Shown: in pieces, positions 1 through 64,000 of the stretch
Layout: each line of letters starts with the position of its first letter
How positions within the stretch are numbered: position 1 is the stretch's first letter
DNA from: Pohlia nutans
Taxonomy: Eukaryota > Streptophyta > Bryopsida > Bryales > Mniaceae
Length of the DNA: 64,000 nt
NCBI GenBank assembly: GCA_022496805.1
Contig: CM040094.1
Coordinates: forward strand, 19,739,501 to 19,803,500
Direction: 5' to 3'
Program-made: the position numbers and the translations under genes
Notes under the pieces: model-generated
Databases searched by the model: none
Told to the model about the DNA's origin: nothing
Seen by the model: the letters and a program-made list of their open reading frames with translations, nothing else

Positions 1-39
1 TCGGTAATTGCACACGGTTCATTCACACATCACTAAGCA

Positions 40-3000
40 ATGGCCAATGACCAACGTGAGGGTCACGTTCCGAATGCTAATGCTGGGCCTAGGAGGAACA
101 AGCCTAAGGGGGCCCCGCATGCGATCGATTACGCCGTATTGGACGACCCAACTATTCTAGCCGCACCACGATGAGAAGAAGTTAAGAACGAATATTGGTC
201 TGCCACGGATTGCAGAAATTATGTCAAACTGTCCCACATTGGTAAACTGTGGCCGAGGGATCAATTACCATTGATGGCAAAAACCTTTACTGCCAAACCA
301 AACTTGTGCAAAGATGATCATTTCCTTCACCGAGCGGAAGAGGTATGGAGGGCATTGTTTGGAGCTCGTTCGAAGTCAAAGGGAACATTCAACTACAACA
401 CACTGGCAATGGTCTATGTGGAATTAAGGTTGGAGCGCAAGGTGGATTGGAGTACATACCCTGCAATTAAATCGATGCCAATTCAGTTGGCAGACGGGCA
501 GCGAGATATTCCTGATTTGTATGATCTAGCATCTACAAGCACAAAAGAGATATTGGTCTCTTTAAAGAAAACGGGCACGTCGACTACAAGCAGCTCAGGT
601 CGAGACACTCGAGTGGAAGTCAAACCAAAGACCGCTAAATTACCAGTACTGCCTATGGCCGCTTTGGACAATTTGGATGCAAGTGTGGAAACCGAAGTCA
701 ATGCTGAACGGGAGGAAATAGAAGCCAAAGTTGAATGGGACTTAGAAGACAAAGTCGAAGATATTGCAACTTCTCCGTCTCGATCGGTATCGTGCAAGGA
801 GGGCGAGGAACTGTTGCCGCATAACCCATCCACGCTAATTCAGGCAACTACGGAATCAAAGGGGAAACAGAAGTTGAGGTCCGATACAATTACCACGGAG
901 GGCCGCCAAGAAAAGTATAACTTTGGAACGGACTGGGCGGTTCAGGTGGGAAAGGGCGGTCCAAGCAATCCAAGTTCCTCGACTCCGAGCGAGAAACGCG
1001 CATGTCCGGATGACACGGATACACTAATTCGGGATCCAAATGGACGTTGGGGAAATTGCGGGACTTGTGAGGCAAAGAGAATGCCTATTGAGGATCTAAT
1101 GATTTCGTACGGGCAGTTGGCGGAGAAAGTTCCCAAGGTGGATGAAATTGCAGAAGCAGAGCAGTGGGAACTGTCCGACGAGTTCCCCAACTTGGAAAGT
1201 GATCTAGGTTCATTGAAACTTCTTTCGAAGAACGTGTACGTGAACTTGGTAAAAGCCATGGACGTAACAACTTTCCTTCGTACAATCGCACCACAGCTCG
1301 CTAGAGATGTCCAATCAATTGAGAAAAAATTGGGCCGTTGGGGGCCAGTCATTGAAAAGGCGAAGCGTGTTGATGAGCTCACGAAGAGACTAAAAGAAAC
1401 AACGGAATGTGCAAGGAGATTTGAGCGCTTGGCGAGAGAAACCATAAAGCAACTGCAGTCGACCATCATAAAGAACCATTTGAAGACCCTGCATTTCCAG
1501 ATGATGAATTGGCAGTTGATAGAAGAAGTAGAGAAGCTGCGAGAAGAAACTACAAAGAAAGAAGCATTACCTCAAGAATCTCTCGTCCCTTCGGAGTAGC
1601 TCACTATTCCGTTGAATGCCAACACTTCGAACGCAGCAGTACTTGAAGAAACTCTTGCCCCATCGGACCAGTTGTCTCTTCCATTGGATGCGCAGGTTTT
1701 GGACGGAGTAGTACTTGAAGAAACTCTTTCCCCATCAGACCAATTGTCTCTTCCATTTGATGCCCATACTTCGGAAGAGACAGTGGTTGAAGATACTCTC
1801 GCTCCATCGCACCAGTTGCCCTTTTCTTTGGATGTCCAAACTTCAGACGAAACAGTGGTTAAAGATACTGTACCGCCATCGGAGCAGTTGCCCCTTCCTT
1901 TGGATGCCCAAACCTCCGACGGTGACCTCCACAATGAACAGGATCCTTCGAATTCGCTAGAGCGGCCAGGTGTAGCGGAGGTATTTGTGGAAGTTGAAAG
2001 GATGCAGGAAGAACCTTGGAAAAGGCCACCAACCGAAGCCGGTGAAGCCAGTAACCGTGAGATCGAGACGTTGAGACAACGATTGCATCAAGCAGAGATT
2101 GACAGGGATATAGCGAGGTGTGAATTACTTTTCTGGAAAAGTGACAAGGAGATGCCCATACCACCTCGTGAGCAAAGCTTGCCTTGATTGAGTTATGTCC
2201 ACCAATTAAAGGATGTGGATGAATTGGTCGCGCGTGAGTTGTATTTGATGTTCCAGTACGAGGAGAAAAAAAGTGGGAATCTCTCTTGTATGCTAGGAAG
2301 TTTGAAGAGGGTGCAAGAATTATTTGATCGACAAGCCGCGCTGCCTAGAGCACGTACAATGACTACGTTTACCATGTGGGGTGATGTTGACGTGATGATG
2401 ACACGGGCACATGGGATTTGTAGTTCTCTGGAAACAAACAACATGGATTGGGCTTCGGCGATCGAAGAAGGGTGGATGCCATATAACGTGTTTTCCTCGC
2501 ATTTGTTGGAGAAGGAGAAGACGGTGGTTCATACATGTAATCCAGCTCCCGACTTTCTGAAAGAGACATGTTGCTTGTGTCAATATGGGTTTGGTCCAGA
2601 AGGAGCGATCCAACTAGGACAATGTCAACATACCTTTCATATTAAGTGCGTTGCGGAACATTGCTTACGACGCTCTTGGTGTCCCCTGTGCAATGCTCCT
2701 ATACATGTCAGATTCTACGAAATGATGGGCCTTCGCGCCTTTATGCCATCCGGTCATGAATACAACCAGTGGAACCTTCCTCTGGACCAAAAACCGAAGA
2801 AGTTTCTAAACTACAAAAACTGGGGTCAACCATTGGTATGGGATGTTAACTTCGACTGCCATGACTTGTACCATTTGCACGCAGAAGGGTCTGAGGTAGA
2901 AGATTTTATGGACAAGGACAAACTTTTCTGGATGACCCGAGATTACGAGATCGAAGTGCGAGCACGTGCAATTGTGAACGAGGCGGACCGGGAGGTGTTT

Positions 3001-3594
3001 TGCCGCAACTTTGGGGGACATTGGAGCGTACATCACAAAAAGTTCTTCCGATTCCCAAAGAATGAAGTAAAAAAGAGAGATGATAACACGTGGTACGAGG
3101 CATCCAGTCCCGTCTTAGGAGAACAACACGGAACGTATGACCGTACGTTGATTGGCAGAGCTCTGGTCCTTTCAAAGTTGGAGGAGGCGGCTAGGCTTCG
3201 TGCCACAACGACCGAGGACATGTTCATTGATGACGAGAATTCCTATGCGGATGTTGCAGGTGCATTTGATAGGAGGATCAATGACGTCATTGAAATGTGG
3301 CGACGTCATATGTTGACATCGAACTGGTCAACGACATTTGGGGAAACTGAGCAAACTGTAACTCTTGTTGTCGGTCGTGTGGAGAAGTACATGGAGGTTT
3401 TTAAGGCAAGAGAGGTGGATATGGATCGTTCTCGCAAGGGGAAACGAAAGGCCGACGAGGATGACAATTGGGAACCATCTCAAGACAACGTTGAAAAGAA
3501 GCTTGCGATAGATTCAGAGGTTGAGGCAGGCGGTACAATCACTCATGACAGTCAGCGTAGACGTACTCGTTCGATGAATATTGATATTTCATGA
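40..3594 (+). pseudogene. Broken multidomain gene: WPRDQ-motif N-domain, coiled coil, 24-aa repeats, RING-H2
   Basis: A single reading frame runs from the ATG at 40 to the TGA at 3592-3594. It is interrupted only by TGA at 169-171, TAG at 1597-1599 and TGA at 2185-2187. The N-terminal part carries a VKLSHIGKLWPRDQ motif followed by VDWST and aligns almost without gaps to the gene at 39750. A charged coiled coil follows (about nt 1100-1560), then five 24-residue repeats. A C3H2C3 RING-H2 finger lies at about nt 2567-2700 (CCLC, 14 residues, CQHTFHIKC, ten residues, CPLC). A RING of this type recruits ubiquitin E2 enzymes, so the parent protein was probably an E3 ligase of a lineage-specific family; that role is inference. 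The TAG replaces the Gln codon found in the other repeat units, and the first TGA faces a Trp codon in the paralogue. This points to point-mutation decay. No intron with good sites removes the stops, but splicing around the first is not excluded. Its promoter lies mostly outside the window. Confidence 0.75.
1570..1929 (+). repeat. Five 72-bp coding tandem repeats
   Basis: Five consecutive 72-bp units (1570, 1642, 1714, 1786, 1858) encode 24-residue copies of roughly LEETLAPSDQLSLPLDAQ plus six variable residues. The frame is kept throughout. Unit 1 carries TAG where the other units have CAG or a similar Gln codon. The repeats link the coiled coil to the RING-bearing half of the broken gene. 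Confidence 0.85.
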
Positions 3595-3734
3595 CTGTTT
3601 TTTAGCCATTTGGCTACTATATGAATATATATAACTCTATTCACGTTTCCATTCTTGTTGACTTCCATGTAGAATACTTTTTCCACACTCGGTTTTCTTT
3701 CACTTCTCTATTTATACTTTTTACAAAACTCATA

Positions 3735-5331
3735 CAGTGACCTTCAAAAGTGTCCCAATGTTTCTGATTTGGAAGTTTGATGAGTCACCAAGTAGTGATT
3801 GCATGCTAGACTGACATGGCATCAATTTAGTTACATTCTATTATCAGTAAGGTAATTGAGGAGCAAGTCTTGCCACTTGTCTCTGCATGCATGTGCATGG
3901 ATTGAAGCTCTAGATATTTCCTCTTCATTGGGACAGTTTTGAAAGTCCATATGAGTGAATCTTGTGTGCATAGCAAATGAAGTGTACATGCATTATGAAT
4001 TGCTTGGTTTGTGTTCTGTTGTGTGTATTTGTTCTTCTTGTGTCATGTATTTGTTTTTTTTGTGTTTAACTTCACAAGTGAAAATGGTGAGACCATTGTC
4101 CCAGGGGAAGCAACAAAATGTACTCTCTTTGCTTCAAAAAGGTTGTAGTGTGAGAGAGATAGCAAAGTCTTTGCATGTTGGTAAATCAAGTGTACAGAGG
4201 CTCCGTAAGAAGCATTTTCCAAATGCAAAGCTTTCAGTTGGAGGTAGACCACGCAAGTTGACAAGTGCAATGGAGCGGTCTTGTATAACTAGTGTAACTA
4301 GAGGGAAGGTGTCTACTGCAAGAGAAGCTACTAAACAGGTGCAAGAAGTTTTTGGAGTACAAGTTAGTGAAGTTACTGTACGCCGTGGACTTTGTAGAGC
4401 AGGTTTGTAATTGCATGTGAAAGAAAAGAAACCACATTTGTCAAGCAATAATATTAGGGCTCGTTTAGAATTTGCCAGAAAATATCAGCACTGGACTATT
4501 GATGATTGGAATCACGTGATATTCTCAGATGAGACTAAAATTAATAGATTTTCTTCAGATGGGAGACTTTGGTGTTGGGTTTGTGATCCACAAGAACTTT
4601 CAGAGCGGATTGTTATTCCGACTGTTAAGCATGGTGGTGGTTCTGTGATGATATGGGGATGTATGTGTATACATGGACCTGGCATGATGTATAGAATTGA
4701 AGGTCGCCTCAATCAACACGGTTATCAAAAAATCTTGGAGGAGCATCTCTATGGTACAATTCAAAAATATAATTTAGACGTATCAAAAGTCATATTTCAA
4801 CAGGATAATGCACCTATACATAGCAGTAATAGTATGAAACAATGGTTTTCTAGGCAACCTTTTGGTGTCTTATCTTGGCCTGCTCAGTCTCCAGATTTGA
4901 ATCCTATAGAAAATCTATGGGCAATTTTGAAAAGGAGATAAAACCGATATGATACACCACCAAAAGGGATACTTGAATTATGGTCTCGTGTAGAAGAAAC
5001 CTTCCCTTCTATCACTGTTGATGATTGCAAGAGACTTATAGAATCCATGCCCAGACAAATAGCAGCTGTATTAAAATCCTAAGGAAAATGGACAAAGTGG
5101 TGAGGAATTTCCATGTTGGACCTTCAAAAGTGTCCCAATATACAGAGTAGCTTTAGGTTTTTTTCCCTTCTCATTGAGTGCTTCAATTTTGTTGGAATTT
5201 TTGTAAACAATTAGTACATTGTATGTACTCTTTCAATAAATTTACTACATTCCATTCCATGAATTTCTCTTACCTACATTGTTTTTTAAATGTAAAATGT
5301 ACAAACATTGGGACAGTTTTGAAGGTCACTG
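3735..5331 (+). mobile_element. Tc1/mariner element with TA target duplication
   Basis: Terminal inverted repeats start CAGTGACCTTCAAAA, differ at one position in the first 26 bases, and are flanked by TA on both sides (3733-3734 and 5332-5333). Length is 1597 bp, normal for Tc1-like elements. A second, oppositely oriented copy of the terminal sequence lies about 210 bp inside each end (3926-3948 and 5118-5140), so each end is itself an inverted pair. The transposase inside has two in-frame TAA codons, so the copy cannot act alone. The high identity of the ends suggests it is not very old. Confidence 0.93.
4084..5082 (+). pseudogene. Tc1-like DD34E transposase, two nonsense codons
   Basis: The frame starts MVRPLSQGKQQNVLSLLQKG, a helix-turn-helix DNA-binding region, with a second one (KLTSAMERSCITSVTRGK) behind it. 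The DDE catalytic domain follows: first Asp in FSDETK, second Asp in QQDNAPIH, Glu in NPIENLW. Exactly 34 residues lie between the second Asp and the Glu, so it is a DD34E enzyme. The sequence ends normally at TAA 5080-5082. TAA codons at 4408-4410 and 4939-4941 break it; the second is just after LKRR, where relatives continue with a residue plus NRY. The frame is otherwise intact, so few mutations separate it from an active gene. It cuts and pastes DNA at TA sites by recognising the element ends. Confidence 0.93.
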
Positions 5332-5758
5332 TAATAATAGAGATGTGGCATGACAATTTTTTCATTTCAAGGACTCCTACAAATGCAATTTATTTTTTAT
5401 CGTGTTATAATTTTAAAAAAGAAACTGGGACAGCAGTGTAGGCATTTAGAAGTTTACCTAGTCAAAGTAGCTGATCAGAAGATGTAATGAAGGAAGGATT
5501 CTTCCTCCAAGCCAATTTTTTTTTTCACTGCCGCCGTCCGATGCCTGCCGTCCGCTTCTCGCCGTCCGCTCCGGGGCCCAAAAGGCCGTCCGCTTGACGG
5601 TGTCCGATCCGCCGTCCGATACAGCCGTCCGATTTGTCCGTTCGGACCGCCGATAGTCAGATTTCATGACGTTGTTCAACTCAACTACTTCCCAGAACGG
5701 ATTAAATGCCATGAGGAATCCAATGATCGTGATTAAGTGAGCCAAAGACTCCTATTAA
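5332..5758. repeat. CGTCCG-motif array (about 5525-5655) with AT-rich flanks
   Basis: Within this stretch, 5525-5655 holds about eight GTCCGAT/GTCCGCT motifs in one orientation, spaced 10-25 bp. The motif and the words between copies (gatgcctgcc) match the arrays at 8.1 kb and 39.2 kb. No TATA box or ORF follows; a TTAA MITE starts 100 bp downstream. I read it as an orphan fragment of the promoter-type module seen upstream of the genes at 39.75 and 44.3 kb. Confidence 0.7.
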
Positions 5759-6261
5759 CCCCTAAACGTTCGAACCCTTTTCAGATTTGGCCGTTTTTCA
5801 AAAATGCATTATAAAATGCAACTAAGAGGGATATTTTCAACTCGATGAATGAATAAAAGTTGTACATCATGAATGTTAGATTCTATCTATACGGTTGGAT
5901 TTGCAATTGCTATCACCAATTTTTGTGTATTAATTTTCAAACTTCAAATTTAGAGCTCTTTTGGAATATGATTACAAATAAGATATTGGCAATCTAATAA
6001 TGAAATCTTTTGTGATGGGTTGAAATGTAATGCTTTAAGTGTAGTGATTTTTGGAGATTTTTTGGTTACTTAATTTTAGTAATTCACTTTCTCAAGAGCA
6101 CTTTTAGACTAAAATCTTCGAAATTTTGGGTGGAACACTACAACATGACATGAGGCATAAAAATTTCACAAATCATCCCCTCTCTAAAGTGCATGATGGA
6201 TGAAAAATCGGAGTTCAAATCCGTACATCATGCAAAATATGCATAATTGGGCCGTTAGGGG
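5759..6261. mobile_element. TTAA-flanked MITE (piggyBac-like ends)
   Basis: Starts CCCCTAAACG after TTAA (5755-5758) and ends CCGTTAGGGG before TTAA (6262-6265). It is 503 bp, AT-rich, with no coding potential. Internal sequence is shared, in the opposite orientation, with the element at 43221-43789. A TTAA target duplication plus ends beginning with C-runs is the hallmark of the piggyBac superfamily; no transposase of that family is present in the window. Confidence 0.75.
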
Positions 6262-6265
6262 TTAA

Positions 6266-6794
6266 CCCTTTGAGGACAATGCAACATGTTGGTATGGTGA
6301 AATCGATCACAGGATTTGCATATTTGAAATATCACATTGGGTGATTTATAATTTTGCATTCCTAGTCATTAGCAGTATGAAGGTATAATAAAAGTTTCAA
6401 CATGATTGGAAGATATTTTGAATATTTACAAATTTTATTATGTAAACACGACAAAATTTCAAAATAAATATACTTTTGTCAAATTTAATATCAAGTTTTT
6501 TATTTAAGGTAGATAAAAGTTACATTTACATATAGTAAAGGTATGAAAGCAAAAGATATAAAAGAGTCCTATGATTCGAGCATTATTAGAAAGCCCTTTG
6601 TATTTAGGACACTCCAATTTCAAATTTCTCAACGTTGGAATAACTTCAATAGATTTTCTACTTTCCAATCCCAACGGTCAAAAGATGTATCATAACTTAA
6701 CTTAAACATCTAACGAAAACTCCAACTACATAAAAGCTAAAACGCTAGATTTTAAGGACGTTGGACCAAAAATCAAGCATAATATGCTTCATTG
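6266..6794 (-). mobile_element. TTAA-type MITE, family A, reverse copy
   Basis: Begins CCCTTTGAGGAC directly after the TTAA shared with the previous element and ends near ...GGGCACTTAGG. It is the reverse complement of the family at 8342-8869 and 9196-9731 (shared runs around the AACGGTCAAAAGATG and ATAATATGCTT words). The right-hand target site is eroded to TTAC. No coding content. Confidence 0.6.
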
Positions 6795-7130
6795 GGCACT
6801 TAGGTTACACATATGAATTTTAGATTCAATCCATACTTTAAGATCAACGGTTATGAATACCAATAAAGTTGTATGAATATAAAATGACTTGGGATTCAAA
6901 AAGAAGTGAATTTCAATGGTTGAGATCATATATGAATAGTCACTAACTGAAGTCATTTTAACAAATGTTGCCACACAACAATGTAACATGCATGACTTAC
7001 TGTTAAGAGTCCCAAAATGTAAAACCACCAACCTTTTACACAATAAACAATAACATGGCACCAAGATCGTTCCATTTTGAAACTATTTCATTTTTGCTGA
7101 TAACAAATTTCAGAGGATATTACGGGCTCC

Positions 7131-7235
7131 ATTATTCAAAGAAGATGATTCATACATTCGCACATGCGTACACAATATATTTATATTCTGTTCATATAAA
7201 TTTATGTATACATAAAAATACATGTGCATATATAC

Positions 7236-7284
<49 letters not shown>

Positions 7285-8085
7285 TAGATAGATATATAGA
7301 TATAAAGATGGATGTGTCGACCATTTATAGATGTACATATTAATATAAACCCTAAACATGCATGCACATACGCATACAATAAGATTTATTTATATGTATG
7401 TAAATATAAAGGTACATACATGTGCATTCAATATGTTCAACTATAATTTAATTTCATATATACTATTCATATGAACATGCATACAATAGGTTCAAATCTA
7501 ATTTAATTTCAAGTTTTCCCCTCTAACTAGGTTTGTAAAATATAAATTGTTACAGATATTGTGTGATAATTTGATTATGAATATTGACGTGGTCTTTCCC
7601 TCTTAAATTATGTTTGTGAATTCATTGAATGAAGTCACTCTAGTAGGTTCGAAGTAATGTATGCATAAAAAAATGCTAACTCTTATGGAATTCAAATTGG
7701 AACGCAATGCTTCATTCTATTGCCTTTACATTTGAATATTTTGCCTATTTATTCAATTGGAAAGTAATTACAAGTCAAGTCATGAAATTGACCAAAAGTG
7801 AGAGGGAGAATGAACAAAGGAAGAAAGGGAGAAGGGTAAGGTGGGGGGGGGGGGGGGGGGCGGAGTTAGTTAACAATGGAGAGGTAAGAGACATCATGAA
7901 AGAGGTGGTCCGGACCGCTCTCCTAGAAGTGAAGCACTACAAGAATTCAATGCGAAGGACAATAAATGTTGGAACATTCTTTGACCGTACTCAAAATAGT
8001 CCTCGAAGTCCGCGAGGATTCTTGAAGTGCGTGTAGACCCAAGGAGTTGGGCTGGAGGAGGAGGAAGGGAGAGCAATGAAACACC
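7131..8085. repeat. Dispersed repeat block, copy A
   Basis: About 950 bp closely similar to 9843-10592. Shared features are a TA-rich part with CACATG.GTACACAATATATT, then a purine-rich stretch with a poly-G run (18 G at 7843-7860; 12 G in copy B), then a conserved 200-bp tail ending GTGCGTGTAGACCCAAGG. The short ORFs in it are kept by the repeat, not by a recognised protein family. It ends against the CGTCCG module at 8085. Confidence 0.75.
7237..7300. repeat. (TA)n / (GATA)n microsatellite
   Basis: Uninterrupted TA dinucleotides from about 7237 to 7282, followed by a few GATA units. The apparent ORFs across it are low-complexity Tyr/Ile strings. Confidence 0.95.
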
Positions 8086-8337
8086 AAAACTCAATACTTT
8101 GGAGAACCCCCTGGGCTGCTCGCGCACGCCGTCCGATGCCTGCGTCCGATGCCTGCCGTCCGCACTGCCGTCCGATCCGGCGTCCTCTGTGCCGTCCGAT
8201 CAGGCGTCCGCTTTGTTGTCCGATCCGAGGGTTTCGTCCGATGGATCCTGTCCGTCCGATCAGCGCGCTCCATTTCATTCAGTTCGTCCGATCTCGTCGT
8301 CTAAAACCGCTGTCCGAGGTGCTTCTGCAGATGGCCC
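8085..8337 (+). repeat. CGTCCG-motif module cut by a MITE
   Basis: The lead-in AAACTCAATACTTTGGAG and the next 40 bases (CTGGGCTGCT.GCGCACGCCG) are nearly the same as at 39139-39185, followed by about ten GTCCGAT/GTCCGCT motifs in the same orientation. The array stops 8 bp before a TTAA MITE (8338). It is therefore a truncated sibling of the intact promoter module at 39.1 kb; no TATA box or gene remains here. Confidence 0.75.
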
Positions 8338-8341
8338 TTAA

Positions 8342-8869
8342 CCCCTAAAGGACCATATTATGCTTGTTTTTTGGTCAAACGCCCCAAGAATCAAGTGTTT
8401 TAACTTTATTGTAGTTGGTGATTTCATTAGATGTTTAAGTTAAGTTATGATACATCTTTTCACCGTTGGGATTGGAGAATAGACTTCATTTGTAGATTTT
8501 CCACCGTCGAGAAATTAGAATTTTGAGTGTCCAAAATACAAAGGGATTTCTAAACATGCTCATATCATAGGTCTCTTTTAATTTCTTCATTTTCAGTATT
8601 TTACTCCTTGTAAATATGACTTTTATGTACCTTCAATATAATTTTTGATATTAAATTTGACAAAACTATATGTATTTTGAATTTTTCCCTTGTTTACATA
8701 ATAAAAATTGTAAATATTCAAAATATTTTCGAATCATTTTGAAAATTTTGCCATACCTTCATAATTTTTATGATTCTCTATGAAAAATCATAAATCATAC
8801 AATTTGATATTTCAAGTATGCAAATTATAGTGCTTTGACTTTTTCAAAAGAGGTGAGGACCTTTAGGGG
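8342..8869 (+). mobile_element. TTAA-type MITE, family A
   Basis: TTAA 8338-8341, then CCCCTAAAGGACC; the right end reads GGACCTTTAGGGG followed by TAAA, an eroded TTAA. The terminal inverted repeat is about 13-16 bp. The 528-bp AT-rich interior matches 9196-9731, the reverse of 6266-6794, and the fragment around 46195-47035. Confidence 0.75.
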
Positions 8870-9191
8870 TAAACCCTTTGACACTCGCCTTCATATTCTA
8901 AATATTGGATGGTTGCTCATGCGTACATCCGTCACATACGGCGACTTCGTACAATAATTAAAATTTGTGATTGTCCATGGTCCATTAAAATATGAATTCC
9001 TTCAACTATTTAACCTGCATAATTTTAAAAAGTTCATTTTCTATTAGAAAATACATAACACTTTAGGACTAATTGGATACATACAAATTCGTGCGTGTGT
9101 AAACTTTAATTAAAAAAATAAACCAATCCGAAAGGTAAAATTTATATAAAAGTGTATGTTGATTGTTGTGAAAAGCAACATTAAACCAACA
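8870..9191. other. AT-rich spacer, nothing recognised
   Basis: About 320 bp between two MITEs. I see no ORF of note, RNA motif or repeat termini. Confidence 0.6.
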
Positions 9192-9195
9192 TTAA

Positions 9196-9731
9196 CCCCA
9201 AAATGCCCAATCAATCATATTATGCTTGTTTTTTGATCAAACGCCCCAAAAATCAAGTGTTTTAACTTTATTGTAGTTGGTGTTATCATTAGATGTTTAA
9301 ATTAAGTTATGGTACATCTTTTGACCGTTGGGATTGGAGAATAGACTTCATTTGAAGATATTTCACCGTCGTGAAATTTGAATTTCGAGTGTTCAAAATG
9401 CAAAGGGATTACTAAAGATGCTTCTATCATATGTCACTTTTAATTTCTTCACTTTCAGTCTTTTACTCCTTGTAAATAGAACTTTTATGTACCTTAAATA
9501 TAATTTCTGATATTAAATTTGACAAAACTATATTTATTTTGAATTTTTCCCTTGTTTACATAATAAAATTTGTAAATATTCAAAATATTTTCGAATCATG
9601 TTGAGAATTTTGCCATATCTTCATATTGTTAATGACTGTTTATGAAAAAATATAAATCATACAATGTGATATTTGAAGTATGCAAATTATAGTGCTTCGA
9701 CTTTTAGAAAAGAGGTGAGGACCTTTAGGGG
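9196..9731 (+). mobile_element. TTAA-type MITE, family A
   Basis: Flanked by TTAA at 9192-9195 and 9732-9735. The right end GGACCTTTAGGGG is intact; the left end (CCCCAAAATGCC) has drifted. The 536-bp interior is very similar to the element at 8342-8869. No coding content. Confidence 0.78.
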
Positions 9732-9842
9732 TTAAGATAGATAGAAGTAGTTTGATCGATCACAGGATTTCTCCGCCAATGCCTAACGTTTACAATTTCC
9801 TTGATAACAAATAAGATCCTATTTTGTGATTTTGTCCATAGA

Positions 9843-10592
9843 ATATTATTCATCCAATCGCACATGTGTACACAATATATTTATATCGTGGATATGTAAA
9901 TCTATATAAACATAGAAATACACGAGCATAAATATATACATATACACATATGTATGTATGGATATATGTATGTATGTATATGTAAATATGTGGGTGGATA
10001 TTTGTATGTACATATACATGGAAGCACTTACGAATATACATGCACTACAAACATGTCTTCCATGATATTGCACCATCATGAAAATGGCATGCCACATGTG
10101 TTTTATATTACCAATTGGCATATATTATTATTCCAAGCTTACTAGAGATGATAATATGCCTTGCACGACGTTCTACCATCATGTATACTTGCATGCACAT
10201 ACGCACACACATACACGATAACTTATGGAATTCGAAGTGGAATTCATATTTTGAATATTTCGCTTCTTTATTCAATTGGTAAGTAATTACAAGTCAAGTC
10301 ATGAAATTGACCAAAAGTGGGAGGAAGAACGAACAAAGGAGGAAAGGGAGAAGGGCAAGGTGGGGGGGGGGGGAGTTAGCTAACAATGGAGAGGTAAGAG
10401 CCATCATGAAAGAGGTGGGACGGACCGCTTTCCTAGAAGTGAAGCACTACAAGAATTCAATGCGAAGCACAATAAATGTTGGAACATTCTTTGACCGTAC
10501 TCAAAATAGTCCTCGAAGTCCGCGAGGATTCTTGAAGTGCGTGTAGACCCAAGGAGTTGGGCTGGAGGAGGAAGAAGGGAGAGAAACACCAA
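9843..10592. repeat. Dispersed repeat block, copy B
   Basis: Second copy of the block at 7131-8085, shorter, with a 12-G run at 10362-10373. The last 230 bp are nearly identical in both copies, so the ORFs of about 80 residues found in both are a by-product of the duplication. Confidence 0.75.
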
Positions 10593-10815
10593 AAAACATC
10601 ATATTCATTAAAATGAGAGAAGGGGAACCTCTCAAAATAGTATTATGAGAATTCAAGTGGATGTATGGGAGTTTAGGGTTAATATAATTAGTAAATGGAA
10701 CTTGAAGTTTTCATTAAATTGAGAGTTTTATATAGAAGAAGACATTTTGATTGTCAAACTTTTGATTTTTGATTGCAAATCTCGTGTACAAGGTCTAAAT
10801 TATTCGTGTACCGGA

Positions 10816-11030
10816 CACCAAGTCATGAGCTCAGTGGTTGGTTGTAAGGGGGTGTTTATCTCATGTAGGTGGTCCGGGTTCGATTCCCGCGGGACTCGTT
10901 TGAGCGGCTATGAGATATACATGACTTGGTGCTACTAAGTGAGCTTTGGCAGGCAGGAAAGTTGTAACAACCAACCAGCCCCGTACCCTATACTGTGACA
11001 AGTGCTTGACGCGCTAACAAAAAAACAATA
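10816..11030 (+). mobile_element. tRNA-derived SINE
   Basis: An A-box-like AGCTCAGTGGTTGG (10828-10841) and a perfect B-box GGGTTCGATTCCCGC (10876-10890) are spaced as in a tRNA gene and define an internal Pol III promoter. A non-tRNA body and an A-rich tail (near 11017-11030) follow, the build of a short interspersed element. A 12-bp perfect inverted repeat (CACCAAGTCATG at 10816-10827, CATGACTTGGTG at 10920-10931) encloses the tRNA-like part in place of a normal acceptor stem. It is not a functional tRNA gene because no 7-bp acceptor stem is formed. I could not define target duplications. Confidence 0.75.
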
Positions 11031-11435
11031 AATAGTGGTCCTAACCACTACCAATTTTTTTTATAATTCAAAAGTATTATGCAATCAAACATACACCGAA
11101 AATAAATCATTTAAAGAAGTTAACAAAAACAAATGCACATGTACAATGAAACAATGAATATATTAACGCGATACGTAGAATGTAGTTGAATATTAAAAAC
11201 AAACCAAATACAATAGAATAGAAAAGCAGGGTTCAAACAAATACCATCAAACTATTACACGTAACTTCTATACTACTGAATTTTGCAACACACAAAACTA
11301 ACACGTCTACTCTCAAGTAGATACATAAATTCCTTTGGAATTGGGCCAAAGATCATCTACGCAAGCAATGAAGACATATACATCACTATATAGATGAAGA
11401 AATACTCAAATATGTCACCAATACATGAAAGATGT
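11031..11435 (-). other. 3' flank / presumed 3' UTR of the DUF7869-type gene
   Basis: AT-rich DNA downstream (minus strand) of the stop at 11436. Nothing else is recognised in it. Confidence 0.4.
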
Positions 11436-14287
11436 TCAAGCACCAGTATATGCAGCTATGCTATCGTTGATAACTTCGATTTGAGCCACTGGGATTTTCA
11501 ACATACATTCCATTGTGTCCTTCTTGATTCTTGACTTCCACGCTGTCATCAGAGAATCCGTATGCTCCCACAGCGGAGGTTGACTTTCATCAACCTTCCA
11601 ACGCAATCCTCTAGAGGAATCCCACCCAGTGTAGCTCTCTTGAACATTATGATCTCTAGATGTAGGCCGGAAATACTGAATGAGTACACAGTTCGGCTGA
11701 TCCGGGTTCGTATTTGGATCAGACAATGCTCTCGCAATCCATACAGGTCTGGAATCACCATCTGCAGGCCGTATAGCAACAAAATAGCCTTCAAAGACAT
11801 CACGACCAACTCGGAAGGATTGCACTGGACGATCGCGCAACTCCCCAACGTACGCATCATCCTCCGCAAACTCCTCATGAAGCCCACCATCTTCAGCAAA
11901 TTGATCCTCGACCCTCGCAGCAACGCGAGTGCATGGCCAAAATCCGTCTTTGAGTGCGATGGATGGTTCAATAGGCTCGTCCAATGCTGCCTTCACAGCT
12001 CGCCAGTAGAACACCAAATGTTCATACCGTCTTCTATACTCTCCAGTTCTGTCTTCAGCGGACATTGTCTCCCAATACTTGATAAATCCCGAGAGGCCCT
12101 TCACAATGTCCTCCACACCTCTCATTGCACGGTGCGTGATGGGAGCCGGTTCTCCACGAGGCCATAAACTACGACCTTCCGAATCCTCCCTCCACAATTT
12201 AATCCCAGTGCAATCCTTTGGCAGCCAATCGACATCAGTGCAAGAAATCTTGTACTTCATTACTGGGCAACCCGTGGAGTCCAGGAAGAACTTGAATTGT
12301 TGAGCCTTAGTATGACCGACAAGAGCCTCATCTCCATCCCTGATGAATCCTTCAATGAAACCTTTAAAATCAGGCACCTCCTCGATGAGATGGGGAATAG
12401 TGGGTACTGATTCCACATCCATGAAAGACTTCATGAGCAAAGGAATTGTAGGGAAGTTATCTTTCTTCAACAACATGCTCCACCTCCCGAACAGAGCATC
12501 AATGTCGTCGTGGGTGTGACCCACCAACATAAAATTAACATACACCTCACGAAAAAATTTCTTGGCTACAAGAAGGGACCAAAAACAGAACACATATCTG
12601 TTCTTATTGTCACCAGTGGCATTGTCCATCTGCATATTCATAATAGGAGGAAGTGGAGTTGCTGGAACGACAGTCTCTGGAGCAGTCCGAAGAGATGACT
12701 TGCACATGTCAGCTCCTTGAAGGATAGCATCGAAGATTGGAGCGGACTTTGACCCAACGAACAATTCCCTAGACGAGTACTTAGGAGGTAATTCGAGATC
12801 TCGCAATAGCTTCGCGAAAGAACCCACCGTGTAGTTTGAATCGTGAGTAAAATTATCAAGCCCGTAATGCGCGTAGCGGACATCCCCGTGACCATGGGCG
12901 ATCATACCCGTAACAGACACCAGCAACTTCATCAAACCATCAAGCTCCTTACTCTTGTGAGAGAAGACGGGAGAAGCGGTTTTTGCATGATCTATTTTGT
13001 TGTGCATATGGTGAGGCATTCGTGCGGGAAAGAATTGGATCTGTACCGGTTTGCGTAATATAACTCTCTATGAGCTCGGGCAGCAGAAAAATGCACCTCG
13101 AGCTTCTTCGCCCACAGAAGAGCCTGCTGTGAACCTGCTGTGGCGCCACGCCTAAGAGCGTGCAATCTATCACATTTGGAGCAACGGGCAAAATTATCTC
13201 CCGGCTTCTTTGCGTCGTACTCAAGAAAGTTTAGCCTCCGAATCCTGCTCAAACTAGAAGGGGACACTTTCTGCAAACCAAATGACGCATTTGCAGCGTT
13301 GATCTCCGAGATGGCATTCTTCCATTTCCATGTGGCTGGAAGAATCATAGAGACGACCTTCTCTCCCGATTTCAGAGTACGAGTACGGTGTGGCATATGA
13401 TCAGCAGAGTTCTCCAAGATGCACCTCAAAGTAGCAGTGGCCTGAGACGTATGCTTTCGAGGCTTCAGTAAACTCGTGTTCCCATGAGGCTGTGCTTGAA
13501 GACCTTCAGCAGCGAACCCTTGGAAGCGATGGAAAGTGGCTTCTGACACTCCAGCAATGTGCCTCCATGCAGGCATGCAGACGTCAATACCTTCGACAGT
13601 GGCGACCCTCCTTCCCTGGGCGTCACGATGAATTTGCCTGTGGACATCCAGCTTCATATGGAATCTGAACTGAAAGGATGTATCACAATACATTCGCTCT
13701 CGGAAAGCGCGAATCTTATCCCTAGGGAATGGCTGAACACAGTTCTTGGAACAACATACTTTGCTCGATACAGCGTTGATAGACTCCTGAGTTAGGAGAC
13801 CCTTCGCTTTGACGGACGTCTCTCGAGGAGGGTTCCTTACGGTACTCGTATAACGCGTGCTTCGAGACGAACCAGGCTGCGAGAGTCTTGCTACACGGCA
13901 GTTGTAGTTGTACCGAAGGTCGTGGTCTCGGAGACTTGCACCGTTACAGTAGACGTGCTCAATAGGCCAAGCTCGGACGGAATATCGCCAATCATCAGGC
14001 ACATCAGCAGTCGAGAGGCTCTTCGATATTTGTACAGCAACATGAGTGTCCCCAAGTGCACCATTTCAACCAAGGACAAAATCCGAGCTGACACTGTGAC
14101 AAATTCCTTCAGCCACAGGGGAGCCACCGTCGCTGTATAGTGTAACGAGCTTGGTACTCCAGAGTCTACGTGCAATTCCCTCGCAATTTGGAATGTCAAT
14201 CGGCTCCTCTACTTGATGATTCACCTCATCATCAGAGGAGAAATCATCAGATACCACAGAATGAAAGAGATGAAAAACTTTAATGTC
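11436..14287 (-). pseudogene. DUF7869-type transposase-like gene with one in-frame stop and one frame shift
   Basis: Minus strand. An exon beginning at 14287 (acceptor ...GAGCAG) reads on in one frame to 12992, interrupted by TGA at 14066-14068. The protein continues in the -1 frame from 13019 to 11436. The N-terminal half has a Cys-rich start (VCCSKNC), then KLDVHRQIHRD, VATVEGIDVCMPAW and KPRKHTSQATATL. The C-terminal half has the family core: IDHAKT, QMDNATGDNKNRYVF, VGHTHDDIDALFGRWSM, and a terminal region near nt 11560-11800 (FEGYFVAIRP..PVWIARAL) that resembles a small barrel domain. Conserved Asp residues in QMDN and HDDID suggest a DDE-like nuclease; the family is known mainly as repeated ORFs in eukaryotic genomes, and the activity is inference. 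The frame change falls at four A residues followed by TAG, so slippage, a lost A or a sequencing error are all possible. No start codon is obvious after the acceptor. Confidence 0.7.
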
Positions 14288-14413
14288 CTGCTCAGGAAAT
14301 GAAAACATCAAATCGTTTCGAGTTGAAATGAGTAGAGTGTATCATATACGACGGACGAATATAAAATATTTTTCATATATTTATCAGCATGGGCTCCTGT
14401 GTGGGCAGAATCT

Positions 14414-15372
14414 TTTAACTCGAGCCGAGTTGATTCAACAGGGAAAAATTCCTTGATTAGTATATAGAATTGTTTAGTCGGCGTATGCCCTGTGTACAAT
14501 TAGTTCAACTCGAATCGAGTTGAATATACGCAGACACCGAAACAGAATGAAGTGAATATTATACGTTAAGTGATCTGATCAAAGTCCCCTGGCTAGACTC
14601 CAGACAGTTCAACTCGAGTCGAGTTGCACTGTACCCTGGTGTGACCAAGCAGTATACATTGTCAGGCAGTTCAACTTGACTCGAGTTAAACATCATGACC
14701 ATGTATACTGCCTGCTCAGTCCATCATACATTTCAACTCGAGTCGAGTTGATCTCAATCCTTGGATGAGCAGGCAGTTCAAATGTCCAGGAAGTTTAACT
14801 CGAGTCGAGTTGAACTGTACCCTGGTGTGACCACGCAGTATTCATGGTCAGGCAGTTCCACTCGGGTCGAGTTGAACTGAATGGCATGTAAACAACCTGG
14901 TCATGACAGTCCAGGCAGTTCAACTCGAATCGAGTTGAACTTCTTGACCATGTAAACTACCTGATCATTCCAGAATACAGTTCAACTCGAGTCGAGTTAA
15001 ACTTAATACTCGGATGAGCAGGCAGTTCAAATGGCCAGGAAGTTCAACTCGACTCGAGTTGAACTGTACCCTGGTGTGACCATGAAGATAGAAGGCCAGG
15101 CAGTTCAACTCGAGTCGAGTTGAACTGTACCCTGGTGTGACCATGTAGTATGCATGGTCAGGTAGTTCAACTCGAGTCGAGTTGAACTGCCTGGCCTTTT
15201 AATCTGTATGGTCACACCATGGTACAGTTCAACTCGACTCGAGTTGAACTTCCTGACCAATTAAACTGCATAGTCACACCAGGGTACAGTTCAACTCAAC
15301 TCGAGTTGAACTGCATGGCCTTCTATCTTCATGGTCACACCAGGGTACAGTTCAACTCGACTCGAGTTGAAC
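14414..15372. repeat. 62-bp satellite built on a 21-bp palindrome, inside the 5' intron of the minus-strand gene
   Basis: From 14608 to 15372, thirteen copies of the palindrome (TTCAACTCGA, one base, TCGAGTTGAA) start at 14608, 14670, 14732, 14794, 14856, 14919, 14981, 15043, 15104, 15166, 15228, 15290 and 15351, a 61-63 bp period. Two outliers are at 14414 and 14504. Spacers use a few words (CCCTGGTGTGACCATG, GGTCAGGCAG) that appear forward in the first two thirds and reverse-complemented after about 15185, making a larger inverted repeat. The centre base is G, C or A. The whole block fits inside a likely intron (donor at 15680, acceptor at 14288). Confidence 0.93.
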
Positions 15373-16028
15373 TACCTGTCAGTTTAATCGAGGTATATAT
15401 TGCTCAGAATTTTATTAGATGATAAATTTAACAGATGCACATAACATTCCCGGAATTTGCGGCGGAAAAAACGGGAAATGTGAAACTACAAACATTTAAC
15501 GCTATATAGAACCCTAAATCCCAATTTCTCAAATATTGAAACAAATATGTCTAAAACAGAAAATATGAAACACACATAATCCTAACCTCAGAGAGTATTG
15601 CAGCGTTGCATTTGATCGGATGCAGAACAATAACATGCATGAAATGAACAGATTGGAAAGCGTGTCGCACGAATTCATACCGGAAATTGGCGCAAACTAC
15701 CCCGAATGCGATGTACAACCTTCAAGTCATAAAGCGATGAACGCTGCCGCGGCGCAGTCTTGAACTTCTTCAGCAACAACTACCTAGTGATACTAACCTA
15801 ATACTGAGCTCTCACGATGCACGTACTGATCGCAAAACAATGCTACCGCAACGAAGTTCGGAGGCGCAAGCGCAAGGGCATGAGACCGAATGGAGAAAAG
15901 GTCGCTCCCGGTTACGCAGAGAGACTTATAGGCGATTTGGCGGGAGAATTGCAGCGGGAAGGGAATCCACCAGTTGAAATGGTCGATTTCAAATGTGCCG
16001 TTCGCTGCAAATGACGAGAACTCCGGTG

Positions 16029-16036
16029 CCTTTATA
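16029..16036 (-). promoter_or_regulatory. TATA box for the DUF7869-type gene
   Basis: TATAAAGG on the minus strand, followed by about 350 bp of mixed-composition leader and a GTATGA donor at 15680. Position and orientation fit the promoter of the minus-strand gene. The start site itself is not visible. Confidence 0.5.
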
Positions 16037-16844
16037 GTGAACGTGCCTATTATTAAGCCTTTATCTGACATGCGCAGGCGACTTTATCCTGTTGTTCTAC
16101 ACCATCGAGGTAGGTGGGAGTAATTGCCAAATTACTGAAGAAAAAGTTATTAAACGTGCAAAAATCAAAATACATTCAGAAGCGAAATGTTCCTCTGAAA
16201 CGGACGACAAATTATGTCTGTACTCATTCCATTCTATTGTGTTCAGGTATACCTAAAATGCCGAATAGGCCCAAAAAATAGTTCGTGTAGGGCATAAATT
16301 ATTCAATTCCAACTAATGCCTAGATGAAGGACGTTCGCTCTAAAATGCCACCCAAGCTTTTCAGATTTAATTCAAACTATTACAGCTATTTCTAACTTTT
16401 ACAATAGAGTAACCAGTACATATATTGTTTTAAAAACGATTTACCGCGTGTTGTACTTATAATGTTATTGCTTGTGCGACACACACACACAACTTAGCCT
16501 ATAAAAAGAGTTCTGTCGCATTTGAAAATATCTATCATATAAAGCTTGTCAACTCCAATATTCAATTGAATACACTGTAAAATATAACATAATAATTTGA
16601 ATGTTTGGTGTTATACTGTAGGTACGAGGGAGGAATTAATCATTTAGCTATGGCAAAAAATTGTGAATTTCTTTGTCATATTTTATTTATTAACTAAAAT
16701 ATTTTTAGTTTTCAATTATGCATTTAGAAGAAATATATGAATTCCTCAAATAAATATCATACTAACTTAAGAATATGAATTTCATAGACAAATACATTAA
16801 AAGTTTATTAATTTATTTTAAGTAAATGTATTGCATAAGAACCT

Positions 16845-17960
16845 TCATCTTCATGATTCGAAAATATTTAGGATGCATAATTCTTAAAAGAAATAAAATT
16901 TAGCAATGCCTGTACTTTAATGAACCTAATTACATAATTGACTGAGCGCTATTAATAGGAGTGTAAACGGAAAAAAAATCCCACAAGTTGAAAATACGTA
17001 TATTAGGTAAAATTCATGAAAATATTATATTTTTGCAAACGTATGTATGATTTTTAACTTCTCCTAAAAATAAAGTATGTTGCTTGCAATAATCTCATGC
17101 GTTGAATCATTTTAAAGATTCATTTATTGAGTGAAATTATGTTTACGATAAGAATTACCGCGTAAATTGTAAATATTTTACATAATTTTATTTTAGGAGA
17201 ACCTTCAAATGATTCAACGATTTTTAGGATGCATATTTATCGCAGAAAATTACAATATAGAGCTAACTGTATTTTAATGAACCTAATTACATAATTCACT
17301 AAGCGGTATAGGAGTTTAAAGGGAAAAAAAAGATCCCACAAGTTGAAAATACCTAGAATAATTAAAATTCATGAGAATATTATATTTTTGCTAAAGTATT
17401 TATGATTTATAGCTTTTCCAAAAAATAAAGTACAGTGTTTGCGATAATATTATGCGTTTAATTATTTTAAAGATTCATATATTGAGTGCAATTATGTTTA
17501 CGATAACAAGTAACGCAGAAGTTGTAAATGATTTACATAATTGTATTTTAGGAGAACCTTCAAATGATTCAAAGATTTTCAAGATGCATATTTATCGCAA
17601 AAAATTACAATAAAGCGCTAACTGTATTTTTATAAACCTAATTATATAATTGAATGAGCGCTATAGGAGTTTAAAGGGAAAAAATATCCCACAAGTTGAA
17701 AATACCTAGAATAATTAAAATTCATGAGAACATTAACTTTCTGCAAACGTATGTATGATTTATAAGTTTGACAAAAAATAAAGCACAGTGTTGACGATAA
17801 TCATAATTATGCGTTCACTTCTTTTAAAGGTTGTACTGAGAGCAATTTAGTTACCCTATGAAAAGAATTAAGTGAATTAACGGGTAATTTGTAAGTATTT
17901 TAACTAACTGTATTGAATGAAATCCTTGAAGTCATGCAAAAAAAATTTGGATGCATAAAT
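16845..17960. repeat. Diverged tandem satellite, period about 355 bp
   Basis: Four units recognisable by ...CCTTCAAATGATTC.A...GGATGCATA near 16845, 17206, 17556 and 17926 (spacing 361, 350, 370). Each also carries CCCACAAGTTGAAAATAC and a TTCATGA.AATATTA segment at matching offsets. Copies are perhaps 75-85 percent alike. Confidence 0.8.
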
Positions 17961-18654
17961 AACAATATATCATTTAAAGACATGAAATAACATTTCTTAT
18001 TGTGAAGCTTAAATTTGACCATGACTATCTCAACTGTTTACAAATACAATTGCAAATGAACAAAATATGAACAAAGTCCATTCACAGTCAAAAAAGATAA
18101 TGCATACTATTCTTATACAATTCAAACACTATCAAACTTCTCTAGAGTTAGGGAACTATACAAACTGTTGGTGAAGATGCTTTTACCAATAGAAACTTGT
18201 AGATGTCACTGACCGTAAGCTTCTTGAAAAAACAAGGAAGTTAATAATTCCCTGAACTTTTCTTCTCATGTGCTAATAATTTGGTTTCATTAGTTTTCCG
18301 CATTGATTTCTTGCAACAGTGTCTTGTGTACACTTATCATTTGTGGCAAATTTGACAGTGTCGATTCATAAATATTTTGTGAATCATGATGATATGTAGA
18401 ACAAGGATCTTTATTGTAATGTCAAATGAATAATAAAGGTACATAATCAAATAACTTTTACGTGCGTTGCATCTTACAAATTCTAAATTTTAATCAAGAA
18501 TTTTAACTTTGTCTCTTCTGTAACAACATGCGGTTTTAGCAAACTGCAGGATCATTATGCGCTTTGGCTCGAGGTGAAGCCTCTGCTTTGATGAGATGAC
18601 TTTGTTTTTTTTCGTGCAAATTGAACGTGAAAATCATTTGGACCTGATCTCGAT

Positions 18655-18905
18655 GATTGATGAGAGATCCCACCTTACAGATACACTTTAAATTCAAAAT
18701 TTACTATAAGAGAGAACAACAATGTATCGCCTTAAGTTTCAAGAACGAATACAAAGTCCCATAGTCTCTCTAACCATTGCTGAATCGGACTGATACATAT
18801 TTTAAACGTCGGGTATGAATGATGACCTTCACACTCCATAATTATCGATGATTGATATCGAAGTATAGCAAGTTCTCGAAGTTTTTATTCATGCATTCTA
18901 ATAAA
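18655..18905. repeat. Dispersed repeat pair, copy 1
   Basis: Shares GAGAGAACAACAATGTATCG, ..GGTATGAAT.ATGACCTTC.. and ATCGATGATTGATATCGAAG in the same order with 19967-20190. No protein or RNA family is recognised. Confidence 0.7.
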
Positions 18906-19966
18906 ACGTAATTACTACTTTTACGTCCCTCTATTTTCAACATAATTATAATTTGCTTTATTAAAATATTAAAATTTAGAATGCAGTAAAATACAGCTAG
19001 CACCTTAATTTAACGTAATGAAGCTTTATATTGCGAACAAACGCTTGCATCAATTTAAAAATCTCATGAAATTCAATAGTTCACATTCTTTGGAACTTGT
19101 AAGGTTTGGTATTAAAAGTCGTTCTATGTAGAGTTCTAATTAGATATAACTTGGTCTTCAAAAAAGTGCTAGTGTTTAAATTTAACTTTTAAAACAAAAT
19201 ATTCATTTTAAAATTCATTCGATGACGATAATTTTCTCTTGCATTTTACATAATCAATGTCTTTAGAAGTTGTACGTCACTTATTTTCAACATGTAATGT
19301 GCTTTATTAAAACATTCTAATTCTTTGAAAGCATTAAACTACAACATTAAACTACAGATTTATATAAATTATATAAACAGTGATATACATTTAAAAATTC
19401 CCTTGAATTTTAAACGTACTCATTATTTGCATCTTTTTGAAATCATGAAAATTTCTCATTACAATGAATATGGTAGATAACTCCATGAACTATGAATTGT
19501 TACAAGTAACTTTTTCATGCAAAATCTTTGAAGCATAGAGTCAATATTTAACCAGAAGCCTAAATATTGTCAATTTAATGTTTAATGTTAGTACTGTGAG
19601 TTATACTTTAATGTGACTACTGTCACTATTGTAATGTCATTATTGTAATGAACAGCGATTGGCTGTGGGCGATGGAAATGATTGGATGTGGGCGATGGAA
19701 ATGATTGGCTTCTGAAGGAACAATGCACTTATAGTTATGAATTAAGAGAAAATGCACATTCAATGGCTTATCGTAGTAGCCGCATTTGTGTAACTTCATG
19801 CAAATATTGAGACATTTTTTGTTTAATAAAAGTAGCATGCTTTCATTTCAATATAATTTTTTTTTTTTAAATTTAAATTATTATTATTTTTTTCACACGA
19901 ATCGCAGTGTTCAGCAATTGGGAATTAAAAGAGCTGGACTACTATTGCTGGAGTAGTTATCATATA

Positions 19967-20190
19967 AGTATCGATGATTGATATCATGGTATAAGAGAGA
20001 ACAACAATGTATCGTTTCTCTAGAACAAATGCGAAGTTACGAAGTCTCTTCAACCACTACCGAATCGAAATGATACAGATTTGGAACGTCCGGTATGAAT
20101 AATGACCTTCCCGCTCCATAAGTATCGATGATTGATATCGAAGTATGAATAGCACGTTCTCGAAGTTTTTGTCCATGCATTCTTATAAAA
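19967..20190. repeat. Dispersed repeat pair, copy 2
   Basis: Direct-orientation copy of 18655-18905. A further ATCGATGATTGAT word starts a partial copy near 20640. Confidence 0.7.
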
Positions 20191-22356
20191 CTTGATAGCA
20201 AAATCCGCAAAATAAAATAAAAACCCTGAAGTGCAGGATAATACAATCTATCTTACTATGCAATCATAAATCATTAAAATAATATGAAATTGACGATGCA
20301 ACACTTATCATGCAAGTAAAGGTTTTAAATATTTTCAAAGCAATTACAACATAATTATTCTATACTCGTTATGTTCAAAGGATTTCCAATTCATGAATTT
20401 ATTGACAATTTATCTCGAATTGAGCTACAGTGCACCCACTGAATGGGTACTTCAATTTTTGTCATTTATGTCTCCTTTGAGGTATATGATTAAGTTTAAA
20501 AATACATGTACTTGGTATACAATGAATATTAAGTCCCGCAAACTTAAAAATCTCTCAATTAACAAACTTCATGTTTTCTGCACAAATATAGGCTTAACCC
20601 TTAGTTGCAAGAATGTGCACGGGTTTCGTACTCGTTACAATCGATGATTGATGAGGTTATTGTATGATTGGAGAACGAGTTAAACTTCGATGCAAATTAT
20701 CGATATGGAGAGTGAAGGTGAGTCCACATTAATTATTTTCTAGACCAGTAGTAGTTTGATTCGATAGTGATTGGAGAGATAATTAGGTGTTCTACGTCAT
20801 TGCAAATTTTGAATTCGAAATGTTATTTAAGAGTGGGGGCTATGTGAACTAATAGGAAAAAAACGAAAGAATATTCGGATTGCACGAAACTTAAAATTCA
20901 TCTCATTCAAGCATAGGGTGAACACTGGTAATAGCGCTTCATTGTAAAGTATGTGGAAACCGCATCTTGACGATGCAGTGATAAATTTGAATTTCATGAT
21001 CATTACTTAAGGCTATATAAAATAAACTGCATATAAACCTTTAATTATTTTGATTATGGACCTATTGAACTTATGCACTGAATTTCTTAAATGACATAAC
21101 AATTAACAAAGTCTATTTTTGGTATATAAAGGAAAATGAAATATACTCTTTCTTAGTACATCGCCATGACTCACTAACTATTTAAGAATCTGCAATGTCA
21201 AATTTCACTGTCTAATGTCTAATGCATATTGTGTACTGTTTAATATCATATGACCATCGGGTAATGTCATAATGTCACCCTAATGTCCGATATGTCATGC
21301 TGTCTACTGTTTACTGTTTATACAATGAGCATAATTATGTCGGATAGGTATTTAGATAACAAACGCACTTGGTTAATTTAAACCCATTAAGATTAGAAAA
21401 TTTCAATATATTTTACTTCACAAACTCAGAGTTCCGATGTATAGTAAGATTGGTTTAATTTGGGCTGTTAAAAAAACTAACAAAAATATATATGGAATTA
21501 TTAAGAACTTCTAGAAAAACAATATAAAGGAAGTAAACGAATTGGTGAAATAAAAGAAGTAAATCTTAGCAATGAACGAAAACCGTGATCTAAAATGAAA
21601 TAAAACACTGTCGTTGGGTTTGTTTAAAAGCTATTATTAGCAGGATTTAAAATGCCTCGATTAAAAAGGTACATCGATACATTTATTACATGCAATTTAG
21701 TTTAGGTTCTAATATAATTTCATCGAGCGTTATAGTTTGAGTTTGTGTTATTATTTCTCTCAATTCTAATATTCCCTTCCTTCTTGTTAATTTAAACATA
21801 ATATTTGAGAAATTTATTTATTTCTTTGTTATTTTAATTATTAAATACAAATTTTTAATAAAATTCATTATGATTGGTCAAAATTATAAGTTTAATAAGA
21901 TGTTTAATTATTGATTAGAATTCATCTTCTTCTAAGTGATTAATTTAACTAGTTCTTGTCTATAATTGTTTAAATTGGTGTTTCTACACAATAAAATATC
22001 CTAAATCTTGACATCTTATACATATGTTATGAACATTATACTTTTGACCAATTTTACCCTAAAACTATTGAAAAACAAATTAAACTAAATTTTTTATGAA
22101 TATTCAAAAAAATTCTTTGTAAATTCATTTCTAAGAATTCTAAAGTGTTTTTGTGGAATTTAATTGTATAGATAGGATCTATACGTTGTGAATGACAACT
22201 TTCATGTTCTATGGAACTTCTAAACAGTCATGAAACACATATTTTATAGGTCATTTAATTTATGCCATAACCCTTCAGGAAGTTAAGGGATAAGTGCACA
22301 TCAATGTATATAGAAACGTATATAGAATTGTGTATTTTTAGACATGTATATGCTTG

Positions 22357-22580
<224 letters not shown>

Positions 22581-23826
22581 CATGTATGTACGTGTAGCGA
22601 TAAAATTTTCGAGGTCATTACGGTTTCTCGGTCATTTGAATTTAGCATTTTCAGTATATAACACTACATAATGTAGATTTTTTTTTTTACAGTTTCCTCT
22701 TGTGAAGTAAAAAAAAACTTGACTTGAACAAATCCTGTTACACATGTGGCAATAAAGAGAACCTTTTACTATGAATAATGATAGATTTATTTAGCCAATT
22801 ATCCATTAGAAATCTGAATGGATGAAACACTATAAAATTTCAAATTAAGATAATGGTTACAATTTTATGAAATGTTGACTCTTGCACATTGAGGACATTT
22901 GGTCTAAAAGAGGAAAAAAGAATCATGACGTTCAGAAATATTTTGTACTATATACATTTCACATCATTTTCTAATGTTTTCGTTATAGTAAATGAACATG
23001 ATGCATTTACTATGGATTAGTCTCCAATTGCACCGTTTTACTACCACAATTAGAAGAGTTCAAAAAATTATAAATATTAGTAAAGTTATACATTTTAAAC
23101 TTCGATCAACTCGAACACTGTCCATCACATAACTTAGAACCACTTATATGACATTCAAAATATTCTAACATACATGGTATTTACCTTGCTACCCAAGACA
23201 TACAATACATCTAGTACACTCTAGAATTTTTCTAGGCACTCCAAGGAAAAATGGATTGAATCATCTATACTACAAATGGTCATCCAACGAATTATCAATA
23301 TAAAGCACTTTCATCTGAGTACTGGCGTTCTTAGGTTTAGGGCAATGTCATCCACGTTTTTTTAAATTACAGTGCAGTGTTCTTTATGGTTTAGAGCCAA
23401 CATACTTAATTACACTCGAAAAAAATTAAATAAACCACTCACAAGTCTTGACACATGCATTGTATAATCATGATGTGCACTTAAGAGAATATCCAACATC
23501 ACTTTGCAATATGAATAGACACTGCAAAGGACAAAGTTTTTTCAACAATAATCCCACCAAGAAATAACTATTTCTCCTTGCATATTCATATTTATGTATT
23601 GTATTTGATGTCTCCCTTCAAATAAATTGTTGACCAATCCATACAACATCCATTCAATCGTGCAGATGCTCTCACATGTATGTAGTCAATCGATTTTACT
23701 GTCAAAACTATATTTCTCTTGGGATTAAAGTCAATTCTATGAGATTTCATTTTGTAGCTTAGATATTAGCGTTATTTTTAAAACAAACACTACAATCTAC
23801 ACTACAAATCTACAACATGCTTTTAA

Positions 23827-23980
23827 CCCTTTAACAAGATACTAAACTTGCTCAAAGGATACTAAACTTGCTCAAGAACCAAGAGTAATTTTTGTAGATG
23901 AAAACTGTCAAATCTGGATGAGATTCGAACAAGTTGAAACTATTCGTCGTCCAATATATGGACGATAGCGCGGTAAAGGG
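23827..23980. mobile_element. Small TTAA-type MITE
   Basis: TTAA then CCCTTTAAC at the left, GGTAAAGGG then CTAA at the right, 154 bp. The near-terminal GTCCAATATATGGAC palindrome next to GCGCGG resembles the left end of the element at 46412. The right target site has one mismatch, so the call is tentative. Confidence 0.4.
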
Positions 23981-24013
23981 CTAATCTAGGAAACTAGTTT
24001 TGTTTCCGGGCAG

Positions 24014-24286
24014 CTATACCGTAACACCATAGCCGATTCGCCACCTAGCGAACGAATATTTATTATTTTTGAAAAAATAAGGTTCGCCTCTCGAAAACTG
24101 AATTTCTCAATTTTCGTTTTTTAGCAAAGAATCAGTAAAAATTACCTTAAATAGCTTAGAAATAACAAAATATTGCAAAAACTAAATTATTTTATTTTCG
24201 TTTTCTTGTCTTCAGAATTCTGTAATTTTTCCGTTTTTGATTTTTAGATTTATTTTACGACGAACCTGCTATGGTACTACGGTATC
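24014..24286. repeat. Possible MITE with imperfect terminal inverted repeats
   Basis: ATACCGTAACACCATAGC at the left faces GCTATGGTACTACGGTAT at the right (16 of 18 positions complementary). No clear target duplication. It sits just upstream of the GC-richer leader region. Confidence 0.4.
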
Positions 24287-24389
24287 CTTTTGGGTACCCC
24301 GGGCATCTTAGCCACTGCCCGAGAATTTCGGGCAGCCCGGAGATATTGGGCAGCCCAGAAAAAAAATCGGGCAGCCAAAAAAAAATCGG

Positions 24390-24919
24390 GCACTGCCCGA
24401 GCTGCTCCTCTCTCCCAGCGTTAGGGTTTGGAGCCCCGTCTCTCCTCATTTTCTTTTCTCTTTCTATTTGCTTCTGCTCTCCTGGCTGTCTGCATTTCTC
24501 CACGCGCGACCTCTACCTCCTGCTCTATTTCTCCACGCTTGTCTTCTGTTTCCTTCGCTCTTCGTCTTCTATCACTCGTTCTAGCCCTTGGAGTGTTGAA
24601 CTGGAGTGTCAAGCTTTAGGGTTTGAAGTGTAGGTTGGGTGGCTGTCCCCATTTCTCCACACTCGCGTTGTCTCCATTTCTCCACGCGCGCTGTCTCCAT
24701 TTCTCCACGCCCTTCTACTTTCTCCACGTGCGACCTCTACTTTCTCCACGCTTGAACTGGAGTGTCAAGCTTAGGGTTTGAAGTGTAGGTTGGGTGGCTA
24801 GATTTGTGTTGCGGTTGTGTGATTAGGGTTTAGAATCAGAAATTGTGGAGCTCGATTGACAATGCGCCAGTACCGGAGTGCTGTGCGAGCTTGAAGGTTC
24901 AAGAGCAGCATTTCATCAG
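24390..24919 (+). other. Putative promoter/leader exon of the ParB-methyltransferase gene
   Basis: A sudden rise in GC with CT-rich tracts (repeated TTTCTCCACGCGCG words), typical of a plant 5' leader, then ...TTTCATCAG followed by GTAAAAAC, a good donor at 24920. A 50-bp segment (AACTGGAGTGTCAAGC..AGGGTTTGAAGTG) is duplicated at 24596 and 24755. The next good acceptor that leads to an ORF is at 27410. This mirrors the layout of the minus-strand unit at 16.03-14.29 kb. Linkage to the downstream gene is inference. Confidence 0.4.
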
Positions 24920-26215
24920 GTAAAAACTCGTCTTCATGCACTTCATTTTCTTGTATGCGGTTTTGTTCTTAGTTTAGGATGTAAACCATACTGGGTAGGG
25001 CTCAGCGGGTGTTGATTTGATCACCCTGCCAGCACCTTCTGAGATATTTTTTTTTTCGGTTTCGTGGAGAGTGTGGCCAGATGGGATTCATTTGATCTCC
25101 TGGACACTGGCAGGGGTCCATTACGCGGTTTAGTGTGTAGTTGAAAACCCTAAACTGAAATTCTGAGGTCTTCTTTGCATGCAGGGGTGTGGTACATGCC
25201 TGTTCTTAGTTGATTGAGTGATTTCTCTGGTTAAACGGTTAAACCAAATCTTCAGTTTTCCGAGGTCATTCTTGATTCTGGAGTTGGTGTTGCATGGCCA
25301 TTTTCAGTGGGGTCAATGTCGTTGGTGGTTGAATTGTTTATCTGTGGGGGAATATGGTTGCAAGGCTGATTCCTAGTTGTTGCAGGGGTTTGTCTGTTTG
25401 ATTATGACCTCAGGCACTAGCTAGTTATGGGAAGCAATTAGGGTTCTAATTGAATCAGTGATTGAATTGTATGCTAGGTTGCTTCAAATTGCTGCAATGC
25501 ACGTATGCTGTGGAGAAATGGGGATAGATCATTGCAATTGGGTGAAAATTGAATGAAATTTAAGTTGAAACTTGAATAAACTTAAATGAACTGGAATGAA
25601 ACTTCAATGAAATTGAATGAATGAAATTTCTGTACATTGAATGAAATTGCTGTAGATTGCTTCAATGAAATGGCTGGAATTGCATAAATGTTGTTGTGGT
25701 TGAATGCCTGATTTTCCAATCTTGCATATATAGTTTACACGTTATGTTCCATGACAAGCAAGATGTTTTTTTCCTTTCTTTCAGACTAATCGATTTGGCA
25801 ATCATCTTCCCTGCTTCCACTGCATTGAGAATCGCAATTCAGAAAATTCAGGTTTGTACAACGCTCATCACTTTGAATTCTGGCAGTTTATTTGTCCACA
25901 TAGCTAATTTGTCCACTTTGAATTCTGTTATTGAGGTCCATGTGTTTTCATACCTTATTTAAAAAAAATTCGCAGAAGTTTGTAAAAATCGTCATAGTAG
26001 TTTTCGCTTTCATTTGCAGAAGTAGTGATGGAAGTTGAGAATGTATTCAATTCCATGTTAGGGTTTTGGTTTCTTGCATCGTTCTCATTCTTTTAAGTGC
26101 ACTCTATTTCAAATTGGAAACACCACAGATTTCATTGAATGTAGAATTTTTCTTTGTGGCTGCTGAAATGAATTCACGTATACGAAATCGTATACAACAG
26201 TTTATCTCGATGTTA
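24920..26215. other. Presumed first intron, proximal part
   Basis: AT-rich; includes a TGAATGAAAT-like low-complexity stretch near 25540-25680. No protein family is recognised. Confidence 0.35.
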
Positions 26216-26219
26216 TTTC

Positions 26220-27362
26220 AAGTCGACGTCAATTCAAGTCGACAACCCTTGAAATTGCGAACCAACACACCAAATAATAGGTCGAGTCGAGTTGAATTAC
26301 ACAGCCAATATATAGCCAGATGGCAATTCAACTCGACTCGACTTGAAAATATGGACAAACCACATGAAATTCAACTCGAGTCGAGTTGAGTTGCACGACC
26401 ATAATCTGAAGGCGCATGCAAATCAACTCGACTCGACTTGAATTATATCCAGTAGCCAGGTAACAAATACCTTACAAGATAATTATATGAATATAATTCA
26501 ACTCGAATCGAGTTGAATCTCAAAAATAATTAAAACGCCCATTAAAATCAACTCGAGTCGAGTTGGATTACCACACTAGCCAGGTCATAAATACCTGAAA
26601 AGCTACTGAACTACATACCATTCAACTCGAATCGAGTTGGATTGCGAAACAAAACGAAAACTCCCATGCAATTCAACTCGACTCGAGTTGAATTGCATAC
26701 AGAAAACCCCGTAGTTATGTTAGGATCACATTAATACTACAATATAATAATTACAATTCAACTCGAGTCGAGTTGAATTGCAAAACATACAACACAGGCC
26801 GATGCAATTCAACTCGACTCGAGTTAAATTATATACATCCAACCCCGCAGTAATGTTAGTACATAATGCACACTACTGTGATAGTTACAATTCAACTCGA
26901 CTCGAGTTGAAAACAGAACATACACCTCAGGCCCATGTATTCAACTCGACTCGAGTTGAATTGCATATAAAAACCCCGTAGCTATGTTAGCACATCATCA
27001 AAGCTACAAAATAGCTCTAACTCAACTCGAGTCGAGTTGAAAACAAAAAATACACCACATGACTTTGTATTCAACTCGACTCGAGTTGAATTGCAAATAC
27101 AAAACCCCGTACTATTTAGAATGAAATAAATACTACTGTAATAATAACAATTCAACTCGAGTTGAGTTGAACTACAAAACATACATCTCATGCCCATGCA
27201 ATTCAACTCGACTCGAGTTGAATTGCATACCCTAAAACCCGTACGTATGTTAGCATTACATGAAGACTACTATAAAAAATACAATTCAAATCGAGCAAAA
27301 GACATCGATAAAGACATCGCACCTATTCAAACCAGACATTTCAACTCGAGTCGAGTTAAACA
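26220..27362. repeat. Dimeric palindrome array (50/82 bp alternation)
   Basis: About 19 copies of the 21-bp palindrome. Taking the CAACTCGA word as reference, starts are 26499, 26549, 26623, 26674, 26759, 26810, 26893, 26942, 27023, 27072, 27153, 27204, 27287 and 27342, so spacing alternates about 50 and about 82 bp, a 132-bp dimer. Longer spacers share AACCCCGTAG.TATGTTAG. The array ends 50 bp before the ATG at 27413 and lies in the presumed first intron. Confidence 0.9.
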
Positions 27363-27412
27363 CGTTTTGTCTGAATTGCTAAGCCAAGCTATACGCGCTT
27401 CTGAATGCAGAT

Positions 27413-30400
27413 ATGGATAGTCAGGATTTCTCGATGGACACCGATAACCAGGAAGCCAAGCTGAACGTCTTCTACGAGAAGTACATCACACCAGAAGTTG
27501 GTGGCGATGAGTTTGGCGACTCAGTAACATATGGTGATCTCTGGAAGTATCAAGATCCCGACAGCGTAGAGTATTGGAGCATTGTATTGATCCCAAATGG
27601 AAGTAAACTGGCCGTAACGACAAAGCACAAGAATGGACAAGTAGAGCTATCCGTGTCTCTATACGAGCAAATAGAGGATATTAATCCGGGGCCACCAGGA
27701 TACGTGTACATCACATGCATCACAATGGATCCGGGCACAGAAGAGTACCGCTTCACGTACATGATGGAGCCAGCAAAAACCCCATTTTCGATTTCAGCTC
27801 ATTTAAGCAGCCTCGTCAACAACGACTACGAGAAGCTGATAAAAGACGTCGAGGCGCACGTTGACAAGAACATCTACACCACAGAGTCCGGCGAGCAACA
27901 CCCAGCCAATATCCTCGCACCCCGACTGAGAAAATTGCTGCACGGGTTTGAGCTGTTCAAGATGATGATGGAAGTGTCAAAACAATCCATGCAGCCCTTG
28001 AGCCTGAGGAAGGAAATGAGTAGTCAGGGTGCCAGTCAGGAGTCACGACTTTATGAGACTCCAGACACGAGGAAGAGTGGAAACAAAAGAAGAAAAATTA
28101 CTCCATCGACGTCTTCGAGACAGAGGGGCGCAACAGGAAGCAGGGTTAAACAAACCAGGAAGTCGCTCTTATCTGATGCAGTGGAGCCTAACACACAGGA
28201 GAACATCAGTATGGAATCCGCACTGACAGACATTCCTCGTGACTTTGACAGCGAGAAACATGATTATAAAAACTCGTGTGAAGTTTACGAGAGGTACTGG
28301 GCCGAGTGTACAAGCTCGTACCTAGGGGGAGTAGAGACGTCATACCCTATTTCCATAGACCAGCTCGAGACCCCACCAGCAGACCTCAACGTCAGGAGCC
28401 TCAAAGATAAGATGGTTGAGGTAATCATGTACTACCTGGTCGAAATGCCCCACAAGGACAAGAAGCTTACGTTGTGCGCCATGCCCAAGAACTTAACGGA
28501 GATGCCCAAGTGCTGGGAAGACATACAGAATGGCCAATTCTGGATGATAAACGGGCAGCATAGCGTAGAGGCCTCCAAGCGCATGAGGGGTAGGCCGGGT
28601 ATAACTAAGAAGGTCCTAAAGAAGTTCGAAACTTGGGACTGTTTTATTGTCTGGAACGCTGACCACTCCATAATCCGAAAAATATCAGCTTTCTACAATC
28701 GAGTCAACCACTTCCAGCAGTTCAAGCCAACTTGGGCAACAAACATTATAGGAGCCCAGGAAGTTTGGAAGACCCTTAACTCTCCAAAGCCGCTGAAGGA
28801 GGAGACGGAGGTTGGGAAGTCCGTCACTGTGCGGAGAACAAAGATGCAGCTGGAGAATGCACAGAAGTACAAGGTAACCAGATGATTCAACTCGATTTGA
28901 GTTAAATCACATACACTGACCTAAGTTCAGCGCCGTTCAACTCGATTCGAGTTGATTCATTAAGAAAGCATTATCTCTCAGTTCCAATGCACTGATGACA
29001 ATATGAGTGTGCATGCTAGTTCAACTCGATTCGAGTTAATTGTATTCACTAACATGTTTGCATTCGAACAATGCAGGAGTTCGAGGACGCGGTGAAGCTC
29101 CGCTTTGGGATGATTGATGTCAAGAAGACCCAGAAAGCATTGAGCGCAAAGAATATCAAGGAGCAAGACGTTGATATTCACAATGAGATCAAGATCATCA
29201 CCGCCGCAGACGATGTCTACAATCTGTGGAGCGAGCTCATCGCCAGTCACTCGCAAGGCTTGCTCATCGATCCAGAGTCCGGGCTGGCGTTTAAAGAATT
29301 GAAGTCCTGGAATGCCGAGAGGGATGGTGTCATTTCTCGCGAATTCTTCAAGTGGTTAGGGAACCTCTCTGAGGCACAGTTGAAGAGGCTCGCAGAGCAT
29401 TTGCTTAACAAACCCGATCCTAAGAGAGAGGAGCCATATCCGAAGGTGACAATGAAGAAGGTCGCCGGGGTTGTTGCAAATTGTTATAGCGCCAAGGATT
29501 GGCTCGAGAGATGCAAGCAAAAAATGATCATCAAGAGGCAGATCCACTTGCTAGAACCCAATCTCGGTCTCTACAGCTCCAGTGGAGAGTTCAAGAAGGA
29601 CAGGTGGAAGGACTTCAAGACTAAATACAGGATTTCAAAAGCCGCCCTCAATGTCCTGTTAACCGCCCCAGGAGAGGATTACTACACCGCAGCGAAGCTA
29701 CCCCGCAACAAGAACAGGAGTACTGGGACTCTCTCACCGTACGCGGAGGAATTCTTCAAAGTCTTTCTCAAAAACAAGGGGAAGTTCGTTGTCCCCACGG
29801 GAAAGGCCAACTATCGGCCATACAATTTGGACAACGATATTCTCGCGTCGTGGAGTTCATCCGCGTGGAATGAGAGAACAGCGGAGCGGATTACACTTGG
29901 CATAATGGACTTCAGGAATCTGCCTGGGGCGGCGGAGCAAGATCCATCATCGACAGATGCTCCATACTTCTACAATATCCTCTCTGTATTGGGCGGGATT
30001 GATGATCCTTGTCTCACTGAAGTTCCAGTGTGGGTCTGGATCTGTGGAGATATAGAAGCACACGCTGTCATAGTGAATCATTTTCTTCACTCCGACTTTG
30101 CGAAGAAGTACAACATGAAACACGCGGATTACATGCCGGCAAAATACAAATGCCTGGAGGATGTACCAGCGAATAGTAAGCGGGCGCATATGAAAATGCA
30201 AATTCTTTACCTGTTTAAGAAGGGGATTAGGAGGACAGGAAAGACATACATGCCCGTTTTCGAGCCCCCTGAAACCACGGTGTTCACGACGCCAGGTGCA
30301 TACAATGAGCTGGACTACCGCATCTACAACACCGAAATGCGGATGGAGTTCTACATCAAATTGCTGGAACTCTTCTGTAAGAACGGTGATGCAATTCTCA

Positions 30401-31711
30401 CGGTTTTCGGGGGAGGCGAGCTCACATGCGCTGCATGGGTAACAACATGACGCATACCATTTAACTCGATTCGACTTGAATTTCATTTGTTTATGTTAGC
30501 AGAACATGTTAATCTGTAACGTTTAGATAATTTGTAAAACTCTGTGTCCACCACTTTCGTTGATTGGTCATCGTAGCATTGTGTGCCATTCAACTCGAGT
30601 CGAGTTGATTCAAAAGCAGAGTATGCTTGACCATTCAACTCGACTCGAGTTAAATGATCAGCGTGCCGTTGTGTAGCATTTCACTCTTCTGACAGTTGTT
30701 CCACCCATGCTGCAGATGTGTTCACTGGAGAACTACATCATCGGAGACAACACACAAGTCGATGACTTCATTCGTCTTTCTAAGATAGCAAAGAACTTAG
30801 ACAAGACTGATTTCATTGATGTTGGATACATTGTTGATGAGACGATGTATCCAAAGCCCGGGCATAAGGAGGGGCAGTCGTCTCAAAGAGTGACGAGAGC
30901 ACGCTCCGCGTCCGTCACACAGCAGGGGATGGAACACCCCCAGGTAGTTAAAATTTCTGATAGCAACGATGATACTGATGACGACGCGGATGACGAGGAC
31001 TTCAATCCACATTTGACTCAGACGCCAAGGACTAGGCACGACTCCAGTGCGCTGCCAATTCCTAGCGATAATACACGTGAGACATCCGAAACCTCGTTCC
31101 CAGAAAAGTCTCCCATTTCCTCTCGCGGTAAGAGAAAAATGAAAGAGGAGAGCAAGACAGATTTGGCTTCGAAACTCTTCTCTGATTTGTCAGAGAGAAT
31201 GCTCGAGCTCGAGGAGCAGCAGACCAAGCGTTTCCTTGAGGCCAGAGAGAGAGATCGAGAAGAGCGGGAGCGCGAGCGAGAGGAGCGGGAACGCGAGAGG
31301 GAGCGGGATCGTGTGCGGGATCGGAAGGAGTTCGAGATGCGGATGGAGCTCATGTTTGAGAAGATTCCCGCCATGGTGAGAACATGTGTAGAAGTCAGCG
31401 GTGGTGGGCCTAGGCACTTGGCGATGATCGATCCAGCACAGGGTCAGGCTGGGAATCTACTCCTCACCAATCGGGCAGAGAACTCTTCCGGTAGTGGAGC
31501 AGCAGTTCGTCCTTCCGGTTCAGGCTCAGCTACTCGCGAGGCATCCCTTGAGACCCCAGCTCCTCGATCAACTGCAGATCAAACGCAGCCTGCGATGGCC
31601 GGAGAAGTGCATCAGTCAAAGCCTGCATCCCCGTCCACATCTGCAGACGAGAGTCGACAGGAAGGATTGGGAGCGGATGCGTCGGATGTGCCACCAGGTT
31701 CATCCCCATGA
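27413..31711 (+). CDS. ParB-like domain plus beta-class DNA-methyltransferase-like protein (three exons)
   Basis: Exons 27413-28873, 29077-30438 and 30716-31711 join in phase 0 with GTAAC donors and GCAG acceptors, giving about 1272 residues. Near residues 365-455 a ParB/sulfiredoxin-like fold is suggested by FWMINGQHSVEASKR and ISAFYNRVN. Near residue 780, TDAPYF followed by VWVWICGD looks like a degenerate DPPY catalytic motif. Near residue 929, GDAILTVFGGGELTCAAW continues over the intron into MCSLENYIIGDN, matching the FxGxG cofactor (AdoMet) motif. Order catalytic-then-cofactor is that of beta-class N4/N6 methylases. An acidic stretch and a long Glu/Arg coiled coil (about residues 1100-1145) follow, ending in a Ser/Pro-rich tail. 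ParB-methylase pairing is common in phages and bacteria; here it is in an intron-bearing eukaryotic gene. DAPY instead of DPPY may reduce activity. Both introns carry three copies of the 21-bp palindrome. Confidence 0.7.
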
Positions 31712-31894
31712 TTCTTCTTTTTTGATTTAACTCGACCCGAGCTGAATTGTTGTCGCAGTATGACGAAGTATTTCACAATAGGGATTCTGGCTGTTTTTCT
31801 AGTAGTGTAGTCTTAGCATAGACATACACTTTAACGACTTTTATTCTATACATTTTTGTAAATGTGAAATACTCTATTATTGATAGTGAAATAC
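31712..31894 (+). promoter_or_regulatory. Short intergenic/3' UTR with one palindrome copy
   Basis: Holds a diverged palindrome (TTTAACTCGA C CCGAGCTGAA, about 31726-31746) just after the stop codon at 31711. No TATA box is evident before the next ORF, so the downstream gene may be spliced from a shared transcript. Confidence 0.4.
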
Positions 31895-33223
31895 ATGATT
31901 GCCTTCTTACCGGATATTATCTTTGCACTTTCGCAACGCGCAGGCTTTGCCAATGTCCTCGAAATCAATTGCGCACATACGTCTGTTGCCGCATCTCCGG
32001 AGCATTTGATTAGTCGACATAGGTTTTCTGGGTCTCGTGAAATCCAAGAACCAGAGGTAGAACATCATCGTGTAGAAGTTACTTCTGCACTGGAATCTAG
32101 TGATTGTGACGTTATTCCTATGGACGTGACGACTGAATCTGATATTCCTGACGCTGTTCTCCTGGAGGTCCACATCCCACTTCCGACCACCGTCGTCGAC
32201 CAGGATCCCCCATCACAGTTGGTATCTTCAGACATGCCTGTAAGTCTTGCCTCTGTTGTCCCCACTTGCCATGAATTGGATCATTGATTGTGGGTCCGAG
32301 AATTGTTTTCTTTTGCATTCTTTGCCATTCTCAGATGGCTTGACGGTGGTAGAAAAATAAAACGGTGCAGTCCTTAACTGTCTGCACATTCTGTCTGTCC
32401 CCTTTCTTAACAGGGGGCTAGTGTAGCGCACAGTCCAGTAGGTGCTGCTCAGGAGCGTGTCAATCATTCGTTCGTACCCAGGGGGGTCCGCAGGTGGCTG
32501 AATGTCATCCTGGACCTCAATGGAATTCTTTGTGTTTGTTTGGAACGGAGAAACATGTCGAAGCACCAAGTGTACAATGATATCTCTCAGCCGCATTCGT
32601 CCGTCCTTTCGGTGGTGGTTGGTCCTAAGGCTGTGTACGTACGGCCGCATTGCAGGGAATTTCTCTACGAGTTAGAGCTTTTTGCATATGTCTCCATTTG
32701 GAGCTCCATGGCTGCTCCCACTACTAAGTTGATTACCGAGTACCTGTTCCGGGGTCTCCAACCCCCGTTGCATATCTTTGGCCAGGATACCTGCGATGTT
32801 ATCAAGTGTCGTGGCTCTCGCGGGAAAATGTCTAACTTCAAGGTCAAAGGAACTAATAAGGACTTGTTCTTAAAACCTTTGGACAAACTATTTGAACCCC
32901 AAAATTCAAAATTCTCTTGTTCAAACACCATCATTGTAGACGATAGCCGGGAGAAGCATATTCTCAATGAACCTGAGAATGTCGTACTCCCTGTTTCGTG
33001 GTCCAGATTTGAGGAGAGGGATAGGTTTTTAGTGGACGACCTTCTCCCTTGGATTCAGCGGCTTCACCGATGCCGGGGTCAAGGTTTGCTGTCGTTCCGT
33101 AGGAATGATAACATTGGACGTCGGATGCTAATTGAAGAGCCCGATACACGAGAATACGATGAGCTCATCGTTGCCATTGAAACTTCAAAGGCTATAATGC
33201 TGGAACAGTCAAGTTGTCGCTGA
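31895..33223 (+). CDS. FCP1/NLI-interacting-factor-like HAD phosphatase
   Basis: Exons 31895-32239 and 32414-33223 (GTAAGT donor, AACAG acceptor, phase 0) give about 384 residues. After an acidic N-terminus, NVILDLNGILCV is motif I of the haloacid-dehalogenase fold (normally DxDxT/V), VYVRPHCREFLYEL and AYVSIWSSM resemble the following FCP1-homology segments, KPLDKLFE holds the motif III Lys, and TIIVDDSREKH is motif IV with its paired Asp. Such enzymes usually remove phosphate from Ser in RNA polymerase II tails. The second motif I Asp is Asn here, which may change catalysis. The gene lies downstream of the ParB-methyltransferase gene on the same strand. The start ATG is uncertain because no clear promoter separates the two. 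Confidence 0.72.
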
Positions 33224-33378
33224 CTTGTAAATTTACTAATGAATGTGTGTGCCTACGATGTAATTGTTCCACTGTAACATCAGTTCTCCATTCAACTCGA
33301 CTCGAGTTGATTTATATGAACTGTATACTCCACACCTACGAATGTTGATGACTCCCTCTAAACTCTATTCGTATCCAG

Positions 33379-34250
33379 GTTTTGCGTGCCGTTTCGGATA
33401 CGGACAGTGATTTAGATTTTCGTTGCGCTGCTTCAACTGATTTGATTTTGGACTACGGACAATACGCGATTTCGCAGAGTGGCTTAGGGCATATTATGTA
33501 TTCGGCAGCTACCGCGCAGTCGACAATGGACTTCTCAAACAAGCCGTTTGCCCATGGAGTTGTGGATAGTCCACCCAAGGGTGTTATGAGAACGCGTCCA
33601 GTTAGTTCGCCGTCACCACTAAAAGCTCAAGCCATTGCATCTTCGCCGCGGAACCGCAATTCATGTGAGGAAGTGGCTCCAAGAAAGCTCTACGATGACA
33701 ATGGACTCGCGGCAACGGGTGAGAAGGTCCCTGAAACTACAGTGTCCCAGAGAATGCTTTCTGAAGACGCCTCATGTCCAGTTAATTCTCTACAGGTGCG
33801 AATACCTTCTTTTCCCGCACATGTATTTCTCATCGTCGGACATGCCTTACGGTATACTTATAGTTGTTCTTGTTCATGCAGCTTTTCGACATGCCAAATA
33901 GAAGCAAGTCCGTTGGTACTTTAAATGCTGCCCGATTGACCCCTCCGAACCCACCTCTTGTAATCCAAGCCCGTGTTGATGTGCCTCCTCGTGCACCCTT
34001 GCGTGCTCGTCAGCGTCCACTGAAAGAGGGTATCCAAGAGACTCGGTCACATGACGGATTTTTCAGAAAGAGATCCCCTCCTGTTCGAGATGCGTGGGAG
34101 GAACGGATGTTGGCGCAACAAAGACGTGAGATCTCCCTACAACGATGTTCGATATATACTGGCTATACTCGTGGTCCTCAAATGTTGAAGGCTGCAGCTG
34201 AACGTAAGTTGACGGAAGTAGCTGGACTGAAGACTCGATCGCATTCATGA
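33379..34250 (+). CDS. Unknown protein, two exons, start missing
   Basis: Exons 33379-33795 and 33882-34250, joined by an 86-bp phase-0 intron (CTACAG donor side GTGCGA, acceptor CATGCAG). The first exon begins at an acceptor (TATCCAG), so at least one exon lies upstream. No phase-compatible donor was found at the end of the phosphatase ORF, so it may be a separate gene or a downstream exon set in an alternative transcript. The protein is Ser/Pro- and Arg-rich with no recognised domain; the end (RDAWEERMLAQQRREIS...MLKAAAERKLTEVAGLK) is probably helical. The gap before it holds one copy of the 21-bp palindrome (near 33292-33312). Confidence 0.5.
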
Positions 34251-35272
34251 TACCATTTGGCATTGTATTTGCGATTACTATACAGTGGTAGTATCCTGTA
34301 GTGATGTACAGAACCGTAGTTTAGTTGTGTATCTTGTACCTAAATGCTATTTGACTGTAGCTCCTTGTAATGATAAGCAGCAATTTCTTCACCAATTGTC
34401 TGTTGCTCTATGCAATTTCTATAAATAGACATATATTACGTTACATTTCAATGGCAAGTGTCTCAATTCTCTTGCAAAGTAATATTTTCACTCAATTTGT
34501 GTTGCATATTCAAATCAATTTCATTGATATTCTGACACATCTAAACTCTCATTTTCAGAGTATACTCTCATTTTAATTGTCAAACCTCGTTTATTCAAAA
34601 ACGGGCAGTTAGGGTTTGTAGGGCAGTAAAAGGTAACCCCATCCGCCATAAATGGGAGAAATGGCGTTCCTAGTGACCTCTTTATTTATTTGGAGAGAGT
34701 GGTGCTCTCACGCGCGTCTTAAGTTTTTATTACGGAATCTGGGAATGGCGGCGGACCGGACAGGAGACCGGATGGGAAACCGGGGGTCGGGGAACAGGCC
34801 TCTGCCGGGCCCGGCCACGATCCGGGAATTGAACTGGGCCGCCTTAAACTGGGCGGCTCAGTGTTCATTCCTTCCCGGTTCCTCCAGCCCTCCGTGCGCA
34901 CCCATTTTTGCACCCCCGGAGAGCGCTAGGGTTCCCATTTCGCACCCGAAGAGAAAGAGCAGTGAGCGGCCGGTGTGTGAGGATTTAGAGCACCCGAGAG
35001 TGAGGGAAATTGAGCGCCCGGGGAGAAACAGTAGCGCAAGGTTAGAATTTGGGAGAGGCGAGCACCCGGACAGCGAGAGCCGCCATTTCCGGCGGAATTT
35101 ACGGAGAGGAGTAGGTGCGCAGCCGGGAAGAGAGGCGCGGTGACTCCGGGAGGTCAGGCGCACGCTACGGAGGCGAAAAGGGAAGCGTCCGAAGCGCGAG
35201 GAGAGCAGTTTGCCGGAGAAGGAGCTACGCCATTCTCAGAGGAGTACGGAAGCGCGTCCGGAGTCTACAGCC
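34251..35272 (+). other. 3' flank, then GC-rich leader of the gag-like gene
   Basis: Up to about 34600 the DNA is AT-rich and unremarkable. From about 34740 GC jumps and CCGG words are frequent. The ORF at 34652-35143 is proline/arginine-rich, resembles no family, and is more likely the leader of the next gene. Confidence 0.45.
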
Positions 35273-37912
35273 ATGGCGCGGAGTGGAACCGGAATGAAGA
35301 TTACGGAGAAGCGCATCTGTCCGGACATCCCGCCACACGAAGGGGACTTGGACGAGTTGATGAAGGACCTCGAGAAGATGGGGTGCGCGGGGCTCTTTGG
35401 GAGAGTGTGGGATGTGCAGGATTCACGGATGCTGGAGGAAATTGAGGGCGGGTCTATGCTGAGCGCCTTCCGGACGACCATCTGGGCGAAGTATGGGAGC
35501 TGGACCCAGGAGATGTGGAGGGAGTTATACGGCTTCCCGGACACGAGCATAGATTTGGAACCGGGAGGCAAGGGCGACTCGGATTGGGTGAAGGCGCGAT
35601 TCACCCACATTTCAGGACACGACGGGTTCAAGGTGGCGGACTGCATCATACCCCGGGAGCAACGGTTGCTCCAGTATGTGGTGCCCATCCTCAATCCGGA
35701 GAAGCCCACCACCCTCACCGTAACGCTGGCCCGGGGCATCTACTCCGCTCTGCTCCGGGAGAGAAGGATCAACTGGGCGATCTTACTACACCGGAACACG
35801 CAGAAGTGGGCAGTGAACCTGCACAATAAGAAGGGGTGTCCGTTGGCCCCGTTTCTCCACCACCTGTACGAGAGACATGGGTGTCTCACGGAGAAGGAAC
35901 GGAGGAGGTTGGAGGAAATGTCCATTCCGGGGCTGAAGAGCCCGACCAAGAGGAGGATAGTTCTTCCGGGTGGAGGACCGGGTACCAGCAGACCCGGGTC
36001 GTCGTCACGACCGGATGAAAGGAGAATGGCGCCTCCAACATCCCAACCAGACAGGAGCAGGATCCGAGAAGAGGAGCGCAGGAAGGAGAAGGAAGATCGC
36101 CCGGAGAGGGATCAACTCGGAGGGGCCAGCGCTAGCTCGGAGCAAAGGACGAAAAGGAGAGAAGACCGGCCCGAGAGGGGCCAACAGGGTGACACCTGGC
36201 TGCGTCAAGAGGAGCAGCAGAGGAGGAAGGACCCGGAGACGGACCAACCGGGGGAGGCAAGGTTGCAGCGGGAGCTGAGAACGAAGAGGAGGGAGGATCC
36301 GGAAGAAGTGGAGGATTCTCCGCAGCCGAAACTGACCCGGAAGAAGCCGGAGAGGAGTCAGGGAGGAAGCTCCACCCAAGAGCAACCTCAGGTGACCCCG
36401 GTGGTGGAGTCCGGGCCAGAGAAGGACACAGGACCCACTCCAGCACCGCCCCAGGAACGACCGGAAGCAGATTCCGGATTCAGGGATAAAGACCCTGCCC
36501 CGGAAGATCCACAGGAACGATTGGCTAAGGGGAAGCAACCAGAGGAGGAGGCAGGTACGTCTCAAGTGCGACTTCCGGGCCTGAAGAGGAAGTTGGTCCT
36601 CATTGAAGAGGAGGAGCCGGAGGGTCCGGAGACCACCCCTAGGAAGGACAAAGGACCCGTCTGGAAGAAGACAACCCCGCTCAACAAACGTCCCAAGGAG
36701 GCAGGGGACGACGGGGATGAAACAGGGGAAGAGGACGACCGGAGGCAGGAACCACCGTTGGAGGAGGAACCGGTACCGGAGGAAGGTCCACCCGGAGGTG
36801 TACAGGAGGAAGGGGAGGCCCCACTTCAGGCGGAGCACATAATCCTGCAGACCCGGATTGCCTTGGACATGGTGACGAAGCAGTACACTCCCATGTTCGC
36901 CGCACTTCGGGAGACAGGAACTCTCCTCCGAACAGAGGACGCTCTGGAGTATCCGGCACGGATCCGAAAGCTCCAGAGGAAGCTGATCCGGAACAGGGAG
37001 AAGGAGAGCAAGTTGGCCGGGCAACTGCAGAGTCTCCAGGAGGATGAAAGCGAATCCGTCGCTCTCTTGAAGGGTTTGAAGGAGGAGCTGCAACGGAAGG
37101 TGGCGTACATCAAGAAAATGGAAGCCCAAGTGCAGAAGCACGAGTTGCAGATCCGGGAACAGGAGGAGACCATCCGGAGGATAGGGAAAACAAGTCGGCA
37201 GTGCATCACCAAACTGTCGGGGTTGTTCCATCCGGATGGGGAGGCACAGATGAAAGCCCGGCTGTATGACGAGAAGGTAGGACAGCCGGGATTGGAAGGA
37301 GCAGCCCGTATGAAGAACGTGGTCCGGGAGTATTCGGAAAAGGTGGAGGCCTATTTGATGGAGTTCCGGGAGCTGGCAGAACACATGAGGGGGAACTTTT
37401 CCGATGAAGAACCGGGCCGGGAGGAGACAGTCAACCGGGGTGATAGATTAGGGTCCGAGGAGGGACTGCAGGGGATATTCAATGGGTCTGCAGATGCTCC
37501 TCAGGAGGGTGAAATCGACCGGTTGATGCGAAAGGGGAGCTCAATGCAGGAGCACACCTCCCGGGTACGACTGGATGTGGAGCCAATCCACATGGTCCGA
37601 CCGGCTGAAGTGAGCCCTGCGGAAGTCCGGAACCTCTCGGAAGAAATGGAGGCGATGGACGTTCAGCCGGACAGGGTGGAAAGGCAACAGGGTGGGCCAG
37701 GAGGTCATCCGGGTAGCCAGTCGGGAGGCACGCAAGTAGGCGAGCCAACCGGTGGACGACAGGTAGATCCGCCGGCCGGGCACGAACTACGAGGAGCTCG
37801 GCCCACGGATCCAATCATGGTGGACAGCCCGGAAGTCCAGGAGGGGCAGCCAATGGAGGATGAGCCGCTGCCCGGGACCGCCGGGGGCCCAGGATTAGTG
37901 GTCCGGATTTAG
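35273..37912 (+). CDS. Gag-like / plant transposon-like protein, GC-rich
   Basis: Uninterrupted ORF of 879 residues. The ATG at 35273 has a strong context (ACAGCCATGGCG); upstream in-frame codons lack an ATG. The first 220 residues are globular (FGRVWDVQDSRMLEEI, FRTTIWAKYGSWTQEMW, ERRINWAILLHRNTQKW, LAPFLHHLYERHGCL) and recall the N-terminal domain of putative plant transposon proteins, probably gag-like; this is a loose resemblance. Residues 220-540 are a charged, disordered Glu/Arg/Pro region. A long coiled coil follows (about 545-730), then a disordered tail. There is no protease, reverse transcriptase or zinc knuckle, and I find no long terminal repeats. GC and codon use differ sharply from the neighbours, which suggests a mobile or co-opted origin. 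Confidence 0.6.
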   Translation: MARSGTGMKITEKRICPDIPPHEGDLDELMKDLEKMGCAGLFGRVWDVQDSRMLEEIEGGSMLSAFRTTIWAKYGSWTQEMWRELYGFPDTSIDLEPGGKGDSDWVKARFTHISGHDGFKVADCIIPREQRLLQYVVPILNPEKPTTLTVTLARGIYSALLRERRINWAILLHRNTQKWAVNLHNKKGCPLAPFLHHLYERHGCLTEKERRRLEEMSIPGLKSPTKRRIVLPGGGPGTSRPGSSSRPDERRMAPPTSQPDRSRIREEERRKEKEDRPERDQLGGASASSEQRTKRREDRPERGQQGDTWLRQEEQQRRKDPETDQPGEARLQRELRTKRREDPEEVEDSPQPKLTRKKPERSQGGSSTQEQPQVTPVVESGPEKDTGPTPAPPQERPEADSGFRDKDPAPEDPQERLAKGKQPEEEAGTSQVRLPGLKRKLVLIEEEEPEGPETTPRKDKGPVWKKTTPLNKRPKEAGDDGDETGEEDDRRQEPPLEEEPVPEEGPPGGVQEEGEAPLQAEHIILQTRIALDMVTKQYTPMFAALRETGTLLRTEDALEYPARIRKLQRKLIRNREKESKLAGQLQSLQEDESESVALLKGLKEELQRKVAYIKKMEAQVQKHELQIREQEETIRRIGKTSRQCITKLSGLFHPDGEAQMKARLYDEKVGQPGLEGAARMKNVVREYSEKVEAYLMEFRELAEHMRGNFSDEEPGREETVNRGDRLGSEEGLQGIFNGSADAPQEGEIDRLMRKGSSMQEHTSRVRLDVEPIHMVRPAEVSPAEVRNLSEEMEAMDVQPDRVERQQGGPGGHPGSQSGGTQVGEPTGGRQVDPPAGHELRGARPTDPIMVDSPEVQEGQPMEDEPLPGTAGGPGLVVRI

Positions 37913-39138
37913 TGGATCTGGTCGTGTAGAATAGGACCTTTTTGAGTAGGTAGATTAGAAGACTTTTTGTGTATAGGCTTTTTAGGACTTTAATGTTAGT
38001 GGCGGCTGAGGATAGGAACTGAGCCGTGGAGGAAGCTCCCCGGATTTCCGGATCCCGGGAATGTAGGATCTACGGATTTCCCGGATCTGGGCGTTTGGGG
38101 CAGCTTCTTATCCAGGAATGCTTGTCATTCTTGGGTGTCTTTTTTGTGTACTATTGTTCCATGTAAATGAGTAGAGGCGCATGTTCTTTCCACCAACTGT
38201 GTGTATGTGTGTATGTGTGCATGTGTGTTTGCTCGTAGTATTACTCACAACAATGTCTCAATTGGTCTTTTGGTAATCGGATGGATTAGCCGGGTTCTGG
38301 TGTAAGAGTCAGTTCAGAGTCCAGGTAGAAGATTTGGGAGAATTAGGAGCGTTTGAATGTAGGGTTCTCCGGGACTGGTTGCAGGAAATACTCTGGATTA
38401 GTGGCTGAGTGGGCAGGAGGGGGTACTCCGGTTCTCTCAGAACTCCTGGACGGGTAGTCCGGTAGAGGTGCCAGCATCCGGGTAGATCTTGTAATTGCAG
38501 GGTACGGGGAAGCCAGAGTAAAACGGGTCGTGAGGAATTCCATCTCTTCCGGACACCCTAGATATTGTCCACCCCGGTTAGCAAGTCGTTGTAGTATTTT
38601 CAAGGGGGAATCCGGGTTACTCTTGTGTGACCGGCTAGGGGTTTGGGATAAATCCACAGTTGAAGAGTAATACGGGAAGCACCCAGAGTAGGGAGTGATT
38701 TTGGATAAACCGGAAGTTGTGAAACCCCTGTCACGGAAATCAGTAGGGGAGGGTGTAGCTTTAAATCCAGCATCCTTAAAAATGTAAGTGGAGAACCCTC
38801 TGAAGGAAAACAGAGGTTAAAGGGAAACCGGATTAAAAGGGTAGGATAGATCGGGTAGAGTAGGGTTGGCCAAACTCCTAACCTAGACAGAAACCGGATC
38901 TATCCATAATCGGGTCAGTCAGTGGGAATGACCCGGTTTTGAGTAGAGAAAGAGGGGGTTAATTGGTGACCGGAGGAGAGTAGTCACCAATCCGGATCAG
39001 TCTCCGGAAACTTCCCACTTCACAGAATCTCCGCGGAACGATAACCCGGAAATCACCTCTACGAGCATTCTTAATACGAAAAAGTGCGCTCTAGGGGAAT
39101 ATCCGGTATCACGTGCTACGACATTAATGAATATGATG
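37913..39138 (+). other. CCGG-rich 3' region of the gag-like unit
   Basis: About 1.2 kb with many CCGGAT/CCGGGT words, no long ORF on either strand and no tRNA-like or LTR-like ends that I can see. Composition is like the gag-like gene, so it probably belongs to the same element (long 3' UTR or untranslated part). Confidence 0.5.
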
Positions 39139-39560
39139 TTAAAACTCAATACTTTGGAGAAACTTCCTGGGCTGCTTGCGCACGCCGTCCGATTCCTGCC
39201 GTCCGATGCCTGCCATCCGCACTGCCGTCCGATCCAGCGTCCGCTCCGCCGTCCGATGCGGCGTCCGCTCTGCCGTCCGATAGATCGAGCGCGCCTGTCC
39301 GTCCGATCAATCCCTCGGGCCGGCGTGGTCCGTCCGATATGGGGACCCGGCGCGGGCCGTCCGATTTGGCCACGCGATCATGCGCCCCTGCCCGTCCGAT
39401 TGGAGGGTCGAAACGTACGCGCGGACAGCGGCCGTCGGATGAGAATGTCCGCACGCACGCCGTCCGATGGATCTGGTACGGTCCGATCGAGGCCGTCCGA
39501 TCGGGCAGGCGTCCGCTGTACGCTTCGTCCGCCTTAGGCAGACAGTATAAATGGCGGACG
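39139..39560 (+). promoter_or_regulatory. CGTCCGAT-array promoter with TATA box
   Basis: After the lead-in AAACTCAATACTTTGGAG come twelve GTCCGAT motifs and several GTCCGC variants, all in the direction of the gene, spaced roughly 10-40 bp (39183-39535). TATAAAT follows at 39546-39552, about 200 bp before the ATG at 39750. The layout looks like a multimerised activator site next to a core promoter. The same lead-in plus array occurs, truncated, at 8085-8337, and a similar array precedes the TATA box at 44109. The binding factor is unknown. Confidence 0.7.
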
Positions 39561-39749
39561 GCTTTCTTCGTCCGTTCAGAGAGGCGGTGGGCATGGTGAA
39601 CGTCCGCGTGCACCTGCATCGACTCTGTCACGTGTTTTTTGAGTCACTGCGTCCCGCTGTACGCACGTTTGACTTTATTTGAGGACGTCTGCACCACGTT
39701 GCGCTTCTACCTTCCACGCGGTTTCTTGGCGTTGCTTTGACTTCCCACG

Positions 39750-40835
39750 ATGTCCCAGCGAAGCAGCAGTAGTAGGAGATCTTCACAAGGGACTCCTCAA
39801 GTTATAAACTGGGATCAAGTCGCTGACCCCAATTGTGTTGCGGAGCCGGGATGGGACACGGAGCCGGCGAGAACGTGGACTTTAAAAATATGCAAAGAGT
39901 ACGTGAAGATGACGCATTTAGCCAAGATTTGGCCACGAGATCAAATGCTAGTGTCTGGCCCTCGTTGGGAAGGCCCAACTAGGACGTGCCAAAGCAACCA
40001 TTTTTGACAACGGTATTGGGAGGTGCACGATTTCGTTGGGTTGCCTAACTCCAAACCAACCATCATGAAATATGGCCTAATGTCAATGGTTTGGGCTGAG
40101 ATTGTACTGCACAAGGATGTGGATTGGAGTACGGTGAATGGAAAAAACGTTGAACGTTTGAATCGTTCACAAAACTTTATTGCCACCAATTGGACTGGAC
40201 TGAGTGATTGTGTGCCGCAATGGTCTAATCCTACAGCGCATGCGACAAACGTTGATATTCCTGATGATGACACCTCGCAATGGGAAGTACGTCCACGCAA
40301 TACATATCGGGAACGCGACGTTGAGAACTATCCCGTGACGTTCGGAACTGCTCCTCAACATGACTATGAAAATTATCATGGAACTTCAGATCCAGTAGGC
40401 AGGGGATATCAGAGGGGAGCTAGCCATGGCTACAATGATAATGCATACGCGGTACACAATGATGAACGGGTTCCATATCCGGACAGATACAATACTCCAC
40501 GAGCATATTCTCCCGAGAGGACCCACAACGATTTTAGACATCATGGGTTTCAAAGCCATACTCCTATTTATTCTGGCCCCGGCGAAAGTTCAGGAAGCGG
40601 TGCACCCGTGAGTTTTGGTAGGGATATGTATAGTGCTGCAGACGGCCCCCCTGACGGATATGCTTCTGGGCCATCGAGTCAGTACCATCGAGATGATGAG
40701 TATGAAAGAGATCTTCAAGAAGCAATAAGACGGAGCGAAGAAGAAGAGAATGAAAGGCGGCTGATAGAGCAACGCTTTTATGAGCAACAGTGGGACGCGG
40801 AACGTGGAACATTTCGGGGACATCCGCGATATTAG
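39750..40835 (+). pseudogene. WPRDQ-motif protein, one nonsense codon; paralogue of 40-3594
   Basis: One frame from ATG 39750 to TAG 40833-40835, broken by TGA at 40005-40007. Residues 20-130 align with the gene at 40 (WPRDQ, ..HF.., VDWST, and ADPNCVAEPGW against DDPTILAAPR-stop). The C-terminal half is different: a Tyr/Pro/Gly/Asp-rich region, then a charged helix (YERDLQEAIRRSEEEENERRLIEQRF). The two loci therefore share a ~120-residue N-terminal domain attached to different C-termini. The stop positions differ between the copies, so they are independent losses and not conserved recoding signals. Transcription would be driven by the CGTCCGAT array and TATA box upstream. Function is unknown. 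Confidence 0.7.
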
Positions 40836-41309
40836 GCGGATTTAACATGGCTATCCATGCTCAAGTGGAAGTTGAAACCTAGCCTAGACCGTAGAATCCA
40901 ATGTCTTCAATTTTGCTTTGTATAGACCAAGACATGTCCTTAGTTTGAATTTTGTTTGGATGCTACAAACTTTGGATATATTGTAGGCTGCTAGCGCTAA
41001 TGCTCTAGGCTTATAAAGTATGTATGGCTCATTGTGTGAACATTATTGGCATAAATATTTATATATATATAAATATATAATCTAATCGCGAAGAGTGAAC
41101 TAGTCATGAGTACATAACGCACCGTTATTTCCATTAACAAGAGATCGAGTTCATGACTTACAAAAAGATATATAAATTGGTTTGGTGTCGCCTTGACTTT
41201 TATTGCAGATGTTACATACATGATTGAAAACAATATGAGTTTAGTTCAAATGCAATGGAGGGGCTAGAAGCTTATCTTAGAACTTGGTTGTGCACAGCAC
41301 TGTTGACTT
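40836..41309. other. 3' flank, nothing recognised
   Basis: AT-rich DNA after the pseudogene, with a short TATATATATAAATATATAA tract near 41060. No gene seen. Confidence 0.5.
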
Positions 41310-42810
41310 TCCAAGAAGGACTCCCATCACATTCTCATTTCCTACTCCTTTTATAATTACCTTGTGCAAGGAAAACCTCCTTCACGAATGAAGTTATTCA
41401 TGAAAAACATCTTGTCTCACTATCTTGAGAAGTCCATGGCGGCGAACGAACCTCCAAAAGTGCACTTTATTGAACCCCTCTTTATGTTAGGTCCTTGCTA
41501 CACACTTTCCACTTGAATTAAGTGGCTTCCCGTATTTACTTATGGCCGAGTACTTTCTTTGAACCGTCTTCATCATCGAACAACCTCATGAGCTTCTGTG
41601 CTTCAAGTGCAGTTCGGCAACATCAAATCTCACATAAACGCAATCGTGAAGATCGTAACGAACACCTTTGAAGTGCATACTCTCGCAACTTGAGATCCAG
41701 CTAGTCTAAACCCTAAACTTTAGTCCCGATTGAAACACTTGAGATGATATTGCCTATTCGCCCCCAGCTTTGTGGATGCATGCTTTGCTTTTTCTAGAAA
41801 AAGATGAGCATGCAATTTATTAAGTCACTCATAAGCAAGATAAACACACGTAGTTTGCGAAGAGGTAAGCTAGTCTCGCACACACTCACCTTCCAAAGGC
41901 TCTACTAGAAAAATATAAGCATTCTAGGGTTTCTAAAGCTTTTGTAGCATGCGGCGTTAAGATGAGGTGACAACCAAACTCCAAGAGCCATGCCGCAAGA
42001 TTGACAGTTAAATACCTTCCTCATAGAGTTCATCCAAGTCTTAGTGGTGCCTAGTCCTCCCTCATGCGCTATGATTGTATCATAGTACTACATTCTAATC
42101 TGACTTTAGACACCGTGTCGCGTGACACCCTAAACCCTACTAGTGTTAGTATCATATTGAGAATTTGGAACGATACAGAGAACATTGCCCTATGTAGTCA
42201 AAGGGTGTAGTCCTATGGTAGGGTGTCGTACTGTAGGACTATCATGGTGCATGAGGGAGGACTAGGCACCACTAAGGCTTGGATGAAGTCTACGAGGAAG
42301 GTATTCAAGTGTCGATCTTGCGGCATGGCACTTGGAATGAGGTCGTCACAAGGGCAACAAGGCAATACCCTCTCCTGCGTTTCAATCGAGATTAGAGTTG
42401 ACGTTAGGCAAAGTGGATCTCAAGCTACGATAGCATGCACTTCAAAGGTGTGCGTTGCGATCTTCACGATTGTGTTTTTGTGAGATCTGGTATTGCTGAA
42501 CAGCACTTAAGCACAGAAGCTCGTGAGGTTGTTTGATGATGAAGAGGGTTTGAAGAAAGTGCTGGGCCAAAGGTATGTATGGGAAGCCACATGATTCAAG
42601 TGGGGAGTATGTAACGTGGAACTAAAATGAAGAGGGGTTGAAGAATGTGCACTTTCGGTAGTTCGATTGTCCTATTGAACTTCTTACTATAGCGAAGCAA
42701 GATTTTTTTTCAAAAATAACCCTATTCGTGATGGACGTTTTCATTGTACAAGGTAGTTATGGAAGGGGAGGAAATGAGAATGCGGTGGGAGTCCTTCTTG
42801 GAAAGGCCTT
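41310..42810. repeat. Long imperfect inverted repeat (fold-back), arms about 0.6-0.8 kb
   Basis: Left arm 41310-42100 and right arm 42215-42810 are reverse complements over several blocks. Examples are CATGAGGGAGGACTAGGCAC at 42250 against its complement near 42060, and the segments around 41320-41385 against 42725-42805 and 41560-41690 against 42420-42560. The loop is about 100 bp near 42120-42215. The short ORFs inside (for example 42223-42483) are not supported by any family. Could be a fold-back transposon or a hairpin-RNA source. Confidence 0.8.
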
Positions 42811-43220
42811 TGTGCTATGCACCACCAAGTCATAGGATCAGCTCAGACCCTCCAAATTGCATTAAAGGTAAAGTGAACTCATTTTGTAGTCAACCATGTA
42901 TAGAAGGTCAAATAAAAAAATGGAGAGAACACCAACGAAATTGATATATCTTTTAATGAGATACGAACTTAATCAATGACCAATGGAAATAACGCTTGAT
43001 TAGGTACTTAACGAGGTTTACAATTTGCGAGACGGATTTTTCAATATTACCTTGAGTTATTGCAGGGTGCGGATCTTTCAAAACAAAGGGGATGGTCGTT
43101 AAATATTTAGTACCTATGGTCACTTAGTGGCGGACCAGGCCGTGTATCACATCAGTGATCACACATGCTCGAGTAATCTCGAACTTTGGTCTCAAAGTCC
43201 TGACATATAGTCATAATTTA
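42811..43220. other. AT-rich spacer, nothing recognised
   Basis: No ORF or repeat ends of note between the fold-back and the MITE. Confidence 0.5.
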
Positions 43221-43789
43221 CCCCTAAGTGCCGAACCATGCATATTGTGCAAGATGTACAGATTTCATCCGTATTTTCTCATCCGTCATACACTTTTTGT
43301 GGTGAGAGTTTTGTACTGATTTATTTATGGGAAGTTAGCTTCATGTATGTGTGATTCGATTGAAAAGGAACTAATGTTTGAAAAAATTATGCCTCATTTT
43401 GTGTTACAGTGTGTCACCGTAAATGTTGAAGATCTTGGTCCAAAAGTGATATTGGAAAAAAAAAACTATGAAAATGAAGCATCCGAAAAAACTCCAAAAA
43501 TCACTACACCTAAAGTACTACATTATAACCCATCACAAAAAATTTCATCCACATATTGTCAATATCGTATTCGTAATTGAATTACAAAATAATTTTTTAT
43601 TTTATGTTTCAAATTTTATAGAAAAAGATTATTGATAGCAATCATAGATCTAACCGTATAGATAGAATCTACAAATAAAAATGTATAACTTTTATTCATA
43701 CATCAAGTTCCAAATATTCGTGTTAGTTGCATTTTATAATGCATCTTTGCGAAACTGTGTAAACTGGACATATGTGAGGATTCTAGGGG
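43221..43789 (-). mobile_element. TTAA-type MITE, family of 5759-6261, reverse copy
   Basis: Left end CCCCTAAGTGCCG preceded by TTTA, right end TTCTAGGGG followed by TTAA (43790-43793). The interior is the reverse complement of the 5759-6261 element (shared segment around ATGCAAGATGTACAGATTTCATCCG). It ends about 85 bp before a CGTCCGAT array. Confidence 0.7.
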
Positions 43790-43874
43790 TTAACCAACAA
43801 GACCGTGGGATTTGATGATCATGCGCATTGAATATTTGATAATATTCTAAAACAAAGATAATTTGGTTAATGTG

Positions 43875-44115
43875 TCCGGTCCGGTGTGCCGTCCGATCTG
43901 CGGGCCGTGCGATCTGCGGTCCATCAAGCCGTCCGATCTGCAGGCCGTCCGATCTGGCGGACTGCGCGACCCGTCCGATCGCCGACAGCCGGTCGATCGG
44001 ACGACGTGTGTCCGATCGGGTGGCGGACGGTGCGGGCCGTCCGATCGGTTGGCGGACAGCGCGGGCCGTCCGATCGGGTGTCCGACCTAATGGGACAGCA
44101 CGTCCGCCTATAAAG
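43875..44115 (+). promoter_or_regulatory. CGTCCGATC-array promoter with TATA box, kinase-like gene
   Basis: Seven perfect GTCCGATC motifs and several one-base variants in one orientation fill 43885-44090. TATAAAG follows at 44109-44115 and the ATG is at 44297. A second, inverted cluster of the core (AGCGGACGG) overlaps the expected start site near 44130, just as GGCGGACGG follows the TATA box at 39552. Same architecture as the promoter at 39139-39560 although the two genes are unrelated. Confidence 0.7.
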
Positions 44116-44296
44116 CCATCCGACCAGAGCGGACGGCTCACTTTTTCCTCCCTACTCACATTATTGTGAGAGTAGTTACGGGTTGCTGTTGGCAGGGTTA
44201 TCCCATCCTCTGGCTCGTCACTCGGGGAGGAAGAAGTCAGCGTTGCAGGGGGGTATATTTTGCCAACTTTTTAAACGATTCCGGAGCTCCGTCACC

Positions 44297-45790
44297 ATGC
44301 CGAAGGGAAAAAAGCATAAGATAGGTAAGACGACGGAACAAAAATCTCTTGAAGTCAGCCCTTACATGCCGTCGAATGGGTGTAAGAAGTTTCTCCAGCA
44401 GTTCACGGTGGATTTTTACCAAAACAACACGCTTATGGCGTTGGAGAGTAAGTTTGTTCGGTACAAAGAGCAGAGTGTGCAAAAATTTCAAGACGACATG
44501 GCGAATAATATGTTGCAGGCTCTTCGGGATGGAATTTGGTACCGGGAGATGGAAAAGCGTGATTTCTCAACGTGGTTGGGGTGGAGGGTGAAAGATTCTT
44601 TGTGGAATATCGAGGGAGTATTAACCAAGTATGGGAAGGACCACAAGCTGCTTGAGGACAATACGTATATTGAGGAAGTGATGAAGAAAGCAGACAGCTT
44701 TGCGAAGTTGATGAAACCATGGAGCTTTGGACGCCAGCGCAATCAAAATATCGGTTGGTGGAGACACGTTGCTGGTGGATCCGAGGAGTTAATGAAGAAT
44801 AAGTTGGTCCACGCATTGCCTGCTACGGCCAATGTCATTGAAGTGGAGCACACATCACTCAAGGGTGCATATGCTACGGTGAAGAGGGTTCAAATTGAAG
44901 GAACCCCAGGGTTTGAACCTTATTGGGAGTTTGCGGCGAAGCTTTCTAAACAGTGGAAGACAAGACCGGATCTTGCAAAATTGGAACACCAAAATGAAAC
45001 GATGGCCGTTCGAATTGACCATCCAGGTATTATACGGTATGTGGCTATTAATCCTTCGAAATACGAGGGATATGCATATTGGTGGAATGGTGGGACATTG
45101 CGACAGATGCTGAATTTAGACAACACGTACGGAGACGATATCTACGCGCGTACGTTGCATACAACTATGTCAGCAGACGATGTCGTCAAAGCAAGTTATC
45201 TGAGGCGGTTGCGTAAAAAAAGAACGGAGTTGGCGTGGGCATTGGTGATTATCATGATGGAGGTACACATGACCGACAACCTGCACAATGATTTATCTCC
45301 TGATAATATCCTTTTTCATTTCCCTGCGGACGAGACGTGTGTATACATCGGGGTATGTGACTGGGGCATGTTATCCTTTGCGAGTGAGCCGATGAAGTCA
45401 CTATATGGGTTCAACAGTACAGAGGAAATGGAGAAGGATCTTGCAGATCGGTACTGGGTGGATCCTACGATTGCTTATGTACGTAAGCCAGATGTAGATG
45501 TGGAGATATGCCCGCTAGTGACGAAGGCAACTGAGGCATATGGAGTTGCAAAACTTGTGTTGCGCATCAACAAGGGCAACATGTCGGAGGATTACTGGAA
45601 GTTGCAGACGCCTGGGGAAACTTCAGTTGTTTATAGACAACAGGAGTTGGCAGATGTGATCGAGAGCTATTTGAATCGATTGTGCAACCCGAATCGAGGA
45701 AATATTGGAGGTTTAACTCATTTAGTGACACGTTTTAGGATGACGTACCATTGGCCAGTACCGTACGAGCATTTTAGTCATGTGTATTAG
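44297..45790 (+). CDS. Protein-kinase-like protein with variant HND and DWG motifs
   Basis: Intronless ORF; the ATG at 44297 (CACCATGCC) gives MPKGKKHKIGK and 497 residues. The first 180 residues are helical with no known domain. A kinase fold follows: glycine-loop-like GAYATV (about residue 190), AAKLS with the beta-3 Lys (about 214), HPGIIRY (about 241), catalytic loop HNDLSPDNIL (about 329-338) in which the proton-acceptor Asp, Lys-position change to Ser and metal-binding Asn can be read, and CDWG (about 354-357) in place of DFG. The catalytic Asp, Asn and metal Asp are kept, but HRD is HND and the catalytic-loop Lys is Ser, so activity is uncertain. Transcription probably starts 30 bp after the TATA box at 44109. 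No stop codons or frame shifts, unlike its neighbours. Confidence 0.75.
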   Translation: MPKGKKHKIGKTTEQKSLEVSPYMPSNGCKKFLQQFTVDFYQNNTLMALESKFVRYKEQSVQKFQDDMANNMLQALRDGIWYREMEKRDFSTWLGWRVKDSLWNIEGVLTKYGKDHKLLEDNTYIEEVMKKADSFAKLMKPWSFGRQRNQNIGWWRHVAGGSEELMKNKLVHALPATANVIEVEHTSLKGAYATVKRVQIEGTPGFEPYWEFAAKLSKQWKTRPDLAKLEHQNETMAVRIDHPGIIRYVAINPSKYEGYAYWWNGGTLRQMLNLDNTYGDDIYARTLHTTMSADDVVKASYLRRLRKKRTELAWALVIIMMEVHMTDNLHNDLSPDNILFHFPADETCVYIGVCDWGMLSFASEPMKSLYGFNSTEEMEKDLADRYWVDPTIAYVRKPDVDVEICPLVTKATEAYGVAKLVLRINKGNMSEDYWKLQTPGETSVVYRQQELADVIESYLNRLCNPNRGNIGGLTHLVTRFRMTYHWPVPYEHFSHVY

Positions 45791-46194
45791 GCAAAACATA
45801 GTGATATAGTTCTTCTTGGTATAGAGTAGTAGTAACGGTATTGAATTGTTCTATGGCCATTGTTGTGTGCTTATGTATAGAACACGTGGACTTCTGTCCG
45901 ACTATCAGTAAAACATTTTCCTTGTTGACATTTACGGAAAAAATAATTCCATATGTTTTATTGTTTTTGGGATTTTGCTATCTCTATATTCATTGATATT
46001 TGTGGGTTTTGCAGCCATCAGTCCCGAGACTCCAATTTGGAATTTGTTTGCACACATGGGTACCTAACGTTATTAGAATTTAGAAACACCCTCGATTTTC
46101 TTTAATATTTTGGAAAATAGTTCTTCCATGTGTTATTGGAATTTTGCTAACTCTATGGTTTTTGACTATGATTTGCAATCGGTGGATTTGTGTT
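45791..46194 (+). other. 3' flank of the kinase-like gene
   Basis: AT-rich, with no further ORF or repeat ends recognised. Confidence 0.5.
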
Positions 46195-47035
46195 CACCGT
46201 TGGAATTGGAGAATAGACTTAATTTGAAGATTTTCCACCGTCGACAAATTTGAATGTTGAGTGTCCAAAATACAGAAGTATTTCTAAAGATACTCGTATC
46301 ATAGGTCTCTTTTAATTTCTTCACTTTCAGGTTTTTACTCCTTGTAAATATAACTTTGCCGTAAACCTTAAATATAAGTTTTGATAAACCCATTGACAAA
46401 AATATATTTAACCCTTTAGCGCGCCGGCGTCCAGATTCTGGACGCCAGATGAATTGCAGCAGCTCAATTTCTGTGGTATCGGATGTTTTTCATCCATTTT
46501 TTATTTTTTTTCATTCTTGTGCTAGTTGAATACCATTTGTATGGTATGCATCTTCCAAATAAGATAATGTGAATTTTTGAATATTTACAAAAGTGATTAA
46601 TGTCAAGTTTCAAACTTTCAATCTTAGTTCAAAAAAAAAGACCTTAAATATGATTTTCCATAGTAAGTAGAATCAAATAATGGAAACCATACCTTCTTGT
46701 AGTGCATGTCATTCTAATTTCATTACAATATTTTTAAATTTTTTTGTGTTAATTTTGGATTTTTAATTGAATTTCAAGAGAGTACCTTGCAAAATTACTT
46801 TAAAAATATTAATAATAAATATGATGAATCCAACCGTACGGATGTTATCTACACATTGACATTTACAATTTTGTTTTGTACATCAACTCCATTTTCGTTT
46901 TTCATCAACCATTTTATAACAAATTTTTGAAAACAATGTTGAATCGGGACGTTAAAGGGTTAATTTGAATTTTTCCCTTATTTGAATAATAAAATCTGTA
47001 AATATTCAAAATATCTTCAAATCATGTTGAAAACT
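46195..47035 (+). mobile_element. Family A MITE fragment interrupted by a second MITE
   Basis: 46195-46411 and 46964-47035 match consecutive internal parts of the family at 8342-8869 (for example CACCGTTGGAATTGGAGAAT, then GAATTTTTCCCTT.TTTG..TAATAAAA). They are separated by the 548-bp element at 46412-46959. The fragment lacks both ends, and its right side joins a CGTCCG array directly. Confidence 0.75.
46412..46959 (+). mobile_element. TTAA-type MITE nested in another MITE
   Basis: TTAA 46408-46411 and 46960-46963 flank a 548-bp element with ends CCCTTTAGCGCGCC and GACGTTAAAGGG. Next to the left end is GGCGTCCAGATTCTGGACGCC-like dyad symmetry. It is homologous to 55028-55552 (shared segment GTTGGAT/AATACC.TTTGTATGGTA). 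Confidence 0.85.
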
Positions 47036-47037
47036 GT

Positions 47038-47660
47038 GATCGGACGTCCACTGCACCGTCCGATCGGGCACGCTCTCAGTCGTCCGATCTTGCAGCCGTC
47101 CGATCGCGCCGTCCTGCCGTCCGACCCAATCATCCGTCCGATCCCGTCGTCCGCCATTCTAATCTCAGTCGCCCGTCCGATTGGGCACATTCTCAATCGT
47201 CCGATCGGGCAGCCGCTCGCCCGTCCGATCGAGCACCCAATCCCTCGTCCGACCCGTAGATGGAGACACCAAATTCATAGATTTCTTCGATTTCAGTGAA
47301 CTATAATCAGCCCAGCACGAGGATGGTTCTAAAGATCTCGTAGATTGCGTCGTAAACCTTAAACAATCGTCCGCTGTCCGGAGAAACATTGCAAAGGGAT
47401 TTTACCTCGCCGTCGGACATGGGCGTCCGACCCGTCCGCCGTCCGACCTTCCCGCCGTCCGATCTACCCAAAACCGCCGTTCGACCTGTCCAGTCGTCCA
47501 ATCGCGCTGTCCGCCGTTCGAACGCCGTCCGCTGAGGTAAAACCCCCGTCCGCTGTAGTAAAACCGCCGTCCGCTGTGGGTTTTTCAAAGTCACCGGACG
47601 CTGGGATGGGAACGTCTACGTCCAGCGGACGTCCGGACGCGGACGTCCGCGTCCCAGCGT
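47038..47660 (+). promoter_or_regulatory. Orphan CGTCCG array, downstream TATA at 47796
   Basis: About thirty CGTCCG cores (CGTCCGATC, CGTCCGACC, CGTCCGCTG) in two blocks (47040-47260 and 47365-47660), mostly in plus orientation, ending in overlapping GGACGTCCGGACG palindromes. TATAAAA lies at 47796-47802, followed by GCGGACAGAC, the same order as at the two genic promoters. No convincing ORF follows, so it may drive a lost gene or a non-coding RNA. Confidence 0.6.
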
Positions 47661-48059
47661 CCGAACAACCCTGGGACAAACGCAATCCCCTTGTCATTTG
47701 CGGTGAGCAGAATGCCAAGAAACACTCGCAGAATGCCAAGAACGCTCCAAGCAAGTTCCACTCCGGAACTTAGTCAAATAACCACTTATTCCATGTATAA
47801 AATGTCATGCGCGGACAGACACACAAAAAACACCCTTCTTCCTCATTATATGGATGGTGTCGTATTTGAGCATGCTAAGGATAAGGTATTGAAAGGGTCT
47901 CCAAATGAAAGATGTTAGTTGAAGAATATTCAATCCAAAGGTGTATGCCTTGCTAAATTTTAGTACATTTTATGTATGTTAAAAGTAAGATACGTGATCG
48001 TACATACGGTCCCCTACTGACCTTTAAGGGTTAAAGACAAAGGTTGCAAATTATATTTA

Positions 48060-48200
48060 CATTTGATCTTAGCCAATAGGCCAGAAAAGGTATGTTTTTT
48101 CCTTCAAATTTACTAAGCTATATACCCTCACAATGACTATGAATAGTACAAACTTTATAGGATAACTCCACTCAACTTTATTCTTGTGGTGTGACACCTA
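48060..48200 (-). pseudogene. U2 snRNA pseudogene, 5' part with promoter
   Basis: On the minus strand from 48093: ATACCTTTTCTGGCC then TATTGGCTAAGATCAA, matching the first 30 or so bases of plant U2 (ATACCTTTCTCGGCC..TTGGCTAAGATCAA). The match stops after about 33 bases. Upstream on the same strand is a TATATAGC about 32 bp away and GTTATCCTATAAAG where a plant snRNA upstream element would lie. Sequence as far as 48200 is shared with the copies at 50.9 and 51.7 kb. Confidence 0.7.
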
Positions 48201-48770
48201 CCATGCACAACAATATTTCAAGTGTTTCATGTGAATTAGAATCAATGTTTTGTTTTGGCCAGTATTTCATTTGAAGTGGATGGAATTATGAATATGAATG
48301 ACGCCATGAGAGATTTATGTTCCGCAAAGCTCATGAAGTAGGAAAAGTGGATTTGATTTAGAAGAACACTACTAATTTATTGTTGTTGTGCCAGGAATTT
48401 TACGTCGGGCAGAGAAAGAGGGTTGTTTGCCTAAAAGGGTTAACAGACCCCACTGTCAAAGACGAGGCCAAAAAAATACTATCTCATTAATACCTTACAT
48501 AGGAAATACTGAAAACCCTCAAACACATATCTTCATCTTTTATATGCTTTCTTGTTTCAAATGGATTATTGAATGTACGTCATTATTCAAGAATTTTTTT
48601 ATGTTTCAAATTATAGTGGAATTGCAAGTCTTGCATAGTACTCATATCATGAGTTTAGGAATAAACTATCTTTCTTCACTATATATTCCTACGTGGTGCA
48701 TCTCATAATCATGAGACTCTTAGCAAAAAAGTTATCTTCTACTTGCGAATTGATATCATAGGATTCCACC

Positions 48771-48990
48771 ACCGCCCATCAAGGAGACAGGGGTTACGTC
48801 CTCGCTTGCATTGCAGAAGCACGCGCAATAGCCGGGGCACTCTCATATCCAAATTCATATGAAGATCTAACAGTCAAACAGCAGAGTCTGTGATATTCAG
48901 ACATGTTCACAGAAGCTTTGGAAGCAAAACAAATTGGCATGGCTTTGAAAAAGTGATCTCAGGCTCTTGAAAGCACACATCAACGTATGT
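48771..48990 (+). pseudogene. Coding relic, two TGA codons
   Basis: A frame with codon-like composition reads TAHQGDRGYVLACIAEARAI, continues through AGALSYPNSYEDLTVKQQSL, TGA (48891-48893), YSDMFTEALEAKQIGMALKK, TGA (48954-48956), SQALESTHQR. It looks like a helical protein exon. Both stops are compatible with CGA-to-TGA changes. The parent family is not recognised. Confidence 0.4.
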
Positions 48991-49013
48991 TACAAATGAA
49001 TATTGAATGTTAA

Positions 49014-49243
49014 CCCCTAAAGGACCATAAGGCCTCCAGGGGGCTTCATGTTTTTTTAGCAGCTTTTATTAGGTTTTATGTAGACTTCATTTTGATCAAA
49101 TTTGATTGATTTTTGATCAAAACATGCAATGTTCTTCACTAATTCCGAAGATACAAAATTTGGTCCAAGTCGAATTATATATTTCACAAGATGATCATTT
49201 AAATTTGTCATTTTAAAACTATGAATCCTTGGTCCTTTAGGGG
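49014..49243 (+). mobile_element. TTAA-type MITE, family B
   Basis: Perfect TTAA on both sides (49010-49013 and 49244-49247). Ends CCCCTAAAGGACCA and TGGTCCTTTAGGGG (the last bases before TTAA) form a 14-bp inverted repeat with at most one mismatch. 230 bp; reverse-orientation sibling at 54033-54263. A clean, probably young, non-autonomous element. Confidence 0.93.
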
Positions 49244-49247
49244 TTAA

Positions 49248-50207
49248 GTAAACTCATGTACACTAAAGAGCTAGTGTACAGATGTTGGAACAAGAAACAC
49301 TATTCCCCTTCCCTTGATTTCTTCATTTGATTGTGGATTGTTTCACAGCTATTTAATTTAGGCATATTTGCTAAATTTAATCTTACTTTTTCATCTCCTT
49401 TTTAAAGCACCAATTTGTTACAAATTTGGTTGAGAAAATTCATTTTTTCTCCATTATTCTCTCATAAATAAGCATATGAGGCTTGGTTTGACATTTAAGG
49501 GCTAAAAGGCTAAGAATTCACTTTTTTAAACAATTGAACAATTGTTTTACTTTGAATCATGGCATTTGCATTAATTTACATGTTGCAAAATTGATAAAAT
49601 TTGACATAAGAATAACAATAGATGGCGATTGATGGATTGAGTTGTGTTGAATACAAAGAACTTGAACTCCGAGATCAAAGATGACTTGGATTTTTGTTGA
49701 TTAGTTCACTAATTCTTTTCATAAAATAGGGGTCTTTGTTAGCTTTGTTGAAAAATATGTCTGAGGAATAACATAAGCAAATTAGATATGGCAAAGTGGA
49801 TATAGCGCATAAAATAATTTTTAAAAGTGACATTTGTTTCGTACAGGATACTTATTGTGATGCAATTTATTTCTTCAATATATGGTTTTTATTGTGATTC
49901 AATGCATTTCATCCAATGGCATCAAAATAATCATTTATCTAATCATATAACAGAAATGAATGTTGTTAAGATTGTTGGAAAGAGATAAATATCGTAGCAC
50001 AATGCAAAAAAATTTAGGCCTCCAAAAGGTGCTAAGTCAACTAAACTACCATGCAAGAATAATAATATAATAAAATTTATAATAATAATAATAATAATAA
50101 TAATATGGTTGACTTTGCAGCCTTTTAGATGCCTGAATTCTTTTGTAATGCATGACCGTGCACGCCACTTTGTACATGAGTGGTTGTAAAATCGAACCCA
50201 ACTGGTA
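49248..50207. other. AT-rich spacer with an (AAT)n tract
   Basis: Only an (AAT)n microsatellite at about 50060-50105 is recognised; no gene. Confidence 0.55.
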
Positions 50208-50209
50208 TA

Positions 50210-50481
50210 CCGTACCAGGAAGGCAGGGTCGATAGAAAATAATTCCCCAAAAAAATGCCAAAAATTAAATAAAAATTTATCAAGTATTTTGTTGAAATCA
50301 ACAAAAATGAAGTCAACAAAAATCATAGACAAAAAACAAAAGAAAACATTTAGTCGCTAGAAAAAATCAATGTTAAAAGTTCCCAATTTTTAATAATTAT
50401 TTTTGAAAGTGTCGACCTCCACTTTTTGAACTTTTATTAATTATTCAACATGAAAGTGCCGACCCTGCCTTCCTGGTACGG
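50210..50481. mobile_element. MITE with CCGTACCAGGAAGGCAGGG ends, TA target site
   Basis: Terminal inverted repeats of at least 23 bp (CCGTACCAGGAAGGCAGGG..CG and its complement) flanked by TA. 272 bp, AT-rich. A second copy lies at 59095-59372. TA target sites and size fit a Tc1/mariner-type (Stowaway-like) MITE, although the ends do not resemble the Tc1 element at 3735. Confidence 0.88.
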
Positions 50482-50510
50482 TATTACCTTGCCAATGCAA
50501 TATCTTTGCA

Positions 50511-50660
50511 CCTGCAAATGGAAAGGATGAAGTGCTTCAAGGGCTAAAGAATGTTATCAACTATGAACATGCAAATGATATACTTCCTTATAATCCAACA
50601 TCGTAGAGCAAGTACAAAAGCTTCCTTGTGCAGCTTTTTCCAATACAAAACTGTAAGTTG
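50511..50660 (+). pseudogene. Coding relic with one TAG
   Basis: PANGKDEVLQGLKNVINYEH, ANDILPYNPTS, TAG (50604-50606), SKYKSFLVQLFPIQN in one frame, next to a possible acceptor. May belong to the same lost gene as 48771-48990. Family not recognised. Confidence 0.3.
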
Positions 50661-50937
50661 GGAGGTTGTTTTTAGGTTACTATAGCAAAATACACCGTGA
50701 CACATGCACGCCTATAGCTGCTTGTGTAGCATGCCACATGGCGGCCCACGACTTTTACTTCTATTGTCGGCCAATAACTCCTATACGAGATAAACCTAGT
50801 TTCACAAACCTGCACTCGGGACACTGCCATACCAGTGCTACACACTTGACAGTGTTACGTACTTTGATAATGTTACATACTTGACAGTATCACGCCCTTG
50901 ACAATGTCACACGATAAAAGTAAAGTTGAGTGAAGTT

Positions 50938-51040
50938 ATCCCATGAGGTTTGCGCTAGTTGCAATCAAAGTGAGAATATATAACGTGGGTTTGAAGGATG
51001 AAGCATATGTCTTTCTCAGCCTTTTGGCTAAGATCTAGTG
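50938..51040 (+). pseudogene. U2 snRNA pseudogene with Pol II snRNA promoter
   Basis: ATATGTCTTTCTCAGCC then TTTTGGCTAAGATCTAGTG (51005-51040) matches the U2 5' end with few changes, then similarity ends. Upstream, ATATATAA (50976-50983) sits about 26 bp before it. ATCCCATGAGG (50938-50948), similar to the plant upstream sequence element RTCCCACATCG, sits about 36 bp before the TATA box, the Pol II spacing. A truncated gene copy, not a retroposed RNA, because the promoter moved with it. Confidence 0.75.
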
Positions 51041-51502
51041 TTTAATTATAGATAACCATGCATACATGGTGAGAAGTATTTTCCAAACTCTAATCCTAAA
51101 TCCTAACAACCATAAACAAAATAGAGATTAAGTTCATGTTCACAATAATTGACTAGTTTCTTTCGTGGCCTTGATTAAACAATAATCCCTTGTCTTGAAA
51201 ACTCCCCTACATCTCGTATGTTGACGAAGGCGCTTGAATTTACTTGCACTTGAGTTTATTTTTGCGCTTTCTCGTTTGTCTTCAAATCCTTTCATTGAGT
51301 GGATTGTTTTTCTCTCAATTCCTTAACTAATTCTCCTTACAATAAACTTGTAGTAAATATCAAATCCTATCATCTTTTTCACAACTTTGCAACTCTAAAA
51401 TTTAACATAGCACATTTTGAAGTTTGATCATTCAATTAATACCACATCGCTGTAATTTCATCACATCACATCACATTTGGACAGTCAAGGAGATAAAGTA
51501 AG

Positions 51503-51630
51503 ATGGAAGCGATCCGCACCCCCTAAAAAATTGGATTGATATCATAGAATTTGATAAACTTCGTATCAAATATTAAAATGATAAGAACACGAACTACACT
51601 TGATCTCATCCAAAAGACCAAAGAAAGTAT
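51503..51630 (-). pseudogene. Full-length diverged U2 snRNA pseudogene
   Basis: Minus strand from 51630: ATACTTTCTTTGGTC, TTTTGGATGAGATCAAGTG, TAGTTCGTGTTCTTATCA, TTTTAATATTTGATACG, then a diverged middle and CAATTTTTTAGGGGGTGCGG. This follows the order of U2 through the Sm-site-like AATTTTTTAGG. The branch-point-pairing GTAGTA has become GTAGTT and the first stem is disrupted, so it is not expected to function. Flanks up to 52050 are the inverted counterpart of 50670-51037. Confidence 0.75.
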
Positions 51631-52216
51631 GCTTCTCCCTTCAAACTTACAACATTATATATCTTCAACTCTCACTACAATTGACGCAATCCTCACAAGA
51701 TAACTCTACCCAACCTTATTCTTGTCATGTGGCACTGTCAAAGGCATGACATTGTCAAGTGTGTAACACTATCAAATTGCATAACATTGTCAAAGTGCCT
51801 GACATTGGTATGGCATGTCGTGAGTGCAAGTTTGTGACATTCGGTTATCTTGCATGAGAGTTACTAGCCGACAATAAAAGTAAAAGTCATGTGCCATCAT
51901 GTGATATGCCACACAAACAGCCGCGGCCGTGCATGCGCCACAACGTGCTTTGCTATGGTCGATTAACCTTCCCCATACATCTGTTGCACAAGTTGCTAGG
52001 CAAACACAACTAGGGAAAAAAAATGGGAAATTATATTCTCGTGACATCTACTGTATTGCCCTTTTGTTGGAGAAAAAAGCTCCATTCTCTCCATTCCTAC
52101 GCCTCACCATTCCAAACAAGAACACAGTATGTGATCCACATAGATGACCCTTCTTACACGTATTATACCCAAACTGCTACTCACCAGAACGTGCTCATCT
52201 ACTGCTTGTAAATGGG

Positions 52217-52498
52217 TTGCTCAGTCATTATACAAAGTTTCGATGCGGAGCAGCATTGTTGGATAAACCAATAGGTGCTGTCCTTCGGTATAACTCTAAA
52301 GTTGCAACTCTAAATTTGAAGGGCTTGGTACGGTGCACGCCGAAGGGGTCAGCTCACTGGAGCTCACACCAGGTGGATGCTTTGAGGCAGACATCCATTC
52401 AGCGTCAGTTGACAATTGATTTGCTGCATCACACAAAGGAAACAGCTTTAGCCAGGTTTAGGATACGGCTGCAGAGCTACAGCATTTATTCTATTTAA
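52217..52498 (+). other. Possible exon/ORF of unknown family
   Basis: 93-codon ORF (FRCGAALLDKPIGAVLRYNS.., HQVDALRQTSIQRQLTIDLLHHTKETALARF) with protein-like composition in an otherwise AT-rich stretch. The ATG is not convincing. It may be an exon of the lost gene whose relics lie at 48.8 and 50.5 kb. Confidence 0.25.
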
Positions 52499-52948
52499 TG
52501 TATGACACACTATTTCATAGTCCTAAGAAACACTATAAACAATTAGTGTACTAAATATTGGGCTTTGGAATTCATGTTGGCCACTTGATGCTTCTTGATG
52601 GTGGTCTTAAAGTACATAATTCAATAACAAGAATTTCATTTATTCTATGTTACACTATTCTGGTAAATTAAGGTAAGCGGACCCATTACCAAATTTGTTC
52701 TTATTGTCACCAAAATGTACTTGGCACCTTCGTTTTAAAAGGAGGATGTAGGCCAACTGTACATGGCTTAACTTTTTCTTGGAAACCATTTAAGCATGTA
52801 CAATCGCCCTACATCACCCTTTCAGAATGAAAACACTAAGTACATTCTCGTGGCAACAGGAACAATGTTGGCAATGGAATGACACTGAATAGAATAAAAT
52901 CAATGACATTAAATCATGGATGACACTAAAATAGAATAAACAGTGTAG

Positions 52949-55900
52949 CTAGGTCTGCATCAAAGAGGAAATCGAGTTAAAAGCTGTAAAAAGTAGATAA
53001 TTCTGCTGGAACGAACCTCGCCTATTGCCAAGCGAAATGACTCTTCGTAAACAGTCACGAAATTCAGACAAGATGGCTCGCTCTTGGTCCACATAGAGCA
53101 GATTTTCATGGGCTGGCGAGAATGGCGCAGTCAGCAATGGGTCCTTCTCATCGCACATCAATGCAAGTGTTCCCGGTGAAATGGGTCTTGCACCACGCAC
53201 TTCTCCCATCTCTGCAATCTCAGAGGCCAGGTTTGCTGCAGTGTGGGCAGGAGAGCTTGCCCGATTCTGGCTTGCATAATCCTCTGCTGCTTCAGTGCAG
53301 TAGTCTGCTTGAAGCCTGCCACGTGCCGGTGAAGGTGCAGAAGATGGCTCATTGTTAGATGTACGGGGTTCGGTATGCGGCGGGTTCCGAGCCACAGAGG
53401 TGAGTACTCCATTGTCCACTGCTGACATTCCTGCCACAGGGAAATCCAAGAAACTATGCTTGATACAGAAAAGCTTAACCCCTAAGCGTCTAAAACGCCC
53501 AATATGACCATCTGCATCACTGAACTTTGCAACGGTGGCATTTTCTCATTTTACCGCAGTTTTCTGATTGCAATACACCAATTTAAAGCTCTTGTTCTAT
53601 ACTACAAGATCAACAGTGTCGATCGTATCAAACTAAAGTCATTTTCACACAAACAGATGATTTGCAACAGGGGGCCCAATTTTCCTACACTACAGAAAAT
53701 ACACAGGGGACGCTTAGGGATTAAGAAAGCAGAGAGAATGCTATAAAGTTCCAATGATCGGTTTGTGAATCCTGCTCTGATGAGCCCAGCACAATGAGAA
53801 AGGGCGAACCTGAAACTTCATGTTGAGCGTCCGCGGATACAATTACCAGAAGCTTGCAGAGTTCCTGAATGACGTCTGTGTGCAAGACGTCCGCCAGCAA
53901 AGATCTGCCACAAAATGGAGCCCCGCACTCAGCCAAGAGATAAAACTAAGCAGGTGAGCTCAACATGCATGGGGTTATACTTTGGATGGATGTTGATATT
54001 GCAGTGTAGAGGAGAAGTGGTAATTCGTTTAACCCCTAAAGGACCAATGATTCATGGTTTTAAAATGACAATTTTAAACGATCGTATTGTGAAAATTATA
54101 ATTTGAATGGGACCAAATTTTATATCACTGGAAATAGTGAAGAATATTACATATGTTGGACTTTTATTTATTTTTAAATTTTAAGAAAATAATCTACATA
54201 AAACCTACTCAAAACTACTGAAACAAACAGGAGCCACCTGGTGACCTTGTGGTCCTTTAGGGGTTAAAAGAAACCGCAATGTTGACCATCAGGGGGCGGA
54301 AGGAAGTGCTACCTGTTTGTAAATGTCACGAGTGGCTCTACTCTGTGCTCCGCATAATTCAATGGTGTAGCCACAGTTGCAATATAGCCGTTTTCTACCT
54401 TCACAAGGTTGGACTCAGCAAGCAACAAGAGAGTAAGTACAAAAACACCTCTCGTGTGTATTCTTTCAGAAAATCCACAGGATCCAAGTCCAGTTCTGGC
54501 ATTCCTAACATGATGCATGACTAGTTAATGGACAGGGAAATAATATCATATACTAGGGGTTAGAATGGCTGATAGAAATTAACCAAATCACAAACTTCTT
54601 CTGCCCGTTACATAAAGCCTGAGACTTATAACATCGTTTAGCAGGCCAAGAGAATCCCATAAGGTGGAATGTCCCATAATTGCCTCAGTCCCCATGAACG
54701 TCACCTAGGCGCCTTCCACAACTACCGCACCATGTGATTCCCTTGTGAACTAATCAGGGACATCTATGGGTGGGCGGAATTGGGGCTTTAGAGCGCAATT
54801 CATGATTTTTTTTCCTGTTAGGAAAAACACCACCTATGTGGCACAAGTGAGTTATGACTAACTTTTCACTTTCAAAGATTCATATAAAATTCATTCTTTT
54901 AAATTGTCTATTTATTTTTTGATTTTATTCATAAATCTTAATAAATGGTAACTGCCAACTGATGTGACGGATTGCCAAGGTTATTTTTTTCTTTTCCTGT
55001 TCAAAATCCCCTAAGTCCTTTGCTTAACCCTTTGAGGCGACTGCGTCCACTATTTGGACGGTGAACAGATTCAAACTATGGACAATTTTCATCCATCCAA
55101 ATTTCTCTTTGTTCTTGTGCTAGTTGGATATCGTTTGTATGGTACGGATCTTCAAAATAAGATATTATGATTTTTTGAAAAACAACAAAATTGGTTAATG
55201 TCAAGTTTCATTCTTTGTTTAGAAAGTCAGACCTTAAACATGATTTTCCAAAATAAGTAGAATCAAATAATGGAAACCATACCATCTTGTACTACATGTT
55301 ATTCCAATTTCATTACAATAGTTTCTATTTTTTTGGTGTTAATTTTGGATTTGTAATTAAATTTCATGAGAAAACCTTACAAAATTAATTAAAAAATATT
55401 AATAAAAATATGATGAATCCAACCATACGTACAGATGTGATCTTCACATTGACATTTACAACTTTTCTTTGTACATCAACTCCATTGTAGTTTTTCATCA
55501 AACATTTTAGAACGAATCTTTGAAAACAATGTTGAATTGGGACGACAAAGGGTTAATAATGTTATGCTGTTTCATTATCACGCAAAAAGGACTTACAGCA
55601 TATCCAGTTTCCAGCAAAGGAGACGTACAGGAAGATAAGAAATAACCTCAAAACGCTTGAACTTTGACCTAAATGTGCTCAAGTTTCTTCGAAAGACATA
55701 GTCAGAATTACCTCTCACCTTATTTTCCTGCAAACCAGGCATGATGTACTCTACATCCTGCGTTTTCCGCTTCCTTGACAACGGTGACATGTGCCCAGAC
55801 ACACCACATCCAGAAGGCCGCTGCACGAAGCTCAATCTCAGTGCAGGATCACTGGGAAACAGCGCTCGTCTCTGATCACCCGTAATGAAGTTTCGGCAGT

Positions 55901-57253
55901 CTACACATTTGCAATTCTCGGAGCAGAGTATGTTGGCTTGATAGCACTCACAATACTTCTTCAAGCATCCTGATTTTTTGCAATGGCAACCTTTATTATG
56001 TTTTGCTGCACTTCCGTTGCGATCCCCAACTTCTTCCTACACAGCAATCAAAACAAGAGGGTGACGTTTACAGTAAACACAGGCCAGTTAGAATCAATAA
56101 TAAAGACTGGAGAAAGGTTGCCCACGATGACCCCAAAGGAGAATATGTACTTCAACTTGAAACTTTCCAAGCAGAATAGTATGTAATTAATTCTGGATGA
56201 ATCTTGCACTTCTGCATGCTCAGTTGGCAGTATGAAGTAAGAAGCAACTTGACCAGATCATGCTTGGCTTCCAGACCTAGTGTTACGTTAGACTCGGCTT
56301 TCAGACAAGTCACAATAACCAATAAACAACAAGTTCAATCCAGAAATAATATTCTTAAACGTAAAAACCTGAGCACAGTACCTTTCCATCGTTTGAGATG
56401 CGAGGACTGTTGGCAATCTTGGGGCGGAAGGCATTTGGGTTCCGCTCCAACGTCGCCTCTACAGCTTCTTGCCTCACCACCTCATGCTCACTGTTGTTAC
56501 AACAGTTCATGCAGTTACACCCATCGCAGTATGTTCCTGACGCAAAGCATTCGCAATACCTGCCACAGAGCCAGCAGGCATGTCAAAGGCCCGGAGCGAT
56601 CAATTGAGAATCACCCGGTTTCCTATTTGGCACATCAGAGCATGTGATTAAAAAACAGGAGATCATGTGAACACTCACAGTTTCAAACATCGAGAATTCT
56701 TGCAGTTGCATTGCTTGCACTTTTTAGGAGTTCCTTCCTTGCCCTCTAAAGCTGGCCGAGGGCGTGCTACTGGTCTACGCGGAGAACTATGTTTTCTGGT
56801 CTTTCGCACAAGTTCATATACACAAAGATGTCAGGAGAATTATGTAAATGCGATGAAACATGAAGAACAACAGTGTGCTAAGTATTCACAGTGACCAAAT
56901 AAATCTACTGCATGCAAATGCACATCACAGACTGACACAATGCTTATAATTGGGAAGAAACTTCTAGTTCACAGGACTTGGAAACAGACAGGAAGCCTCT
57001 GAGAGACCACAACACAATACGAACAAGGAAGTGAGAAGGTCGCCCATGTGTGCAGAAGCCCTACATGCTTGGCTGGCTAGAACGATGTTGAGGAGACTCT
57101 GAAGAAGTCAATGGACTTCCGTATGCAGAAGTGAAGTCAAGCTGGCGAGGTACTGCCTTACGTGCTGGCTCGCTTGCGGAGGCAGCCATGATGGACGCAG
57201 ACACGGACCCTGCATTTGGCAGGCTCTTCTCATCGGATAAGTGTGATATCAGT
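52949..57253 (-). CDS. TCX: CXC-domain (TCX/TSO1/LIN54-like) DNA-binding protein
   Basis: Minus strand. Phase-consistent exons are 57253-57065, 56786-56679, 56559-56382, 56036-55597, 54504-54313, 53904-53810 and 53430-52949; further 5' exons exist but are uncertain (one ending near 57601 is possible). The protein holds [11 protein letters not shown], first CXC repeat [20 protein letters not shown] with [12 protein letters not shown], the hinge [15 protein letters not shown], second CXC repeat [20 protein letters not shown] with [12 protein letters not shown], and the family's C-terminal [14 protein letters not shown] and [15 protein letters not shown] proteins bind TTYGAA-type promoter elements through zinc-coordinating cysteines and act in MuvB/DREAM-like cell-cycle complexes; in plants they repress or tune division genes. 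All CXC cysteines appear intact, so it is likely functional. The last three introns each carry a TTAA MITE. Confidence 0.9.
53479..53720. mobile_element. TTAA-type MITE in the last TCX intron
   Basis: TTAA 53475-53478 and 53721-53724; ends CCCCTAAGCGTC and GACGCTTAGGGA are complementary except the outermost base. 242 bp. Lies between exons 53810 and 53430. Confidence 0.88.
54033..54263 (-). mobile_element. TTAA-type MITE, family B, in a TCX intron
   Basis: TTAA 54029-54032 and 54264-54267; ends CCCCTAAAGGACC and GGTCCTTTAGGGG are perfectly complementary. 231 bp, reverse copy of 49014-49243. Lies in the intron 54312-53905. Confidence 0.93.
55028..55552 (+). mobile_element. TTAA-type MITE in a TCX intron, relative of 46412-46959
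   Basis: TTAA 55024-55027 and 55553-55556; ends CCCTTTGAGGCG and GACGACAAAGGG. 525 bp, with a GCGTCCACTATTTGGACGG dyad near the left end, as in 46412-46959. Lies in the intron 55596-54505. Confidence 0.88.
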
Positions 57254-59094
57254 CTGCCCAAGGTACACACACTTGAAGAATAAGTCCATCAGAATAAGAT
57301 GCATTCAAAGTATCATTTGCAAAAATCAGAAAAGAATGTCGTCTTGTCTGGACTGCTTTGCGGTGAACCAATCCATTCACATCCACAACTCACCATCATC
57401 GTCGTCATCATCAACAACAACATAGGTGATGGATCATAGGCCAGTCGGAATTTCACACAAATGCAGCTTGGGTGGTTAAGGACTTGATTTTCAAGCTTCA
57501 AATGGCCAAAGAGCTCGTCCAGTTCACAGCTAAAGATGGTTTAGTAAAACGAGAAGCGACTCGCTAAGAGAGCGTCTACCACCAAAGGATTCCTTTTTAC
57601 CTTGAAGACGGAAACATCGGACAGTGAGGTTGCTCTTGTCGATTTTGAATTGTAAGTCCATGAAAAGCACCCGCCCCGTCTGAGCAAGTCCAATAAGCTG
57701 ATGTCAACAAGGTTTTGCTGGAGGCAAAAAAAATTCAAGAGTCGTCCAGTGTAAGAACATACACCCTAATTTCGTGCCATCAGCAAGGAATATTAAGTTG
57801 CTCACAGGCAAGGTAGGGTAGGGTAGGGGCAGTAGGGTTCAGCAGCACGTAGACAAGATTATTTGGAATTGTGCATTCTATGAACTACTAATAACACTAA
57901 ACTCACAGGAGAAGCGCCTGAAAAGAAACATACCAGGAGCATTCTGAAAAGGGAGCATCGCCTACCGCCCAAATGAAAGAAAGCCGAGAGTCCTCCAAAC
58001 TCAACAACAATTCAGATCCGATCTCTTGAAACAGAGTGAGAACGATCGACACCATCTCTGCATGCTCAAGAAGTATCCGGCCCTGCAGTAGTACTGTCGC
58101 CCAAAAAATGACTACATGTCATCGCCGAAGTTGAAAAACAAAACCTTGACCTAACACAATAATAATCCGGCATCATCAGGGGTTGGCAATGTTGCAAGGC
58201 GACCTCCCCGGCAATCGAGGACGATTCAATGTGCGGCATTGGGGCTCCAACCGCACTTACTACCTTACTGCGAGTGTCTGAGTAAGTTAGTTAAAGAAAC
58301 GCATGCAATTAGGAGGGTCACCCACATTTAAGTTAATTGTGTGCAGCAAACCCAATGCGCCGTTTCACAATCTGGCTCCCTCCCATGCTCGGAAAACTTA
58401 ATGGTAATAAAATCAGGGTGGAGGGAGAGTGACGGAGGTCAGTCAGAGAGTGTGGGCCGGCGCTGATTGACTGCTTATTGATGACAACCTCCACGCCCTG
58501 CCCGAGTGCGCATTTTCAAATTCTTTTGAGCAGTGTACTAACTTTCAGTACTGCATGAGCTTCCTTCCACTTGGGCTCTCCTGAATCGTTGACCTGTATT
58601 GTTATTCTTCCGCTACTCTAGCTCTGTCAGAGACTTCCTAGCTCCTACTGTACACTACTGTACTTCCACTGGATCATGTGCGCATTTGCTCACATTTTAA
58701 ACTTCTTTCCCGCCGGCATAAATTTAGCCATGCAGGGTCCACCACCCGCACATCACACCCGATATCATCTCGGCACCCAACTTGTCAGTCGGTGCCACAT
58801 TCAATTTCCATTCCGCATCTCCACTAGCACTCTGGATTGCACTCTCAAGGTCATTCAAAAAGTCAGACTTCACCATGTAATTCTCCCATCAATTAGACTC
58901 TTGAAAATAGTAAGTGAACCACTCACAAGTCACCTCGCATGAATGGTGCAATTATGATGTGCGATTAAGAAGAGGAGATACACTAGCAAGAGTGATTATG
59001 AGGGCCGTGGTTTTTAATGAATTATTCAGTGTCATTGACCAAATTAATTGTTCACTAACCCAACTTCATCCATTTTTCCATAGCCAAAGCAGTA
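57254..59094. other. 5' part and upstream region of TCX, exons unresolved
   Basis: Minus-strand segments with protein-like composition (for example ..TSLSDVSVFK ending at a GTAAAA donor at 57600, and DELFGHLKLENQ near 57520-57480) suggest 5' TCX exons, but phases do not join in any model I tried. Upstream of about 57.8 kb I see no gene. A poorly defined ORF at 58676-58942 is not supported. Confidence 0.35.
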
Positions 59095-59372
59095 CCATAC
59101 CAGGAAGGTAGGGTCGGCAGAAAATAATTCCCCAAAAAAATGCCGAATAAATAAATAAATTTATCAAGTATTTTGTCGAAATCAACAAAAATGAAGTCAA
59201 CAAAAATTGTAGGCAAAAAACACAAAGGAAAAAGTGTAGCCGCTAGTAAAATTCAATGTTAGTTATTAATAGCCGAATTTTTTTTAATTATTTTTGAAAC
59301 TGCCGACCCCTAATTTTCAAACTTTAATTAATTATTCGACATGAAAGTGCCGACCCTGCCTTCCTACTACGG
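59095..59372. mobile_element. MITE, second copy of the 50210-50481 family
   Basis: CCATACCAGGAAGGTAGGG at the left and CCCTGCCTTCCTACTACGG at the right, flanked by TA. The interior is nearly colinear with 50210-50481. Confidence 0.85.
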
Positions 59373-59374
59373 TA

Positions 59375-60171
59375 TTTAGAGTGCGAGTGGAGATGTTCTA
59401 AGAGCATTTCCACTAGCAATTCTAAATTGCATACACGTCCTTCAAAAATTGAGACCTCACCATATGGTTCCCACTAACATCATTCAATTAGATTCTAAAA
59501 ATAAACACTCAATCACAAGTCACCACACATGGATTGTGCAATTAAGCCTTAAACAACATTCTAGGTCTTCAATGGGCAGCCCCAACTTCTCTGAAAGAAT
59601 GTGGATTTTATATTTAGGCCAAGCATGGGTGCATGACCAATCACAACAAATAAACAAGCACACAAAGAATCAATTAGGAACTTAGGAAAGAATCAAATTA
59701 TCCTCCAATACCTTTGATTTAGACATTGCTAACAAGCATGAAAGTATTTGTTGTTGCAACTAAACACATCAAATGCCTCACCTTGTTGTGCATCCAATGA
59801 TCTATGTATGGTTAGGAGTTGAATAGTGTTCCTGCTAGAAGCAAGATTCCTTAGAAATTAAGTCCATAGGGCTCTAAAGGATGTTTAAGGGTTAAGAAGA
59901 GAAGATACACTAGTTTGGATGGTTTTGAGGTTCTCCAAATGAAAAAAGGTAAACAAAAAAATATTCAAAACTGTTTTTTTTTTGCTGCAACTACTGTTCA
60001 AACACTGTGCAAGTGCATTGCACTACTGCAAGTAGAGTCATGCTCATTTTTTTGCGTTGCGTTCCTTTTTGTCATGCATTAGAGTAGTTTCTAATTGCGT
60101 ATTTTATATTTCTTGAATGACAACAAATTCCCTCAAAGTTATTTGACGCACGCATGCATGCAACATTGGTG
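59375..60171. other. AT-rich spacer, nothing recognised
   Basis: No supported gene or complete repeat; an isolated AAGGGTTAAG near 59890 may be the remains of a TTAA MITE end. Confidence 0.5.
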
Positions 60172-60182
60172 TATGTGAATGG

Positions 60183-60536
60183 TTAGGCACCACGGGCCTT
60201 GGCTTGGTGGTTGGGGCTCATGGCCCCCAATGAGGAGGTTGTCAATTCTATTCCCCATGCCGGCGTGGTGCTCACCGCCATAGTCCACCCAACTATGGTG
60301 GGGGGTCCTTGGACCTTGTTGTTTGTGTACCTCAAAGCCTTTTGGGGGGATACCATGTCCGGTATTTTCAAGGCACTAGTGGCTAGCTAGGTAGTACCAT
60401 AGTGTTCATCCTCGAAAGGGGAAAGTAGTATTGTCCCAATTTCCCCTTGTCCGGTAGACATCGGATCATTGGCATTACGAATGGACACTTCATTCACGCT
60501 GGCCCCTAAAGGGACCGGAGTTTCTATCTATCTATC
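60183..60536 (+). mobile_element. SINE-like retroposon with 11-bp target duplication and (TATC)n tail
   Basis: Flanked by TATGTGAATGG at 60172-60182 and 60537-60547. The 5' part (GGCTTGGTGGTTGGGGCTCA..GAGGTTGTCAATTCTATTCC) resembles a degraded tRNA-like Pol III promoter. The 3' end is GGACCGGAGTTTCTATC followed by TATC/TCTA repeats. 354 bp. A 5'-truncated relative sits at 63426-63512. The same 3' end in two copies with different target duplications shows retroposition. Confidence 0.85.
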
Positions 60537-60547
60537 TATGTGAATGG

Positions 60548-61232
60548 GCCATCAGTTAGATTATCCAGTGTGACAGTCCAAATCCTACCCATGCACATCC
60601 ATTTTCCCATGGCCAGAGAGCTAATCCAGAGTGCTAGTGGAGATGCTCTAAGAGCTCAAGTTCTCCACTGTTGACGGATGTAAAAAGAAATATTTGAAAG
60701 TTGACATTCACTATTGATAGTTAAGGGGGCAAGCACATGGCACTCCCTTGCAGAATACGAGCTAATCCTTGAAAGAAACAAGAATTTAAAAGCCACTTAC
60801 TTGGCTCAGAGATTTCCAAGCGTGGTGGGGCCTTCATTGGCTGGACTCTTCTAATTCATTAAATGGGTGAGGCCGAGGCAGTCGTAGTATTGCTTCTATA
60901 AACTATGATGACGACGTGAATTTGTATGCAGAGGATTGCCATTCTAGAGGATCCGCAACGTGATCATGGCGAAGGAAAATCAAACCCAGCGAGTATTTTC
61001 TTTGGGGAAATGCAACCCAACACTGACAGGCATTACGAAGATCAACACAAAATATATGGCTGGGAGGGGGATACGCACAACCTGGTGAGGGGATTTCTAG
61101 AGGAAAGAATGCCAAATAAAAAAACAAACCATGGAATAAAATACATAGCGTGTGGCGGCTACTGGAAGCAGCTACTTACTACTGAATAAAAACACACACA
61201 AGTGCTAAGTTAAGTTACTACAAAGGAAATAA
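60548..61232. other. 3' flank of the plastid-protein gene and spacer
   Basis: Contains a plus-strand ORF of 87 codons (60926-61189) without family resemblance; it may be chance within the 3' UTR of the minus-strand gene. Confidence 0.4.
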
Positions 61233-63155
61233 TTACTGTGTCCGCTTGTTCCCGTCTTGCAATCTCTCAGTGATGTCCAGATTGTCTTGCTTGCCCATTC
61301 GGCCGAACGCCACTTCCTCTAAACTCTGGCCTTGCCGCTTGTAGCGGCCGCCCGCGTCCACAAACGCCGGGCACGGCCGGTACGCCTTGATGGGGAACCA
61401 GCCGAATCCAGGCACGGAGCCCAGCCCGCCCAGAATCCTGCCCTCGCCGTTGCATCCCCCGACCTTCTCCTCCTTGCCGCACGCTTGGCATGCCGATGCT
61501 GACACGGATCGGCTGCTAGTCTGTGCAGCTTCATCGCCATCCTCTCCCCCTGCACTTCCCTGCCACTCCACCCCACCCCCCTCGTCAGAACCACTTGGGA
61601 TTGCACCAAATCCCAGCTGGTCCACTTCACCACATCATAACTTAGTAGCACAATGATATCAAGCTCAAAGATATGAAATCCACACCTCAGTTAAAACCAG
61701 ATACCTGAGGTGGTTACCCCATTCCCAACTGAATAAGAAATACGGATATGAGGCATAGATATTATTTAGTGTTATTATTTTTTAGAGGTAGGCAAGAAGA
61801 AATAGATTCCAACACAAGTTGAAACATAATTTTTGGATGAAAATGAATTAGTTATGAATTTTCAAAGTTAAAGTATGACGCATCCCATTCACGTCATATA
61901 GGTACACCTCTTTCTGTCTAAAGAAGATTTGTATTGCACACACCAAAAATGCTTAAACCAACAACAACGAATCCATAACCACACTTACATATACTAAAAC
62001 CAACAAGAGAGAACCCATTACCAATTGTAACTCACACTACAACCAACATCATCATTACAGCATTGATTGCGGATAATGCCCCTAGCTGTTGGTGAAAGGA
62101 GCCAGTTGATAATGGGGTAACCACCTTATTGAATGAGCCCAGAGCAGTGATTGCTAATTTTAGCCAAACTGCTACATAAAATTTGGATGGCTAATTGATA
62201 CAGAGGAGTTTTGAAAAAAAAAAAAGGGAAGGAATACTAGCCAGACTAGTTAAGATGTATAGCCTCTTCAAACGTAGGTATCACCCAGGTATTGCCTAAG
62301 TAGCACCTAGGTAGCACATGTGTATTACCCTGATACTACCTATATATATTAATATGACAAGAGCATTCAAGGAGCCTGGATTGCACTTCCAGTCATGGAA
62401 AAGCAGCAAAAATGCTAAACTGTCTTCTGACAAGAAAAAACCACTGGCGCCGAGGAAAAAAAACTGAATTATGAGTTATATGTTCAGAGAATCTAATCAA
62501 CCCAGTAAAATATCTCACATAATCCAATTAATGGACGTCCTTATCCACTGCCGACATGCTTCTTCGGTTTTCACCAAACGAAACCCTAATGCGAGAAATT
62601 TATACATTCCACCATTCTTCAAGACCGAGAATTGTTACCAGTGAGAATATCGAAATTCACGAATGAAGAAATTAATTCGCGAAGTAGTAATGCAAAGATT
62701 TTCCAAGACAAGAGTCATCCCATCTCCAGAAGCGCGTGAAACCCCAGAAATTTAGCACGGAACAGCATGAGAAACCGAACCGAGACGCAAATGGCAGAAG
62801 CAACGCTTCTAACTTTTGCAGATGGTGTCCAAATAATGCATTCTTCGGTGCGTTGGAATCCTCATGATTATAAACCCTTCATCATTGAAGAATTCGCAAC
62901 GCGAAAAGTCAGTGGGGCAGTTAGGGGTGTCGTGATTGTACTCACCTCACTCCCTGAGCTGGTAGAGACCTTCTCGTCCTCTACAACCGAGCCGGAAGAC
63001 GACGACTGAGCAACGGCTGACCTCCGGGCACCGCGGACATTGAGTGCAACGTGCGCAGGTTGCAGCGATGACACAGCGAGGTGGGACGGGCGGCGCTGAG
63101 GCGTGGCACCGCGCAGGTAGAGAGCGGAGGAGGCGACATAGCACATAGTCGCCAT
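61233..63155 (-). CDS. Two-exon plastid-targeted small protein with CxxC motif
   Basis: Minus strand. Exon 1 63155-62946 (ATG in GCCATGGCG context, 70 codons) ends at a GTGAGT donor; exon 2 61616-61233 starts after ACCAG in phase 0, for 197 residues in total. The first ~50 residues (MATMCYVASSALYLRGATPQ.., rich in Ala, Ser, Arg, no acidic residues) look like a chloroplast transit peptide. After a Ser-rich linker the mature part has LGFGAIPSGSDEGG, SACQACGKEEKVGGCNGEGR, GGLGSVPGFGWFPIKAYRPC, PAFVDAGGRYKRQGQSLEEV and FGRMGK. Two Cys pairs could bind a metal. The conserved look and intact frame suggest a housekeeping plastid protein; I do not recognise the family with certainty. The 1.33-kb intron is AT-rich and repeat-free as far as I see. 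Confidence 0.7.
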
Positions 63156-63425
63156 GGCTACTACTTCCAACGCTTGGCTACAAGACAGGACTCTGCAATT
63201 CATACAAGAGCAGGGCGAGCAAGCCAATGCCACGCACATGACTATGAGGGCAGAATGCCCTCTGCCTCACCTGCTTCCGCCAGCGCAAAGTAAAGGAAGA
63301 GAAAGAGGCCCTGCTGCTCGTGGGGGCCTCAAGCCTCAGGTCCCTGACGAGGAGGGAAAGAGTCCGAGGATTTTCTTTCATTTTATCAAAGGGAGTCTCA
63401 TTGGCGATTTGAAAATTGTAACTCA
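63156..63425. other. Upstream region of the plastid-protein gene
   Basis: GC-richer promoter-proximal DNA; ORFs here are shadows. No TATA box is obvious on the minus strand. Confidence 0.4.
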
Positions 63426-63512
63426 GATAGATAGATAGATAGAAACACCAACCCTATAGAAAGGGCCGGCGTGAATAAAGTGTCCGTTCGTAATGTCAAT
63501 GACCCGATGCCC
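63426..63512 (-). mobile_element. 5'-truncated copy of the SINE at 60183
   Basis: The (GATA)n tail is followed by sequence matching the reverse complement of the last ~80 bp of 60183-60536 (GCGTGAATAAAGTGTCCGTT.GTAATG.CAATGA). AAATTGTAACTCA is duplicated on both sides (63413-63425 and 63513-63525), the mark of target-primed insertion. Confidence 0.85.
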
Positions 63513-63574
63513 AAATTGTAACTCAAATAATAGAGTTATCCGTAAATTATAGGGTTTAGTGGGCCTTAGTTTAA

Positions 63575-64000
63575 CCCCTAAAGGACCGCAGTTTTTCCTG
63601 TTTTTCCTGTTTTTCCTGTTTTTCCTGTTTTTCCTGTTTTTCCTGTTTTTCACCTCTTTCTATTCATTTTCTTGTGAATATTTTTTTTCCTCTTGATAGA
63701 AAATGCCAAATCAAACATTGAAATAAAATTTAAGATTTTTTTAAACCAATTAAACAATTTTCCCCATGTCTTCAAAGACGGTCAAAAATTTCCCAAAAGA
63801 CTGCAATTTCATCTTTTTCACTTCAAACGCTATAATCTTGCAATCTGTACGGTCAAATTTTATGAAAATTTTACCATGCACTCTCTTGGTAATCTTTAAC
63901 AAGATCCTACGATTAAAGTTGAAAAATAATAATTTTTGAGATTTTTTTTAGCCCTGCCCGCACTGCCCATTCTCCCCAAAAAAAACCCTTTTGTTCCATA
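63575..64000 (+). mobile_element. TTAA-type MITE, right end outside the window
   Basis: TTAA 63571-63574 then CCCCTAAAGGACC, identical to the family B end, followed by a minisatellite and AT-rich DNA running off the window. The right end is not visible, so completeness is unknown. Confidence 0.65.
63592..63645 (+). repeat. 9-bp minisatellite, six copies
   Basis: Six perfect copies of TTTTTCCTG, 16 bp inside the left end of the MITE at 63575. Confidence 0.97.

Follow-up and report, generated by a model that had tools for sequence, protein, structure and literature searches.

A conserved 21-bp palindrome in the non-coding parts of a probable Sola1-type giant DNA transposon of the moss Pohlia nutans

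Introduction

Among the closest described systems is Sola1-1_Ec32 of Ectocarpus, a giant DNA transposon of 21.5 kb whose opposite-strand gene encodes a protein of 1104 aa that combines a ParB-like domain with one of DNA methyltransferase type; for the ParB-methyltransferases of algal giant transposons, binding and modification of the elements' own DNA were proposed, and the parts of the account considered here name no target site (PMC12477816). A Sola1 element of Physcomitrella appears in a table of a review (PMC9033089). According to the relevant parts of another account, maize Spm is activated by TnpA in correlation with demethylation, and MURA of MuDR hypomethylates the TIRs of nonautonomous copies (PMC10398659).

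The window analysed here, a stretch of 64,000 nucleotides from the moss Pohlia nutans, holds an element that can be likened to Sola1-1_Ec32 by gene content, both being giant transposons with a divergent ParB-like/methyltransferase-like gene. An element of this composition is already published for Ectocarpus; what is new is a network of palindromes. Unlike for the moss element, neither a palindrome network nor an FCP1 domain is mentioned in the considered parts of the Ectocarpus account, which predict an N4C or N6A methyltransferase (PMC12477816), whereas the moss protein lacks a DPPY-type motif. No report of the palindrome was found in the chiefly open-access literature, part of it judged by title, on DUF7869, moss Sola elements, ParB-bearing giant transposons, ParB and transposable elements in mosses, algal TIR transposons with ParB and DNA methyltransferase, and Ceratodon sex-chromosome transposons. 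As in the VANDAL/VANC system of Arabidopsis, in the parts of the accounts considered, an accessory system is encoded by the element and a short motif recurs outside the coding sequence, where its tandem arrays grow and shrink (PMC5735166, PMC10398659). Bacterial ParB-parS is a further point of comparison, since its palindromic sites are clustered too and the candidate binding protein of the moss element has a ParB-like motif. The parS site is a different sequence of 16 bp, and we know of no partition role for a transposon.

Results and discussion

The element extends from 10595 to 39140, with approximately 24.0 kb of its own sequence, a nested insertion of approximately 4.5 kb and TIRs at both ends, and is flanked by an AAAA target duplication (10591–10594 and 39141–39144). 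The left TIR, AACATCATATTCATTAAAATGAGAG (10595–10619, plus strand), is identical in 25 of 25 positions to TIRs of the genomic copies A, B, D and E. The right TIR is split: its inner part CTCTCATTTTAAT (34565–34577, minus strand) precedes the nested insertion (34578–39123), which has a 5-bp duplication (TTAAT) and TG...CA ends and for which self-BLAST detected no long terminal repeat. The outer part, ending with the letters GATGTT, follows at 39124–39140 on the minus strand. Copies A, B, C, D and E carry the 25-bp TIR at both ends, either exact or with 1 mismatch. TIRs together with 4-bp target duplications were found in six of the seven copies examined, window included, and in all six copies with both ends (ACAT, TTTC, AATT, TTCT, TAGT, AAAA). 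The seventh, copy F, is a partial copy adjoining E that has the right TIR alone in the stretch examined, and its own ParB-like gene. Target duplications of Sola1 elements likewise measure 4 bp. Gene order is identical in the window, A, C and D. Common TIRs, target duplications and gene order firmly support the original prediction that the genes form one mobile or selfish unit. That the locus is a mobile element is virtually certain, and it is a giant cut-and-paste TIR DNA transposon of a moss, probably of Sola1 type. With its TIRs and target duplication the unit is larger (10595–39140) than the 14.4–33.3 kb first proposed.

The DUF7869 gene (11436–14140, minus strand) was identified by PF25273 (E 1.3e-41) and by homologs. 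Its frame is broken near 13020–13067, and a frame change occurs at the same place in A, C and D. Splice joins bridging the break were enumerated without a convincing candidate, and homologs read straight through there. The protein is probably a DDE transposase; Foldseek returned no match at E ≤0.001 in PDB or BFVD, and the VIA-align rows of the structure comparison were middling. In copies B and E the DUF7869 gene is broken and a ParB-like gene is not detectable. An AT-rich, palindrome-free spacer (15372–26326) separates the two divergent genes.

The ParB-like gene lies on the plus strand. Exon 1 (27413–28873), supported by homologs, encodes an N-terminal domain and the ParB-like motif NGQH, exon 2 (29077–30438) a degenerate beta-class methyltransferase-like region, and exon 3 (30716–31711) low-complexity charged repeats up to the first stop. 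A NIF/FCP1-type phosphatase region with a DLNG variant motif follows at 32411–33223 (plus strand), where PF03031 matches with E 2.2e-13 and 50.7 bits against a cut-off of 21.8. The ParB-like proteins of relatives are fused to an FCP1 domain: with E values of 10 or less accepted, PF03031 matches 13 of 17 longer relatives, the best at 4.5e-15. DLD[EG]T is present in none of the 17 and the DLNG variant in 8 of them. Two more conserved exons to which no function was assigned (33379–34250, plus strand) were matched by tblastn in A, D and F, the first of them also in B and E. NGQH is found in 16 of the 17 longer relatives. The arginine that presumably is usual after a GQH-type motif is missing from the moss protein. 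No match to a ParB-family profile was obtained for the ParB-like proteins, and DUF6551, which we take to be ParB-like, covers the motif weakly in one member (E 0.06). Pfam searches found no DNA-binding domain in the ParB-like protein, sequence searches of PDB and PHROGs gave nothing significant, and the AlphaFold model (mean pLDDT 38) is too low in confidence for reading a fold. The label "methyltransferase" is weak: catalytic motif IV, [DNS]PP[YFW], occurs in none of 26 exon-2 sequences and none of the 17 longer relatives, where some gene models leave out segments, and N6_N4_Mtase (PF01555) matches one of the 26 members below the cut-off (P0158 residues 358–436, E 0.029, 14.7 bits versus 26.7).

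The palindrome is a symmetric 21-bp site with a 10+1+10 layout. Allowing ≤3 mismatches the window contains 40 matches, compared to 0.02 expected from dinucleotide shuffles (none of 100 shuffles reached 40); the predicted network is real, its count being 40 at this threshold rather than about 45. All 40 are confined to 14307–33311, in agreement with the predicted range of 14.4–33.3 kb, and none were found elsewhere in the window at ≤3 mismatches. In a relaxed scan (≤7 mismatches) window matches beyond this range carry 6 or 7 mismatches. Each of the two genes has an array of 16 sites in what appears to be its leader intron: array 1 (14307–15371, mostly at 62-bp spacing) for the DUF7869 gene and array 2 (26327–27360) for the ParB-like gene. 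Both large arrays look like leader introns because each is followed by what appears to be a 3' splice site near the start codon. Within the ParB-like gene, palindromes are located at 28886, 28936 and 29020 in intron 1 (28874–29076, plus strand, GT...AG) and at 30460, 30589 and 30634 in intron 2 (30439–30715, plus strand). One follows the exon-3 stop (31726–31746), and the last (33291–33311) has the FCP1 region on one side and the exon at approximately 33379 on the other. These positions agree with the predicted ones in both 5' introns, three per internal intron, after the stop and before 33379. The palindrome at 31726 probably belongs to a third intron ahead of the FCP1 exons, since relatives run on into the FCP1 domain and copy F has a site at the corresponding place.

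The expected exclusion from coding exons was borne out in four copies: none of 143 sites (≤4 mismatches) in the window, A, C and D overlapped tblastn-matched coding stretches, which make up 30–38% of each element (copy C at its earlier extent). The value of 10^-24.6 computed for this exclusion overstates its significance, because the sites of an array are not independent. All 11 sites of copy F lie between or upstream of exon matches, and copy F has sites at the same five gene positions, including those of 31726 and 33291. The TIR-bounded copies counted contain 26–44 sites (≤4 mismatches); B and E, without a detectable ParB-like gene, have 44 and 26 inside the element.

Palindromes are better conserved than their surroundings in most comparisons. 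Between the window and A, palindromes in the introns are 87–91% identical and the surroundings about 40% (intron 1: 48/53 versus 43/109 positions; intron 2: 54/62 versus 76/187). The contrast is small between the window and D in intron 2 (55/63 versus 152/193). In the arrays, palindromes and flanks diverge by 7.9% and 15.1% between A and C, by 14.8% and 33.4% between D and the window and, for the second array of the latter pair, by 24.4% and 31.6%. No significant excess conservation was seen between B and E (5.7 versus 7.5% divergence, p 0.31), nor are palindromes within B or within E significantly better conserved than the flanks; in each of these copies the two arms are nearly identical. The period of the arrays varies (34, 54, 62 bp) and the 21-bp unit is constant. 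All 11 sites of copy F carry 2–4 mismatches.

In the 698-Mb genome the exact palindrome occurs 856 times and the reversed control pattern not at all. Among the matches listed, 50 of 50 exact sites (of 856) fall within TIR-bounded copies; collections of prokaryote and viral contigs contain 0 exact sites. Three sites beside copy E were considered as element-free sites and rejected, because they belong to copy F, which is partial but has a right TIR and a ParB-like gene of its own. Within the stretch examined, no element surrounds a weak site with 4 mismatches that lies next to D (at 22966 in the coordinates of that copy). The same core recurs in B, E and F, all of them diverged copies. Of 32 read-through tails from diverged relatives, 18 also encode it; shuffling all 34 tails gave a mean of 1.6 and a maximum of 5.

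It is very likely from these sequence comparisons that the palindrome is a site recognized by a protein at the DNA level. Clustering in apparent introns and the ability of the sequence to fold back would also suit an RNA hairpin acting in splicing, as small RNA or in protein binding, and the DUF7869 side, taken by itself, shows a slight surplus of wobble-compatible changes (17 versus 12 of the mirror type). Among 148 oriented sites, however, pairing is lost through 149 one-sided changes, whereas 47 lead to a wobble pair and 4 are compensated. Since wobble-compatible changes number 47 versus 61 mirror-type changes overall (30 versus 49 on the ParB side), there is no overall signal of an RNA stem; the oriented mutation spectrum makes a hairpin very improbable, and we reject it as the main explanation although the DUF7869-side array leans slightly towards it. 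Neutral tandem repeats spread via slippage would account for regularly spaced arrays and for the near-identical arms in B and in E, and the B–E pair is without extra conservation. Against this, the 21-bp unit stays constant while period and spacer vary, in short introns the dispersed sites keep their sequence though the intron does not, and the palindrome is found in the tails of diverged relatives. A neutral satellite is thus rejected on intron conservation and varying period, despite the lack of difference between B and E, and can be regarded as extremely improbable.

By itself the palindrome is equally compatible with the ParB-like protein, DUF7869 or a host factor as its binder. We consider the ParB-like protein a candidate with about an even chance. 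The DUF7869 transposase itself might bind the palindrome and help assemble the transposition complex, comparable to the subterminal repeats of other transposons. Its probable function as transposase, the position of array 1 at its end of the element and the retention of sites in copies without a detectable ParB-like gene are in favour of this unlikely reading, but the arrays lie 3.0–11.8 kb from the TIRs (11.8 including the nested insertion) rather than adjoining them, and sites also occur in the internal introns of the ParB-like gene. The TnpA sites of Spm are subterminal repeats, whereas the moss arrays are kilobases away from the ends. A host transcription or insulator factor site exploited for transposon expression would fit the location of the sites, within internal introns and what appear to be leader introns, as well as the strong conservation, which would suit a conserved host factor. 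This is decidedly unlikely given that, among the matches listed, 50 of 50 exact genomic sites (of 856) are inside the element.

A recognition site for an element-encoded protein was already part of the original prediction. As a binding site the proposal is plausible and has gained support, because symmetric conservation at the DNA level is observed amid mostly decaying flanks, in copies without a detectable ParB-like gene and in the tails of relatives; modification by the ParB-like protein appears less likely than binding, since motif IV is absent and PF01555 stays below its cut-off. The explanation as a whole, in which a protein of the element (probably the ParB-like protein) would recognize the palindrome as a cis-acting site and thereby serve anti-silencing or licensing, is in our estimation evenly balanced. 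A dimer of such a protein, most likely the ParB-like/methyltransferase-like/FCP1 protein, would bind the palindromes of leader and internal introns and would oppose host silencing or license transcription and mobilisation, an effect that could reach each palindrome-bearing copy including those without genes of their own. Anti-silencing as the effect is suggested tentatively, by analogy. An unlikely, more specific variant is a parS-like transposon system in which a ParB-like dimeric clamp that lost methyltransferase catalysis would load at palindrome clusters and spread along the element, with RNA polymerase II or silencing factors as targets of its FCP1-type domain, and every copy with the palindrome would be marked as self. 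If true, this would represent sequence-specific anti-silencing independent of VANC, with one recognition site across diverged elements.

The VANC-type layout is present in the moss element, with the motif in non-coding parts only and in tandem arrays. VANDAL elements are MULEs, a transposon group other than that of the moss element. VANC motifs comprise 8–9 bases, differ between related families and diverge fast according to the parts of the accounts considered, in contrast to the 21-bp moss palindrome that is stable among diverged relatives (PMC5735166, PMC10398659). Because the core is the same in B, E, F and the 18 tails, the moss system may work like VANC rather than be VANC, and might turn out to be a second class of anti-silencing in transposons, independent of VANC. 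For proteins of the ParB-methyltransferase type the element provides an explicit candidate target, one palindrome with 856 exact genomic copies, by which the general proposal of binding and modification becomes directly testable.

A footprint of hypomethylation was unsupported: array DNA outside the palindromes has an observed/expected CpG ratio of 0.46–1.06, without clear excess, and since it is not CpG-rich there is no sign of long-term hypomethylation. Related proteins occur in the laboratory mosses Physcomitrium and Ceratodon.

Palindrome distribution and element copies

When scanning the window with up to 3 mismatches we found 40 matches to the 21-bp palindrome TTCAACTCGANTCGAGTTGAA against 0.02 expected. 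They are confined to positions 14307–33311: 16 sites form a first array (14307–15371) and 16 a second one (26327–27360), internal introns 1 and 2 of the ParB-like gene contain 3 sites apiece, and single sites are located after the exon-3 stop and at 33291. The original prediction described the palindrome accurately, except for the number of sites, given as about 45, and for how far the unit extends. Exact palindromes occur 856 times in the 698-Mb genome (332 contigs, the window lying on C10), the reversed control pattern 0 times. Among the 50 exact sites listed of these 856, all lie on one contig (C1) in five groups corresponding to five further copies of the transposon, A–E, and 50 of 50 fall within these copies. 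The window copy and A–E together carry 68 exact sites, about 11 per copy, so that the 856 sites suggest, as an estimate, roughly 75 elements in the genome.

Each of the copies A–E is bounded by the 25-bp TIR AACATCATATTCATTAAAATGAGAG with at most 1 mismatch and by a 4-bp direct duplication (ACAT in A, TTTC in B, AATT in C, TTCT in D, TAGT in E). The window copy, flanked by the duplication AAAA, extends from 10595 to 39140. An insertion of about 4.5 kb (34578–39123) is nested in its right TIR and splits it; the insertion has TG...CA ends and a 5-bp duplication, TTAAT, and overlaps a 922-aa open frame, and self-BLAST found no long terminal repeats for it. A partial copy, F, is located just beyond E. 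It has a right TIR with 1 mismatch, no left TIR in the sequence stretch examined, 11 palindromes with 2–4 mismatches each and a ParB-like gene with 51–73% identity to the window over the main exons. Co-occurrence of palindrome and genes was examined in seven copies.

Gene content of the element

The same gene order is found in copies A, C, D and the window: the DUF7869 gene at one end, an array, a spacer of several kb (in the window about 11 kb long and AT-rich), the second array, the ParB-like gene and the FCP1/NIF region. Two further exons follow this region in A, D and the window, the copies of this group whose ends were compared. The DUF7869 profile matches the window with an E-value of 1.3e-41, and 312 relatives were found at E 1e-5 or better, 120 of them listed. 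This protein is a probable transposase, on the basis of invariant acidic residues in a model of moderate quality and of middling structural matches. The 4-bp duplication, the accessory gene on the opposite strand and the literature place the element probably in Sola1.

For the ParB-like protein a profile search with a limit of E 1 returned 64 relatives. An NGQH motif is present in 16 of the 17 longer relatives, and 13 of 17 show an FCP1/NIF match (E up to 10). A stop lies between exon 3 and the FCP1 region in the window, unless it is removed by a third intron. Exon 2 shows weak similarity to beta-class DNA methyltransferases in their C-terminal part (PF01555, E 0.029, 1 of 26 members); the methyltransferase motif [DNS]PP[YFW] was found in none of the ParB-like sequences checked.

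Named relatives of the element proteins come from two mosses, Ceratodon purpureus and Physcomitrium patens, besides two bins labelled as cyanobacteria, so that a moss is the probable source of the window. The latter (P0160 and P0182, relatives of the ParB-like protein labelled uncultured cyanobacteria AVDCRST_MAG81 and AVDCRST_MAG94) look like plant DNA inside metagenome bins. Two consecutive Ceratodon locus tags, KC19_3G000200 and KC19_3G000300, belong to the best ParB-like relative and to a close relative of DUF7869, hence the two genes seem to move as a pair in this moss as well. A Ceratodon relative of the ParB-like protein, P0004, represents a cluster of 139 member sequences. Several relatives have locus tags with VG or UG, which we take to denote the V and U sex chromosomes; this suggests amplification there.

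Conservation of the palindrome

None of 143 sites in four copies lies inside matched coding sequence. Likewise, all 11 sites of copy F are located between or upstream of exon matches; as in the window, one of them separates exon 3 from the FCP1 exons and another directly precedes the next exon. Within introns we compared identity in palindromes with that in the rest of the intron. For intron 1, compared among the window, A and C, the values are 48/53 vs 43/109 (window–A), 34/42 vs 33/84 (window–C) and 35/42 vs 50/84 (A–C). For intron 2 they are 54/62 vs 76/187 (window–A), 36/41 vs 57/123 (window–C), 55/63 vs 152/193 (window–D), 50/56 vs 90/165 (A–C), 50/62 vs 62/171 (A–D) and 36/48 vs 63/125 (C–D). 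In the arrays the difference between palindrome and flank is significant for A–C, for D–window and for the second array of window–D, and not significant for B against E or within B or E. Array periods differ between elements, the commonest being 34 bp (A and C), 54 bp (B and E) or 62 bp (D and the window), despite DUF7869 parts that are about 92% alike among the window, A, C and D. Conservation therefore concerns the 21-bp unit, while the array period varies.

Proteins predicted on unspliced contigs run beyond exon ends into introns. From 63 relatives of the ParB-like protein (P0138–P0200) we obtained 34 such tails of at least 5 residues past a reached exon end; two from P0148, a spliced model, were left out. 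In 18 of the 32 counted tails, which are not independent events, the core CTCGANTCGAG is encoded in one of three frames, and several hold nearly the whole site. When all 34 tails were shuffled (2000 trials), 1.6 tails on average and 5 at most carried the core, and the 64 exon bodies (27,322 residues) gave 6 hits. Since the relatives with usable tails are 28–72% identical to the window exons, the palindrome has outlived much protein change.

Copies B and E have exact TIRs, identical to those of the other copies, and intact target duplications. Of the genes, broken DUF7869 pieces and one end exon, the first of the pair, remain; no ParB-like gene was detectable in either copy. They nevertheless keep 44 (B) and 26 (E) palindromes within the element (up to 4 mismatches), which suggests a cis-acting palindrome that is served in trans. 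Both contain a large inverted repeat whose arms, arrays included, differ by 0.1–0.4% within one element, so the number of sites is owed to duplication as well as selection.

Possible function of the palindrome

An RNA stem would favour wobble-compatible changes overall. In a set of 148 sites oriented by transcription (copies A, C and D plus the window), we counted 47 such changes vs 61 of the mirror type, with 4 compensated pairs. The wobble-compatible class leads in the DUF7869-side array (17 vs 12) and trails on the ParB side (30 vs 49). We read the palindrome as a double-stranded DNA site for a symmetric partner, of which a protein dimer is the simplest form.

VANC of Arabidopsis VANDAL elements, an element-encoded protein that induces the loss of silent marks upon binding to short motifs in non-coding tandem repeats (PMC5735166, PMC10398659), is the closest functional model. 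Sola1-1_Ec32 of Ectocarpus, a 21.5-kb transposon, is closest in architecture: a ParB-like/methyltransferase gene lies on the opposite strand, and its authors suggest that the protein binds and modifies its own element (PMC12477816). Combining both models, the ParB-like protein would probably bind the palindromes and keep the element expressible. What we infer here is which protein binds, what effect this has and what the FCP1 region does. Unlike in the VANC analogy the motif is the same among relatives, and the lack of a clear CpG excess in the arrays outside the palindromes also speaks against that analogy. Possible binders of such a DNA site also include the transposase and a host factor.

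Neighboring repeats in the window

The + strand of the window carries 32 copies of the sequence CCGTCCGA, the – strand a single one (13973). Clusters on the + strand (5534–5625, 8129–8252, 39185–39493, 43889–44066 and 47056–47455), often with 12–24 bp spacing, all lie outside the element, one of them just beyond its right end. CCGTCCGA is absent from the examined regions of copies A–E and may mark a different repeat family. Left of the element a Tc1/mariner-type transposase (DDE_3, PF13358, E 3e-15) is located at 3955–4941, and the AT-rich spacer contains 2.5 copies of a 355-bp tandem repeat (16910–17790).
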